Assembly (NCBI GenBank): GCA_963971405.1
Contig: OZ020491.1
Coordinates: 2,238,910 to 2,302,909, forward strand
DNA from: Psococerastis gibbosa
Taxonomy: Eukaryota; Arthropoda; Insecta; Psocodea; Psocidae
Direction of reading: 5' to 3'
DNA: 64,000 nucleotides
Under the pieces are notes generated by a model. That model was not told where the DNA came from and made no database searches. It was given only the letters and a program-made list of their open reading frames with translations. Below are positions 1 through 64,000 of the stretch, in pieces (within the stretch, counting starts at the first letter, position 1; each line of letters begins with the position of its first letter). Position numbers and translations under genes: made by a program.

Positions 1-2132
1 TTGGTTTGGTCGTCCCAGCCAATGGGTGATCGGTCACGTTTCTTCTTACCCTCGAGTAGTTTGTAAAGACAAGCTTGATGCTCGGCAGCGTGTGGTAAGC
101 ATGATCGGAAGAAATTAACAGCTCCCAGAAAGCGTCGTAACTCCGAAATTTTTGTTGGACGGGGAAATTCGCGCATAGCTTTTACTGTGTCGGTAGGTGG
201 GCGAATGCCTTCAGTGTCAACGTGGTAGCCTAAGAAGGTTAGTGCTGATTGTCCAAGTTGACACTTATCGACGTTAATTGTGATGTTATTGCGCTGTAGA
301 CGTCTGAATACCTCCCGTAGGTGTTTGCTGTGGTTTTCTGGAGTTGATGCGATTAGCAAGTCGTCGATATAGCAAAATACGTAATCCAGGTCACGGAAAA
401 TGTTGTCGAGAAATCGTTGAAAGGTCTGTGCAGCATTACGAAGACCGAATGGCATGCGAGGAAATTCGAACAAACCAAATGGTGTGATGATAGCTGTCTT
501 CTCGATGTCTTGAGTAGCCATTGGGATATTGTGGTAAGCTCTAGCGAGGTCGATATGGCTGAAGACGGTTTTGCCGTGAAGAATGTACTGGAAGTCAGTG
601 AGTCGCGGGAGTGGATATCTGTCAGGTTGAGTCACAGCATTGAGCCGTTTGAAGTCTCCGCATGGACGTATTTCGCCGTTTTTCTTCAGTACGATGTGAA
701 GTGGGCTGGCCCAGGCACTACTTGAAGGTCGGCAAATGCCTAAGTCCAGCATTTTTTGAAATTCGGCTTTCGCCAGTTGATAAAACTTGGGCGGAATCGG
801 TCGTGCTTTGCAAGATAATGGTGGTCCTGCGGTCTCCAGATGGTGTACGACGGAGTGTGTGGGTTTGGTGTTGAAATTGAACGGTCGTGTGATGCTGGAG
901 AATTCTTGAAGTATGTCAGCGTAAGGAGATGAGCGGTCAATTGTGTCCAGTAGGACAGAGTCAGCAGCTAAAAGTGAGGCGGGTGTGCTGAGTCCAGTGA
1001 GGCTATCAATAAGCCGTCGTCCATGAACGTCAAGCATAAGCCGAAAATGTTGTAAGAAGTCAGCGCCGATAATTGATTGAGATACTGCTGCTCGAACGAA
1101 GGTCCATTGGAATACTCTTCGTAGACCAAGGTCAAGTTGTATGGTTACTGTACCGTAGGTGTGAATTTTAGTCTTGTTCGCAGCATAGAGTACGTATGGC
1201 GATGGTTGAGATGCTGATGCCCTGGTGGCCAAGACTGAAATTCCTGCTCCGCTGTCGATAAGGAAGGGTTCACCTGAGCACTTGTCTCGGATGCAGAGAC
1301 GACAGGACTTCCCTGCAACTTCGGTCGACGCAACGTAGGTTGCTAGAGAAACGTTTTTCTGTTTGAAAGAGCACGGAAGGGTGCATTTAAGTGCTTGAGT
1401 TCCAAATCGGCAGTGGTAGTAGCACAGTGTGTTTTGATGGTTTGAGTTATTGCACTTTGATTTCGGACGATTTTGTTGGTATTGCGTATCGCGGTCGCGC
1501 GAACTTGCTCGTGAGCGTTCTATGGTTAGGTCTTCAATGCGCTTTTGAAGTTGCTCCAACTTTCCCAGGAGATCTGAGTATGACGGTTGATTGGAGACTG
1601 CGGCGACTGGTTGGACCATCGGTTGATATTGGGCTAAAATTTTGTCAGCGATTGGAGCCAGGGCGTCCAGGTTACCCGAGGCAGCTGACAAAATTGCACG
1701 AACGTGGCCAGGTAATTTTCTCATCCATAAGAATTTTAGCACGGGCTCGGGAATTGCTGACTTCCCGGCTAAGTCCCTGATTCGACAGAGGAGTTGTGTA
1801 GGCTGTAGGTCCCCTAGTTCAAGATTATAGAAGAGCCTTTCAAACCTATTATCCTCGCTTTCTTCATATATGGTGATGAGCCTAGTTTTAATTGCGTCGT
1901 ACTTGCCTGTTGATGGTGGTGATATCAGAATGTCGGTGGCCTGCTCCAGGTCACATTTGTCCAGATGCGCGATGACCAGTTGAAATTGGCTCTCGTCCGA
2001 CGGTTTTGAAGGTCCGATGACAGCTTCGAATTGGGCGAACCATAACGTAGGCCGGTCGCGCCAAAAACTCGGGATGCGGGCGCTGAGGGAAATTCCCGAC
2101 AGACAAGGTGTGATTGCAGTATTATCGTCCAT
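1..2132 (-). CDS. Ty3-type retrotransposon Gag-Pol polyprotein (5' part, runs off the window)
   Basis: Reading the minus strand from the ATG at 2132, the frame stays open for 710 codons to the left window edge. Gag lies first. A cysteine/histidine motif at residues 237-254 (C-YYH-C, then C and C) precedes the protease motif FLIDSGAG (D293-S-G). Reverse transcriptase follows, with SPLH, DLARAYH, FPRMPFGL and the catalytic YIDD box at residues 588-591; the sequence then continues into the connection region. Gag and Pol share one frame with no frameshift or stop between them, which occurs in some Ty3 lineages. Integrase and the 3' LTR lie outside the window. No inactivating mutation is visible in the part present. 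An in-frame stop at 2181-2183 upstream fixes the start region. Confidence 0.9.
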   Translation of the reverse strand, partial: MDDNTAITPCLSGISLSARIPSFWRDRPTLWFAQFEAVIGPSKPSDESQFQLVIAHLDKCDLEQATDILISPPSTGKYDAIKTRLITIYEESEDNRFERLFYNLELGDLQPTQLLCRIRDLAGKSAIPEPVLKFLWMRKLPGHVRAILSAASGNLDALAPIADKILAQYQPMVQPVAAVSNQPSYSDLLGKLEQLQKRIEDLTIERSRASSRDRDTQYQQNRPKSKCNNSNHQNTLCYYHCRFGTQALKCTLPCSFKQKNVSLATYVASTEVAGKSCRLCIRDKCSGEPFLIDSGAGISVLATRASASQPSPYVLYAANKTKIHTYGTVTIQLDLGLRRVFQWTFVRAAVSQSIIGADFLQHFRLMLDVHGRRLIDSLTGLSTPASLLAADSVLLDTIDRSSPYADILQEFSSITRPFNFNTKPTHSVVHHLETAGPPLSCKARPIPPKFYQLAKAEFQKMLDLGICRPSSSAWASPLHIVLKKNGEIRPCGDFKRLNAVTQPDRYPLPRLTDFQYILHGKTVFSHIDLARAYHNIPMATQDIEKTAIITPFGLFEFPRMPFGLRNAAQTFQRFLDNIFRDLDYVFCYIDDLLIASTPENHSKHLREVFRRLQRNNITINVDKCQLGQSALTFLGYHVDTEGIRPPTDTVKAMREFPRPTKISELRRFLGAVNFFRSCLPHAAEHQACLYKLLEGKKKRDRSPIGWDDQT

Positions 2133-2183
2133 AATGTTGATATTAACGCGCACGGTATGTTCGTTTAACGGGGTCACCAATTA

Positions 2184-2491
2184 TGTAGCGGATGGAGTGC
2201 ACTACACTAATAATGTTCTGAAGCACAGGACGATAAACAACACGCGAAATAATAATATCGAGACGAGAATGTATTTATCCAAAACAACACAACAAAACCG
2301 ATTAAATATACAAAATAGATTACTACGAGAAACTAACGTTAAGATTGACCGAATTGCACTGACTGACTGCAGACCCTCTCTCAGCGTTTATAAAAGCCCG
2401 TAGAAAAATCTGGAAGCAACTGGATATTGCAGGAAATATCATTTCTTCGCTAGAACAGGATGGAGACTTCCATGTCCATAAGCTAAGTACA
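2184..2491 (-). repeat. 5' LTR of the Ty3-type element (right boundary tentative)
   Basis: On the minus strand the block starts TGTACTTAGC and ends CCGCTACA, giving TG...CA termini of the expected kind. A TATA-like gcttttataaac lies near 2390 and a CAGTCAGTCAGTGC initiator-like stretch follows it. Just inside the element comes ttggtgaccccgtta (about 2169-2182), a likely tRNA primer binding site that marks the LTR/internal junction. The second LTR is outside the window, so the outer edge cannot be confirmed by comparison and could extend to about 2545. Confidence 0.55.
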
Positions 2492-2608
2492 GAGGACTGT
2501 TCTAGAGGGGTCGCGAGTTGTGGAGTCCGATGTGCAGATACCTGAGTTGCCCCTTATGAACGGGGGTTGTGTGTCCTTGGTTGGCGCGTGTATTGTGTGC
2601 ATACGGCA

Positions 2609-3032
2609 CAGTGTTATCGAGTTACCCCCTGTTAAGTGTGTTATATCAAGCAATATAACACACGTGAAACCCGATAACCAAGCTAACTAGCGTGTTATCC
2701 TAAACGCACTTCTGAGTTGGTAAACTGTGTTATTTAGCTAGCGCTGCGATCGATAGTGGGTTCAGGTTTGACCACCGCCATCGTTGTTTATGTCGATTGA
2801 TTGGAAAACGTGTTTTCAATTTTAAATTTAATTGTATTTATATTGTCAGAAGTCGGAAATTCTTTAAATAATTGAGTTCTGCCACGAACATCCTGACTAA
2901 TACTAACTACGTTGTTTACTCTGTTAAATATTTTCGATATAGCATGATAACTCACTACCCCGAGGTCCGCTCACGATTGTGTGATAACTTGGATAACACA
3001 TCTAACTGCATAACTCGATAACACCAACACTG
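2609..3032. repeat. Possible hAT-like MITE with many internal TAACAC/GTGTTA motifs
   Basis: The left end reads CAGTGTTATCGAGTT and the right end, reverse-complemented, reads CAGTGTTGGTGTTATCGAG, so the two share an imperfect terminal inverted repeat. Between them gtgtta/taacac motifs recur in both orientations, like subterminal transposase sites. I do not see a matching 8-bp target duplication (atacggca on the left, tgaagacc on the right), so the class is uncertain. Confidence 0.35.
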
Positions 3033-3406
3033 TGAAGACCCTAATTGACTCGCCCATAGCTCAATTTAGCTCGCAAATTTGCAAGCATTACTGCAAAAGC
3101 TGATATTTTTAACCATTGAAAACAAAATGGCTGCGAGCGCGTAATTTATTGAGTAACTTCCATGACACTACGAATTGTACTCTAATAGTCGCGCTGAAAA
3201 ACTCGCTAAACCCTGCTACGGTCTATGCAAGAAGTATTACTCCTCAAACTGCCCCATGCAACCAAATAACGGAAACCACCACCAACACAATGGCGGATTT
3301 TAGGCCAGGGAGGTCAGGGGGTCTGGACCCCCCCCCCCTAAAAAAAAATTGAAGGTTGAAATTGAGGCTAGTCGAGGACAGAAGGGAATGGAGGATCCAA
3401 CCCTTA

Positions 3407-3822
3407 GGGGTTGTGCATTAATCACGTGATGTTTTTTGTAACATTTTTAACCCCTCCCTCCCCCTTGGTAATAATAATGGTGAGGTTTAAAACTACCCCC
3501 CTTCCCACCAAAAATCACGTGTATTTTTTAGTACCTATAAAGAATCTTAAAATTTTTATAACAGAATAACTGACGACCGGCAAGTCGAGCCCGGCAGTCG
3601 TCGCGACGCACGAGAACTTCGTTCGTTGCCTGGCAACGGCGAGTCAATATCACTTTACACACCGCTTTTCGGTTTAGAAATCAAGCATTTGACGAAAAAA
3701 TAAATACTCGTGATATCATACTATACCCCGATCCCCCCCCCCCCACCCTCTCCCTTGTGACATTTCGTGATTTTTGCCGAACCCTCCCCTCTTCGAACCT
3801 CACGTGATTAATGGACAGTCCC
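3407..3822. mobile_element. MITE with TTA target duplication (PIF/Harbinger-like)
   Basis: TTA at 3404-3406 and TTA at 3823-3825 flank a 416-bp block. The ends are inverted: left GGGGTTGTGCATTAATCACG, right CGTGATTAATGGACAGTCCC. The attaatcacgtga core is shared by both ends. There is no ORF of note; the interior contains C-rich tracts. It lies just downstream of the last visible EXO1-like exon. Confidence 0.6.
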
Positions 3823-3916
3823 TTAGTGGTTGTTCACCAGAAGAAAGAACCTAACCCCCGTTGTTAAAAAAACAACAACTGAATGGTCGGGTGAAGAGGA
3901 AGATTTATACACTTAC

Positions 3917-4168
3917 AAGGTCATCCGGATCGAACTCACTGACTAGTTCCAAAGTTTTCGGGTGCAAATTTCCAAGCGCCATCATAAAAGCAGTTCTAGG
4001 GTCCTTGATTTGCACGAAAGCAGGTGTCTTGGGCATTTGCTTTCTTTGCAGCGGATCGTACACTAGTTGGTATTGGAAGATTTGATCTGCTGCAACGACA
4101 GCCTGTATATATGGTTCTGTAACAACGAGGGATGGCAGATCCAAAACTTCCGGAAGCGAAGACAACGC
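3917..4168 (-). CDS. EXO1-like exon 5
   Basis: The acceptor is gttaacag and the donor gtaagt; 84 codons, phase 0. It contains [20 protein letters not shown] and [20 protein letters not shown], which correspond to the end of the EXO1 catalytic domain (NNTFLYQLVFDP...ALGN...FEQIDDYNPD). If the donor is not used the protein ends DDLVSV at a stop at 3905-3907. No C-terminal MLH1/MSH2-binding region is visible in the window. Confidence 0.82.
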
Positions 4169-7100
4169 CTGTTAACAACGAAATTAAATCAAATAAACAA
4201 GGCCTCCATCCTAAAATTAATCCTAAATAGTTGAAATAGTCACCTAAACTTTGAAAAAAGTGACCTTTAAGTAACTAGGTTACATCATTGTAAAACCGGG
4301 TCTGGGGTTCCATACGCTAATAAAGAATATAAAATAAATGAACTAAAGTTTGCAGAGCATAAAATTTTTAAATTTAAGGGTGGTGTTTCAATTTTGCCTC
4401 TTATGAATGGGGGTGGCGGGACCTTGTTTGGCCTTTGTATTGTGTGCAGACACCACAATACCATAATGAAATATTACCGCCGGCGACAAATATTTTTTTA
4501 TTGCACGTGATTGAAAGAAAAGCAGTTTTTTAGTAGTTAAAAAAATAAAAAATAAATAAAAAACAATCAAAAAAGTACCTAAATGTAAAAAAATATTTAA
4601 AAATTTACCAAAATGTTACCTACATTGAAAAATGTAACAAATAGTTGAAAAAGTGACCAAATGGAGGCCCTGAATACATAGAAACATAATTTTGCAATAA
4701 TGTTTCTTTGCAATCGTCGGAATTTGAAGTTATGGCGAGCGCCAGAATCACCACGGCGAATCGTTCATTGCCTAAGATACGGATGAGCATCTTACCAAAT
4801 TGAATGACACTTATCATCACGTTTGGCAATAGCTCATGGCTGCCAGCTGCCTATTCAATTGACTTTAATAGAAGCAAGTAAAACTCTGGGCTTACCTTAG
4901 GAATATTCCAAGACAACCCCTGGCAAGGCACTTGGTGGACGAATTTGCAAGCGTTCTCGAGCTCGACGCCAGGCAGAGCGTCGACAAAATCACAGCCTGA
5001 GAGAATGCACATTAGTCGGAATTTAGTGGCCGAAAAATTACAATGAATAACTCCCAAAGAAAGATACAGCTTGCTTTTTTCGATCAGTATTCCATCTCCA
5101 AATCGGTCCATTTTGAACAGTACCTGAAGAATTGTTATCATAATCAGAATAAAGTATATTGATCAGGAGCACAATACCATTGAATATATTGATATAATTG
5201 AATTGAATTGAATAATTGATATAATTAAATATATATAGTGTTATATATTCAATGACAATACAATATAATATATAAGGAAATTATTTGAGGAATAGCGAAA
5301 TTAGAAAGTTTCTTAAAGAGAACGCTAACGGTAGACATTAGATACCCCTAAATTAGTTGATTTTTAAAGGTCACACCAACACATTACCACACAGCAATAA
5401 TGGCAGAGCACGCAATACATCTGAGCGTGAATTTTCTATCATTTAAAAAAAAAAAAAACATTTTTTTGTACAAAACCAAATAGTTATTAGGGAAAGCAAT
5501 TACTCAATTTAACACCTAAAACATGCCTGAAGGAAGAAATAATCGATAGAAAGGTTTCGCAGAAAAATTATATTTTAGCCATTTTTCTTTAAAATTTAGT
5601 TCTTTTTATTTTTTTTTACCCCAGAAGCAACCCCCCGCATTTTGTCAACATTAATAACGACTACAATATATGTGAATTTAAAAGAAATCGTTGGAGCCGT
5701 TTTGGAGAAATAATTTTTGCTTTCCAATTTATACGTAGTATAAGGAAAGCTTTGTGATGGTCGAAATTTTCGATTCCGAGATTTCAACGGATTTACACGT
5801 TTTGAGGTCCCAGGAACCCAAAAAAGTGGTTTTTACAAAATGTCTGTCTGTCGGTCGGTCTGTCTGTTCGTCGATTTCCGGGCAAACTACTCAGTGGATT
5901 TGAGTGAAATTAGGCATGTAGGTTCACAAAAATCATACCTCGGGACCATTTTTTTTTTTTGGGCTAACTCAATTTGGGGGGGGGGGGGGGGTTATTTTCA
6001 AAAAACTCCAAAAAAACGTCTAAAAAAATTATTTCTCAAAAACGGCTCCAACTATTTCTTTTAAATTCTCGTAGATTGTAGTCGTTATTAATGTTGACAA
6101 AATGCGGGGGGTCGCTTGCCCCTTGATAGTTTGCTTCTGGGGGTAAAAAAATAAAAATAACTAAATTTTAATGAAAAAATGACTAAAAAATGCGAAACCT
6201 TTCTATCGATGATTTCTACCTTCAAGCATGTTTTAGGTGTTAAATTGAGTAACGAAACCGGATAGGTTGCTTTCCCAAAAAAATATTTGGTTTTGCCCAA
6301 AAAATTATTTTTTGAAAAAAATGATAGAAAATTCGCGCTCAAATGCATTGCATGCCCTGCCATTATTGCTGTGTGGTAATTAATGTGTTTGTTTGACCTA
6401 TCGAGAATTTACCTCACTTCCAGTGACGTCAGGTGGACAACCGCCCCCCCCCCCCCCCCGAGATATCGGAAATTTAACCATAGGAAAAATATTTGCCATA
6501 AAATTACTAATTTTCTCTATCTAATAATTTTGATAAATTGGAAAGCATGTTCGAGTGAACTCGGACCGGTTCTTTCAGACGTTTTTTGAAAATAAAACCC
6601 CACCAAATTGAGTTAGCCCAAAATAATAAAAAATGGCCCGGAGGTATGATTTTTGTGAACCTACATGCCGAATTTCATCAAAATCGACCGAGTAGTTTGC
6701 CCGGAAATCGACGCACAGACAGAGCGACAGACATTTCGAAAAAAAAAAACACTTTTTTTGGGTTCCTGGGACCTCAAAACGTGTAAATCCGTTGAAATCT
6801 CGGAATCGAAAATTTCGACCATCACAAAGCTTTCCTTATACTACGTATAAATTGGAAAGCAATAATGTCGTGAAGGAATGGACCTAGGCCAACTGATAGT
6901 GGCTCAGTGGTCCCTTGCTGATTGCCAATGACCCCATTGATTTCGGGCATTACTGATATTGTTTCCATATGAAATTTTGACCATTAACAAACTGGTATAC
7001 GTCAACCAACACCGGCTACCAACGATAGTGGACCAGCTGAGACAAGTTTACCATTGACACAATTGAAGAGGCATACATGTCAAGACATGTAGAGTAGTGG

Positions 7101-10100
7101 TACGGACTCCCGAAACGCTGTTAGTAGTAGTAGTAGTAGTGTTCGTCGGGTTAATAACGACTTAGGCCTCATATTTGGGCCCATAGAGCGACCCCGACTT
7201 GACTATCCTACGCCAGCCCGTAGGACAGTGGACCTCCAGATTATAGTGGATTCCGAACCACTTGGGAAACACAGTGAAGTCACACGATTAGTTCGGAGGT
7301 GACCAGGACAAGTCCTACCATGTTTCCCTGCCGGCACTGTGCACAAGACCAAGTTATCTGCAGCTTTGAACCTTCAACTAGGTATGGAGGCCGGCCCGAA
7401 AGGGTGTTGGTTCGAGTCCTACACTTCCTAAATTTCCTGGACATGCTTCGGAGGGCATGTAAAGCAGGCGGTCCCGGGTCTTCCTAGTTGAGTGTAAAGG
7501 AGAGCTTTATGGCCCTAACTCCGCTAGGTTGGCTTAGTAATAGAACAAAAAGTACTTATTTATTTATACGCATGACTTCACCAAGATTGGGTTAGAGTCA
7601 CGGCAGTATGCTAATTTAGCGAATACTTACAGCTTTACAACCATATACTAAGAGAGCAGGGTCATCGGTGATTACTAAATCAGCGATATTTTGCAAATTT
7701 AAGTACGCCAGCTGGGCACCGGCCTCATACGGCGCCACTATGCAGTCCACATTGATTTTGCGGCACTCCTTTATGACTTCAGCGACCATTTCGAATGTAA
7801 CTTCCACAGCACGCCGTAGCACGTGCTTTCCCTCCTTGGTGCTACCTGCTGTCAGCAAATCCTGTCCCTCTTTGCGGTGTCGCTCTCTACTTCTGCAATG
7901 CATGAACGTCACGTAAGATAAGCACTGTAACACCCTCTGCGCAGCCCAATGGAGTTCTATATAGGAGAGAGGGGACTCTTCCCGTCAAAAAGAAATTTTT
8001 TAATTTCCAAAGCCACCCGCCACGTCTCCTAGGATAAACCATTGAAAAAATGTGACAAGTTGCCCCAGACATTTTTGGTGGGAGCGAATGTCTCATCTCT
8101 CTTACATAGAACTCTACAGACGACCTGGCCCACTGCCCTGCCCTACAATAGAACAGCGCTGACGGCGTATCCATGAGGCATGGCGTCAAATACCTGAACA
8201 AAAATCGGCTTCGATGGCAAGGTGGTACTTATGCTTGTACTTTCTACTCGTAACTCAACACGGGTACTAACCTACAGAGGCGACTAAAGAGGTGAATCGG
8301 ATACATTCATTACATTGTTAGCATGCGATTAACCTTTTCATTTAAAAAAAGCTAAAGATAGGCATTGGTTACAGAAGTAGATAAGCCTTTAACATTGATG
8401 CTTCATGGAAATGATGCCATACAAGGCCCTTAGGTGCCCATTCCATTGACCGGCAAGGGCTATTTCCAAAAACGGTGACGTGGTAGCAGACATTCAAGAC
8501 CTAGGTGGCGTTTCCAACGACCTCGCATTGCAGAATTGACGGAAATGTTTATTTTCCTCTATGCCATAGTTAAAATTGATCAATGATTATACAGTAAAAT
8601 CACAAACTAAAACTAAAAAATGGCGTCATGGGATATGTTAAGTACAAACATTTTAATAGATTTCTATAAAAAGAAAAATTCTAATTTCCGTCAATGTCAT
8701 TTGCATTCTGCAATGCGAGATCGGTGGAAACGCAACCTAAGTCTTGAATGTCTGCTACCACGTCACTGTTTTTGGAAATAGCCCTAGCCGATCAATGGAA
8801 TGGGCGCCTTAACAGAGAATCGCTCCGGTCCACGCTCTAGGGGAGACGTCGCGCCGGTTCAAACGATTTTCTTTGATTGTCGGGGTACCACACACGACCA
8901 CTCCAATGACGCAAGAGCACAGGGCAAGTTTTGATCTTATCTTGGAAATACCTGAGCCACAATTTTCAAAGAACAATTTTTTGATTATTATTTTGATCAG
9001 AATTATGATCCTAAAGTAGAGTATTATCTTGATTAAACTAAATAAAACTTGCAAACATCAATTTTGACAAAGGCCATCCCTGGATCACTCCAAAATAGGT
9101 TGGTTTATATTTTATATTTAAGTTAATACTCAAGTTATGGCCATTTGTATACAATTGGTGAAGGACTACTTCATATACCATATTATAAGTAATTATTATA
9201 TATATAATTATTATATATGTATTATATTATATTATTATAGGTTATAATATAAGGTGCTTGTTAGGGGGCTATTCCACTGGGCAATTTTACTTTAAATTTG
9301 ATTTTGTCATCGACGTTTGTTTTGTTTTAAGGAGACTATTATGTAGATACTTAACGTATCTATTATAAATTAAGTTATAATATGGTAGCAGACATCATGG
9401 ATAAGTCTCTACCATATTATAACTTAATTTATAATAGATACGTTAAGTATCTACATAATAGTTTCCTTAAAAAAAAAAAAACGTCAATGACAAAATCAAA
9501 TTTGAAGTAAAATCGCCGGTGGAATACCTGCCTTATTTTTGTTGTTATGTTTCCATGAATTGACAACTTGCATATAGAATTACCTGATGTGATTGGGTTG
9601 CTAACTCCCAATTATAGAGCCCTAGATTAACTTATGGAGAATCAACTGCTATTTCGTTATATAATGAATAAAGTGATATACGATAATATGTCCTCTTTCT
9701 ATAAGTTCATCATAGGCGTTAGTTTTGGGAATTGACCACTCAATCAGAGGAGGGCAATTTTCCACATTGTTTTTTCATTTTATTTCTGTACGGTATGCAA
9801 GTTGTCCATTTGATAATGAAAAAGTTGCTCATAGTACTACTAGTATGGGTTGTAAAAAATAATCCTCTGCTAATTGAAAGCCGAAATCTATAAAAAATAT
9901 AAGCCAACCTATTTTGGTGCAATCCATGTGACCAATGCCAACATTCAACGAAAACTTAAATGCTGGCCTTGATCCTTGTTCTGCGCATGTGTCAGGACTT
10001 AGTCGAATTGGCTCTAACCCTCCAACGAGAAAGGTGTACAACTTACAAGTTCCTGAATTTTAAAATATAGCCTAAAAGTAAAACCTCCAGCACTCATTTT

Positions 10101-13100
10101 TATCAATAGCTTTTCATGGTCCTTAAACATTATTACAAGCCTAATTGCAACCAGTATGTACTGGATTTTGATTATAGCATACCTACCTATAGGTTTTACT
10201 TTTAGGCTATATTTTTAAATTCTGGAACTTGTAAGTTGTACACCTCCCTCGTTGGAGGGGTAGAGCCAATTGGACTAAGTCCTGACACATGCGCAGAACA
10301 AGGATCAAGGCCAGCATTTAAGTTTTCGTAACATTCAGGTTCCTCTTAGGTACTTACGCGCGCCTTCTCAGCTCAGTTTTATAATTAACGGGTAAATGTT
10401 GCCCATAGAAGACAAGGATTGGTTTAATACCATTAGAAAGCAGCATATGAACATATTTCATGCAGTATGACACATATCTGAAACAACAAATTATAATAAT
10501 AATATTAAGTCTTTGGCTAGCAAGTTATAATCATAGATTATGGTTATTTCTTGTAAGGACTTTTTATGGACCCAGGCCTCCTTTCAGTACCAACACCGGG
10601 TACAATCAATAAGTTACATCAGTTATATTCATGCCATTTCAAACTAGCTAGGGCTAGCTTGAAGGCGTCGTCTAAAACAAAATAATAATAAATAAATAAA
10701 GAACACAATCACCGTAATATCGGGCTCGTCAAACATTCCTTAACCGAGTAGGGAACTTGTTCCAACAGTAGCCGATGGACGGCCCCGGAAAAAACCTTTA
10801 CCCCATCCAGTGTCCTAATCTCCCGGGTTAGCTTGTCAAACAACCGGATACACATCTCCCTAGGAGACCTAAGGGTAGCCGTCGGACGACTGTTCACCCG
10901 TAGGAAACAGTCCCTATTTCTGGTCCCATAGGTATGGGTATTACCTGATCTGGGGGGTGGGTTTTTCCGCAAGTGCACTAATGTCTCCAAGATATATAGA
11001 GCGGGTAGAGTTAGTATACCAAATTCCCTAAATAAGGGCCGGCAAAATACTCTTTGGTCTTTCATACACGCAATGGTTCTAATAGCCCTCTTACGTAAGC
11101 GGAAAACCCGGAGGGAGTCAGTTGAGTTACCCCTACAGATAATGCCATATCGGATGTGACTTTCAAAAAGACCAAAGTACACAAGTCTTAGCGAACGATT
11201 GTCCATAAAAAATGAAATATTTCTAAGTCGGAAGTTTATGGATCCAAGCTTATGGCATAATGTATTAATTTTGGTTTTTCCAATTAAGGTGCTTGTCCAG
11301 CTCAACTCCTAAAAAACCAACCGAATCGCTCTCAGTCAGGGGAACATCATCCACCCTTAATAATGGGCTCCTTTCAACAGGCTTTCTACCAGCAAACAAT
11401 GTAAAGGAGGTCATTCCTAGGTTGAGAACAAGTTTGTTAGAAAAAATGCCAGTTCCTTGCGATAATTACCATTGACGCAATGAAACAGGCGAAAGCATGA
11501 TTTAACCAAGTACAGATATGAGTCTTATAATAATCATAGATGCCAAGCAAAATAAACAAGAGACATCCGAAAGATAATAATAAAATACGTTTATTTAAAA
11601 AAAAAAAATGAACATTGCTTCTATATGTAAGCCCCAATAAATCAGTCAGGACATGCAGAGTAGTGGTACAGACTCCCGACTTGGACTTGGACTCCCGAAG
11701 TGGAATACTCGAGAAGTGGATGACTTAATAGTGGAAGTGGTTGTTTTTTTATAAGGCGCCCATTCCACCGACCGGCTAGGGCTATTTACAAAAACAGAGA
11801 CGTGGTAGCAGACATTCAAGAATTAGGTGGCGTTTCCACCGACCTCGCATTGCAGAATGCAAATGACATTGACGGAAATTAGAATTTTTCTTTTTACAGA
11901 AATCTATTAAAATGTTTATACTTAACATATCCCATGACGCCATTTTTTAATTTTAGTTTGTTTGTGATTTTACTGTATAATCATTGATCAATTTTAACTA
12001 TGGCATAGAGGAAAATAAACATTTCCGTCAATTCTGCAATGCGAGGTCGGTGGAAACCCCGCCTAAGTCTTGAATTTCAGCTACCACGTCACTGTTTTTG
12101 TGTATATAGCCCTAGCCGGTCGGTGGAATGGGCGCCTTAGCATTCGTGCTATTTCTCCAAACACTGCTACTGTTGGGTTATGCCTTGGATCGGTTTTAAA
12201 TTTATAGATAAAAAAATATCACACTTTGAATTAATATTGTGTATTCGCCATCTTTGTAGCAAGGAAGTAAAAAAAACATTGTAAACTCTAAACAGTGTCA
12301 CAGACAATGTCATAGACAAACAAAAATATTATTAAATTAATATTTATTTTCATTATTATTATTTTTAATTTTATTATTATTTTATTATGAAATAGCAAAA
12401 ATTATAATTTAAAAAATTTATTTCAACATCCTCCCCTTAATTTTTGCATGAATAATTAAATTCCTAAATTCTTTGTACCTTTTAAATATCTTAAAGTTCT
12501 TTTTACATCGGAAACATTATCAGTTTTAGGTTCAATACAACGACTTTCATAATTCACACTGAAAGTTATATCTGGTCGTGTTTTAGTAGAACAATATAAG
12601 AGACTACCGACTGCTTCGCGGTATGGAAAGGATATATTTTTACTGTTATCTGACTTTTGATTACATATTGGAGTTTTAACAGAATTTGCTTCCGACATAT
12701 TATAAGTTTTAAGCATGTTTTCAACATATTTCTCCTGGCTAATTTTTATACCAGCTTTAGTTCTCAAAATTTCAATACCTACATATTTCTTTATGTCTTT
12801 GTTATAGGTAACTTCGCAAAGTTTGCTTAGCTTTTTTACAAAATCATTCAACATCAATTCATTTTTACTTATTATTAATCCATCATCAACATGAATTGAA
12901 ATTATCAAGCTTTTATCAGTATTACAATAAATACAAGGATCTGATTTTAATCTCTGTAAACCAATCGATAATAAATAATCATTCAACTTAGAATTCCACA
13001 ATGCTGGAGATTGTTTAAGTCCGTACAATGACTTTTTTAATAGACATACTTTGTCTTTGTTTTTAGCGTTTTTAAATCCTTCCGGAATATGCATAAAAAT

Positions 13101-16100
13101 TTTCTCATTAAGATCGCTATTTAAAAATGCAGATTTTATATCAAATGAAGCAATTAGCATTTTTTTCTTTGCTGCTAAAGCAAATAACAATCGTAAACTA
13201 TTTGAATCTACCACTGGACTAAATATATCGGTAAAATCTATGCCATTTTCTTGTTCGAAACCTCTTACAACGAGTCTGGCTTTAAAAGTATTATTATCTT
13301 TTTTGCGAAAAATCCAGCGAGAAGTCAAAATCTTATTATTTTCAGCTTCTGCTTTTGGAATATAAATCCAAGTTTTATTAGAAATCAACGATTCTTTCTC
13401 CTTCTCTACAGCATCTACCCATTCTTTACATTCATTGCCTTTTACGGCTTCTTCAAACGTTAAATATACGCTATCATCAAATAGATCAGTTAAATTAGTT
13501 TCACAATCATCAAGTGTAGCAGGTTTCCGTAGATTAATTCTACTTCTTAATTTATAAGGGTATTCCTTTGGAGTTTCAGGTTCTGATTCAGACTCACCGT
13601 CAGCATCATTTTCACTGATTATTTCCTCCACAGATTCATTGACTCTACGTGGGCTCACTTGGTGCTTGTCTGATTCAGACTCTGAATCCTTGAAAAATTC
13701 TGAAACATTAAAATCAAGTTTTACCATTTCTTCAGGTTTTAGCTTATTTTTAATTTTAAGTGAATTTTCAGGAAAAATAACATCCCTAGAAATAACAATC
13801 TTTTTAATGTTTGGGTCAAACAAACGATAACCATTATGATTATAACCAACGAATATCAATTTTCTTGATCTTTCATCAAGCTTCTTAACACGAGGTAGAA
13901 TTTTGGCATAAGCTTCAGAACCAAAAATTTTTAAATTTTTTAAATCTGGTCTTTTTCCAGTCCAATTTTCTATAGGCGTTGCCTTGCTATTAACTGTTGG
14001 ACTGCGATTAAGTAAAAAACAACTTGTCTTAGCCGCTTCACTCCATAAATTTTTATTAACATTACTATCAAAGAGTAAACTTCTTATTTTTTCAGTAATT
14101 GTCCGATTTAATCTTTCTGAACGAGGGTTCATTTGAGGACTATAACTAGCAGTTACATCAAAAAATATTCCTCTATTATAAAACCATTGTTTTAATGGCA
14201 GGTATTCACCTCCACCGTCACATTTAAATCTGCATACTTTTAAACCTTTTTCATTTTCGGCTCGCAAAATAAAATTTTTTATAACATTTGCTGCGTCTGA
14301 TTTTGCTTTTATAGGATGTACTTCACTATAACACGTAAAATCATCAATTATTGATACATAATATTTGCATTGATCAATAGATTCAATTTCAAAGGGACCT
14401 TCGACGTCACTATGAATTATTTCGAGCATTCGAGTAGCACGCTTTAAATTTCCACTAAAGGGATCACGAGCATGTCGAGCTTTAATACAAATTTCACAAT
14501 TTTTAATATCTAAAGAATTTTTAGTTATTTTTATTCCATCTGACATTGTTGCAAGTCTTTGCAAATTTTTAAAACTAATATGACCTAATTTTCTATGCCA
14601 TTCATAAATGTCGTCATAATCATTCACAGAAAAAATATTTTCTCTATTTTTTAAATTTTGGTTTTTACCATATTTTAAATTAACAACGAACAAACCGTTA
14701 TTTTCTTTACCTTCCATGACAGTTTCGAATTTTGAATTAATAATTTCTACGTTTCCTTTTGAAAATAATACAAACCCACCTTTATCGGTGATTTTTTTAA
14801 CAGAAAGAAGATTTTGAGATAACTCCGGTACGTAAACTACATTGTTTAATGTCACACTCTCACTCTTTAATGTTCCTATGGCCGTTCCAAATAAGGATTC
14901 ATTCTTTTTTGCTAAACTGAATTTTGATATTGCAGGATTACTATTCTCAAGACAATTTAAATTATTAACTAAATGTTTACTTGCTGCACTATCGACAGCT
15001 AAGCTAATACTTTTATTATTATTAAAGTAATTGGAATTTTTAGATACCAAAAAAACTTTATTATTATTGCTGTCACCATTTTCTCTATTTCTGTTACGGA
15101 AAAAACACTCTGAGGATCGGTGCGAATTCCTCTTTTTACAAATTCCGCAATAAAGCGTATTTCTTTCATCTCTAGCTTTTTTAAAACATTTTTCAATCCT
15201 ATGATTTCTTAATTTGCAATACGTACAGAAAAGTTCATTTTTATTTTTAAAATTAGAATTAGATAGAGTACTTTTACCTTGGGCTAGTGTTTTGAATGCT
15301 ACTGAGTTGATTCCACATCGTTCGTCCTCTAATTGAAGGCGAGAAAAAAGATTGGCAAGCGTCTTATCTTTTGCAGTGACTGACTCCCAAGCACTTCTGA
15401 AGGCGTTGAATTTTTCGGGAAGAGAAGATACAATCTTTGTTACAACCATCTCGTCTGTTAACTTTTCTCCCAATGAAGCTAGTCTATGGATAATTATTTT
15501 TATTTCAGCAATTCCCTTGTTGACATCTTCCAATTTAAAGTTGTAAAAATCCGTTAGAAGAGAACATTTTTGTTGATGAGTGTCCTTATTGTAGAGATCA
15601 TTTAATGCTTTATACATTTCGGCTGATGTTGTACATGTTAGTAAATGCACAATTTGGCTGCTATCCACTGAGGTTACAATTAGTCGTTGAGCTTTTATGT
15701 CAGTTTTTATCCACGATGTATCATCTTTTTTATCCTTGGTAAGGATACTTGGTAAAGGTTCCGTTCCGGTTGCAATGTCGTACGCATATATCGATTTTAA
15801 GATGACATCTATTTGAAATTTCCACGTGAGGTAGTTTGGACCATTTAATTTTTCAATTTTTACGTCTTCGGGCATGGTGTACTGGTAAGATTAGGTTACA
15901 CAAGCACTTTGCACACGCGACAATTTTAATTATTATTTTTAATTTTTCTTTTTAATTGATTTTACGGAACATCTTGGTTTCCCGATTTATCTGGGCCCAT
16001 AACCTGTTGGGTTATGCCTTGGATCGGTTTTAAATTTATAGATAAAAAAATATCACACTTTGAATTAATATTGTGTATTCGCCATCTTTGTAGCAAGGAA

Positions 16101-16686
16101 GTAAAAAAAACATTGTAAACTCTAAACAGTGTCACAGACAATGTCATAGACAAACAAAAATATTATTAAATTAATATTTATTTTCATTATTATTATTTTT
16201 AATTTTATTATTATTTTATTATGAAATAGCAAAAATTATAATTTAAAAAATTTATTTCAACAGCTACTACTAGATTCTCCAACTTCTAATCATTGATCTC
16301 AGTTTTAGCAATTAATTTGAAGCCGGAGGAAATTTATATACGGTAGCTAATTACAAGTGAGTGGCCTGAAGAGTATACCTCCTAAGTCGACTGACTGCAG
16401 GGGACACTGTTCTGTTAACTCAGCTATTTGTCACCTCCATAACGGACGCATTTAATTTATAACTGAAATTATAAAAAAATAGGAAGGCAAAAAATACTAA
16501 CTGTGTGGTAGGCTGTTTCAAAACAAGCTTGTCAGCAACTTCAATCGCGCCCCGGTGCAGCCAGCAATGAGCATCGATTGCTACGGTCCGTCCTGTGTAC
16601 TCCTTAATATTAATAGGTCGTGAACTTTTTTCCAAAAACAGAAGTAAATTTGAAGTGCTAATTCTAATGTCTTTACACCTCGCCAT
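3917..16686 (-). CDS. EXO1-like protein, predicted catalytically impaired (five exons, 3' end not resolved)
   Basis: Five minus-strand exons (16502-16686, 10358-10477, 7631-7892, 4896-5123, 3917-4168) have GT-AG borders and matching phases and join to 349 codons without a stop. The product follows the XPG/FEN1-family nuclease core of exonuclease 1, a 5'-3' enzyme of mismatch repair and end resection. Family signatures seen are [51 protein letters not shown] and QYQLVYDP. Relative to human EXO1, metal ligands D30, E150, D171 and D225 are kept. D78 is Tyr86, D152 is Gly160, D173 is Ala181, and K85 is Asn93. The N-terminus carries about eight extra residues and lacks the family's MGI start. The clean exons argue against a simple dead pseudogene. 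After exon 5 a strong donor (gtaagt) suggests further exons to the left; read-through would instead stop three codons later. Confidence 0.8.
4896..5123 (-). CDS. EXO1-like exon 4
   Basis: The acceptor is tcttcag and the donor gtaagc; 76 codons, phase 0 at both ends. [19 protein letters not shown] is followed by [19 protein letters not shown], which matches KMDQFGNG...[17 protein letters not shown] in EXO1. Ligand D225 is present. The H3TH region after it is diverged: the glycines that contact DNA backbone are only partly kept ([11 protein letters not shown]). Confidence 0.87.
5380..6860. repeat. Large palindromic repeat family (A'-B-A-C-B'), copy 1
   Basis: Blocks are arranged as inverted copies. 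A' (about 5380-5700) is the reverse complement of A (6065-6385), and B (5730-6060) is the reverse complement of B' (6585-6860). B begins at a short palindrome, tatacgtagtata, and contains a (gtct)n tract and gaggtcccaggaacc. C carries a long C run then gagatatcggaaattt. Similar A'-B-A-C copies lie at 62880-63985 and, without A', at 51245-52090. No coding domain is recognised; short ORFs here are repeat-derived. Confidence 0.75.
6875..7075. repeat. Dispersed repeat W, copy 1
   Basis: The stretch with attgtttccatatg, acaaactggtatacgtc and accattgacacaatt recurs in diverged form at 52095-52215 and 53885-53990. Its class is unknown. No ORF is supported. Confidence 0.45.
7079..7550 (+). repeat. 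tRNA-Glu-derived SINE, interrupted copy
   Basis: The head (gtagagtagtggtacggact, 7088-7107) is separated from the body (7393-7550: cccgaaaggg, ggttcgagtcc, ggagggcatgtaaagc, ctccgctaggttggct) by about 280 bp that is absent from other copies and starts with a (tag)n tract. Full copies are listed at other positions. Confidence 0.7.
7631..7892 (-). CDS. EXO1-like exon 3
   Basis: The exon runs from acceptor gcattgcag to donor gtaagt; 262 bp, phase 2 to phase 0. It encodes the helical gateway region ([13 protein letters not shown]...) and the internal nuclease core [18 protein letters not shown] with [13 protein letters not shown]. Glu158 and Asp179 match E150 and D171. Gly160 replaces D152 and Ala181 replaces D173, the residue whose alanine mutant is the classic nuclease-dead EXO1. 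Confidence 0.88.
7951..8113. mobile_element. Palindromic MITE of the ctatataggagaga family
   Basis: The left end agttctatataggagaga and right end tctctcttacatagaact are inverted. A central gccacgtctcctaggataaa is shared with related copies at 23609-23755, 25797-26041, 27597-27706, 39716-39893 and 56861-57229. It sits just upstream of EXO1-like exon 3, in the intron. Confidence 0.6.
8203..8345 (+). repeat. SINE-like repeat 2
   Basis: It begins cttcgatggcaaggtggta and ends with tcggatacattcatt and gcgattaacctttt, then an A-rich run. Related copies lie at 30064-30240, 36605-36775, 54617-54775 and 59503-59680, with a 3' fragment at 27776-27875. An A-box-like ggtggtagcgtgcttg is present in fuller copies; no clear B box. 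Confidence 0.65.
8433..8808. mobile_element. PIF/Harbinger-like MITE H, copy 1
   Basis: TTA (8430-8432 and 8809-8811) flanks a 376-bp element with long inverted ends: GGTGCCCATTCCATTGACCG on the left, and the right end closes aatgggcgcc. The arms carry gacgtggtagcagacattca and tcgcattgcagaatt. Copies at 11755-12136 and 27206-27587 have the interior in the opposite orientation. It lies in the EXO1-like second intron. Confidence 0.75.
9264..9532. mobile_element. PIF/Harbinger-like MITE, subfamily 2 (near-perfect palindrome)
   Basis: TTA flanks both sides. The ends are ggggctattccac and gtggaatacctgcc. The arms contain ttaaggagactattatgtag and its inverse, and the centre reads atggtagcagacatcatg. 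Related ends occur at 25186-25743 and 39484-39615. Confidence 0.65.
9939..10340. repeat. Inverted repeat with arms of about 145 bp beside EXO1-like exon 2
   Basis: The left arm (9939-10087) and right arm (10194-10340) are reverse complements with few mismatches. They share aaaacttaaatgctggcc, tgcgcatgtgtcaggactta, gtgtacaacttacaagttcc and tatagcctaaaagtaaaacc. About 106 bp separate the arms. It is probably a foldback or MITE; no target duplication was seen. Confidence 0.75.
10358..10477 (-). CDS. EXO1-like exon 2
   Basis: The acceptor is ttgtttcag and the donor gtaagt. The 120-bp exon completes codon 62 and encodes [19 protein letters not shown] followed by [10 protein letters not shown]. 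This aligns with YVGFCMKF...ILVFDG of EXO1. The metal-binding aspartate of the VFDG box is Tyr86 and the usual catalytic lysine is Asn93, while the arginine equivalent to R92 is kept (Arg100). A 400-bp inverted repeat ends some 17 bases past its donor. Confidence 0.85.
10706..11470 (-). pseudogene. 3' part of a Jockey/CR1-like non-LTR retrotransposon reverse transcriptase
   Basis: The 198-codon frame at 10709-11305 holds [48 protein letters not shown] and a stop, the usual C-terminal thumb region of Jockey-type ORF2. A short stretch further upstream in another frame (to about 11470) has [10 protein letters not shown] and [14 protein letters not shown] of the same domain, so at least one frameshift lies near 11305. 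The catalytic palm and endonuclease are absent, so the copy is 5'-truncated and dead. It sits in the EXO1-like first intron. Confidence 0.75.
11755..12136. mobile_element. PIF/Harbinger-like MITE H, copy 2
   Basis: It has the same ends and interior as the copy at 8433-8808 but in inverted orientation: left GGCGCCCATTCCACCGACCG, right aatgggcgcc followed by TTA. The left flank is TAA rather than TTA. The Copia element begins only 35 bases to its right. Confidence 0.72.
12171..12428 (-). repeat. 3' LTR of the Copia element
   Basis: Minus-strand sequence starts TGTTGAAATAAA and ends AACCCAACA. It is preceded on that strand by the purine tract (12429-12441). I saw no difference from the other LTR. 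Confidence 0.95.
12456..15875 (-). CDS. Copia Gag-Pol polyprotein lacking RNase H
   Basis: This is a single ORF of 1139 codons. It holds a UBN2-type Gag at the N-terminus, zinc knuckles at C217-C220-H225-C230 and C243-C246-H252-C257, and protease VDSAASKHL with D295; the usual Gly after D-S is Ala. The integrase has H427, H432, C460, C463, then D490, D553 and E587. Reverse transcriptase holds [26 protein letters not shown] and HVDDGLI (D997, D998). The frame ends [14 protein letters not shown] and stops, where Copia proteins normally continue into RNase H with its DAD/SSTEAEY motifs. Only about 30 bases then precede the 3' LTR, so the domain is deleted rather than frameshifted. Such an element probably needs help in trans. 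Confidence 0.93.
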   Translation of the reverse strand: MPEDVKIEKLNGPNYLTWKFQIDVILKSIYAYDIATGTEPLPSILTKDKKDDTSWIKTDIKAQRLIVTSVDSSQIVHLLTCTTSAEMYKALNDLYNKDTHQQKCSLLTDFYNFKLEDVNKGIAEIKIIIHRLASLGEKLTDEMVVTKIVSSLPEKFNAFRSAWESVTAKDKTLANLFSRLQLEDERCGINSVAFKTLAQGKSTLSNSNFKNKNELFCTYCKLRNHRIEKCFKKARDERNTLYCGICKKRNSHRSSECFFRNRNRENGDSNNNKVFLVSKNSNYFNNNKSISLAVDSAASKHLVNNLNCLENSNPAISKFSLAKKNESLFGTAIGTLKSESVTLNNVVYVPELSQNLLSVKKITDKGGFVLFSKGNVEIINSKFETVMEGKENNGLFVVNLKYGKNQNLKNRENIFSVNDYDDIYEWHRKLGHISFKNLQRLATMSDGIKITKNSLDIKNCEICIKARHARDPFSGNLKRATRMLEIIHSDVEGPFEIESIDQCKYYVSIIDDFTCYSEVHPIKAKSDAANVIKNFILRAENEKGLKVCRFKCDGGGEYLPLKQWFYNRGIFFDVTASYSPQMNPRSERLNRTITEKIRSLLFDSNVNKNLWSEAAKTSCFLLNRSPTVNSKATPIENWTGKRPDLKNLKIFGSEAYAKILPRVKKLDERSRKLIFVGYNHNGYRLFDPNIKKIVISRDVIFPENSLKIKNKLKPEEMVKLDFNVSEFFKDSESESDKHQVSPRRVNESVEEIISENDADGESESEPETPKEYPYKLRSRINLRKPATLDDCETNLTDLFDDSVYLTFEEAVKGNECKEWVDAVEKEKESLISNKTWIYIPKAEAENNKILTSRWIFRKKDNNTFKARLVVRGFEQENGIDFTDIFSPVVDSNSLRLLFALAAKKKMLIASFDIKSAFLNSDLNEKIFMHIPEGFKNAKNKDKVCLLKKSLYGLKQSPALWNSKLNDYLLSIGLQRLKSDPCIYCNTDKSLIISIHVDDGLIISKNELMLNDFVKKLSKLCEVTYNKDIKKYVGIEILRTKAGIKISQEKYVENMLKTYNMSEANSVKTPICNQKSDNSKNISFPYREAVGSLLYCSTKTRPDITFSVNYESRCIEPKTDNVSDVKRTLRYLKGTKNLGI
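15990..16004 (-). other. Copia primer binding site (initiator tRNA-Met, internal)
   Basis: Directly inside the 5' LTR the minus strand reads ggttatgggcccaga. This matches the half-tRNA primer site known for Drosophila copia, where an internal fragment of initiator tRNA-Met primes synthesis. Confidence 0.85.
16005..16262 (-). repeat. 5' LTR of the Copia element
   Basis: A 258-bp repeat with TGTTG...CAACA ends, followed on the right by the duplicated target GCTAC. Confidence 0.95.
16502..16686 (-). CDS. EXO1-like exon 1
   Basis: The exon encodes residues 1-61 and two bases of codon 62. It contains [19 protein letters not shown] followed by [15 protein letters not shown], matching the N-terminal half of the EXO1 nuclease domain; D38 corresponds to ligand D30. 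The Met at 16686 gives a start (MARCKD...) unlike MGI. The donor is gttagt, phase 2. A missed tiny upstream exon carrying the usual start is possible. Confidence 0.75.
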
Positions 16687-17004
16687 GCTGTACTATAAAA
16701 TAAATTATAAAATAAAACAATAATATAACATAACAAAAAGCGGCAAGCATGCCAAATTGCCAAATGCCAATCCAGTGTTGCCAGCCAGAATGCCAGATGC
16801 TGAAACCGAAATGCGGATGGCCGACGTTAAAAATGCGGATTTTGAAGAAGAAATGCGGTACTTTACTTATCTACTATAAATAATCACCTGCTGGACACCC
16901 CCCCCCCCCCACCCATATCATTTCCATTAAAATTTAGAAAAAGGGGGAAAACCGTTCCCATGGACCCACGCACCTTTTAATTTTATAGGCTATAAATACC
17001 CTAG

Positions 17005-17135
17005 GATTATAACTGTAAACAAACAAATTTTGAATAGCAATTTCCATTATAAAATTATCTTGTTTGCATTGTTTATTTCCAGGGGAATCAGGGGATTAAA
17101 TAAATACCGGTATTATAACTGCCTCGATCAGGCTA
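17005..17135. repeat. Fragment of the CAGCAGCCTGATC-ended palindromic family
   Basis: It shares aggattataactgtaaac, ttgaatagcaatttccatta and ccggtattataactgcctcg with the full copy at 50927-51101. Its left end is lost. Confidence 0.65.
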
Positions 17136-17849
17136 CAGACGGGAGAGTTCCAACTTTGATGGATTATTAAAATTCGACGTGTTTAAAAGTTATTTGAAAA
17201 GATTCTAAGAACGACTGATAAGCTAAACATGACAAAAATCTTGATTTTTCAACTCTCTTCGGGTTCCTTGCGGCTGGCGCGCAAATACAATGGCGTTCTT
17301 GCGCAGGTAAAACAAAGATGGCGGGCTGTCGGAAAGGGAGGGGGTACCCCTGATTCTCGGACATCACCCCCTCATTTTAACATGGAGTGTATAGGCTTTC
17401 CAATGAAATTTATTTTATTTTAAGAAATTTTCGCTTTTCAACGGCAAATTAGTGCTATTTATATGTTCCTTCAATACTTGCGCGGGCACTGACAAAAAAT
17501 TGCGGCAAAGTAGCTGCAAATAATTGTCGAAAAATATTATTTACTTGTGTATGTTATTTTATTTCATTGGTTGTGATACTTCCGCGAGGGCAGAACAGAT
17601 TTTTAAATGGGTATGTGAGCCTAAGCTTGCTTATACATATTACAATTAATGTATTAGTAATGATTTTTACCATAACCATGCAACTTTACCGCATAACTAC
17701 CATGAAATATAGCCTAGTCGGCTGGGCTGCCGACACGCTAGCCTATCATGTTGTTTGTAAATATTAGTAGCGTAAAAAGGGTTATTGTCTCTCCATAATA
17801 CTATCACTAGTATTCAATTTATTATCTGAGCACCAAAGCAGTTAATTTT

Positions 17850-18022
17850 CGTAGGGCCACCGGCCGTGCCCAGCTTGTGTTTTCGGGGGGGGGGGTCCAA
17901 ATTTTTTTTAACGTAATTTATTATTGAATTAATGGTCATCGAGCAATACAGGTTTACATAAAAAATTAATTCGGGGGGGGGGGGGTCCGGACCCCATGCA
18001 CCACCCACCTGGGCACGGCCAT
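17850..18022. repeat. Poly-G repeat (ggccgtgcccag family), copy 1
   Basis: A G run, tccaaatttt, then taatttattattgaattaat, a second G run and tccggaccccatgcaccacc, ending gggcacggccatgg. Copies are at 18262-18445 and, inverted, 37444-37622. Short ORFs over it are non-coding. Confidence 0.7.
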
Positions 18023-18261
18023 GGCCACTGGAAAGTAACGACGATATATATTAATATACATTATTGATCCCAAAAATTGGATATTACATAGTAGCTTATA
18101 TTTTTCTTCTCAAAATCCGATTCTATTTAGTATCAAGCCATTTCATCACGGGGGGAGGTTGAACTCCCCCTTGGCTACGGCCATGATCTCTATCGACTGT
18201 CCGATTGGATCTGGATAATCTTTTGTTGGCCCAGTAGGATCCAATAAATGTTTTGAACATA

Positions 18262-18445
18262 TATACAAGGCTGTTCCCAGATTATGATTTCGGGGGGGGG
18301 GGGTCCAAATATTTTTTTACGTAATTTATTAATGAATTAATGGATAAATTCTTCGAACGATATACAGGTTTACCAGCAGAAATTTAATTGGGGGGGGGGG
18401 GCGGGTGCGGACCCCATGGACCACCTCCTGGGCGCGGCCATGCAT
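18262..18445. repeat. Poly-G repeat (ggccgtgcccag family), copy 2
   Basis: Same order of motifs as copy 1: G run, tccaaatattttttt, aatgaattaatgg, second G run, ggaccccatggaccacc, gggcgcggccatg. Confidence 0.7.
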
Positions 18446-18908
18446 GTATATGTGTATTTTGTAACTTTAAATATTGTGGACTTCGTTCTGCCACAAAGAT
18501 GCAACCTCCACGTGCATTTCGTAATTTTTTTCAGTGGCTTGGGGAACGATATAATTCGGACCTCTCTCACATGTGTTCTGTCTTGGTTTAGGCTGTCACT
18601 ATTAAACAAGCCATAGCAGCAATGCTTGACCATAATGCTAGAAATATGAAACTTAAAACTGTAAAAATCAATAGCGCTCAATGCATTTCATATCCTCCAA
18701 TGGCCGAACGGCTGATTTTGTTTACATTATTTTCGCAATCACGCATGCGCTGTTAGCTCCGCCTCTTACTGTGACGTCACTACGCAAGAACTCCATTCAA
18801 AATATTATATTTTGAAATTTTCAAAAATGCGGTATTTTTTATGTACCCAAAAAATAAATGCGGATTGGAGGCCAAAAATGCGGAAATGCGGGGCATCTGG
18901 CAACATTG

Positions 18909-20021
18909 TGCATTCATTAGTCACATTAGTGCAACACTGTAGCAGCCATATTTGTTTTAATTTATTTTTTTCCTTTTCAATGTCAAAGGTAAACAAAAGC
19001 AGAACGCCAAAACAGCTGGTTTGGTTAGTTTTTCCTATTATGAAATATGAATAACAGAGAACATTAAATATTAGCAATTAATTTTTTGAGCTGCACTAAT
19101 TAAAGGAATTGAAATATTCCAGCTTAAAGGTATGAATTTTCTTTTTGTTTACTGGTAGGTTAAGCTACATAATTTCCAGTACCTTCTAGTGCTTCTCTTA
19201 GTAGTCTTCGGTCGCTGCCACACTCAGCAAAACAGCAAGATTTACATGACGAATTGGTGCATTGGGAGAATGGTTAGTATATTTAAAATGTAAGTGTTAA
19301 AAGCTTCGTGTATGTTCTTAACAAGACGGGTGCTTCTATTTTCCCATATCCATTAACAATAATTACATTAAAATGAAAAAGAAAATTGTCTATTTCTGAA
19401 TGTTAATTTCGGCTAGAACTGTAAGTTTTAAAGTTAATATAACAACGCCTCTGCTGACACATCTTAATAATCATTATCTTCTAGTTTCTTCGTCCATAAA
19501 TAGTTTCGAATAACAATAATAAATAGGGTATTTATATTTATGTAATTATTATTATTTCCTTCATTCTTCCATCTTAACTGTTTTTCGTCTGTAAGGTGAC
19601 ATCAGAGGGGCCGGAAATATCTCATATATATACCGGTATGTCAGTAATACATATATACCATATGATGCTACAATATATTGTATAAAGAACTGTCTATATG
19701 CAATAAAGTTGCCTCACAGTGTCACAGATATGTTCGGTAAAGTAGTTGTGTAGCTGGTGCTAACCTGCATAACAAGTGTTAATCTTGTCGAAATCCATCA
19801 TATAAGTAGAGGATTTAGCAAATTTGTACTTGAGTGGGATTGTGGTCTACCCTTTATGATGATGCCCAGGCAAGGCATTTATGGTTAGTTGGAAGATTTT
19901 CTAGATCCTCTTATTGGGGTTAAAAAATAAGGAGGTTGCTTCTTCAACCTAAGTTAGTTTAATGTCACTATTATATACCATCTAACGGTACAATATAATG
20001 CTCTCTTTCCCTCATCTGCGA
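18909..20021. other. AT-rich intergenic stretch, nothing recognised
   Basis: No ORF, RNA gene or repeat that I can support was found. There is a short tatatataccggtatg tract near 19625. Confidence 0.5.
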
Positions 20022-20122
20022 AGACCCGGGTTTAAATGCCCTTCGAAGCATGGCTAGGCCTATATAACCAACAACCTCTTGGGTGAACGTCGGAATTCGT
20101 ACCACTACTCTACATATCCTGA
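20022..20122 (-). repeat. Fragment of the tRNA-Glu SINE
   Basis: Inverse of the SINE head: taccactactctacatatcc, then caacaacctcttgggtgaac and cgaagcatggc. The 3' body is missing. Confidence 0.6.
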
Positions 20123-20190
20123 AAATTAGTATTCGAAAGAGCATCGAGTTAACTGAAACATTTTTTTTTTTTTTTTTTTTTTTTTAAAAT

Positions 20191-20966
20191 TTAATAAAAT
20201 AAAAATCGGTGTTGACTGAATTCGATTTGCCTCTTCAGCCGAGTCTGCAGCCGTAGGACGAGGTACCAATTTAACTTTAATATACCTCGTGCTACAGCTT
20301 CTGTGGGTAAGTGAATTGGTAGGTGAAGTGGCATATCTGAAACGAAATGAATGGAAAGAAATGAACTATGGCTTTATAGTAAGCGAGCTGTATGGCTACT
20401 TCTAGCTAACCTATTTTAGAACCAATACAATTGAAGTAATGCATAAAACAAACCTAACAAAACAGAAAACATGCACTCACACATAATGTACTCCCTGGAA
20501 AGTGATGGCAAACTGTCCCAAACCTCCCCAAATTTTTCAACGGCTTCTGGCAAGAATTCCAAAGCCTATGGGTGTTCACTACGAACGATTGGTTGTAGTC
20601 AGTATGAGCGTTATGGTTAATACATTAACTAAATTTATTTAGTGTTCAATTGCATGGGGTATAGAGTCATACAAGGGTACAACAGCTATGAGCTGAGCAT
20701 GCTACCCTTTCGGAGGTAACAGGGAAACGCGTCTGTCGGACTTGGATGCTGTCCACAAATTCTGACATGTTCCCGTGGTTATGACGGAGGAACCAGTCCA
20801 TGGGCATACAGGGTTTGTCCGGAAATAATGAGCCTATATTGATGTTAAAGGGCTTGTACACTGCGAGTTTGAACTCCCTGGCATCACTGTCACTGCTAAA
20901 TTTTATAACGAAGTGCTTCAAAGGCTGAATCACAGAGCCACCCACGTCCGATAAGAGATCCGAGTG
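20191..20966 (-). CDS. Unrecognised gene, three C-terminal exons
   Basis: Three minus-strand exons join in phase: 20706-20966 (87 codons, acceptor ccatag, donor gtagca), 20481-20565 (acceptor cacccatag, donor gtgagt, phase 1) and 20191-20336 (acceptor tttcgtttcag), ending in a TAA at 20191-20193. The 163-residue product includes VIQPLKHFVIKFSSDSDARE, KPCMPMDWFLRHNHGN, ALEFLPEAVEKFGEVWDSLP and MPLHLPIHLPTEAVARGILK. I do not recognise the family. There is no signal peptide or obvious membrane segment. A 25-nt A run follows the stop closely on this strand. Upstream exons would lie beyond 20966, toward or past the opposite-strand F-box gene. The three matching phases are the main support. Confidence 0.45.
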
Positions 20967-20975
20967 CTATGGAAG

Positions 20976-21110
20976 CAGCATCATGACAATGCGCCGTTCC
21001 ACACCGCCCTCGTTGTCCCCCCCTACTTGACTCGGATTGGGGTTGAAACGATTCCCCACCAGTCACACTACAGTCCAGGCCTAGCCTCAGCGGACTTCTT
21101 TGTCATCTGA
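20976..21110 (+). pseudogene. Mariner/Tc1-type transposase scrap
   Basis: An open run of 44 codons and a stop has HHDNAPFHTALVV and HYSPGLASADFFVI. These correspond to the HxDNAPxHxA box with the second catalytic Asp and the SPDLAPADFF box with the third. Nothing of the rest of the transposase was found, so it is a short remnant. It ends 55 bases before the F-box start codon, on the same strand. Confidence 0.75.
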
Positions 21111-21164
21111 TTGTCAGGAATGGGTATACATGTTTCTTTTTATGTTGCAGTGAAATAAAATATC

Positions 21165-22805
21165 ATGTCCACGATAGAACATCTGCCAACTGAGATAATG
21201 GTCAATATATTCGAGCAGCTCAACCTGCGGGACCGAAAACACTGTCGACTTGTGTGCCGACGATGGTTACAACTCAATTATTACCCCGCCGTCGTCAAGG
21301 ACGACGTCCTCGTCGTCGACTATCACGGTCTGCAAAAGTACACGTCTCCCAACATTGGCAATATAGCCAAAGTCCGGATCTATGTAAAAGACGGCCGGAA
21401 AACAGACAGGGTACGCCGAAAGTTCTTCGAACGCTACCACCAGAATGTCAGTTACGTGCATATGATATTCCATAGGACGTGGCGCGATCCGCTGTCGGAT
21501 ATTTTTGAGTACTGGAAAAGTGTACAGCATTTGGTGATTGGTCAAAAGGGCTGCGATGCCGATAATTCAGACTGCCAAAAATTCAATCTTGCCCAAAGTG
21601 CCACTAAACTACGTCGGAAAGCCCACCATCCGTGCGGTGGCAAATGTGGAGGCCTTACATCGGTGCCAGCTGGTAATTTACGTAAACTAGATTTGTATTC
21701 TGTGAGGTGCCAGCACCTGTTGAAATGTATCATGAACTCGGCAAGTGGGGTAACATCTCTAGAAGTCGGAACAAATTGCAGTGATAGTAAAGGTTATATA
21801 TACACGTTTTTACATAAACAGGCTAATGATCTGAAAGAGTTTGCGCTTGATGACGATAAAACTTTTGTTAAAGCTAAAACATCTCATGTTTATGAATTAA
21901 TGGACGCAAAATTAACTTCTCTGTCTCTAAGAGGTCGCGCTACTGAATATGATCCCATTCCCGATGCGGATCTTCGAGAGTTTGAGAATCTAAAAAAGCT
22001 GTCGCTGTCACATTTTAAATTTTCAAGAATCGTTCTAGCTTCACTGCTTTCAAAGATGCAATGCTTGACTCATGTCTATATAAGTAGTTGTGATGCTAGG
22101 GACGATAGGGATTTGGTACCGTTGCAGACTCTTAGACCTAACCTGACTTGTTTTATGCTAGAACAAATGTCGGTTTCTTGTATTCAGTTACAGCGTATGA
22201 TTGGCCACGAGTCGTGGCCAAAAATGAAATGTTTTCGGCTACACAATATCGTCTCGCTTCGTATTGATAAGTTTATCGTATTTTTAGCACCTCGTTGTCC
22301 TAATCTTGAAATACTAGATATCGGTAACTGTAAAATAACAGATCTTGGTTTGAAGGCAATCTGTAGAAATAATCCCAAATTACTATCGCTTACACTGCCG
22401 GATTTCGGGGCTTTCACCAGTAAATGCACCCTGTTGAAAGAACTTTCCTATATCGAAACTTTAGCGAATGATTTAGGCAATTGTCAAATGACTATATTGC
22501 AAAAAATTCAACGTACTCTTAGCTGTGTTGATAGCAAAAAGATTAGAATTATTTTGCTGAGGACTGATAACTATGATGCAGATGTCAGTTTACTTAAGGA
22601 CGATTTACGGGCGTTGAAGGCACTTTTTAAAACGAACCCTAGCTTGGAGTATATAGCGAGTAGTTGTATGGGCGATACGACCTACAGCAGATTTTCTGAG
22701 CGTTGTTGGTTTTTTAGGAAAGTTAATAGGGATTTGAAATTTGAAAACTATTCGTATCACTGCGGGATGCCTTGGTATGGTCTGCCGGCTATTATAAGAC
22801 GTTGA
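21165..22805 (+). CDS. F-box and leucine-rich-repeat protein
   Basis: An uninterrupted 546-codon ORF. Residues 4-45 form an F-box (IEHLPTEIMVNIFEQLNLRD, then RLVCRRW), the SKP1-binding module of SCF ubiquitin ligases. From about residue 165 onward irregular leucine-rich repeats follow (LRKLDLYSVRCQHLLKCI, LTSLSLRGR, LKKLSLSHFKFSR, LEILDIGNCKITDLGLKAI, PKLLSLTLPD), as in FBXL substrate receptors. The role is inferred: substrate recognition for ubiquitination. The ATG follows 14 bases after a ttgcag that could be the acceptor of an intron in the 5' leader. The CDS itself has no intron, unlike its neighbours. No ortholog is assigned. Confidence 0.88.
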   Translation: MSTIEHLPTEIMVNIFEQLNLRDRKHCRLVCRRWLQLNYYPAVVKDDVLVVDYHGLQKYTSPNIGNIAKVRIYVKDGRKTDRVRRKFFERYHQNVSYVHMIFHRTWRDPLSDIFEYWKSVQHLVIGQKGCDADNSDCQKFNLAQSATKLRRKAHHPCGGKCGGLTSVPAGNLRKLDLYSVRCQHLLKCIMNSASGVTSLEVGTNCSDSKGYIYTFLHKQANDLKEFALDDDKTFVKAKTSHVYELMDAKLTSLSLRGRATEYDPIPDADLREFENLKKLSLSHFKFSRIVLASLLSKMQCLTHVYISSCDARDDRDLVPLQTLRPNLTCFMLEQMSVSCIQLQRMIGHESWPKMKCFRLHNIVSLRIDKFIVFLAPRCPNLEILDIGNCKITDLGLKAICRNNPKLLSLTLPDFGAFTSKCTLLKELSYIETLANDLGNCQMTILQKIQRTLSCVDSKKIRIILLRTDNYDADVSLLKDDLRALKALFKTNPSLEYIASSCMGDTTYSRFSERCWFFRKVNRDLKFENYSYHCGMPWYGLPAIIRR

Positions 22806-22939
22806 TATTGTATTCATGGTGCCACCGGGTTGTTGGCGAGTGGTCCAGTGTGGTGGGTTAATCCTAATTTCCGCTCCAATCCATTTAATTGGTCTAAAAA
22901 ATGCTAGTTCCTAGGACATTAACCAATGGCATTGTTAGT

Positions 22940-23105
22940 TTCATCCGGAAGGTTTTTGATTTGAGTCCCTCACTTACTACCTTTTCTGGCAATGCTTCGG
23001 AGGGCATGTAAAGCAGGTGGTCCTGGGCCTTCCTAGTTTAGTGTAAGAAAAAGCTTTATGGCCCTAACTCCTCCAGATATGCTTAGTTGTAGAACAAAAG
23101 GCAAA
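22940..23105 (+). repeat. tRNA-Glu SINE, copy
   Basis: It has a diverged head (atccggaaggtttttgattt), then the conserved body ggagggcatgtaaagcagg, ggccttcctagtt and ttatggccctaactcc, ending with agaacaaaagg. Confidence 0.75.
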
Positions 23106-23608
23106 AAATCATGATGAAAAAATAAACCGAGACCATGAGACATTAATCAAAAGCTCAGCTAATTTGAAGACAATCAATTGTAGGCGAGGCTATTGTGGAG
23201 CTTCGGGTAGTTTTCAATATTTTTTCGCGCCATTTCGGAGCGAGACGGTGCTGTGGGATGCTCGTCAATGACCCTCTATTGAATTAAACTAGCATAATTT
23301 GGTTCACAATTAGGATAACATGTGTACTGGTCTGGTTTCTGAGGAATTTGGAATTGGTTTTAGCTGCAAACGTTTTGTAACGTTAATATTTTGGTTAATG
23401 GGTTTAGGGCGGCTTGCGCAGCCTCTTACGTGAAGCGTAAATTATTAATTATTATTATTAATATAATATAAATATAATAAAATATTATTATTATAAAAGT
23501 TAAATTATTTTATTTTAGTGAAGATCTGTAGAAGTATTTGTTAGAATGCATACACTTGCATTTACGGGATCCCTTTTTTTAAAGAACAACTGCGCTTACA
23601 ACGTTACA

Positions 23609-23755
23609 GTTCTATATGGGAGGGGTGGGAAATTCGCTTCTCATCTAAATCTAGATATTTTTTTTTAATTTTGGGTGTCACCTGCCACGCCGCCCATGAC
23701 CAGTCATTGAAATTTTTTTAGCGGGAATGACTGTCCCATTTCGAACTCAATTGAC
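23609..23755. mobile_element. Palindromic MITE of the ctatataggagaga family, copy
   Basis: The ends agttctatatgggagg and cccatttcgaact are inverted; the centre has cctgccacgccgcccatga. Diverged copy. Confidence 0.55.
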
Positions 23756-25185
23756 CTCCCACGTCTGGTATTTACTGAAAGAAGAATCCAAGGGACGCCG
23801 CTACACATAGGAATAGCAAAAAATTGGCGGGCTTCTTCAGATTCTCGAAGCATTACAAAAGAGGAAGTGAGCCACCCTGAATTGTTTTTTTTTTTTTTCA
23901 ATCTTCAGTCACGAATGATAAAACATTTTGCTCAACGAGATCTGTGAATCTATAAATCTATATCTATCTACAATGTATTATCATCTGTCTTATGTTATTA
24001 TGTATTAGTTACCAAAGCTAAGTGAGAGTAGGTGGAACGTTGGATATATTTCGATGATTTATCATAGTGTAAGATTTAATTTAATTTATATTTTAAATTG
24101 GGGTGTTTTGGTACAGGCTCCGTTTCTTGCTATTTATAAGATAATTTTTTATCATCGGGTAATTTGCAATATGGTGTGAAGGTGCATTGAAATTTGAAGC
24201 AAATCAAATGTCTTATCAGTAAGAGTACATAAATAAATAACGCATTGATTACAACCCACCCCCAACGGCCAACGGGTTCAGGACAATTACATTCAGCTAG
24301 AGTAATATTGGGTTTATTAAAAACGGTTGCCAATCGGTATTAGTGCTGGTTACATATTGTGCATCAACATGTAGATGAAAATTTCTTCTACATCTCTTAT
24401 TTATGGCTCCTTGTTCGATATTTCATGAGAAATTCGATTTTATAAAAAAAAAAAAATGCGTAGTGAGGATGTATGATTTGCTCTTAAATAAGGCTGTTTG
24501 TTATGTATCATTGAATAATGTCGTACAGTCAAACTACGCTGAGTTGTGCCATACCTCACAGCAGAAAAATCGCGGTATGTTGGCGGAGGCCTGCTGTGCA
24601 AGTTTAACGCAAACTACGGTCATCTTACAAATGATACATGCGACGTGAGCTTTCGCATATATGGAATACTATTTTGTAAAATGACTCTTGCACAGTATGA
24701 CTGTCAACTTTTTTCTGCTGTGACGTGTGGCTCAACAGCCTAGTCTTACGATAACTCTTATTCTTCTTAACGTTAAATCTTTGCTTTAGGGCTTGTAAAT
24801 TATTACAAGCTTACTGTTTAGTCGTACCATTCATTGAAGATAACCAAACACAGTATTTCTTCGGTTACATAGCTAAAGTATCGAAATAAAAAAGTGTTTT
24901 ATTATTTTCAATTAATGGTCCACTGAAAATGCTTTATTTGCTTTTATATAGCCCGTAACTTATAAACTTGTCTAAAATTTGTTCGATTCTTAAATTATTC
25001 TGATAAGGAAAGAGAAGGAAGAGCCTGAAATTTTAGATGTGATCGTCATCTTAAGATGGACGAATTTCCAAATGATTTTTTTATTTTTTTTACATTTTTA
25101 TGTTTCCTTTTGTTATCTACTACCGTATAAACCGTAATTATAATATACTATATATATCGTACATAGTGACCCCACCATATCCTTT

Positions 25186-25743
25186 GCCGGCTATTCCACC
25201 TGTCAATACTCCGTCATTTGTGCATCAATAATTAGATGAGATTTTTGTTTTAAGGAGATTATTATGTAGATACTTAACTTATCTATTATAAATTAAGTTA
25301 TAATATCGCTCATGCACGAGAAAAGTGACACATTTCTATATATATTGACTTTTCAGATAATTCAAATTTTAGTTTTGACCATTTGTTAGTTTTTACTTGT
25401 AGTACTATCGAGGCACGTAATACTTTCGAGATGTGACTTGAAAGAGAAGTGTAATTACCACGTCAACGCCTGGAGCACATTCCGAATTATGTCAGTATTG
25501 CCAAACCCGAAGTAGTCAAATTTGACAATGGATCAGTGACAAAACGCAATCTTATGGAAACAAATTGAACTAGATATGTGACACTACATTCATAAAATTC
25601 GCTATATTTTCCTCGACATTTTTGTATAAATAACTCAATTTTGCAATTTTTTGAAATGTGTCACTTTTCTCGTGCATGAGCAATATGGTAGAGACTTATT
25701 ATTGATGCATAAATGACGGAATATTGACAATTGGAATAGCCAC
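25186..25743. mobile_element. PIF/Harbinger-like MITE split by a nested palindrome
   Basis: The outer ends are ggctattccacctgtcaata and attgacaattggaatagcc, followed by TTA on the right. The left arm has taaggagattattatgtag as in 9264-9532. The insertion at 25308-25682 divides it, with aatat on both sides of the insert. Confidence 0.6.
25308..25682. mobile_element. Palindrome-ended element nested in a MITE
   Basis: The termini gctcatgcacgagaaaagtg and cacttttctcgtgcatgagc are perfect inverted repeats and continue inward a few bases more. aatat on both sides may be a 5-bp target duplication. The interior has no ORF of note. Confidence 0.65.
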
Positions 25744-25796
25744 CTTAGCAATGTTACCGTAAGGAGTACTGACCGCACCGCCTGTATCTGTGTCTA

Positions 25797-26041
25797 CAGT
25801 TCTATATGGGAGAGATGGGACATTTGAAAGAAAGAATGAAAATGTTTTTGTTTTCCATTTGGCGAACTTTGGGCCTTTCAATTAACCCGTTTGAGAATAA
25901 TATTAAATAATTATTATAACCTATTAAAAATATTTTCTTTTCAAAACCTCGTCATAGGAGACGGGCGGGTGGCCCCAGAAATGAAAATAAAATGCATTTT
26001 TGGGTGGGAAACGAATGTCCCATCTCTCCTGTTTAGAACTC
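25797..26041. mobile_element. Palindromic MITE of the ctatataggagaga family, copy
   Basis: The left end agttctatatgggagagat and right end atctctcctgtttagaact are inverted. The interior has agacgggcgggtggcccca, matching the centre of other copies. Confidence 0.6.
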
Positions 26042-26053
26042 AAGCTGTGCCGT

Positions 26054-26822
26054 CCAGTGGCCCGATCATGGCAATATTAATACCCGGGGTAATATAATAC
26101 CATGTCACGGGATGGTATTAATTCAATTGTTTAAAATAAATGAAGAGTAAATTTCAGAATTTTTTAAATTGTGATATTTGTTGGCGGTACTGTAGAACTG
26201 AACTGACGCGACTTTGCCGTAGCAAATATAAATAGAAATAGAAAAATGTAAACAAAGGGACAGAAGAATCCGGGCTAATAGGCTTCCAAACGTTTCGTCA
26301 GCAACTACAGTCGACATCTTCAGTGGCACTACGTACACGTACACTGCTAAGGTTGTACCGTAGCAACTGACTCAGTTGCTACGGTACCTTCGGGCTTCGA
26401 TACAATCTACGATACTACCTTAGAAGTGTACGTAGTGCCACTGAAGATGTCGACCACATTTGTTGACGAAACGTTTGGAAGCCTATTAGCCCGGATTCTT
26501 CTGTCCCCTTATTTGACTCCGGCCGTGAAAACCTTCGTTATTATATAAAATATAAACACATCGCCCTAGAAATAATGTACAAGTTTTAATTTTGAAATAC
26601 ATTATATAAGAATTTAAATAATTTGTCTAAAATCTAAATCTAAGGCAGAGAAAATTAAGATATTCACCAAAAATATAGCCGTAGATCATTTAATTGTTGA
26701 AATAGACACAAAATAGGCACTCTTGCGACGATTACCAACATCAAAATTAAAAAAATATTTATTTTAAACAATTGAATTTACACCATCCAAGTGAAAATCG
26801 CCATGATCGGGCCGCAGTAGTC
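26054..26822. mobile_element. Palindromic element with ggcccgatcatgg ends, containing a nested foldback
   Basis: Left ggcccgatcatggcaatatt and right atcgccatgatcgggcc are inverted, related to the ends at 43910-44716. A foldback at 26255-26520 and AT-rich filler lie inside. Confidence 0.5.
26255..26520. mobile_element. Foldback element with long inverted arms
   Basis: ggacagaagaatccgggcta and its complement close the ends. The arms carry aggcttccaaacgtttcgtc, gtcgacatcttcagtggcac and tacgta motifs in inverted order. A shorter relative is at 35945-36095. Confidence 0.7.
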
Positions 26823-27205
26823 CTCAATGATGCAATGCTTATAATGGTGGCCATGGCCCCAACCAGGCTGATTAATCATAACTTACCATAGAAGTACAAT
26901 GTAACTGTAATAATAGTAATTAACTTATTAACTTTTGTTAAGATTATTTTTTTAGGCCAATGGTGTTTCAAAATCAGCTGTGAATTACATACATTTGATG
27001 GGATAATGTATTGTACTGTATAGTAATAAAAAGATATAAATAGATATCTATAGATCGGTAAAAATGTGGTTATGCAAAATTTCGAGAACCTAATCGGATT
27101 ATTATGATATAGGCCTATTTGTAAAGTAAAATCCAGGCTGATGGGCCGATCTGAAAAACTGCTTCCAAATCCCGCGGCTGACATTAGAGTTGCATAGAGG
27201 CCTTA

Positions 27206-27587
27206 GGCGCCCATTCCATTGACCGGCTAGGGCTATTTCCAAAAACAGTGACGTGGTAGCAGACATTCAAGACTTAGGTTGCGTTTCCACCGATCTCGCA
27301 TTGCAGAATGCAAATGACATTGACGGAAATTAGAATTTTTCTTTTTATAGAAATCTATTAAAATGTTTGTACTTAACATATATCCCATGACGCCATTTTT
27401 TAATTTTAGTTTGTTTGTGATTTTACTGTATGATCATTGATCAATTTTAACTATGGCATAGAGGAAAATAAACATTTCCGTCAATTCTGCAATGCGAGGT
27501 CGGTGGAAACGCCACCTAAGTCTTGAATGTCTGCTACCACGTCACCGTTGTTGGAAATAGCCCTAGCCGGTCAATGGAATGGGCACC
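27206..27587. mobile_element. PIF/Harbinger-like MITE H, copy 3
   Basis: TTA at 27203-27205 and 27588-27590. It has the same ends and interior as 8433-8808 and 11755-12136, oriented like the latter. Confidence 0.75.
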
Positions 27588-27596
27588 TTAGCTTCC

Positions 27597-27875
27597 CGAC
27601 AAAAATAGTTTTTTTTTTTTTAATTTCTGGTGGCAGCTGCCACGTCTCCTATTATAAAGTATAAACCATTGAAGAGACGTAGCACGTGGCCCCAGGGTTA
27701 TTATTATTATTTTTAACTTGAGGTAGGCCTATGCAATGCCGAGAGTCATGACCCGTTCGTCATTTCCATTTCCTTTCGTAACTCAACACAGGTAATAGGC
27801 CTACCTACAGAGGCGACTGAAAAGGTTATTCGGAAACATTCATTGAATTGTATTGTTTGTATGCGAATAATCTTT
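27597..27875. repeat. Fragments of the ctatataggagaga MITE and of SINE-like repeat 2
   Basis: 27597-27706 holds the centre of the MITE (gcagctgccacgtctccta, agacgtagcacgtggcccca). 27776-27875 holds the 3' half of SINE-like repeat 2 (cgtaactcaacacagg, gaggcgactgaaaagg). Confidence 0.55.
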
Positions 27876-28816
27876 TATTAGAAAAAAAAAAGTGCATCAG
27901 GGAGTCACTTCAATATTTTTCAGGGGGGGGGGGGGGCAAGATGACAATCAGTTACATTTTTAACAAGGTTGCAACGATTTCTTCGCTGCATGTAGGCCTA
28001 CTTGGCTGTAGTATTTGTAGTAGTAATGTAGCTACCGTAGTATTTCAAACTGAAAGTCGGTTCTCCCTATCAGTTCAGTGGCCATACATGTTTCCATCTT
28101 AACCACGGGGAGTTGCAGATTAGGGATTTTCGCCTTTGATACAATGTAGCCATAAGGTAACACTAAAGAGCTCAGCTACTATGGTCTATGAAGTAGGGTG
28201 GCCAGATTTTCAAAACAAAAACAGAGTATAGCTATCATTGACGGAAATCCTTGCTACCTCAGATGATGCAGACTTCCAGTGTACATAAGTACGTTTCAAA
28301 TTAAGTACTGCTGAGTAAAAATAAAATAAGTAAATTAGCTAAATTTTTAAGAAGGATATTTATTTTTTGAATAGACTTGCTCCAAAAGCTGCCTGTTTTT
28401 CTTGGTGGCGTGAGACGTCCCCGAACTCATCGCACTATCGCAGCATAGCATAGCCCGATGTTGATGTTTGTTTTATTTATTTTTTAATTTAATTTAATTA
28501 TTAATTAGCTTGTTGGCGCAAAACTTACAAATTTTCAAAATAACATGTTTTTATTTTAAACCTTTTTAATTAATATGTTTAACATAAAAAAAGAGTATAT
28601 TGGCTTAAAACTAAAAGCTAAATAGTAATAGATTTTGGATATGTCAGGGTTTATTTTTAAACCACCAGCCAATCAGAGAGCACCTTTAAAGATATCCGAT
28701 GCTTGCCGTATGTGTGTTGATCTTAATGCGTACTCCTCCGCATTGAAGCTGATCACATTCTAAGTCAATTCAAAACTAAAATACACAGTGAGTGACGCAC
28801 AGTCAGTCTTATTTAA

Positions 28817-29199
28817 GAGGATATGTCACGTAGAAAATTGGCACCCCAAAATTAAATACTTCCATTTTTTATTTAATTAACTCAGCAAGTTATTAAAAAT
28901 TTGGCCCATGTAAGTTGCAGAAGACTACTTCGTGCATCATATAATCGGGTAGTTTTACTTTTCGGTTTTGTAATTCTTCCAAAAATCCCAGAATACGCGA
29001 AATTGTTTAGTCCTGACCTGTCTGTTCTGGTATTTATGGAAGAACTAAGGTACCAAAAATTTTATATTTCCCATTATATGATGCATGATGCATACAACTC
29101 CCATGAGCCAAATCTTTAATGACTTGCTTTGTTAATTAAGTAAAAAGTCAATAAATACAACAAATTTTGGAGTGCTCATTTTCTACGTAGCATGTCCTC
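28817..29199. mobile_element. TTAA-flanked MITE (piggyBac- or Kolobok-like)
   Basis: TTAA precedes gaggatatgtcacgtagaaa and TTAA follows the inverted end ttctacgtagcatgtcctc. The arms continue inward with ccccaaaatt / aattttggag. TTAA duplications are typical of piggyBac and Kolobok elements. The 72-codon ORF inside has no recognisable domain. Confidence 0.65.
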
Positions 29200-29209
29200 T
29201 TAATACTAA

Positions 29210-32200
29210 TACATGGGTGGAAATTGGAGGTTCTGGGGGGGGGGGATACATAGCTCCCAGGGTTATAAATAATCATAAAAAAAATTAATAGGCGAGTATT
29301 CAGGTTGTATTCAGTTATATTCTGTGCCTGTAAAACGTAACTGTTACTGCCATCAAAATACATAAAACCCCACAAAACATTTCCCCCTGGGGAGACCCCC
29401 GAACCCCCTTCAGATCTCCCGAACCCTTGGGCGCCTACGCAAAGGGCACTAAGGCCATGGCCCCTAATTTCAAAGCGAAGACATTTTCCGCCAATGTTAT
29501 AATACGATAAAAACTTGTAGGTAGTAAAATATGGAAAATTTAGTTGAATTAAGAGGTTACAAAAGTGTCGTGGGAATCAATGAAATCGTAAAACTTAAAA
29601 ACAAAGCAATACATTTGAATTGACGATGACCAGAAGCTAGCCCTAGCTAGCTTGAAAATGGCATGAATATAACTGATAACGGAATTATTATGTACTGTAG
29701 GTAAGGCTGCTTCTTATGTTAAAGTAACACTTGAAGACATGATTGTGGTTCTGTATAATTCATATGAAGCTACTAGGATTTTTAAATGCAATAACATCAG
29801 ACTTGCGCATTACTCTTTTAGTGTTGAAATCATTAAGTAGGCTACTGTTCACATTGAATGTATACATACAGTAAATCAGACTAGAATGTTTAAATGTTTG
29901 AAAATGTAAAAATAATTCTCAATTACAAAAATAATGTTAAATGAAATTAAAACACTAAAATACAAATATTTAAAGTTAAATTTAAAACCAAAGCTATAAG
30001 AATACAACTCAGTGGCAGCACATTTTTCAATTAATATTAATAATGTATGAAGGCAGGCAGCAGATCGACTTCGATGACCCTAGGTGGTAGCGTGCTTGTA
30101 CTTGTGCGAGTCTCTACACGCCATGCGATCAGAGAGGTGTCGTAACTCAACGCGGGTACTAACCTATAGAGGCGACTGAAGGGGTCAATCGGATACATTC
30201 ATTAAATTGTTGGTATGCGATTAACCTTTTTTAAATTTTATAAAAAAGGTTGGCCAATCCTGTCAAACATCTGGCTAAACATAGGCCCCTGCCCCATACC
30301 AAAAGATATTGGATAGCTCTAGACCAATTTTGGGAGCCGAGAATCCATCATTTTAACAAATTTTTGATTCGACAGACTGCCCTATAAATTCCCAGCGTGC
30401 CTCACAACTTAAATATCGTGATCAATCCGGTTTTATGGTTAGCTTTAGCCGAGTGTTTACTTAATTTAACACTATTCGTGCCAAATTTGTGGCATGTTTC
30501 TTACTCAAGTCTATTATTTTTGTAATTTCTGAAAATATTTAATGCATTCATTAAATATTTAAGTCATTATTTAAAATAAATACACAAACAAAGACTTTGT
30601 TCAATGTTTTAATGAGTTTATTCAGGCGGTTCGAAAATTTATATAGTGAACTTTGTTGAGGAATGAAATGAACATGGTAAACCTATAGAGTACTTCAACG
30701 GTCGTATTGTTGAATGCGCCATGAGTCATAGTTGAAGACAGACAGAAACACGAAACCATAAAATCTTCACTTGCTTCATCATAGAGTTAATAATAAGTAG
30801 TCTCTACCCGGGTACGATGACAAAGGACAAGATTCAATTTTTATTCCGCTGAATACAGCCTAGTAAATTCAAATTAAACCTCTGAATATACTAAAACATA
30901 CATTTAAAACACTAAGCTGCCTAAATATTGAACATTCAATAACAAAAAGGTGAGAATTCCTCGGAAATAAATAACGCAAGAAGACCCTGTTTTGAGACTA
31001 AATGTCGTCATCGGAATGAAAGCGGTCACCCAGGGAGAACGCGATTCTATGGTTAGCTTACAAAGAATCAATTTTGTAGCGTGAGTGAAACTGACTGCAA
31101 TCCTAGCGACGGGATTTTATAGGAACCAACCGTCATTCGTGTAGAATACGTTGTAAATTGTATGTCGTTTGGCCGAATTGTTTCGTCGAAAAATGGGCTC
31201 AAAAGTGGGCTGCCATCAACCATGTAAACTGCAAACATTAGCGATTAGTGCTAACCTCTATATTTTTTATTTTTATTAATTTTTTATATTGATTTCTCAA
31301 GGGGTTTCCTGACAATTTAGCCACGATTTGGAACTGGCATAGGCCTAGTCTGTCCTTTTCCAAAGGCTAAAAACAGTTTGCAGGTATGACGGGAGTCTCA
31401 ACGCCGAGTTTTTTACCAAGGTTTGTTTAATAAAATGGTCTCCGAATAAATAGGATCGGGCCGTGAATAGCCGCCATCTTGGGATGACGGGGCGCGTGTG
31501 TGCTAATTTAAACAATGTCATTTATTCTCTATTTTCAACACTCACAGTTAAATTGAAGAGGAAAACCCATAATTAAAATGTGAAACTCATTGTTTCAATT
31601 GGTGTGACCTTGTTAGGGGGGTTTCCAAGGTATTAAAACAGCCTACAAACTCCCCTCATTGCGACCAAAAATCAATAAGTTGCTTCCCCTATCGTTTTCA
31701 TGTGTCTCAGTGTATTTGTATCTCTCCCTAGCAACTACTGCGTTATGGCATCATTTCACCTTGAAATCCCTTTACATGTGCTTTCTGGAAATCTTTTCCT
31801 GTAGCCCATTATTTGCCATAATGAGCCAGTTTCCAGCCCATAGTAAACAAATTCACCTTCACTTTGTCATACAATCTTAACCCTATCTCGTTATGAGTAC
31901 TATTTAAAGAACTTCCGAACGGTAGCTTTTTTTACTTCAAAAATTATCTAAGTTCATTTGGTGAGTTTTCCTATATTTCGCTTATGGAGGGCGCCATATA
32001 CTAACCGCATGATAAGGCCAGGAAACTAGGTTACTTTATCATAGCCTACATTATAGTGGTGTTGGGTTCACTAGCCTATTCAATAGTTGCATTACAATTT
32101 GCTTGAATTATTTATTCGAGCTGACAATAATTCCACATCGAATGACGCATTGTGTTGTCGCTCTACGTCATTTGGCAAACAGCCAACGGGCTAGAAATAG

Positions 32201-33450
32201 CTTTGATTACTGTGAGCCTATGACGTGGCTACTTTTAAGGTCATTCCGATCATGTGTCGGAAAACCTTAGGACCTATGCACAAAGGCGGAAATTGGCTGC
32301 GGCTGTCCTGCCGTGATATATTGAGGACGCTGGGTTGATGCACAAGAACGGAAATATCTGCTTAGGTATTGTCCTGCAATGTATAGGCCGATACAGCGGC
32401 GTCGCGGCGTTTCTGCTGTGGTATATCGCAGGCAATTGACTGATTGACAAGAGCGGAGATATTGCCTTGCCGCCAAAGTATTATCGGCTGGAACACCGTG
32501 GCACCGCAGAGTTTTTGTGCATCGGGTCTTATATAGGCAATATTATAGCAGGCTGTTTGGCGCGTGGTTAATTCAAAATATAAATATGAGATACGCTTCC
32601 TAGTTCCTGTTTATTTTATATACTGTAGGGTGAAGTGTCTTTTCACCAGAATTTCTAACAGGCTCTTGCGAAAGAAACATTGACTTATTATACAAACACG
32701 GTAACAGCAGTCTTTTTTTGTTTCGGCCGCGCGCTAACCGCCTCCTATACAAGGCTCATACAGATTACAGACACTCATTTCCTATCGTCAGACACATGTT
32801 AAACAATGACAGCAGACTATTCGGTAGAAGTGCACCAATGGTTACCGGAGGCTGTACAGAGGAATCTGACGGGCAAATTGGTCTGCTGTCACGTGTTAAC
32901 CTATCCCAATGCATGGGCCATGTGTCTGTAATGCTGAATACGATTTCTCTAACTCATTTTTTGCGTCGGCCTTAGACTTGGCCAATTGTAGTCAGAGGTT
33001 GGAACATAAACATGCAAGTTAATTAGCGTGATAGTGACAGGGTTGCCAGATTTACAAAACATAAAAACCGGACGGGGAGTCAATGGGCCATTCTATCTAG
33101 TGTATATTTTTCTAAAAAAAAAATTTATCTAGTCTTAAATTTAGTTAATTTTGAGGAGCATCATCATAGTAGCTAGTATCCAATTTTTAAAATTATTTCG
33201 TTCTATCTTCCAGAAATTTTTTTTCCGCACTCGATTATTATTTCACTGGACAGGTACAAAAAACCGGACACCTGGCAACCCAGGCAGCCAACCCTGGATA
33301 GTGACTTCATTTGTCTGAAACTATAAAATGACTTGTAGCCGGAGCTTCGCGTTAACCCACTATACAACGCAATTTTGATTCTAACATTGAACGACACTGG
33401 AATTGTGGAATAATCTAAAGCTAGCATTCTTTTAAGGGTACAAAAGTAAA
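29210..33450. other. Gene-poor stretch
   Basis: No gene is supported here. It contains a G run at about 29235, SINE-like repeat 2 at 30064-30240, and a diverged tandem array at about 32270-32480 in which units beginning caagagcggagatatt / caagaacggaaatatc recur roughly every 65 bases. Confidence 0.45.
30064..30240 (+). repeat. SINE-like repeat 2, copy
   Basis: Near-complete copy: cttcgatgaccctaggtggt, gcgtgcttgtacttgtgcga, cgtaactcaacgcggg, tatgcgattaacctttt. Confidence 0.7.
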
Positions 33451-33454
33451 TAGT

Positions 33455-33645
33455 CGGGACATGTAGAGTAGTGGTACGGACTTCGACTTTCACCCGAAAG
33501 GTCGTGGGTTCGAGTCTCCAACTTGCGACATTTTCTGGCCATGCTTTGGAGGGCATGTAAAGCAGGCTGTCCTGGGCGATCCTAGTTGACTGAAAGAGAA
33601 GGGTTTGATAGCCCTAACTCCGCTAGGTTGGCATTTAGGTATTTA
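33455..33645 (+). repeat. tRNA-Glu SINE, complete copy
   Basis: The head gtagagtagtggtacggact resembles the D-arm region of tRNA-Glu. The sequence gactttcacccgaaagg resembles its anticodon arm, with loop ctttcac. gggttcgagtc is the B box. The conserved body (ggagggcatgtaaagcaggc, ctccgctaggttggca) follows. Confidence 0.8.
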
Positions 33646-34719
33646 TAAATACATGGATTTTCTATCTGTATCTGCTCTAACATTCGTGTAACCATTGCAA
33701 CCAGTATTATTATGGTGGGCTCTGCTCGCTGTGCTGCAATACAGGGACGCCGACTTGGGGGGGGGGGGCAAGGTCCATCTTGCCCCCGCAGACTATTTGC
33801 TGGGGGGGGGCAGCGCCCCCCCCCCCCCAGAAGCAAAGAACCCTTAGTGCAGTTTATTTGTTTGTCTCCCTTAATATTCAAACATCAAGATAAAAATAAA
33901 TCACATAATTTGGCATTTGCACCGCACCAACTTTAAGAAACTTTTCCGCGTCAGTTTCGAATGATTTTTGATATAAAGGCTTTAGTAAATATTTTTATAG
34001 AAAGAGCGAGTGTACGTCGGTCAATGTTTTCTGCATTATAGTTATTTTAAGTAACCATTAACCAATGAATTTTCCTAATACTTTCCAGAGTACCGAATTC
34101 TTGCCCCCCCCCCAGAATTTTGAAAACTCGGCGTCCCTGCTACAATATATCGCGATCAGGCGCCAATCCTATTCTAATCTAGTCTTCGGCACTGGGGCTT
34201 TATTTTCAACTATAGGCCTATGTTATAAAATGAGAATGAGAATAAATTTTTCCAAAATATAACAAACACTGCCTTTCTGATAAAATACCACATTGACATT
34301 GTCGGATCCCTGGGGCATTAAGCCTAAAATGCAAGGTTGTAAAAATGGGTATAGCGGTTTGAAACCTGCAATTGTATGTACATGTTAACCTTGACAACAA
34401 TTCACTGCGATATTCTTGTGATGTGTCGTGAGCACCTAATTACACCACACTTTTGACAAACTCTTAACTGCGTAGAAAAATCAATATACTGTAGTTTTCG
34501 GGAGGGGTCCCTTGGAGGCATTCCCAGTAACTATAGGCCTAATAGCGCGTCCTAAAAAAAAAAAAATAGAAAATTGTCTTTATTTTACAATTGGGCGAAT
34601 TACTCTCTTACAAGCAACCCATAATAAATAAAATAAAATATAAGGACCCGGAGGTCTTTTTATGAACCTAGGGTCGTAGGCCTAAAACGTAGGCCCATCG
34701 GTCCCTTGACCAATGCCAA

Positions 34720-35025
34720 CGACGAGATGTCTCTCGGCCTGTCCATCTGTTTTTGGGCAAATTACTCGGTGGATTTTGATGAAATTCGGCATGTAGGTTC
34801 AATAAAATCATACCTTTGGGCTAACTTAATTTTTTTGGGGGGGATTTTCCATCTACAAACTAAAAAAAAAATTCTTCTCATAAACGGCTCCAACTATTTT
34901 CACGTAAATTCACATGGTACATATTGTATTCGTTTAAAGTTTTGGTTTTGAATAAATAAATATTTATTGAAAAAATGGGGGATAAATCATGCTCCAATAC
35001 ATCGCATATACCCTGCCATAATTTT
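34720..35025 (+). repeat. Fragment of the large palindromic family (blocks B and A)
   Basis: It contains gcaaattactcggtggattt, gaaattcggcatgtaggttc and aaacggctccaactattt, matching block B and part of A of 5380-6860. Confidence 0.65.
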
Positions 35026-35026
35026 A

Positions 35027-35215
35027 GTCAGGACTTGGTAGAGTAGTGGTAAAGACTCCGACTTTTGTTGGTTCGAGTCCCACACTTCCTACATTTTCTG
35101 GCCTTGCTGCTAGGGCATGTAAAGCAGGCGGTCCCGGGCCTTCCTAGCTGAGTGTAAGAGAGGGTTTTATAGTCGTAACTCCGCTAGGTTGGCTTAGTAA
35201 TGGAACAAAAAATTT
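35027..35215 (+). repeat. tRNA-Glu SINE, copy
   Basis: Head gtagagtagtggtaaagact, B box ggttcgagtcc, body agggcatgtaaagcaggcgg and ccgctaggttggcttagtaa. Confidence 0.8.
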
Positions 35216-35299
35216 ATTTATAATTACTATATAGCTCTCCCCATGTTAGACTTGCAATCGTCCCATCCATCAATCAACCGAATTGTAATACTAGGACTC

Positions 35300-35475
35300 A
35301 AGGCCGTAGCCAAGTCATGGGGGTTCAACCCCCCTCCCCCCCCCCCCGAAATTAAATGGCTTGATACTACATAGAATCGGATTTTGAAGGGAAAAATAAA
35401 AACCACTATGTAGTATCCAATACAATTTCTAAACCACCCCCCCCCCCTCCGAAAAAAATCCTGGCTACGACCTTG
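35300..35475. repeat. Poly-C repeat with inverted flanks
   Basis: ggccgtagccaagtcatggg, a C run and aaattaaatggcttgatact, then another C run and ctggctacgacctt. A relative of 18105-18185. Confidence 0.6.
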
Positions 35476-35944
35476 CTAGGAATTTTATATATAGTATAAC
35501 GGAACTACTCATGTCTCGTACACCTATACTTCATTGATCAATTGGAACGTGTGTAGGGGCTCGTTTGTGCTGGATCTTTTTTTTCTTTGCCCCGATATCT
35601 ACACACCTTCCGTAACGCTCAGGCAAGCCTACTGACCAGTGGTATTGATCAAACTTATAAGTTTATTCCTTGCCTCCCTCAAGCGCCCCACCCCTATAGC
35701 GACGTATAGGCGACTTGTTGCTCCTCAATTATGAAATTTCATTTAATAATTCAGCCTTTTTTTTCAATACAGCACGAAGTGAATATTATTAAGAGATAGT
35801 CGGACACCCCCCACTGTCAGTTTATTGAGCCCAATTTTATTTAATACGAAATATTGGTTGTATAAAGATATCATCCATTAGAAGAAATATTCCTCTAAAT
35901 TTTGATATTTCACAGCTGGATTCAGTTTATACGCAGAATAATCT

Positions 35945-36095
35945 GGGCTGATGGGCCATGGTCAATTTGTAAGAGTTCTTCCAAAGGTTTCGTCGGCATC
36001 ATCAGTGGCACTACGTAGACTTAAGATGTCGACCGCTGATGTTGACGAAACTTGGAAGTACTCTTTAAGATTGACCACGGCCCATCAGCCCGGAT
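35945..36095. mobile_element. Short foldback element
   Basis: gggctgatgggccatggtca and its complement form the ends. The middle has gtggcactacgtag and gatgtcgacc as in 26255-26520. Confidence 0.65.
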
Positions 36096-36604
36096 TGAAC
36101 GATGGCATATTTTAATTGCAGATATCGTGAGAAGTGAGCTCATATTCTGTATTTTCAATTCCTTCCATTACTTTGGCCCGTTTTAGTGTTAGTAACGGAC
36201 TCATTTAAAAATTTAAAATGTAGATGGACATTTCTTCTATGCTATGCTATAGCTTTACGATCAATTCAAGCAATTACAAATCTTGCATGTGTACCTATTA
36301 TACCAAGAAGCTGACACAGCTGCGTTTACTTATAAGTGGTGTACTAACTGTTGCAACAGGAAATAGTCACAAGACAAGCCGGCTACGTAGGGTTGGAAAA
36401 TTATCCGCGTCACCTTCTTGCATCCTTTACACCGGGGAGGGGGGGGGGTCTGCAGCCCCCCTCCAAAATATTTAGACTTTACAGAATTACTTTTAGAATT
36501 GAGCTTTCGAAATTGAACCCGAAATAAAATCCTGCTGGTAGACATTTTGTGCCTGATTTTATGAAATTCCAGCTAGACTCGCACAACTAGAATCTTTTTC
36601 GACT

Positions 36605-36775
36605 TCGCTGGCAAGGTGGTAGCGTGCTTGTACTTGTGCGAGTTACTACACACCTTGCGGTCGGAGACGTGTCGTGACTCGTCACAAGTACCTAGTAGGT
36701 GACTTAGTGTGGCGATTGAAGAGGTTAATCGGATACATTCATTAAATTGTTTGTACGCGATTTAATCTTTAAAAA
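36605..36775 (+). repeat. SINE-like repeat 2, copy
   Basis: gctggcaaggtggtagcgtg, cttgtacttgtgcgag, gatacattcattaaattg, then an A run. Confidence 0.7.
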
Positions 36776-37443
36776 AACTAGAATCTTTTTTGTGTTTTTT
36801 TGTGTTTTTTTTTGTAGGGGGTTAAATTAAGTAGGGCATTGGGTGTTTCCCCACGCGCCCTTAGGCTTAAGGATACGCTGGTAATGAAAAATTGGTTTAA
36901 AAAAAATCCATGAAATAAAGAATTTATATATTATTATTATTATATTTCCTGTGAGGTTTGGTTTTGTACAAAGTTGGGGGGAGGGGAGTCCATTGGTCCC
37001 TTAACTTTACTATGCTATCTATAAGAAACCTATGCATAGCCTTGGTCTTATCACACTGTATTAACTAGTCTATAGCCTGTAGGCCTACCTTATCTTATCA
37101 ACAACTAGGTCTCACGATTGAGATTGGATGTTTTCCTTCGGAAATTTTTTCTCACAAATTGTCTAATTTTCAACCCAAGTTTTTGGCTTGGATTTATGCT
37201 TACGGGCGAGAGGGGGGTTAAATTGTTTTTGCAACTCGCGCAATGTACGTTGCGGGCATTTATAATTAATGCGAAATTGTCAATTACTACAAGCTATCAA
37301 TGGTTGAGAGACAGTCCGAAACCCCTACAGTCCGTTTTTAAATAAAATCCAAATTTCGGAGGAAATCGATCGTAGTGCCATGTGTGAAATGTCGTAAAGT
37401 ATATATAAAAAAATGTTCCCCTACATTTTGCAACATCACTACG

Positions 37444-37622
37444 TCCATGGCCGTGCCCAGGGGGGTGGTCCAAGGGGTCCGGACCCCCCCCCCCCCCCCC
37501 CGAAATAAATTTTCGTATGTAAACCTGTATTGTATGAAGAATTCATCCATTAATTCATTAATAAGTTACGTAAAAAAAATTTTGGACCCCCCCCCCCCAG
37601 AAATCACAACTTGGCCACGACC
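37444..37622. repeat. Poly-C repeat, inverted copy of the ggccgtgcccag family
   Basis: Starts ggccgtgcccaggggggtgg, then a C run of about 17, cctgtattg, aattcattaataagttacg and a second C run. Confidence 0.7.
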
Positions 37623-38185
37623 TTGACTACGTCACTAACACAGGTCCTTTGCCCACATTTGCCATTCTCTTTGATATACCCCTACGTTTCATCTTATGCT
37701 TATCAGTTCTATTCTATTATCGTTGGGTGTGAGCTGGCCTAAGGGTGGCTTCGAAGTTGGTACGATAATGTGTATGGTAGGGTAAATTTCAGTTAGGTAA
37801 CCAATGAGCGACAGCAAATGATGTCAGCAAACATTTTTTTATTGGTTAATTTGGTAATGGACCTCTGATATTGAAATGTAGGCCTACTTAAAATTATGCG
37901 GCCAATCAATCAAGAAGTTGGAAGGTCACGTGATCTCTCAATGCTGCATGTATAGCCGGCATTATGAATTTCCTTTGACAGAGTTAGCCTACCATACATC
38001 TCGTACCATATCTTTGAAAAGATCCCTAGGGGCCTAAATATTACCAATGCCCTAAATTTAGCAATCTATTGATATTATCGTCTTTTTAATTTAAACTGTC
38101 TTAAGCTACATAGGATGTTTTTTAAAGATTTTTTTGTTGGACTTTCAAATTAGCACACACACTTGACCTCAGGCAAAAGGCCAAG

Positions 38186-38208
38186 ATGGCGGATATCCGG
38201 TCGGATAC
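38186..38208 (+). CDS. ZC3H4: ZC3H4-like exon 1 (start codon)
   Basis: AAGATGGCGGATATCCGG gives MADIRSDT and a phase-2 donor (gtattc) that fits the next exon exactly, yielding MADIRSDTDEVDLEDGEIAS. The donor is not a strong consensus, so this first exon is the least sure of the model. No other Met-bearing exon upstream stood out. Confidence 0.55.
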
Positions 38209-41200
38209 GTATTCTGTATTTACTAAATCTAGTGATTTACACTAGGCTTCTTATTTTTGGTTTAAATCTGCGCCTGACTCACCCCAGTTGGGAGAAGATT
38301 TAGTTCTGCATTGGGTCGCTCCAACCATCACAGCGGAATCGAATTGTGTGTATGTTTGTTACTGCTGCTATGATTTATCCTATCTCAGAGCAATGGACAA
38401 CAACAAATCATCTAAAGGATGATTGGTACCCCCCAGCCGCTGTAAGGCTAATCTTGTGCCCTTTGTAAACGAATGATAAACCCTATATGTATGGCGTACA
38501 TATAAAACATATTTCGGGGGGGGGGGGGGGGGGGGCGAGACCAGGTCGCCTCTAGATATCAACTTCTTGCCGCGGACCGTGACGAACGTTGAATTCCACC
38601 AGCCAAACCGCTCACTAGTTTGTTACGGTAGTATCAGCTCGATTTGTAGCACTAAAGTTTCCTATAAATACTCCTACCAGCTTATGTGGAGTCTTACAGC
38701 TATCGCCCTAATATTGTGTAAAAGAGAACCTGCCGTATCGCTGACCCCTCTTAGGAATAAAAGCGAGGAAAAAGTGAAAGTAAAGATTTTGTATAATCAA
38801 GTTCCCTTAGGGCTGCGAAATGAGAATGAGACAACGCTGAGCTTGGTTGTACGCGGACCTTGCAACACACTTTAACGGAACTGTGCTGGCCCGTAAATTA
38901 AACATGGGAAACACAAGTGTGTAGTGAGCGTGATTCGGGCAAATGAAAGTGAACTCAATGAATTATTATTTGTTAATTTTGTTAGAGCTAAATAATGTTA
39001 TTCTGTCTAATTGATGTATAATCTGTAAATTAAATATTATTTTAACGTCATTACGTCAGCGTGTAGAGCTTTTTAAAATCATTTATATCAAACAAAAGCG
39101 GCTACCGGGCACCTCCACAGTCCGTTTTAGAAAAAAAATCGAATTTCCCAGGAAATATCGATCTTAGAGCCGTTTATGAGGTTTTCAAAGTAGAGAAATA
39201 TTTCCTCTACATTGTGATATGTAAGATGTGGCCATCACTGACCACAGTTTTCGGAATAGAATGTTTCTACGGTAGGTTCTGTATACTAGTAGTGTAAGGC
39301 CGGGTCCCAATATCGCTTGAAAAGTCTCGATCTGCTATGGATGGTGGTGCTGTGCAGGATTTTCAAATGCTGTGCGCTGGTGGGAATGGCCATTCACAAC
39401 CTAGTGTTGTAACGTCTTACTGATAATTACCTTCTAAGGTAACTGTTATTCATTGCATGCGAAGAAAACCGAGATTTCCCTAAGGCCTGCATTCCACTGG
39501 TCAATATTCCGTGATTTGTGATTAAAAAATATTATAATAGATAAGTTAAGTATCTACATAATAGTCTCCTTAAAACAAAAATCGCAACGGAATATTGACC
39601 AGTGGAATACACGCACGGAAGATGCCAGTGATCTTAATGACTGGGTAGAACGGAATTTCATTATCAAGTAAATTAAAATTTCTTCCTACGGACCTTGACA
39701 AGCATAACAGAGCCTAGAGTTCTATATAGGAGAGATGGGGCATTCCATTCCCGCCAAAAATATAACTTTGAATTTCTGGGGCCACTCGCCACTTCTCATA
39801 TGACCAGCTATTGAAAAGACGTAGCTGGTGGCCCCAGGATTCAAACTCATTTTTGCGGGCTTGAATGTCCTATCTCACCTGCATCTCTAGAACCCTAACA
39901 GAGCTTTGGTATAGACAACTTTCCTATAGAAAATCCAGCATGGTGGGCGTCCACCATGTGTTCTTGCCCATCTCCATACTTATCTTATGGAGAGAGGTGC
40001 ATTTCTCATGCATCAGGATTGCCACTCAGGAAAACTAAAAATTGAACCACCTTCCTTCATATGATAAGTGAGGGAACGCACTGCGCCAGTGACCCTCCAA
40101 ATTGGATTTCCTATTAAAAAAAATAGTTCTCCATACAAAAAGTAGTTGACTTGAATATCCAGCAACCTTAACAGTCATTGAGGTCAAGCGCCCAGACCCT
40201 CGCCATTTTGACAATGATATTTGGTTTAACCTGACATTTTAATTTCAGCGATGAGGTTGACTTGGAGGATGGTGAAATCGCGTCTGACGAAGAAGGTGAT
40301 AAGCAGCCGGAAGTTAAACAACAACAACAGCAGAGTCCTTCCAAAAAGCCCCAGGTGCCTGCGCAGTCTTCACCACAGGGTCAGCAGACGTCACCGCAGC
40401 GTCAGCAGTCGCACAATAGGAGGGGTAGTGATGGAAGAAGGGGGAGGGACAACAGAGAGGAGCGGAGTAACCGAAGGCCACACCACAGCGAGCCTGAGCG
40501 GAAAAAAAAGGTATGTTTTGTAACTCGAGAAGGAAATAGGCCTGAGGACTGATGAAGGATTCTCTTTTTCGACCACTGTACTCAGCAGTCGCATAATGCA
40601 GAGTTGGAAAGTTGGCGGCTCCTTCTCTTACTTTACTTTTTTGTGTCCTACTTACTTACTTAGGTTGGCGCGTCCAGCCCGGGGGGGGGGGGCTTTTGGC
40701 CGCTGCCACTACACCACGCCACCTCGGACGATCCTCCGCCGCTCGCTTCCAGTCTCGGGTGCCGGTCGCATGCACATCCTCGAGCACTTGGTCTCTCCAT
40801 CTCAGCCTTGGCCTACCGGGCCGCCTAGGGTGGTTGAAGGTGTCTTCGAAAACCTCTCCCCTTGCATACGGTGTATATGACCCAGCCATTGGAATCGACG
40901 CCCTTTTAGTTCTGATATTATGTTCGGGGAGTCGAATAGGGATTTGTGTCCAAGCGATTCAAAAGTTTAACGGCCAATATTTGGCCACGTCAACCGCAGC
41001 CGGGTTGCCCTGCCAGAGGTCCTCGACCTGCCTATAACATATTCGTATATCGTACAAACAGGCATACGAAGACAACAGCAAATCAGTTTAGGTGCTTTCT
41101 TAATTCCTAAAATACTATACATTTATGGGTTGTTTTCCAGAGAGAAGACGTCAAAGATAAAGACAATGAGAAAGCGGTAAAGAAAGAAGGAGACACCCCT

Positions 41201-44200
41201 GAAAACGAAGACGAGCTTCTAGGGCTATGCGTTCGGGGAGCGAGCCCGGAAATCGACATGGCTACGCCTATTTGGAACCGTCCGAAAGACCTGTCGGACG
41301 TGTCGTGGCAAGAGGCGGCCGAAGAGGGGGAAGATGACGATGATGAGGATGAACGGAAGAGGCACAGGTCGCCCCCCGCGGGCAGCAAGAAGGGCGGCTT
41401 CCGAAGAAACCGCGAGGACATGGAGTTGCGGACAAGGGTGCAGGCGAAACGGAAAATGAAGAGAAAGACTGCTGAGAAGGAGATATGCGTTGCTTACTTG
41501 AAGGGGTCTTGTAATAAGGTATGCTTTTGTCACCCAATCGGGGCCCATCTAGAAGTTCTCCAGTAGCTGAGGTTCTTTACTAAGAGATGTATTACCCCTA
41601 TAGACTTCAGACCTGTAGACATCAGAATAAATCAAAGTACATGCAGTCCATGGATGCAACTCGACTTCGTCAAAGCAAACACAAAATATATATATATATG
41701 AAGAAAGAAAGAAAGAAAATTGTCTTTATTTTCCATATGGGCGAATTTTGGGCCTTTCGGCCCACTCTTACAATTAACTAAGTCATAGATACATTGTCCA
41801 AAATTGTATTGCTACAATGTCATTATCATCAATAATCAGCTCCTCTGTTACCCAGGTGCGATATATCAGCCTCCTCCACTCCCTCCTGCCTCTCCCATTC
41901 TGATTATTCAACACTTCCTCTGTTATCAGTCCAACTCTCCTGAGATCGTCCTTAATTTGGTATCTCTTCATTTTTCCCCTTCTTCGTGTTCCAACTATTT
42001 CTTCCTCTAGCCAACTCCTTGCACACCTGCTGTAATCCATTCGCGTTACATCTGCGAGCCATAGCTACAACAATATATTGTGGGGGTAATTATAACGCCA
42101 TATTTTTTTTACAGGGGCCTGATTGTCCGTATTCACACTTAGCAGATCTTCCGCGGAAGATGGAGCTGTGTAAATTCTATTTGAAGGACAGATGTATGAA
42201 GAGAGACATGTGCTTGTATTTACACGAAGAGTTCCCCTGCAAATTCTTCCATACCGGCATGAAGTGTTACTCGGGGAAAAAGTGTAAATTTAGCCACGAA
42301 CCGCTCAACTCGCTCACCAAGGAAATTTTAATAAAGGTTGGTCCAATTACTATAGCACTGGTATACATGTAGCCTATGCTGGCCCGGTAATAGTGGGTTC
42401 GACTTGACTTACGTAGACGCATCCAGCCCGGGGGACTTTTGGCCGCTGCCACTACACCACGCCATCTCTGACGATCTTCCGCCGCTAACTTCCAGTCTCG
42501 GGAGCCGGTGGCGTGCATATCATTTTATCTATTAACACCGATATCATAAATGGACAGCAGGACATACAGAGTAGTGGTAAAGACTCCGACTTTCACTTGA
42601 AAAGTTGTTGGTTCTAGTCTCGCACTTGCTACATTTTCTGGCCATGCTTCGGAGGGCATGTAAAGCAGGCGGTCCCGGGCCTTCCTAGTTGAGTGTAAGA
42701 GAGGGCTTTATGGCCCTAACTCCGCTAGGTTGGCTAAGTAATAGAACAAAAAGGCAATAATAAATTTATTTGCAAAAACAATTTGTATATTAAAGTTTAT
42801 ATGTTTCACGAGGTCTTCTTCAAATAGCGATTTTGCCAATATTGCCCCTGTGAGGCGAGAATTGAATTAATTAACTCTCACGCCATGTTGTTTTCCAAAC
42901 ATTTGGATAGATTTCCCTTAAAATTGTTTGCTTTCGGAGGTACACTTGTTTCTCCTTCTTCTTGGAATAAATAATCCTACCCCCCCCCCCCCCCCAATTC
43001 CTTTCTGCCTGTACCATCCTTTTTAAACGCTCATGCTTCGCCCGAGCTAATCGAAAATGGACTAAGCCTGCACTGATTAATGCCTTGCATTTGCACTTGC
43101 TTTGCTACCCTAATTTTCTTGTAGAAAAATTTTGCCTTAGGTGTAGGTTTATTATATTATCATTATACAGCATGTAACTTGAGTATAAATCTTCCATAAG
43201 CGCAGTTTTTTACATTCTTCAGCGCGTGTACCCTGCTATTGAGCCCTGCACCCGCTTTGGTAGTTTGCAACCTGTTTTATGACACTTCATGGGAATGAAA
43301 GTACAGTATTTTCCGCAGCATATGGAAACCGCGCCGAAGGAGATTCTGGGGGACTTCCCACGGCTCAGCCGTGAAAACCTGGAGGCCGCGGTCGGTGGCG
43401 GGGAGGAGGAGCGACCTGGAGGAGGCAGCAGGAAGGAGGATGATGGAGAGATAGGGGAAATAAAGCCTCCTCGACAGAAGGAGGAAGGCAAGAGGAGTGA
43501 GGAGGACAGCCCAAGACAGAGGAGAAGTGCTGACAGGGGTGAGTTAAAGTAGTGGTGTCTTCGACAGGCTCTTGTATAAATTAAAAGATCCTTAGGATTC
43601 AATGTAGCCTAGAAAATAGTATAGTTACTCATGTAACTTTTTTAGTCAATTAATTAAAAAATTAAATGTAGGTAGGTAGTAGATTTTGGAATCGGTACCC
43701 CCTGACCTTGACATTTTTCAGTACAGGCAGGCCTACTATTGGCTCTTTCAATAAATGTTTGATAGTTTAAATTAGGTGGGGGCTTATGTTTTCCATTCTC
43801 TTTCCCCTATTAATCAATGGTACATAAAAAATTTGGCCGGCGGTAGCCATGTTAAAAAAAAAAAAATCCCCGTGGTTGTGAGCCCTGAAAGTTTTGCGTA
43901 GTCATATTCCAGCAGGCTGATCATGGTGATTATAATACCGGGGTTTAAATAATCCCTGGTATTAAAAATGACTTGAACCATCGAACAATAAACAAGGATG
44001 AGTCAACATTAACAAATGACTCTGAAATTTACCGGCCGCCTCGGACAATGTTTACATTTAGTTCTTTATGATGTAGCCTTATGTATTTTATTTTTTATTG
44101 GTTTGGGGTATTCGTGGGTTCAAAAGCCAGTTACTGAAAAAATTACTAGGAACAGAATAGGTTTAGAATAAGAATACTGTCTAGATATTTACTGTATGTG

Positions 44201-47200
44201 TTTTTTTTTTTTGCGTCACGTTACTTTAGAATAAGTTCTTTTTATGCATTGTTAGAATAAGATTGTTTACGTTAAGCCTATGTATTTTGTAAATTGTATT
44301 GTTTTTGGACGTGGGTTAGGCAGAAAAAGACTTTCTAGTCTTAAGTCTCGCCCCGTAAATATAAGACGTTTATTATTATTATTATTATTATTACATTTGT
44401 CAGTAGTGGAACTGACTCCAACTTTCACCCGAGAGGTTGTTGGTTCGAGTCCCACACTGGCTACATTTTCTGGCCATGCTTCGGAGGGCATGTAAAGCAG
44501 GCGGTCCCGGGCCTTCCTAGTTGAGTGTAAGAGAGGGCTTTATGGCCCTAACTCCGCTAGGTTGGCTAGAAAAAATAAAAAGTCCTTATTTATTTATTTA
44601 TTTAAAAATGTAAACAAGATAATTTTATAATGCTATTCAAAATTTGTTTGTTCACATTTTTAATCCCATGGTATTATTTAAACCCCGGTATTATAATCGC
44701 CATGATCAGGCTGCTGCAAGGTAAAAGTTTACCGATATACGTTACATTTTACTTGTTTCAGGTCGAGACCACAGAGGACGTAACGACTTCAGACATGGTC
44801 GCGGTGGCCGTCATTTTGGGAATGAAGGTGGCCGAAGAGACGGAGGTGAAGATTCCGACGATCGCAGGCATGGGCCGAGGGAGGACGGCCCGGACGACCG
44901 CCGGTTTGGCCCGAACAACGACCAAAGACAACGAGGACCTAATTTCGATGACAGAAATTCTGAGAGTGAAGGTCCGAACGAAAGGAGATTCAACCAACGG
45001 GGACCCAATGACGGGAATTTCGGTTTTGACGGTCCCAATGACAGGCGAAGAGGCAACGATCAAGGTTTTAACAGCCGATTTGACGGGCCCAATGATCGCG
45101 GAATGCGGGAAGATAAATGGAATGATGGGCCAAACGATCGAAGGTTTGGCAATAGGGGACGGAGTTTTGGTAATGATCGGCGGAACGATGGCCGAGGACG
45201 AAATTTTGGGTCTGATGACAGGTTTAACGCCGGAAATCGTAACTTCCAAGTTGGTGATGGACCTAGTAATCGTAACTTCCAAGGTGGTGATGTACCTGGC
45301 AATCGTAACTTCCAAGGTAGTGATGGCCCTGGAAATCGTAATTTTCATGGAGACGGCCCAGGCAACCCTAACTTCCAAGGAGATGGCCCAGGCAACCGAA
45401 ACTTTCAAGGGGAAGGACCTTGGAGTAACAATAGGAATGGTCCTGAAGGGGAATTTCCAGGCCCGGGTGCGCCACGAGGTCCTGAAAATGATGGTGATTT
45501 TGCGAGTAATGCTGATAAGTTCGAATCCCATAGTTTTCCGGAGGGAAATAGAAATTTTGGTCCTATGGATCCGAATGGTTTTAGTCCTGGTGGAGGCAGA
45601 AGATTTGGCAACGACGGGCCGGACAATCGAATTTGGAATTTCGATGGGGATGGCGGAGGGAAACAGAAAGGTGGAAACTATGATGGAAAACGGCACGGCA
45701 GTCAGGAGCGTCGGGACGGCAGGGAAAACTTTCAGAGTAAGTTAATTTGATTGTTTTTCACATTTAATTGGCTAAAGTTGAAGCGGCAACCTTCTCAGGT
45801 CATTATAATCCAAAAATAGAGAATGAAAAAAACTTGGCAGTGCGGGACTATGGACAACATACATATTGTTAGACAAGTTGACACATCTACAGTCTGCGAA
45901 CTGTCTTACTACATGATAACGCTTTTTGTAGTTTGTTAGCCCAGGTCGCAGACCTGTTCAATTAGATAGTTGGGTAGCTGTGCCTGCCTGTCGAAATGAT
46001 CCTGGTCGATGACCACTATAACACAATTTTCTCTTTTTAATAATATTTTTCCAAATTTTATCTCAAATACTGATTGGGAATCTCGTTTAATTTTATAGAT
46101 CGTGGGCCAGGCGACAAGAAACCATCCACTAATAAAAAGAAAAAGAAACCCTTCCTTCAAGCACCCGCAACCGAGGATACAGGCTCGGGAACGAGCAGCC
46201 CCTTTGACTTCGCCAAAGAACTAGAAGAGTATAAAAACAAAAAAATTGAATTACAAAAGCAGCAGCATCAGTCGCCACCAGAACGGCCATCTTTACAGCA
46301 GCAAATGGCAATGCTGCAACAGCAAATGCAAATGCAGCAACAACAAGGCCCAATGATGCAGCAGGGTTTCCCGCCGTTTCCGCCAAATCAGGGGTTTCCA
46401 CCGTTTTTACAGCAAGATCAGGGCCGATGTTTTCCAAATGATGATCGTCCGTTTTTCAACGATGATCGTGGTCGGCAAAATTTCCCGAATAACAATCAGG
46501 GCCGGCAACATTTCCTGCGAGACGATGATGGACGGCCAAATTTTCCTCAAGACGATCAAGGGAGGCATGGTTTCCAGCGTGATCATCCAGGCAGACAAAA
46601 TTACCAACATGACAATCAGGGACGGCAACATTTCCAAAATGACGGCGAGGGGCGGCCCAATTTTCACAATGACGATCGGGGACGGCCAAATTATCAGCGG
46701 GATGATCAGGGGAGGCATGATTTTCCGGACGATGAGAGTCGGCAAAGTTGTGAGCGTGAGGAGAAAGAAGAGGAGGTACGGCAGAATCACCAAGGAGACG
46801 ATCAGAGGCGACATAGTCGCCATGGGCAGGGAGAGGAGAGGTCTTCGAGACATCATAGGCATCACAAGGAGGAGAAAAAACCTGGGGACAAGGAGCAGGG
46901 TAATGAGTCTGACCCAAATGATGTGTTTCCACCTCCTTTCACACAGGTATGCATGTTTTTTTTTTTTTACTAGGGCCCGGTACACACAGATATTCGAACG
47001 CCGATGATCCACTCAGAAATGCCTACATTAGTGGCCCATTGAATCTTCAACGACCCTTAGCCCCGTCAGGTTGTTGGTTTGAGAACCCATACTCACTGTA
47101 TTTACTGGTCATGCATCGGAGGGCATGTAAAGCAAGCCTTCCTAGTTGAATGTAACAGAGGTCTTCAGGCTATAACCGTAAGTGCTAGGTTGGTTCTTTT

Positions 47201-50200
47201 AATAGAAAACAAATCAGTTATTTATTAATTTAGTTTAATGTTGAATTTCATTTAAGGTCTACCCTCCATTTCCAACAGACGAAGAAAAACCCAAGAGCAG
47301 TAAAGAAAAGTCCTCGGAAAGTAGTAGAAAACATAGAAAAAAGAGTAAGCGAAGATTGGAAATTGTTGATGAGGAGGAAGAACACCATAAGAGGTCGAAG
47401 AAGGAGAAAAGGCACAAGGAGAAGCGACAGCCTGTTATCGTGTCAGAAGATGGCAGTTTTGGCGGGATTAAGTTTAAAATTAAACTTAACAGAGACAAAG
47501 GTATGTTTATTTGGGTACTTTGTTCTACTACTGTATTTTGTCTCAGCGACTAACTCAAAATTTGTCACCCAATCAACACAGCAGGGCTGTTGTAGTTTTG
47601 TACTACCCGACGTTTTTTTGTATGAAATCGATTTTCACAGGAAATATCAATCGCAGAGCCGTCAAGAAAAACCATATTAGGGGTATTCACTGTGACTTGG
47701 TTTACCCTAAGGGAATATAGGAATAGAACTCCAGTTTTTCTACGTAGAAAAATAATGCCATAAGGAAACGTATTTAAAAACATTCCCACACTTAACCCAC
47801 TTGGTTCGGTAAACTGAGCTTGGGGAATTGAAAACGTCAAACGGCCATATTTATTGTTGTTTTGCATTTGAATTTTGGTTTTTACTTTTATTTAATTTTT
47901 TTTTAAATGAGCTCTGCGACCGAAATTAATAAAAAAAGGAAACATATGGCAAGAGGTGGACTGCAGCAGATGTTCATAAGTTAATAGCCGAAGGCAAAGA
48001 AACTTTGGAGGTAGGTTTGGTTAGGTCGGGTAAAGTCGGAAACGTAGAGATACATGTTTCCATGGCAATTATTTTACGTAGAAAAACGAGTTCTATTCCT
48101 ACTTTCCCTTAGAGGAAAACCAAACAGAGTGAATACCGCTATTTATTATATTCATAGAAAATTTCCTCTTCATTTCGATGCATGACATATGGCATTTACT
48201 AACACAATTTGGCCACAGTTCTTGAGCACCTTCCTCGTTACTACCACACGTTTTTGTACTTGACTGTTCAATATTGTAATTTGTTTTACAGTGTAATTGG
48301 TGGAAAACTGTATTGTACATTTCAAATTCTTCTTCTTCCACCTTAGTGCCGCGCGTGCGCAGCGTGGGGGGGGGGGGGGGTCGCCCGAACCCATTTCCTG
48401 AACTCGCCCTGGTCAGACGTTAACGCCTTGAGCTCGGCCATTGTTTTCCCTCTTGCTACGGCGAGTTGTTCAATCCTTTCCTCGAGGGTTGTCCTCGGTC
48501 TGCCGATGGGTCTTCTTCCTTGTGACCTTGCTTCCGCCAGCCTCCGGGTGGATAAATAATATATATATAAATAAATTCAATAATTGTGCCCAACCTGTTT
48601 ATATTATATAAATTTATATTGGTTTAGCTCCAGAGGTGCAGCCCGTTCTGCCGGCTTCCGAGTTCCTGTCTTCCGATGACGAGCGTCCCCTCAGTAACCT
48701 GGTCAAGACCGCGAAGAAGGACGATGAGAACAAAGATGGCGATGAGACTGACACGGAGAGTCGTTTGGTTATCGAGACACATGACGAGCCAGAGACGCCC
48801 AGCAAAACGTCGGCAGCTGTCGGTAAGTCTGAAAAAAAGCTGGGACCTAGAGCCTTTAACATGCTCCCTGACGAGCTGCAGCGAGCTTCGAGTAGAGCAA
48901 CATTTATTGCAAAATTAAAATTGTTTTTAATATCTGATCAAAAAAATCAAAATTAGGATACAGTATAGGCTAAATTATGTTAAAGTTTTGGGCAATATGG
49001 GCTCATCGCCGTCAATGATATACTGTCGGAAATTTATTTATTTTATCTTAAATTTATATATTGTATTTGTCACATTTCTGGGCAATACACAATTATGAAA
49101 AAAATTAGTTCTACTCTCATTTATGGCTATATTTTATGAGAAATTCAACTTTGTACAAAAAACGCGTAGTGGATGCATTCGGTTTGCTCTTAAGGATTTT
49201 GTTTCGCTTTGCAGCTGACGAACCCCAAATTCCCGTTCACCTACCACAGCGACAGAAAGAACTATTCCTCCGGATACAGAGTCAGGTGAGTCGCAGCCCG
49301 CCGCTGGAGGAGCGAAGTCGCCGGTCCGGCAGTCCAAACGACCGGACGCGGACGCCGACGCCGGAGCCGTTGGAGGAGAACTGGTACAGTTCGGACGATG
49401 AGCCTGCACCGGTGGCGCCTGCACCGGCGGTGCCTGTCCCGGCGTATGTCCCGGCTTCAGATATCATTCCTTCCATGAGCACCATTCCTATGCCTGCCAT
49501 GTTACCTGTAAGTGAACTAACACCGCGTTTTTTCAATATATGTTATGTGGTACGGGTACGATTTTTGGGTAAGCACTTAAGTCTTGCGGCCTATTGTGCC
49601 CCCTGCTCAGTTACTGCTGTTGGTCGGTATTTAAGAGGAAGCTTACCATTGACTTTGAACCACTCCTGGATCACTCCAAAATAAATAAGTGAGGGAGTGG
49701 AGTTAGTATCTCTTAAAAAGTAATCGGAAAAAATATTAGTACTCATTTACTTATATAAATTTCCCTTTTCAACAGAAACCTGTGATCACCCCGGAAGAGG
49801 AGCCGTTCCGTTCTACAACGCCTCCGGGTCCCCCTCCCCAGCCTGAACCTCCCAAATTCGAGCTGGCCGCGCTCAAAGACCTCTCCAAGATCAACATCAC
49901 CGAGCTTCTAAGCAGCATACGACAGGTGACTGGCAGCAGGCCACAGGCTGGTAGCATCACCACCGCTTCGTCGGTGTCATCCTCGTTGGCGCCTGAAGTC
50001 AAAGATCCCCGAACTAAGGTGTTCGACGACGTAAGGAACTCACCCGGGCAGGCTGCATCGGACAAGCCACGAAGGCCGAGCGAGGAGAACAAACCGTCGT
50101 ATGCGAAGAGCATCTATGATATGCCGGCTGCCGGTACTGTGCCGCCTAAAATGGACTCAGATCTCAGGTGTGTTTATTTCCGCCTATCATTATTTAGTGC

Positions 50201-53200
50201 ACTTCCGTCTGTCTGTCTAAAGGGGCCATGAAAACTATAACACTTATTTCTTGATCCGTGTTTGGCACCAGAATAATGCAGCTAGTGAAGAACTGGACAT
50301 TGAAGCGGAAGGTTCGGTATAAATGGAAAAAAACATTTCATGAACTGAACCCACCTTACACTCATGGAAACCTTCCCTTCACCTTTTAGGGGAAAACGCG
50401 GCTGCCGAGTATATTGCTAACTATAGTATCCTTAAAAACAGCCAAGGAAGAAGTCACCCGGCCTATTATTTTTATTACTTTTTTTGAAGGGCTTTTTACA
50501 GATGAAGGCCTTATTTAGTGTCGCATTAAGTAATAAGTAAGTAATATATTTATTTCCCAATTTTTACAGTTTACAGTTTTTTTTTTAAACATTTTATTTT
50601 CCTTTAGCGACAGGCAGTGCCGTGTGTGGCTTAATCACAGGGTTATTAGTATAATTAAGTTAGTCTGTAAGTGACAGGTTAATGTTAGTTAGGATAGGGT
50701 ACGGTAAAGGTTGGTGATGTTGTGTTTTAGGGTGCGCATTTTTAGTTTTAGTTTTTATATCCTTTATGTTTACTTGCTTAGATGTTTTTTTTATATTTTT
50801 AAGGTAGGGCTGTTTCTTATACTAATTGGTAGGTTATTGTAAATATTAATAGCGGTATATTTTGCTGATTTAATAATTCTAGTTGTGCTGGGTTTGTTGA
50901 TAGTTAGTGGCATTCCTTGTTTGTATCAGCAGCCTGATCGAGGCGATTATAATACCGGGGTTAAATAAATACCCTAGGATTATAACTGTAAACAAACCAA
51001 TTTTGAATAGCACTTTCCATTACAAAATTATCTTGTTTACATTTTTACTACCAGGGGATTAAATAAATACCGGTATTATAATTGCCTCGATCAGGCTGCT
51101 GGTGTTGTGGGTATGTTGAACCGGATTATGTAGATGACGGTGTTTATAAAGTTTGCGTAAGGCAGCCGATAGGAAAGTTTGCTGTATAACATTAAACCTT
51201 GCTGCTCTGCCTCATTGATAGTTTCGGACATTATTGCTTCCCATTTATACGTAGTATAAGGAAAGCTTTGTGATGGTCGAAATTTCTGGTTCCGAGATTT
51301 CAAAGGAATTACACGTTTTGAGGTCCCAGGAACACAAAAAAGAGGTTTTTACGAAATGTCTGTCTGTCGCTCTGTCTGTCTGTATGTCTGTCTGTCTGTG
51401 CGTCGATTTCCGGGCAAACAACTCGGTCGATTTTGATGAAATTTCGCATGTATGTTTAAAAAAATCATACCTCGGGACCATTTTTTTTATTTGGGGCTAA
51501 CTCAATTTGGGGGGTTTTATTCTCAAAAAACTCCAAAAAAAGTCACAAAAAATTATTTCCCAAACACGGCTCCAATGATTTCTTTTAAATTCACATATAT
51601 TGTAGTTGTTATTAATGTTGATAAAATGCGGGGGGTCGCTTGCCCCTTGATAGTTTGCTTCTGGGGGTAAAAAAATAGACGTAACTAAATTTTCATGAAA
51701 AATTATTAAATAATAATTATTAAATAATAATTTTTCTGCGAAACCTTTCTATCGATGATTTCTACTTTCAGTAAGTTGTAGGTGTTAAATTAACGAAACC
51801 GGACAGGTTGCTTTCCGGGAAAAGTATTTGGTTTTTTTTTTTTTTTTTCAATGATTCACGCTCAAATGCATTGCGTGCCCTGCCAGTATTGCTGTGTGGT
51901 AATGTGTTGGTCTGACCTATCTAGAATTTACCTCACCTCCAGGTGGACAACCCCCCCCCCCCCCCCCCCCCCCCCCGAGATATCGGAAATGTAACAACAG
52001 GCAAATTATTGACCATGAAATTACTCATTTTCTCTATCTACTAATTTTGATAAATTGGAAAGCATGTTCGAGTAAACTCAGACCGGTTCTTTGTATTGTT
52101 TCCGTATGCGTTTTGGCCGTTGGCAAACTGGTACACGTCCTCGATGTCAACCCACACAGGCCACAAGCGACAATAGTCATGTTGAGACATGCTTATCATT
52201 GACACAATGTATCAGGCATAAGCGTAAACGAGTCTACATTTTAGAGTAGGAAACAGGTTTTTGTCATCATCGTCATCAATAATCAGCTTCAGTTTCCCGG
52301 GTGTTATATATGAGCTCCTGGTCCCTCCAATCTGGTTCTTGAATATCATTTTCCTGTGTCATCCTCTTCTTCGTGTGTCTCTATTTCTTCCTTCAGTCAT
52401 TTCCCGCGCATCTGGTGTTATCAATTCACTTTACGTGCCCTAACCATGTGGTTACTCACTTGTTCATGCCCACGGCACGTTTTCCAGAAAATTGCAGCTT
52501 GGATGGCCTCGTCACTGGTTTCGAGAAGATCCGTGTGGGGCTTCTTTAAGCATCAGGCAGATAACCATGTAGTAAGAGAATAAAATATTATTTATTTATT
52601 GCAGGTTTAGCGAGGACCTGGATGAACGAAGCAACCCGTTTGGTGATGTGGATTTAAGGACGCTTACGGACCCGCTGGCTCTCCCGCCCTTGGTGCTCGG
52701 TCTACCCTTTAAACCCGCGCCAATACACATGGCCGCTACCGAAATTGAAGCCGGCCTGGCGTCACACCCTCCAATCGACTACAAGGTGTCGCCTATTTAC
52801 GTACCCCCCGTTGATTTTACTTCAATTAAGATAGCGCCTACTGACCCACAGGTGTGTGTATAGTTTGGTTTGGTTATGGACCTGTTTCTAAGTCCTTCCC
52901 TGCCATAGGGTGCCCTAGGGGTCTGTCGTAAAATTCCTTAGACTCAGAGGTCAGGGTGAGTCTGAGGTACCATGTGGCACTTAACCCTAACTTTACTTAA
53001 ATACGTTATACAATGGGAGTAGGAAACTGACAAGAGGTTGGCATATACTGTAGGTGTATTCATAGCAGCAGGTGCAGGCCAAATTTACGTAATTTCGATT
53101 TTTTTCGGTCCCTCCGAGCCTGATTTTGTCCTTCGACTGCTGACTCTCGTTATCCAATGGCCACCAACTTGGCTCCCATTGTCAGCGGTCGACAGCAGGC

Positions 53201-54014
53201 TCAACTCAATAGGCGCTCTAAGTAGGTCAAGCCATGCTGAGGCATACCGCTGTCCTCGGTGTACTTTTCACGCGAATTAGGATGTTCAATTTTTATTTAT
53301 TTATTCATACTACAGGCCATGCCCACAAGGAGCCCTCAATAACAGTGGTTTGGCAAGAGCACGGCTTCCCTTTTTACATCTGCAGTCTTCAAGATCCAAA
53401 CTGCTGTGAGTATCGCCAATTTTCCCTAGAAGAGGCACACAAAGAAGAAGATAATCATAGAATCATAATTAGTTACCAATAGGAACACAATAGAGGATAT
53501 ATATGGGTGCATAGAAAATCATATGAGCACCTCTTTGTTGCCTTTAAAAAGCCATATTTTTGTTGCTTTTAGGTTAAGAAAGACCCGAGACTGAGAAGGC
53601 TGTATCGGATAAGCTCAGTAGAAGAACAGAAAGCTGAAGAAACAAAAAAGCCAAGTGACCCCAGAAGAAAAGCGGCACAAGAAACGCCCAAATCACCACA
53701 GCAGGACACTCCCTTCTCCCCGCCCCATGTAAGTATTCCTTTTCTGCCCCTTGGGTGCTGCAACATTTCCAACATTGCGATGACAAAATGGTCAGACATA
53801 GTTGGTTGGTTTCAAACTCGACATAAAAGGAAAACATTTCCGCCTGGTTCCACCCAACCCTAATGGGTATCTTACCTTACCTTGCCGTTGGCAAATTGGT
53901 TCACTCCTAGATGTCAACTCACACCGACAAGTTTCAATGGGCAAGCTCAGACATGCTTACTATTGACGGGAATACGGGAATTAGTCTGCCGACTACAATA
54001 ACCAATAGAACCAG

Positions 54015-54063
<49 letters not shown>

Positions 54064-56506
54064 GGGGGGGGGGGGAGGATCCATCTGAAGTTACCGAGTT
54101 CTGCTCATTAATTTGTGCTAAACTTGTATTTGTTCGAGCATTTTAGCCCGGGTCCATTCGTTTCAAGGCATATCCAAATTATCTGAAAACTAATTTTGTT
54201 TAGGCCCTGTTCAATTTAGAAGATAAAGATGAAAGATTGGTAATCAACCGTGTACAGGTTGAAGTGGAAGAAGATTGGCGGCAAACTAAGGAAACTTCTG
54301 GCCAGGTTATTTGAGAATTTAGGGTTTGTTCAAAACCTGCACGGAGAAGTGTCAATTTACTAATGAGCATCCATTCTTGTCGCTTCGTCACTAAATAAGT
54401 GGAATTCTGCGTCTATGACACTAGCTGTTGTCCACTCCTTACTGCACCTTTACTTCTCGGACCTTCCTTCCGTTCCAGCTCCACCCTCTTCGGACCGCCC
54501 TCATTTTGCTTTCTCTACCGCTTCCATCATCGCTCTCCACTGCATAATCTCCCTTTCCACCACTTCTTCATACATTGCCATTGGGCGTGTGTCCAAGCCT
54601 TTAAACTATAACATCTTCGACTTCGATGGCAAGGTGGTAGCGTGCTTGCACTTGTGTGAGTCTACACGCCATGCCATCGGAGATCGTAACTCAACACGGG
54701 TAATACCTACAAAGGCGACAGAAGAGGTCAATCGGAGACACTCATAAAGTTGTTGGTATACCATTAACCTTAAAAAAAATCTTTCCTTCCCCAGGACCCC
54801 CCCCCCCAAAAAAAAACAAACGTATATTGAACTTGCCTTCCTCAATCTCCCCTTCAACTACACCCGGTGTTTTCCATCCTGTTTATGTGCCCGTTCCCCT
54901 CCGGACCTATACAGTACTCTAATACTAGGCTTTTTTTAATACTAAATAAGTACTTTGCCCTTCTGGGCTTCCGCGGCTTGAGGTATGCAATACGAGTGGT
55001 ATTCGTCATATCCAAGCAGATGTTGTTGTGTTTACGGAAGCGGCAGAATGGCTCTGCAGCCAGCGTAGACCGGGCAGGTCAGTGTGCCACTGTCAATGAG
55101 ACGTCACATTATGGCAACTCGGCGGCAGATCGTTCACGGTTTGTAAGCCTAGAGTGGCTCATACGCATACGTAACGACAGTATACGTTTTTATTATGTGC
55201 TAACGTTTAGCCATTACTTCTTTCTTTCCTCAGGAACCACCCAAGATCTCCAAGGAGCTGCTAGCTTCCCTGTTCCAACTGGGACTATCCGCTGCCGCTG
55301 GAGGGGCCGATCCCCGTCTCCGAGGCCTCGGTCCCCAGGAGGTGGAAGCCCTGCGTACTGCAGTCGCGTCCCTTCGACCAGAAGACATCGAGACGTTGAC
55401 TTCTGCCCGGGAACACCCACTGCCGATGCCTGTGTCTGAGCCTCCGCGAATGCCGGGACAAGGCCTTCTGCCCACACCTGGTGAGTGTCATAGTTGACAT
55501 ATTCGTAGAGTCACAGAGACATTTTCCTAATGTTATGTTGAAATTTAGACGAAATTTGCCTTTTTAAATTATATTTAGGAGTACATCACTTCGATCTTAA
55601 GATCTGGGCTATTGACATATGATCCCTCAGACTCGGGTCAGGTGAGGCAGCATACAACAGTCATTCTTTTACCCCTAAATACATTTAAATCAGACAAAGT
55701 CTGCATGCAAACGAAGATCTTGTATATAAATGTTTTCTATTGATCGTTACCCTCTGACTGGCTGCCCTCGGGATCGCCAGCCGCTGTCATCGGGTACAAC
55801 CCGGATAGACCACTACCGGGCTTATTGTAACCTGAGCTTTCACATTTCAGGTAGTTCTCATTTAGCTTGGGCATCAATCGTCCCCGTAGCGTAGCCACTC
55901 AACAACCGCCTCACAAATTTACCAACTTCCATCAGACCTGCAAGTGTTTCACACATTCTGATAGGTTTTTTGGTAGACTCTATCATGTACACGGGCATTG
56001 AGACCATCGAAATAGCAGCAGGATGCAGTGTTCAGAATGGCTCGGAAAAGTGATTTCGGGAGCGCACTGGACCAAACAGAGCGATGCACTTCCCCAATAT
56101 GTACTTGACTATTTAATTTCTAAGCTGATTTCTCTTCATTTCAGTTATGGGCCTGCTTCCTACACCTCCCAACTTCATGATGAACCCCATGGGCCTACCA
56201 ATGGACCCCATGATGGTGGGCCCTATGGTCAACCAAATGGGGCCTGGCCCGATGGGCTCCGGGCCCATGGGCATGGGGCCGTTCGGATTTGGCGGTGAAG
56301 GAATGATGGGCGACATTGACAGTCGTGGTTTTAGAGGCTACAAAGGCGATCGTCGTGGCAACAGAGGCAGTTGGCGCGGTGGCGGACGTGACCGGAATTG
56401 GGACAATAGAAGACCGAGAGATAAGCGGGATGATCGTGGTTCTAGGCATAGGGACAAGGACGATAGGAAGTTGGATAGGAATCGATCGCAGTCGCCCACC
56501 GAGTAA
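38186..56506 (+). CDS. ZC3H4: ZC3H4/Su(s) homologue, CCCH zinc-finger nuclear RNA-binding protein (15 exons)
   Basis: Fifteen exons with GT-AG borders and compatible phases join to 1687 codons plus stop: 38186-38208, 40249-40510, 41141-41518, 42115-42336, 43319-43538, 44762-45736, 46099-46946, 47257-47500, 48628-48822, 49215-49507, 49776-50167, 52605-52851, 53573-53728, 55234-55480, 56145-56506. An acidic N-terminus precedes three adjacent CCCH fingers at residues 211-282 (CX7CX5CX3H, CX7CX5CX3H, CX8CX5CX3H), spaced as in vertebrate ZC3H4/ZC3H6 and fly Suppressor of sable. Long disordered repeats, a conserved QRQKELFLRIQ block, a KKDPRLRRLYRISS block and a Met/Gly-rich, RGG-like tail follow. 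Known family role: ZC3H4 with WDR82 restrains unproductive transcription in the nucleus; the same is inferred here. Introns carry many SINEs and MITEs. Confidence 0.88.
39484..39615. mobile_element. Small palindromic MITE, subfamily 2
   Basis: attccactggtcaatattcc and its complement are the arms; the centre has gttaagtatctacataatag as in 9264-9532. TAA on the left; no clear copy on the right. Confidence 0.6.
39716..39893. mobile_element. Palindromic MITE of the ctatataggagaga family, copy
   Basis: agttctatataggagagatg at the left, inverted tatctcacctgcatctctagaac at the right (partly diverged); the centre tggggccactcgccacttct pairs with agctggtggcccca. Confidence 0.6.
39920..40125. mobile_element. 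MITE with tatagaaaatcc ends, copy 1
   Basis: Left tttcctatagaaaatccagc and right aaattggatttcctatt are inverted; inside are catacttatcttatgg and actgcgcca. A second copy is at 57488-57683. Confidence 0.5.
40249..40510 (+). CDS. ZC3H4: ZC3H4-like exon 2
   Basis: Acceptor aatttcag, donor gtatgt, phase 2 to 0. It encodes acidic EVDLEDGEIASDEEGD, then Q/S/P-rich and R/D-rich sequence ending EPERKKK. DLEDGEI is typical of the ZC3H4 N-terminus. Confidence 0.85.
40640..40890 (-). pseudogene. LINE 3' tail (C-terminal coding end)
   Basis: The minus strand reads GRPRLRWRDQVLEDVHATGT then RAAEDRPRWRGVVAAAK, the typical end of a non-LTR retrotransposon ORF2. The same tail recurs at 42395-42520. Located in ZC3H4-like intron 2. 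Confidence 0.7.
41141..41518 (+). CDS. ZC3H4: ZC3H4-like exon 3
   Basis: Acceptor ttttccag, donor gtatgc; 126 codons. It holds EDELLGLCVRGASPE, WNRPKDLSDVSWQEAAEEGE, an acidic run, and the first part of zinc finger 1 (EICVAYLKGSCNK). The intron splits the finger. Confidence 0.88.
41790..42060 (-). pseudogene. LINE 3' tail, second family
   Basis: The minus strand reads CARSWLEEEIVGTRRRGKMK and GRGRREWRRLIYRTWVTEEL, a charged ORF2-type tail. A diverged copy is at 52260-52560. Located in ZC3H4-like intron 3. Confidence 0.5.
42115..42336 (+). CDS. ZC3H4: ZC3H4-like exon 4 (CCCH fingers)
   Basis: Acceptor tttacag, donor gttggt; 74 codons. It completes finger 1 (GPDCPYSH), then finger 2 (CKFYLKDRCMKRDMCLYLH) and finger 3 ([20 protein letters not shown]), closing EPLNSLTKEILIK. 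All twelve zinc ligands are present. Confidence 0.92.
42395..42520 (-). pseudogene. LINE 3' tail, copy
   Basis: MHATGSRDWKLAAEDRQRWR then GVVAAAKSPPG on the minus strand; same family as 40640-40890. Confidence 0.65.
42550..42765 (+). repeat. tRNA-Glu SINE, full copy
   Basis: gagtagtggtaaagactccg, cactcgcactt-type linker, ggagggcatgtaaagcaggc, gagggctttatggccctaac, taatagaacaaaaagg. One of the best-preserved copies. Confidence 0.82.
43319..43538 (+). CDS. ZC3H4: ZC3H4-like exon 5
   Basis: Acceptor ttccgcag, donor gtgagt, phase 0 to 1. It encodes APKEILGDFPRLSRENLEAA followed by charged E/K/R/G-rich sequence. KEILGDFP resembles the short block after the fingers in ZC3H4. Confidence 0.85.
43910..44716. 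mobile_element. Palindromic element with CAGCAGSCTGATC ends
   Basis: Left CAGCAGGCTGATCATGGTGA and right atcgccatgatcaggctgctg-type end are inverted and continue through attataataccgg. A SINE (44395-44580) is nested inside. Located in ZC3H4-like intron 5, ending 45 bases before exon 6. Confidence 0.65.
44395..44580 (+). repeat. tRNA-Glu SINE, copy nested in a palindromic element
   Basis: actttcacccgagaggttgt, ggttcgagtccc, then the conserved body. It starts after an (att)n tract and lacks the first part of the head. Confidence 0.78.
44762..45736 (+). CDS. ZC3H4: ZC3H4-like exon 6 (tandem repeats)
   Basis: Acceptor tgtttcag, donor gtaagt, phase 1 to 1; 975 bp. It is rich in Gly, Asn, Asp and Arg, with GPNDRRFG-type and about eight NRNFQGDGPG-type tandem units. 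Long ORFs in other frames and on the other strand are shadows of this repeat. Confidence 0.87.
46099..46946 (+). CDS. ZC3H4: ZC3H4-like exon 7 (DDQGRQNF repeats)
   Basis: Acceptor ttttatag, donor gtatgc. Lys-rich start, SPFDFAKELEEYKNKKIELQ, a Gln/Met-rich block, then about twelve units of the DDQGRQNF type, then charged RHHRHHKEEK. Predicted disordered. Confidence 0.87.
47060..47210 (+). repeat. tRNA-Glu SINE, diverged copy
   Basis: aggttgttggtttgagaacc, ggagggcatgtaaagcaag, ccttcctagttgaatgtaac, gtgctaggttggtt. Located in ZC3H4-like intron 7, directly before exon 8. Confidence 0.7.
47257..47500 (+). CDS. ZC3H4: ZC3H4-like exon 8
   Basis: Acceptor catttaag, donor gtatgt, phase 0 to 1. Highly basic (RKHRKKSKRR, KRSKKEKRHKEKR), likely nuclear localisation, then SEDGSFGGIKFKIKLNRDK. 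Confidence 0.85.
47680..48140. mobile_element. MITE with inverted arms of about 70 bp
   Basis: Left ggggtattcactgtgacttg and ttttctacgtagaaaaat pair with right attttacgtagaaaaacgag and aaacagagtgaatacc. Located in ZC3H4-like intron 8. Confidence 0.65.
48370..48545 (-). pseudogene. LINE 3' tail, third family
   Basis: The minus strand reads GRPRTTLEERIEQLAVARGK then EFRKWVRA, another non-LTR ORF2 C-terminal end. Located in ZC3H4-like intron 8. Confidence 0.55.
48628..48822 (+). CDS. ZC3H4: ZC3H4-like exon 9
   Basis: Acceptor tggtttag, donor gtaagt, phase 1 to 1. Acidic, Ser/Thr-rich: FLSSDDERPLSNLVKTAKKD and ETDTESRLVIETHDEPETPS. Confidence 0.82.
49215..49507 (+). CDS. ZC3H4: ZC3H4-like exon 10
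   Basis: Acceptor gctttgcag, donor gtaagt, phase 1 to 0. It begins DEPQIPVHLPQRQKELFLRI, a conserved block, followed by EENWYSSDDEP and a Pro/Ala-rich tail. An internal caggtgagt at 49284-49292 is a possible alternative donor that would leave only the conserved block. Confidence 0.85.
49776..50167 (+). CDS. ZC3H4: ZC3H4-like exon 11
   Basis: Acceptor caacag, donor gtgtgt, phase 0 to 2. Pro-rich start, then FELAALKDLSKINITELLSS, VKDPRTKVFDD and YAKSIYDMPA. Confidence 0.85.
50927..51101. mobile_element. Short palindromic element with CAGCAGCCTGATC ends
   Basis: CAGCAGCCTGATCGAGGCGA and its near-perfect inverse form the ends. 175 bp, the shortest complete member of the family also at 43910-44716. 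Located in ZC3H4-like intron 11. Confidence 0.7.
51245..52090 (+). repeat. Large palindromic family, copy 2 (blocks B-A-C)
   Basis: It opens with tatacgtagtataaggaaag, the (gtct)n tract and block A (gccattattgctg-type end), then block C with a C run of about 27. Block A' is missing. Confidence 0.75.
52095..52560. repeat. Repeat W copy 2 followed by a LINE-tail fragment
   Basis: 52095-52215 matches 6875-7075 (ttggcaaactggtacacgtc). 52260-52560 is a diverged minus-strand copy of the LINE tail at 41790-42060 (catcgtcatcaataatcagc). Confidence 0.45.
52605..52851 (+). CDS. ZC3H4: ZC3H4-like exon 12
   Basis: Acceptor tattgcag, donor gtgtgt, phase 2 to 0. Contains LTDPLALPPLVLGLPFKPAP, AATEIEAGLASHPPIDYKV and VDFTSIKIAPTDPQ. 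Confidence 0.85.
53573..53728 (+). CDS. ZC3H4: ZC3H4-like exon 13
   Basis: Acceptor cttttag, donor gtaagt; 52 codons, phase 0. VKKDPRLRRLYRISSVEEQK is the DPRLRR block of the family; DPRRKAAQ follows. Confidence 0.85.
53885..54075. repeat. Repeat W fragment and T40/G14 homopolymer tract
   Basis: ccgttggcaaattggttcac matches repeat W. At about 54020-54061 an uninterrupted T run of roughly 42 is followed by about 13 G. Confidence 0.5.
54617..54775 (+). repeat. SINE-like repeat 2, copy
   Basis: cttcgatggcaaggtggtag, cgtaactcaacacgggtaat, accattaacctta. Located in ZC3H4-like intron 13. Confidence 0.72.
55234..55480 (+). CDS. ZC3H4: ZC3H4-like exon 14
   Basis: Acceptor ttcctcag, donor gtgagt, phase 0 to 1. 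Contains EPPKISKELLASLFQLGLSA, GADPRLRGL and PEDIETLTSAREHPLP. Confidence 0.83.
56145..56506 (+). CDS. ZC3H4: ZC3H4-like exon 15 (terminal)
   Basis: Acceptor catttcag, phase 1; ends at the TAA at 56504-56506. Met/Gly/Pro-rich, then RGFRGYKGDRRGNRGSWRGG and a charged R/D tail ending RSQSPTE, an RNA-binding-type low-complexity end. Confidence 0.88.
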
Positions 56507-56655
56507 TTGTATTGTATGCACTATCTGTAGTCCACTATGACCATTGTTTTTGTTAATTTGTCAGAGGAGGTGTGGCTATAACAGAAGTCGCGGGATATGC
56601 TATAGCCAATGTGTTCGAACATGTATGTACGTATCTAGGACTAATAGGTTTGAAA

Positions 56656-56661
56656 AATAAA
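56656..56661 (+). terminator. ZC3H4: Poly(A) signal of the ZC3H4-like gene
   Basis: AATAAA, 150 bases past the stop codon. A MITE begins six bases later, so the cleavage site would fall within or at the edge of the MITE. Confidence 0.55.
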
Positions 56662-56666
56662 ACTAA

Positions 56667-56801
56667 GGCGCTTATTCCACCTACGTCAATAGTAAATGTG
56701 GTGTTGACGTGGTAGCAGACATTAAAGACAGTCTCAAAATGTCTGCTACCACGTCAATTCCACATTTACTATGCACTATTGACGTAGGGGAAATATGCGC
56801 C
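56667..56801. mobile_element. PIF/Harbinger-like MITE, 135 bp, TAA duplication
   Basis: TAA at 56664-56666 and 56802-56804. Ends ggcgcttattccacctacgt and acgtaggggaaatatgcgcc; the centre has gacgtggtagcagacatt and its inverse, shared with MITE H. Confidence 0.75.
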
Positions 56802-56860
56802 TAAGAAAAATCCGTGTTGTTCGAACCCACCATCTTGTCTTTCCTGTAATGGCTGAGTAC

Positions 56861-57229
56861 TATATAGGAGAGATGAAACATTTGAGCCCGCCAAAAAATA
56901 TTTTTTTAATCATGGGTCCTCCTGCTACGTCTTATCAATTATTTACTGGTAATAAATAAGGACTTTTTGTTCTATTACTAAGCCAACCTAGCGGAGTTAG
57001 GGCTATAAAGCCCACTCAACTAGAAAGACCCGGGACCGCCTGCTTTACTTGCCTCCAAAGCATGGCCAGGAAATGTAGGACTCGAACCAACAACCTTTCG
57101 GATGAAAGTCAGAGTCCGTACCACTACTCTACATGTCTTGACTGGTCATACATAATAGACGTGGAGGGAGGTCCTTGAAATTAAAAAAAAAAAAAAACTA
57201 AAAACCCACCTCTCCTATGTGGAACTCAA
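56861..57229. mobile_element. Palindromic MITE of the ctatataggagaga family, with a nested SINE
   Basis: Left tactatataggagagatgaa, right cacctctcctatgtggaact. The SINE at 56957-57143 interrupts it between ttatttactggt and actggtcatac. Confidence 0.62.
56957..57143 (-). repeat. tRNA-Glu SINE, minus-strand copy
   Basis: Inverse of the consensus: agccaacctagcggagttag, accgcctgctttacttgc, ggactcgaaccaacaacct, gtaccactactctacatgtc. Confidence 0.8.
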
Positions 57230-57487
57230 GGCTCTCTATTTACTTACGTGATTGGATTACTGAGTTTAATTTTGGCAATATTTAAATTTCCATTTGGACT
57301 TTTAAGCAAAATATTTCACCAAATATTTTTATGATTTAAGACTGATTAGGTATGGAAGCCCAGTGCGCTTGGGTTAATGTTTTATTGATGATTTAAATAT
57401 TTAAAGCTACGATACATTCATTTATTAACTGGTCTAAAATAAATGTATGCATGGTTCTGTTAGTCGATAGTACAATAGATTTAACTT

Positions 57488-57683
57488 TCCTATAAGAAGA
57501 TTCAAATGGCGGGTCTTGCTGTGATTCCCCATACTTATCTTATAGGAAGAAGGCATCGTATCACTTTCGAAAGAGAATGCTCTGATTGTGGGGCGCAATT
57601 ACTAATAGCCATAAGTTAAGTAGGGGGATACGCTGCGCCATTTAGAGAAGGGCATTTTGCCATGTTGGATTTCTATACGAAAA
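57488..57683. mobile_element. MITE with tatagaaaatcc ends, copy 2
   Basis: Left tttcctataagaagattca, right ttggatttctatacgaaaa; internal catacttatcttatagg and acgctgcgcca match 39920-40125. Confidence 0.5.
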
Positions 57684-57715
57684 TTCTTCATTAAAATACT
57701 GTAGTGTGCTAATAA

Positions 57716-57912
57716 GGCCCGGTACGCACGGTCGATCGGTGACGCCTTGGAAAATTTAACATTGGACCAATTGGGCTTGGTGAATAGTTGGTGCAAAACC
57801 ACAGTCTGGCGGAGGGGAATATTTCTGAAGTTAACTGTGATTTTCCAACTGCCCATTTGCTACAATTTCCCAGGCCGTTACCGGCGTCCCGATCGTCAGT
57901 GTGTATCTGGTC
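57716..57912. mobile_element. MITE with TAA duplication and ggcccggtacgcac end
   Basis: TAA at 57713-57715 and 57913-57915. Left GGCCCGGTACGCACGGTCGA; the right end, reverse-complemented, reads gaccagatacacactgacga. Arms also share gatcggtgacgcc / ggcgtcccgatc-type sequence. 197 bp. Confidence 0.55.
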
Positions 57913-58599
57913 TAATATGCGTCTTTTTGGGCTTCATAACGTGAGAATATTGTTTTAAATTTGTTAATTTTATTTGGTGCGGGAATTTCGATGAAATTGG
58001 GGAACTTTTTGATTTTCTTTACGTACCTGCAAGCTTTAATTCTGTTGCCAAGTTTAGCTCTAGAAGAAACCTATGTACCAGAATACCTATTATGAACATG
58101 TATACAGTATAAACTGGATGTAAATATTATTCTGCTTAAGTTGTAAATATAGGCTTATGTCAGACTATAGTGCTTATTGTACATATCAATTTTTTTATAT
58201 TGCAGCTGTATTCTAAGATGTTCTTATTAATCTATAAATAATTCATAGCAGGTTTATATATGATAACGATAGGCAATTAATATATATATATATAGTTTCA
58301 CTTTTTAATGGTTTTATTAATTTTCATTAATGAAACGACACAGGTAGCTATCCTTTTTTTTTCTAAAGAGAAATCGATTTTGGCCCGAGAAAAGGCCATG
58401 AAAATAAGCTAGAAATAAGCCCAGATAGGCCTATTCGCTGTAAAGGTTCGCTTTACCAGGAGGAAGGTCAAATTCGAACAAGATTTCTACCTTGCTGAAT
58501 GATGAATATTCCTGTTTTAATGTATCCATATTAATCTAGTAAATATACAATATATATACCGTACCTATGATTCTGTTGCCAAGTTTAGCCATCTTGAGT

Positions 58600-59196
58600 T
58601 GATCGCATGGAAGGGAAGGGACTTTTTTTCTCGAGAAAATTCAAGGAATGGCAGAAGGTTGGTAGCCTACTAGAGCCGCATCGGCTTCTCTTTAACTTAC
58701 AGTCGGCTGGGTGGTTGGCAGTAATATGTGACATCGATGTCTCCACTCACTCGATCCTGACACGCCCTCTTCAGCTCCACGCATGTATTGGCCCCTACAT
58801 CCTCCATAACTTGCTGCAGATGCTCTCTTCTAGGGTGCCCAGGTCGGTTGACGCTTTCTATTGTTCCTCTATGATGCAGCTTACGAAGTTTTCGTGTCTA
58901 AGCAAATGTCCAATCCAGTGAGCTCTTCTTTTACTTATCGATGCAACCAGATTTTTTATTTCACTTACTCTGGTTAGAACGTCCTCAATTGTAACATGGG
59001 CTTGCCAAGGTAATAGAAGCATGCGACGAAAACACCACATCTCAAATGCTTCGAGTTTCTTTAGTTGTTTCTCACTTGTACACCACGTTTCACAATCGTA
59101 TAGGGCAATGCTCCAAACCAGGGACTTTACCATTCGTTTCCTTGGTCCAAGGATTATGTTCGACTCAAAAATTTTAGATTTTTTGTTGAAAGCCAC
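58600..59196 (-). pseudogene. Non-LTR retrotransposon RT C-terminal fragment
   Basis: The minus-strand frame from 59196 has KSLVWSIALYDCETW, EAFEMWCFRRMLLLPW, TRVSEIKNLV and RRAHWIGHLLRHE, the typical region after the RT palm in LINE ORF2. The frame breaks at 58858. The 58600-58858 stretch holds the decayed tail. 5'-truncated, no catalytic residues. Confidence 0.8.
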
Positions 59197-59502
59197 TTTT
59201 GCTTAGACTACCTATATATGAAAATGACGTTTTCTATCGAGTGAATACTTTATTTAACAAACTACAGCACCACTTTATATGAGGGAATTAAGACGTGTCA
59301 GGCAATTTAAGAACTCACTAAAATATATTTGATGGACGGCGCATTTTACTAAATAATTGAATTCATGGAGCACTCTTCCTATTCCTAGGCAATAGGGCTA
59401 TATAATTATGTTGTATATCTTTGCTTGTGCTCAATTGCGTCCAATCTGTTTTATTTTCTCAATTTATAATAGGCCTATGTTTTTAAATGACAAAATCCTT
59501 TG

Positions 59503-59680
59503 CAGCGACTTCGATGGGAAGGTGATAGCGTGCTTGTATTTGTGCGAGATTCTATACACCTTCACGATCGGAGACCTGTCGTAACTCGGCTCATGTACCT
59601 ATTAGGTTACTTAGTGAGGCGATTAAAGAGTTTAATCGGATATACATTCAATAAATTGTATGTACACGATTAACCTTTTT
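59503..59680 (+). repeat. SINE-like repeat 2, copy
   Basis: gacttcgatgggaaggtgat, gcgtgcttgtatttgtgcga, cggatatacattcaataaat, cgattaacctttt. Confidence 0.7.
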
Positions 59681-61033
59681 ATAAACAAGAAAAGGGTAAT
59701 GGAAAATATAATTTGATTTGTTTTGAAAACCGAATAAAGCTCTCCAATCTGAGGGAGGGTTGGTGCAGGATCGAAGCATGTAGTCTGCAGGATGTCGTCT
59801 TCCGCACCAGTGGGGTAAATAACTTTTGCTGCCGCCCCCTTTAAGTAAATGATCGTAGTGTCCTTTACACAGGAGCCCGAGCGTTCTGGAAACCTGAAGG
59901 GGGCCCGGGAGTCTCCCCGGGTAAACATTTTGAAAATAAAGGCCCGAAACAGTGGGGTTTTACGCAGTTTGAGAACTGTATCAAGGATATGGCTGAAATA
60001 CTGGGATGATTTAATTTCACCCAGACAAGATTTTTAGCACAAACCTGGAACTGGGAGCCGAAGTGCCCCCCCCCCCCCCCCCGTTATTTACGCCACTTTC
60101 GCACTCCCGTGGATAAGATTGAGCAGACAAAATTGCGTATGTGTGATGTGAAAACCGGAAATGAGCCGCACTACACCTGAAGCTATAGTGCTCTGCCCCT
60201 TGCTGACGACGGTACATTTTACGCGATCAGGTTGGAATTACAAAAATGGCGGACTTAATAAGATCCAAGGATGTGGGCACTGGCAGCAAGGGTATTTTTT
60301 AGACATGAGGCAGTCGGCATCCCTAGCGCTGGAATTAAATAAGTACAATATGTAAGCCATAAAGGGTGGATTTCTTGTAATGAAACAGTCAACCAGACTA
60401 TTGTTAACAATTAATTGACTGCTATAAAGTTTTCCAGAAAATGCCTGACTAAATGGCCGTCACTGTTACGTAAGTCTTGGTAATGTCGATGTAGCCATTT
60501 TTAAATATCCCGCCAAATTTGTCGCACCATCAAACAGCAGCCATTGTTGTTTCTTTGTTATGATACTTTTGAAAAATGTCGGACTCTAATTGTCTGATAA
60601 AAGCTAAAAATACACGGTTCATGCGGAAATTTAATAATTAATTATATGGCTATAATTTGATAGTACTGCGTGTTTTAAGTGGATAATATAATCAGGAATA
60701 GTTTAACATTGCGGACATGAGTTTGGTAAGTGTCTGAAGTCATTTTTAGCTTTGTTTTGAAGAGCTTTTTCTGTCACAGCCTACGCCTTTAATATAAAAA
60801 TGCCCTTTTAAAAAAGACCTTTTCCTTTTGAATGCTTTTGTAGGGTTAGATAATGTTAAAAGAGCCAGGTGCCAATGGGGAGCACTGAAATGGTATTTTT
60901 TGGAGGCTCAAGTCAATTGATTCAAAATGCCTAGGATAGCTGTGGGACATTTATCATGCAATAATGACGCAGCATTCGCAACTTTGACGTGCGGCAAAGG
61001 GCGGCTTTATCATTAACAGCCATCAGGTCAAAC
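59681..61033. other. Intergenic stretch without a supported gene
   Basis: A C run lies at about 60067-60081. ATGAGTTTG followed by gtaagt at 60718-60732 could be a tiny first coding exon (Met-Ser-Leu) of a gene running right, but no following exon was found in the window. Confidence 0.35.
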
Positions 61034-61335
61034 GGTAAAGGTTCAGTTTAGCTACCCCTCATAAAATCACAAAATTTGATTTAGCTTTAAAGAAACCCAT
61101 TTCCAAAAGAATTAAAAGTCGGAAAAGTATAGTTTTTGAGTTACAGCCGAATTTAGTTCGAATTTTTCCATGGACACGTATAGGGACAAATTGCTCATAA
61201 TTTTTTTTATGGAAGGAACATTGTCAGAGGCATGTAAATAAGACAACCCTTGCTTAAAATATGAATTCCCTTCCATATTAAAAACATTTTCATTCGACTT
61301 TTGATACAGCGGGGTAGCTAAACTGAACCTTTACC
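61034..61335. mobile_element. hAT-like MITE with perfect 25-bp inverted ends
   Basis: Left GGTAAAGGTTCAGTTTAGCT continues five more bases (acccc) and is mirrored exactly at the right end. The flanking octamers ggtcaaac and gggcaaac differ at one base, consistent with an 8-bp target duplication. 302 bp; no ORF. Confidence 0.7.
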
Positions 61336-61682
61336 GGGCAAACACACTGGTGGATTTAGAGGGGGGGAGGGGATCAACCCCCTCGAAAATATGGCAATAA
61401 GCACCAAATAGAACCGAAAAAAAATTAGGGAACGAAAAATCAGTACTTATCAGTACTGTAAAATATAAACCTTACTGCTATACGCTATACCAAAATGCAT
61501 AAATCCTCACTATTTCGGGCCTATTTAAAAAAAAATCCCCTCGGAGGAGACCCCCGGGACCCCGTGTTATCAGTTTTATGAACACAGTTCGTCTGTAAAA
61601 TCTATGCTGTCGAAATCCGTCTATAGGCTTTAAACATTTCTCTCCTAAATATTATTTTAATTTTTTTGTTGATCCCCTATAT

Positions 61683-61965
61683 CAGCGGTCGGCAACCTTT
61701 TTCTCCAGTGGGCCAAATTTTTTATTCTGTTCCTTCCTGCGGGCCGCACTTACTAAATACATATAGCCTAGGTACCTATTACGGAAACTCTAAAAAGTAG
61801 GCATTTTCTGTTCTTAAGTACCGTAGGCTCTATTTTCCAATAATTAATGTAAACCTCAACAAAAATTCAAAGTCAAAAATCGCATTAACATTTAATTTTT
61901 TACTTGTCGACTTTGTCTGCATAACGCTGGCCGCCGAAAAACACCCCACGGGCTGCCGACCGCTG
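61683..61965. mobile_element. hAT (Charlie-like) non-autonomous element
   Basis: It starts CAGCGGTCGGCAACCTTTTT and ends gggctgccgaccgctg. ccctatat is duplicated exactly on both sides (61675-61682, 61966-61973). The gtgggccaaattttt and gcgggccgca segments resemble the ends of Charlie-type elements. Confidence 0.82.
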
Positions 61966-62879
61966 CCCTATATAGAGTCATGGACTTTTGGTACCGTATG
62001 CATGTAAAATTGAAACTATACTTCTATCAAAATGCGTAAACGTAACATCCCACTATTTCCGGCCTATTTTGTAAAAACATTTCCTCCGGAGGAGAACCCA
62101 GGATTTCAGGGGTGTTACAACCCCCTCCCCCTGAAGCCGTTTTATGCAATACTTTGCAAGTGCAGTGACCCACAGTATGCCTGAAAAGTGTCACTAGTTA
62201 CCGACCACCGTTCATATTGTGAGAGTAGTGACTAAGGTGTCATTAGCATTAATAATTGTTTAGCACGACCGCGCGGTCTGCCTCGACCTCGCTGGAGCTG
62301 GTCGTGCTTAAATTGGTCTAGAATGTTTTGCACCATAGCTTAATTTACAACTGAATTTATTTTATTTTTGTATCACATCCGATCCAAGTACAGATGTACC
62401 TGCTGTTGTACTAGGCATTGGAACGATGGAAACCCTTTGTTTACTCCAATACTTCCATAGGTAATTTAAACACATAGTATATTAAAAATTAGTATAGGTA
62501 CCGAGGTAAATAATTAATATGATATTTCCATAGCAAAGAACCGGTCCGAATCGAACATTATCATTATCAAATTTGTATAGGTACCGAGATAAATAATATG
62601 ATATTTCCATAGTAAATAATTTTCCAATGGTTAAATTTCAGTTGTCTTGAAATTCCCTACCCAAAAGCACTGAATTGATCGATGGGACGCATAACCGTAA
62701 CCAGGACTTTATTTTGGGGAGGACTGCGATCCTACAGTATGCAGTGAAATGTCGCATTTCTGGAAAGTTCAATTCAATTCCGGGGGGGGGGGGGGGGGGG
62801 TTGCAAACATCTGGTTACGGGCCTGATGGGGCGATTGCATAGTCTAGACTCTAGAACGTGCAGATCAATGCATTACAAC

Positions 62880-63985
62880 ACAGCAATAATGATATGTAAT
62901 GGAAAAAAACAATTTTTGTTACTCTAAAACTAAAAAAAATACTTTTTCATAAAAATAGAATCTTTTTTAATTTTCTACCCCCCAGAACCAAACTATCAAG
63001 GGGCAAGCGACCTATTGGATTTAGTTTTAATTAATAACGAATACAATATAGACAGGTGGCCTATTTAAATTTAGAAATTAGTTGGGGCCTTTTTTGAGAA
63101 AAATATTTTTTGCTTTCCAATTTATGCGTAGTATAAGGAAAGCTTTGTGACGGTCGAAATTTTCGATTCCGAGATTTCAACGGATTTACACGTTTTGAGG
63201 TCCCAGGAACCAAAAAAGGGGTTTTTACGAAATGTCTGTCTGTCGCTCTGTCTGTCGCTCGGTCTGTCTGTCTGTTCGTCGATTTCCGGGCAAGCTACTC
63301 GGTCGATTTTGATGAAATTCTGCAAGTAGGTTCACAAAAATCATCCTCGGGACCATTTTTTTTATTTTGGGCTATCTCGATTTGGGGGAGTTTTATATTC
63401 AAAAAACTCCAAAAAAACGTCTAGAAAAATTATTTATCCAAAACGGCTCCAACGATTTCTTTTAAATTCACATATATTGTAGTCGTTATTAATATTGACA
63501 AAATGCAGGGGGTCGCTTGCCCCTTGATAATTTGCTTCTCGGGGTAAAAAAATAAAAATAACTAAATTTTAATGAAAAATGACTAAAAAATAATTTTTAT
63601 GTGAAACCATTCCATCGATGATTTCTACCTTCAGGTATGTTTTAGGTGTTAAATTGAGTAACGAAACCGGACAGATTGCTTTCCCAAAAAACTATTTGGT
63701 TTTGTGCAAAAAAAAATGTTTTTGAAAAAATGATAGAAAATTCACGGTCAAATGCATTGCGTGCCCTGCCATTATTGCTGTGTGGTAATTTGTTGGTCTC
63801 ACCTATCTAGAATTTACCTCACCTCCAGTGACATCAGGTGGGCAACGCCCCACCACACCCCCCCCCCCCCCTCCCCGAGATATCGGAAATTTAACCATAG
63901 GGAAATGATTTACCTTGAAATTACTCATTTTCTCTAGCTACTACTTGATAAATTGGAAAGCATGTTCGAGTAAACTCGGACCGGC
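62880..63985. repeat. Large palindromic family, copy 3 (A'-B-A-C)
   Basis: A' (62880-63105) with atcaaggggcaagcgac, then ttatgcgtagtataaggaaa, B with (gtct)n, A from 63475, and C with a C run and gagatatcggaaatttaacc. It reaches almost to the window edge; a B' block may follow outside. Confidence 0.75.
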
Positions 63986-64000
63986 TCTTTGTAGTTTTTT

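Follow-up and report, generated by a model that had tools for sequence, protein, structure and literature searches.

The window, by which we mean the whole 64,000-nucleotide stretch of Psococerastis gibbosa DNA analysed here, carries on its minus strand an EXO1-like gene in which several catalytic residues have been replaced. This raises the question of whether the gene is a decaying pseudogene or is kept for something other than cutting DNA, as a sequence-only reading had proposed.

Gene structure and copy number

Five minus-strand exons between positions 3917 and 16686 join in phase to give 1047 nt encoding 349 EXO1-like residues with no stop codon, as that reading had described. All five exons end in GT donors (GTTAGT in exon 1, GTAAGT or GTAAGC in the rest), exons 2 to 5 follow AG acceptors, and the phases are 0, 2, 2, 0 and 0. 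Exon 1 (16502..16686) opens with an ATG (16684-16686) located 8 codons upstream of the human Met1 position, in a context that fits the Kozak rule. Exons 2, 3, 4 and 5 occupy 10358..10477, 7631..7892, 4896..5123 and 3917..4168, respectively; the XPG I region starts in exon 3, and the nuclease-domain homology ends in exon 5, whose GTAAGT donor leads to a sixth exon beyond the window. Both XPG_N (64.6 bits) and XPG_I (56.0 bits) exceeded their cut-offs. Human EXO1 was the best PDB match (phmmer, E = 6e-82, residues 12-347), the best non-EXO1 entry was an XPG/FEN1 chimera (phmmer, E 1e-15), and in a protein tree the window protein paired with the orthodox EXO1 of the same genome; it is nearer to EXO1 than to FEN1, GEN1 or XPG. 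GC content at codon positions 1/2/3 was 0.547/0.352/0.456 (0.552/0.384/0.410 in the orthodox copy), and that of introns 1-4 was 0.33-0.38. A Ty1/copia-type retrotransposon open frame (12456..15890, minus strand; gag, integrase-linked and RVT_2 domains) lies inside intron 1, outside the protein, while a second retrotransposon open frame, pol-like by eye (3..2180, minus strand), lies in intron 5, between exons 5 and 6, and extends past the window start.

The orthodox EXO1, with all metal ligands and identical intron phases, was found on another contig of the 409 Mb genome (C1:28439300-28442250); the window gene is therefore a second copy, and its earlier designation as a paralogue was correct. 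With E up to 1 allowed, the genome search for EXO1 gave 11 matches (five to the window gene, five to the orthodox locus and one to a FEN1 locus), with no further EXO1 copy among them. Within the window, the orthodox protein matched the five exons by tblastn and elsewhere gave weak matches only (E 0.059 and worse), on which ground the possibility of orthodox exons hidden in the introns was rejected. Relative to their orthodox counterparts, exons 1 to 5 of the paralogue show length differences of 24 (from the upstream start), 0, 0, 12 and -21 nt, respectively. A processed (retro) pseudogene was rejected, as four introns are retained in the phases of the orthodox copy. A copy on a duplicated chromosome was also rejected, in a test based on one exon of one neighbouring gene: the exon (138 aa) of the adjoining CCCH zinc-finger gene had no second full copy, its 14 genome matches comprising itself, 12 within query residues 3-48 and one over 3-77. 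One scan of viral contigs revealed no relatives of the paralogue. The locus may best be explained by an old, DNA-level, intron-keeping duplication of EXO1.

Replaced residues, divergence and selection

Residues of the paralogue are given in human EXO1 numbering. Four of the seven ligands of the two-metal site (D30, D78, E150, D152, D171, D173 and D225) are present, namely D30, E150 and D171 (both in exon 3) and D225 (exon 4). Codons re-read from the DNA agreed with the earlier residue list, giving Tyr for D78 (TAT, 10405-10407) and Asn for the gateway residue K85 (AAT, 10384-10386) in exon 2, and Gly for D152 (GGT, 7718-7720) and Ala for D173 (GCT, 7655-7657) in exon 3. Since the orthodox copy has Asp at 78, 152 and 173, Lys at 85 and the same intron phases, these losses do not reflect misalignment. 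Met1-Gly2 is gone (M1I, ATT 16660-16662; G2S, 16657-16659), and further changes are Y32H (16567-16569) and A41E (16540-16542) in exon 1 and G234E (4962-4964) and K237N (4953-4955) in exon 4; G234E removes the second glycine of the H2TH motif (GVE versus GVG in the orthodox copy). R92 (exon 2), K185 (exon 4), H36, K61 and Tyr at 58 are present. The losses were not significantly concentrated in the active-site/DNA-contact set, with 10 of 18 sites kept compared with 113 of 157 other sites at which orthodox and human EXO1 agree (Fisher P 0.18), or with 37 of 47 sites also conserved in FEN1 (P 0.07). Nor was a hydrophobic bias among the changes significant (12/17, P 0.12).

The two copies are identical at 195 of 337 residues (58%). 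Synonymous sites are saturated (fixing dS at 2 placed the log-likelihood about 20 units under the optimum) and dN is 0.31, the dN/dS comparison being with this saturated orthodox paralogue only. Nucleotide differences at codon positions 1/2/3 number 113/83/215, and length changes between the copies are in-frame only. Taking human EXO1 as the outgroup assigned 52 changes to the paralogue and 18 to the orthodox copy (333 columns, as for the invariant-site counts, columns gapped in either copy or in human EXO1 being left out), and the corresponding branches in the protein tree were 0.50-0.57 and 0.14-0.17. Judged from these alignments, the paralogue is evolving faster than the orthodox copy, yet far from freely.

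The paralogue has lost 15 of 60 conserved sites without any disablement. Neutral decay was simulated from the present orthodox sequence, standing in for the ancestor; a loss of at least 15 of the 60 sites without a stop occurred, per setting, in no more than 0.63% of 3000 indel-free runs, and in 0 of 3000 when indels made up 5% or 10% of substitutions (12 settings). The 60-site set, like a 30-site set, was drawn from genome rows and PDB-confirmed rows aligned jointly with provisional ones. The retention of 49 of 69 invariant sites serves as support only, as it relies on provisional fly and yeast sequences and counts M1, aligned with the new initiator Met, among the 49. Saturated dS with dN of 0.31, together with the simulation, led us to reject an old neutral pseudogene, which appears an unlikely source of the open frame. 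The retained function put forward earlier is thereby strengthened against long neutral decay, although not proven; the paralogue is probably still under selection as a protein, and a protein is presumably made.

It is improbable that the gene was long functional and died recently, leaving its open frame behind. Such a history would be consistent with the replaced Met-Gly start, the faster branch, the losses not significantly concentrated anywhere tested and the retrotransposon frames within introns 1 and 5, but is opposed by 349 codons without stop or frameshift, GT-AG borders at all four joined introns, an upstream ATG in a Kozak context, and the simulated frequencies (at most 0.0063 without indels, 0 with them). 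These observations would still be compatible with a gene that lost its active site first and died only very recently.

Catalysis and DNA binding

D78A alone or D173A alone kills human EXO1 activity (PMC12049449, in excerpt), which bears out what had been stated earlier for D173A, and K85A causes a strong defect (PMC10153752, in excerpt). By analogy with these human and yeast mutants, there is good support for a loss of nuclease activity, and the paralogue is almost certainly catalytically dead. The paralogue also lacks Met1-Gly2, Tyr32 and the H2TH glycine (G234E, at the site of yeast G236D), and its wedge position 41 carries Glu, as does yeast S41E; its DNA binding has therefore probably suffered as well. 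Each of these two yeast changes reduces crossing-over, and the D173A,G236D protein has very weak affinity for DNA (PMC10153752, in excerpt). The DNA structure binding proposed in the sequence-only reading becomes less likely, because position 41 and the H2TH glycine resemble these disabling changes.

The same positions bear on an alternative in which the dead protein binds nicks and flaps and shields them from active EXO1, ligase and other nucleases. The presence of K185, H36, R92, K61 and Tyr at 58 would suit such a role, which has already been proposed for yeast Exo1 in meiosis and is in line with the near wild-type crossing-over of yeast Exo1 metal-site mutants (PMC10153752, in excerpt); Glu at both 41 and 234, the very weak DNA binding of the yeast double mutant and K237N nevertheless make it unlikely. 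Retained catalysis, through a rearranged metal site or on another substrate such as RNA, is very improbable, since despite the presence of D30, E150, D171 and D225 either of the two human substitutions alone suffices to kill the enzyme, and the paralogue has lost D152 and K85 too. An assembly or base-calling artefact is hardly credible for a coherent gene that is 58% identical to its orthodox counterpart, sits on a contig of 35 Mb and adjoins a gene whose one tested exon is not fully present a second time.

Possible partner docking and comparison with known systems

The paralogue continues past the window, with exon 6 located 6.3 kb on (C19:2236537 and down, phase 0). Exon 6 shares a patch with the orthodox copy (RAPHKSIWT versus RASHKSIWS), and the alignment score of the two was equalled or exceeded by 5 of 5000 shuffles. 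We tentatively take HKSIW to lie at the place of human W371 (S369-I370-W371), an assignment based on position and three residues of a provisional human sequence; against this human tail, the paralogue exon has only SIW in common (3775 of 5000 shuffles) and the orthodox exon gave 1174 of 5000, neither being significant. An in-phase join of exon 6 to a 369-codon frame at C19:2232835-2233941 was not proven, and this frame had no similarity to the orthodox-locus stretches searched.

Since its duplication, the paralogue would have given up its two-metal active site and some of its DNA-handling surface while being maintained as a protein-coding gene. Its folded nuclease domain could act as a platform, and the tail right behind that domain could dock EXO1 partners (MutS-type proteins via the HKSIW patch), making the paralogue a structural subunit or a competitor limiting active EXO1. 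According to excerpts of PMC12049449, W371 of human EXO1 serves MSH4 binding, W371E impairs this binding and abolishes MutSgamma-MutLgamma stimulation, D78A and D173A have no effect on that stimulation, and DNA-contact residues are required for it. Exo1 D173A mice show normal meiotic progress, while null mice are infertile (PMC9371890, in excerpt). MSH4-like and MSH5-like loci, named by eye, are present in the same genome; MLH3 was not recognised among its three MutL matches. The human need for DNA-contact residues, together with G234E at the yeast G236D site, argues against the paralogue simply replacing EXO1 in its work with MutSgamma-MutLgamma.

On balance we lean towards dead catalysis, selection as a protein and a non-catalytic function of some kind, docking being the foremost candidate. 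Given a dead and selected protein, we put action through partner docking, by analogy, at about even chances. A division of EXO1 jobs, in which the C1 copy would be the nuclease and the paralogue a dedicated structural EXO1 that enters MutS/MutL-type complexes, perhaps those of meiotic crossing-over, is possible though doubtful.

If such a division exists, the two genes would form a natural separation-of-function pair. Separability of the structural role of EXO1 from its nuclease has been probed with engineered yeast, mouse and human mutants, and an EXO1 that has naturally persisted for long without its nuclease, next to a copy that looks intact, would be an independent test of it. Retention of K185, H36, R92 and HKSIW, set beside the lost metals, wedge position 41 and H2TH glycine, would then point to the surfaces needed for the non-cutting role. 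The paralogue would also be a pseudo-nuclease within the EXO1 branch, of which none was found in the open-licence PMC literature among the matches listed.

Like EXO1 itself (the Rad2/XPG family exonuclease 1; human 3QE9/3QEA), the paralogue has XPG_N and XPG_I and a PDB match over residues 12-347, and it shares intron phases and the HKSIW patch with the orthodox copy; unlike EXO1, it has D78, D152, D173, K85, G2, Y32 and the H2TH glycine replaced and begins 8 residues ahead of the old start. Engineered nuclease-dead EXO1 (D173A, D78A; human, mouse and yeast) loses metal ligands also lost here and keeps a structural meiotic role (excerpts of PMC10153752, PMC12049449 and PMC9371890), whereas the paralogue is natural, stands beside an active-looking copy and carries several extra changes, including some at DNA-binding positions. 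Arabidopsis likewise has two EXO1 paralogues per genome, EXO1A and EXO1B, compared here by description only; active-site loss is not mentioned in the excerpted text of PMC4191939. The Mkt1/ASTE1/FAM120 group has the Rad2/XPG fold, and excerpts of PMC12345631 report non-cutting roles for Mkt1 and FAM120A and nuclease activity for ASTE1 and FAM120B; it is, however, proposed as a group apart, a branch of its own marked by a long C-terminal half, whereas the paralogue is a duplicate inside the EXO1 branch, with EXO1 as its best PDB sequence match.

Gene structure and the orthodox EXO1 copy

On the minus strand of the window (3917-16686), five exons joined into 1047 nt with zero stops (phases 0, 2, 2, 0 and 0), with GT donors on all five exons and AG acceptors before exons 2-5. 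The 349-residue product was matched by human EXO1 in PDB over residues 12 to 347 (E 6e-82), the remaining Rad2/XPG entries following at E 1e-15 and worse, and its Pfam XPG_N and XPG_I domains both exceeded the cut-offs. Identities to human EXO1 were 145/330 and 142/332 in two alignments; by species, human shared 142, fly 141 and two yeasts 94 and 102 residues (fly and yeast sequences provisional), a pattern that suggests an animal. The EXO1-like spliced gene described in the sequence-only reading was thereby confirmed.

A protein search of the genome (409 Mb, 68 contigs; the window is C19:2238910-2302909) with E up to 1 produced 11 matches, five in this gene, five at C1:28439312-28442250 (the C1 gene) and one at a FEN1 locus. 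The C1 gene begins with MGITGL, has K85 and the full set of seven metal ligands, carries the GVG motif and shares the intron phases; it looks like an orthodox EXO1, and the window gene was thus upheld as a paralogue. The first four introns span 727-6024 nt in the paralogue versus 76-913 nt in the C1 gene, partly owing to retrotransposons. Intron 1 holds a copia-type frame, and intron 5 an open frame that is pol-like by eye. A short repeat frame occurs in variant copies at window 5744-6064 (+), 6575-6835 (-), 51245-51500 (both strands) and 63137-63424 (+), two of them inverted around 5744-6835 within intron 3 of the paralogue.

Whole-chromosome duplication as the source of the second copy is disfavoured, since one tested exon of the neighbouring CCCH zinc-finger gene had no second full copy in the genome. 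At window 40235-56506 (+), frames that by resemblance are probably of ZC3H4/suppressor-of-sable type carry the CCCH zinc fingers (PF22623, KIAA1064-like, 41956-42369), flanked by acidic, Arg-rich and Pro-rich stretches. An open frame of 548 codons at 21159-22805 (+) has F-box and leucine-rich-repeat matches.

Active-site and DNA-contact residues

Alignment to human EXO1 (whose numbering is used) and, for the changed codons, direct reading of the DNA bore out every residue previously listed as kept or lost: D30, E150, D171 and D225 are retained, and D78, D152, D173 and K85 are replaced by Y, G, A and N, respectively. The former Met-Gly start is now Ile-Ser (ATT AGC, 16657-16662), and the start codon would instead be an ATG in the same frame, eight codons further upstream, which would extend the N-terminus. 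Tyr32 is replaced by His, K237 by Asn, and G234, the second glycine of the helix-two-turn-helix, by Glu. By a provisional yeast sequence, in which the numbers of D78, K85, D171, D173 and K185 fit, we take G234 to be yeast G236. Very weak DNA binding is reported for yeast exo1-D173A,G236D (PMC10153752); PMC12049449 instead pairs yeast G236 with human K237. Position 41 is Glu (Ala in human EXO1, Ser in the C1 gene), the same change as in the yeast wedge mutant S41E, which reduces crossing-over (PMC10153752).

The paralogue retains K185, H36, R92 and K61, an aromatic residue at position 58, 45 of the 60 sites common to the C1 gene, human EXO1 and human FEN1, and 24 of the 30 common also to human GEN1. 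In two weaker tests, neither a clustering of losses in the active-site/DNA-contact set (10/18 kept versus 113/157, P 0.18) nor a hydrophobic bias among the changes (12/17, P 0.12) was significant.

Age and constraint

The two copies share 195 of 337 residues and differ at 113, 83 and 215 first, second and third codon positions, respectively, and at 66 of 94 common fourfold sites. A codon model gave dN 0.31 and an unbounded dS; fixing dS at 2 lost about 20 log-likelihood units, and at 4 about 8. The copies grouped together with fly outside (99% support; fly sequence provisional), the branch of the paralogue being 0.50-0.57 and that of the C1 gene 0.14-0.17; a relative-rate count using human EXO1 as the outgroup assigned 52 changes to the former and 18 to the latter. 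The paralogue's part of dN is therefore estimated at about 0.23-0.25 and its synonymous branch, given dS of at least 2 and equal mutation at both loci, at 1 or more, which places its lifetime-average omega below about 0.25.

Because an averaged omega can mask late release of constraint, neutral decay was simulated from the C1 gene sequence (3000 runs per setting). With indels ignored, at least 15 of the 60 conserved sites were lost without a stop in at most 0.0063 of runs per setting; when indels were added at 5% or 10% of the number of substitutions, this occurred in 0/3000 runs in each of 12 settings. Together with exon length differences of 24 (upstream start), 12 and 21 nt between the copies, this indicates that most of the conserved-site losses date from a time when the reading frame was still being maintained.

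Candidate downstream exons and a proposed docking role

On the far side of the retrotransposon in intron 5, and 2.4 kb past the edge of the window, lies a frame with an AG acceptor and the right phase (exon 6), which reads GSMQPINPTRAPHKSIWTIDG; the next frame of the C1 gene carries IRASHKSIWSGSF. Their match was equalled in 5/5000 shuffles, and HKSIW, present once in the real 24 kb region, was absent from that strand in all 300 first-order randomisations of it. When the genome was searched with the C1 exon 6 protein (E up to 1), C1 itself was the sole match; what ties the two exons together is thus their place, their phase and the short match. Against a provisional human tail sequence, neither exon 6 was significant (paralogue 3775/5000 shuffles, C1 gene 1174/5000). 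Further downstream, C19:2232835-2233941 holds a single-copy open frame of 369 codons with internal near-repeats, 321 residues of which gave zero Pfam matches; it may be the next, perhaps C-terminal, exon.

Among candidate partners, a MutS ATPase search gave ten matches across four loci, presumably MSH2, MSH6, MSH4 and MSH5, judged by eye from characteristic signatures. The MSH4-like gene (C13:28553023-28554995) carries GPNQSGKS and DELCRGTS, the latter with Cys in place of the Gly of what we take to be the MutS motif, DELGRGT. Of three MutL matches, two resemble MLH1 and PMS2 and the third perhaps PMS1; none was recognised as MLH3 in this search, which reads single exons and may miss genes.

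Human EXO1 binds MSH4 through a cluster at 369-375 that includes W371 and directly follows the nuclease domain; the W371E change abolishes MutSgamma-MutLgamma stimulation with nuclease unaffected (PMC12049449). By position and the letters SIW, the HKSIW patch may be equivalent to the W371 region. This stimulation is indifferent to D78A and D173A (PMC12049449), and Exo1 D173A mice have normal meiosis, nulls being infertile (PMC9371890); nuclease-dead EXO1 can thus serve as a structural part. The paralogue would be such a part made permanent, docking onto proteins as a subunit or as a competitor of active EXO1. The non-catalytic role suggested earlier is supported, with its emphasis moved from DNA binding to docking, which is more likely than DNA shielding because DNA-contact positions are also changed. 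Counting against docking, DNA contacts of EXO1 matter for MutSgamma-MutLgamma stimulation (PMC12049449).

No nuclease-dead EXO1 paralogue was found among the matches listed from open-licence PMC papers. Two EXO1 genes in one genome are described for Arabidopsis (PMC4191939), and Mkt1/ASTE1/FAM120 form a described group of Rad2/XPG relatives (PMC12345631).
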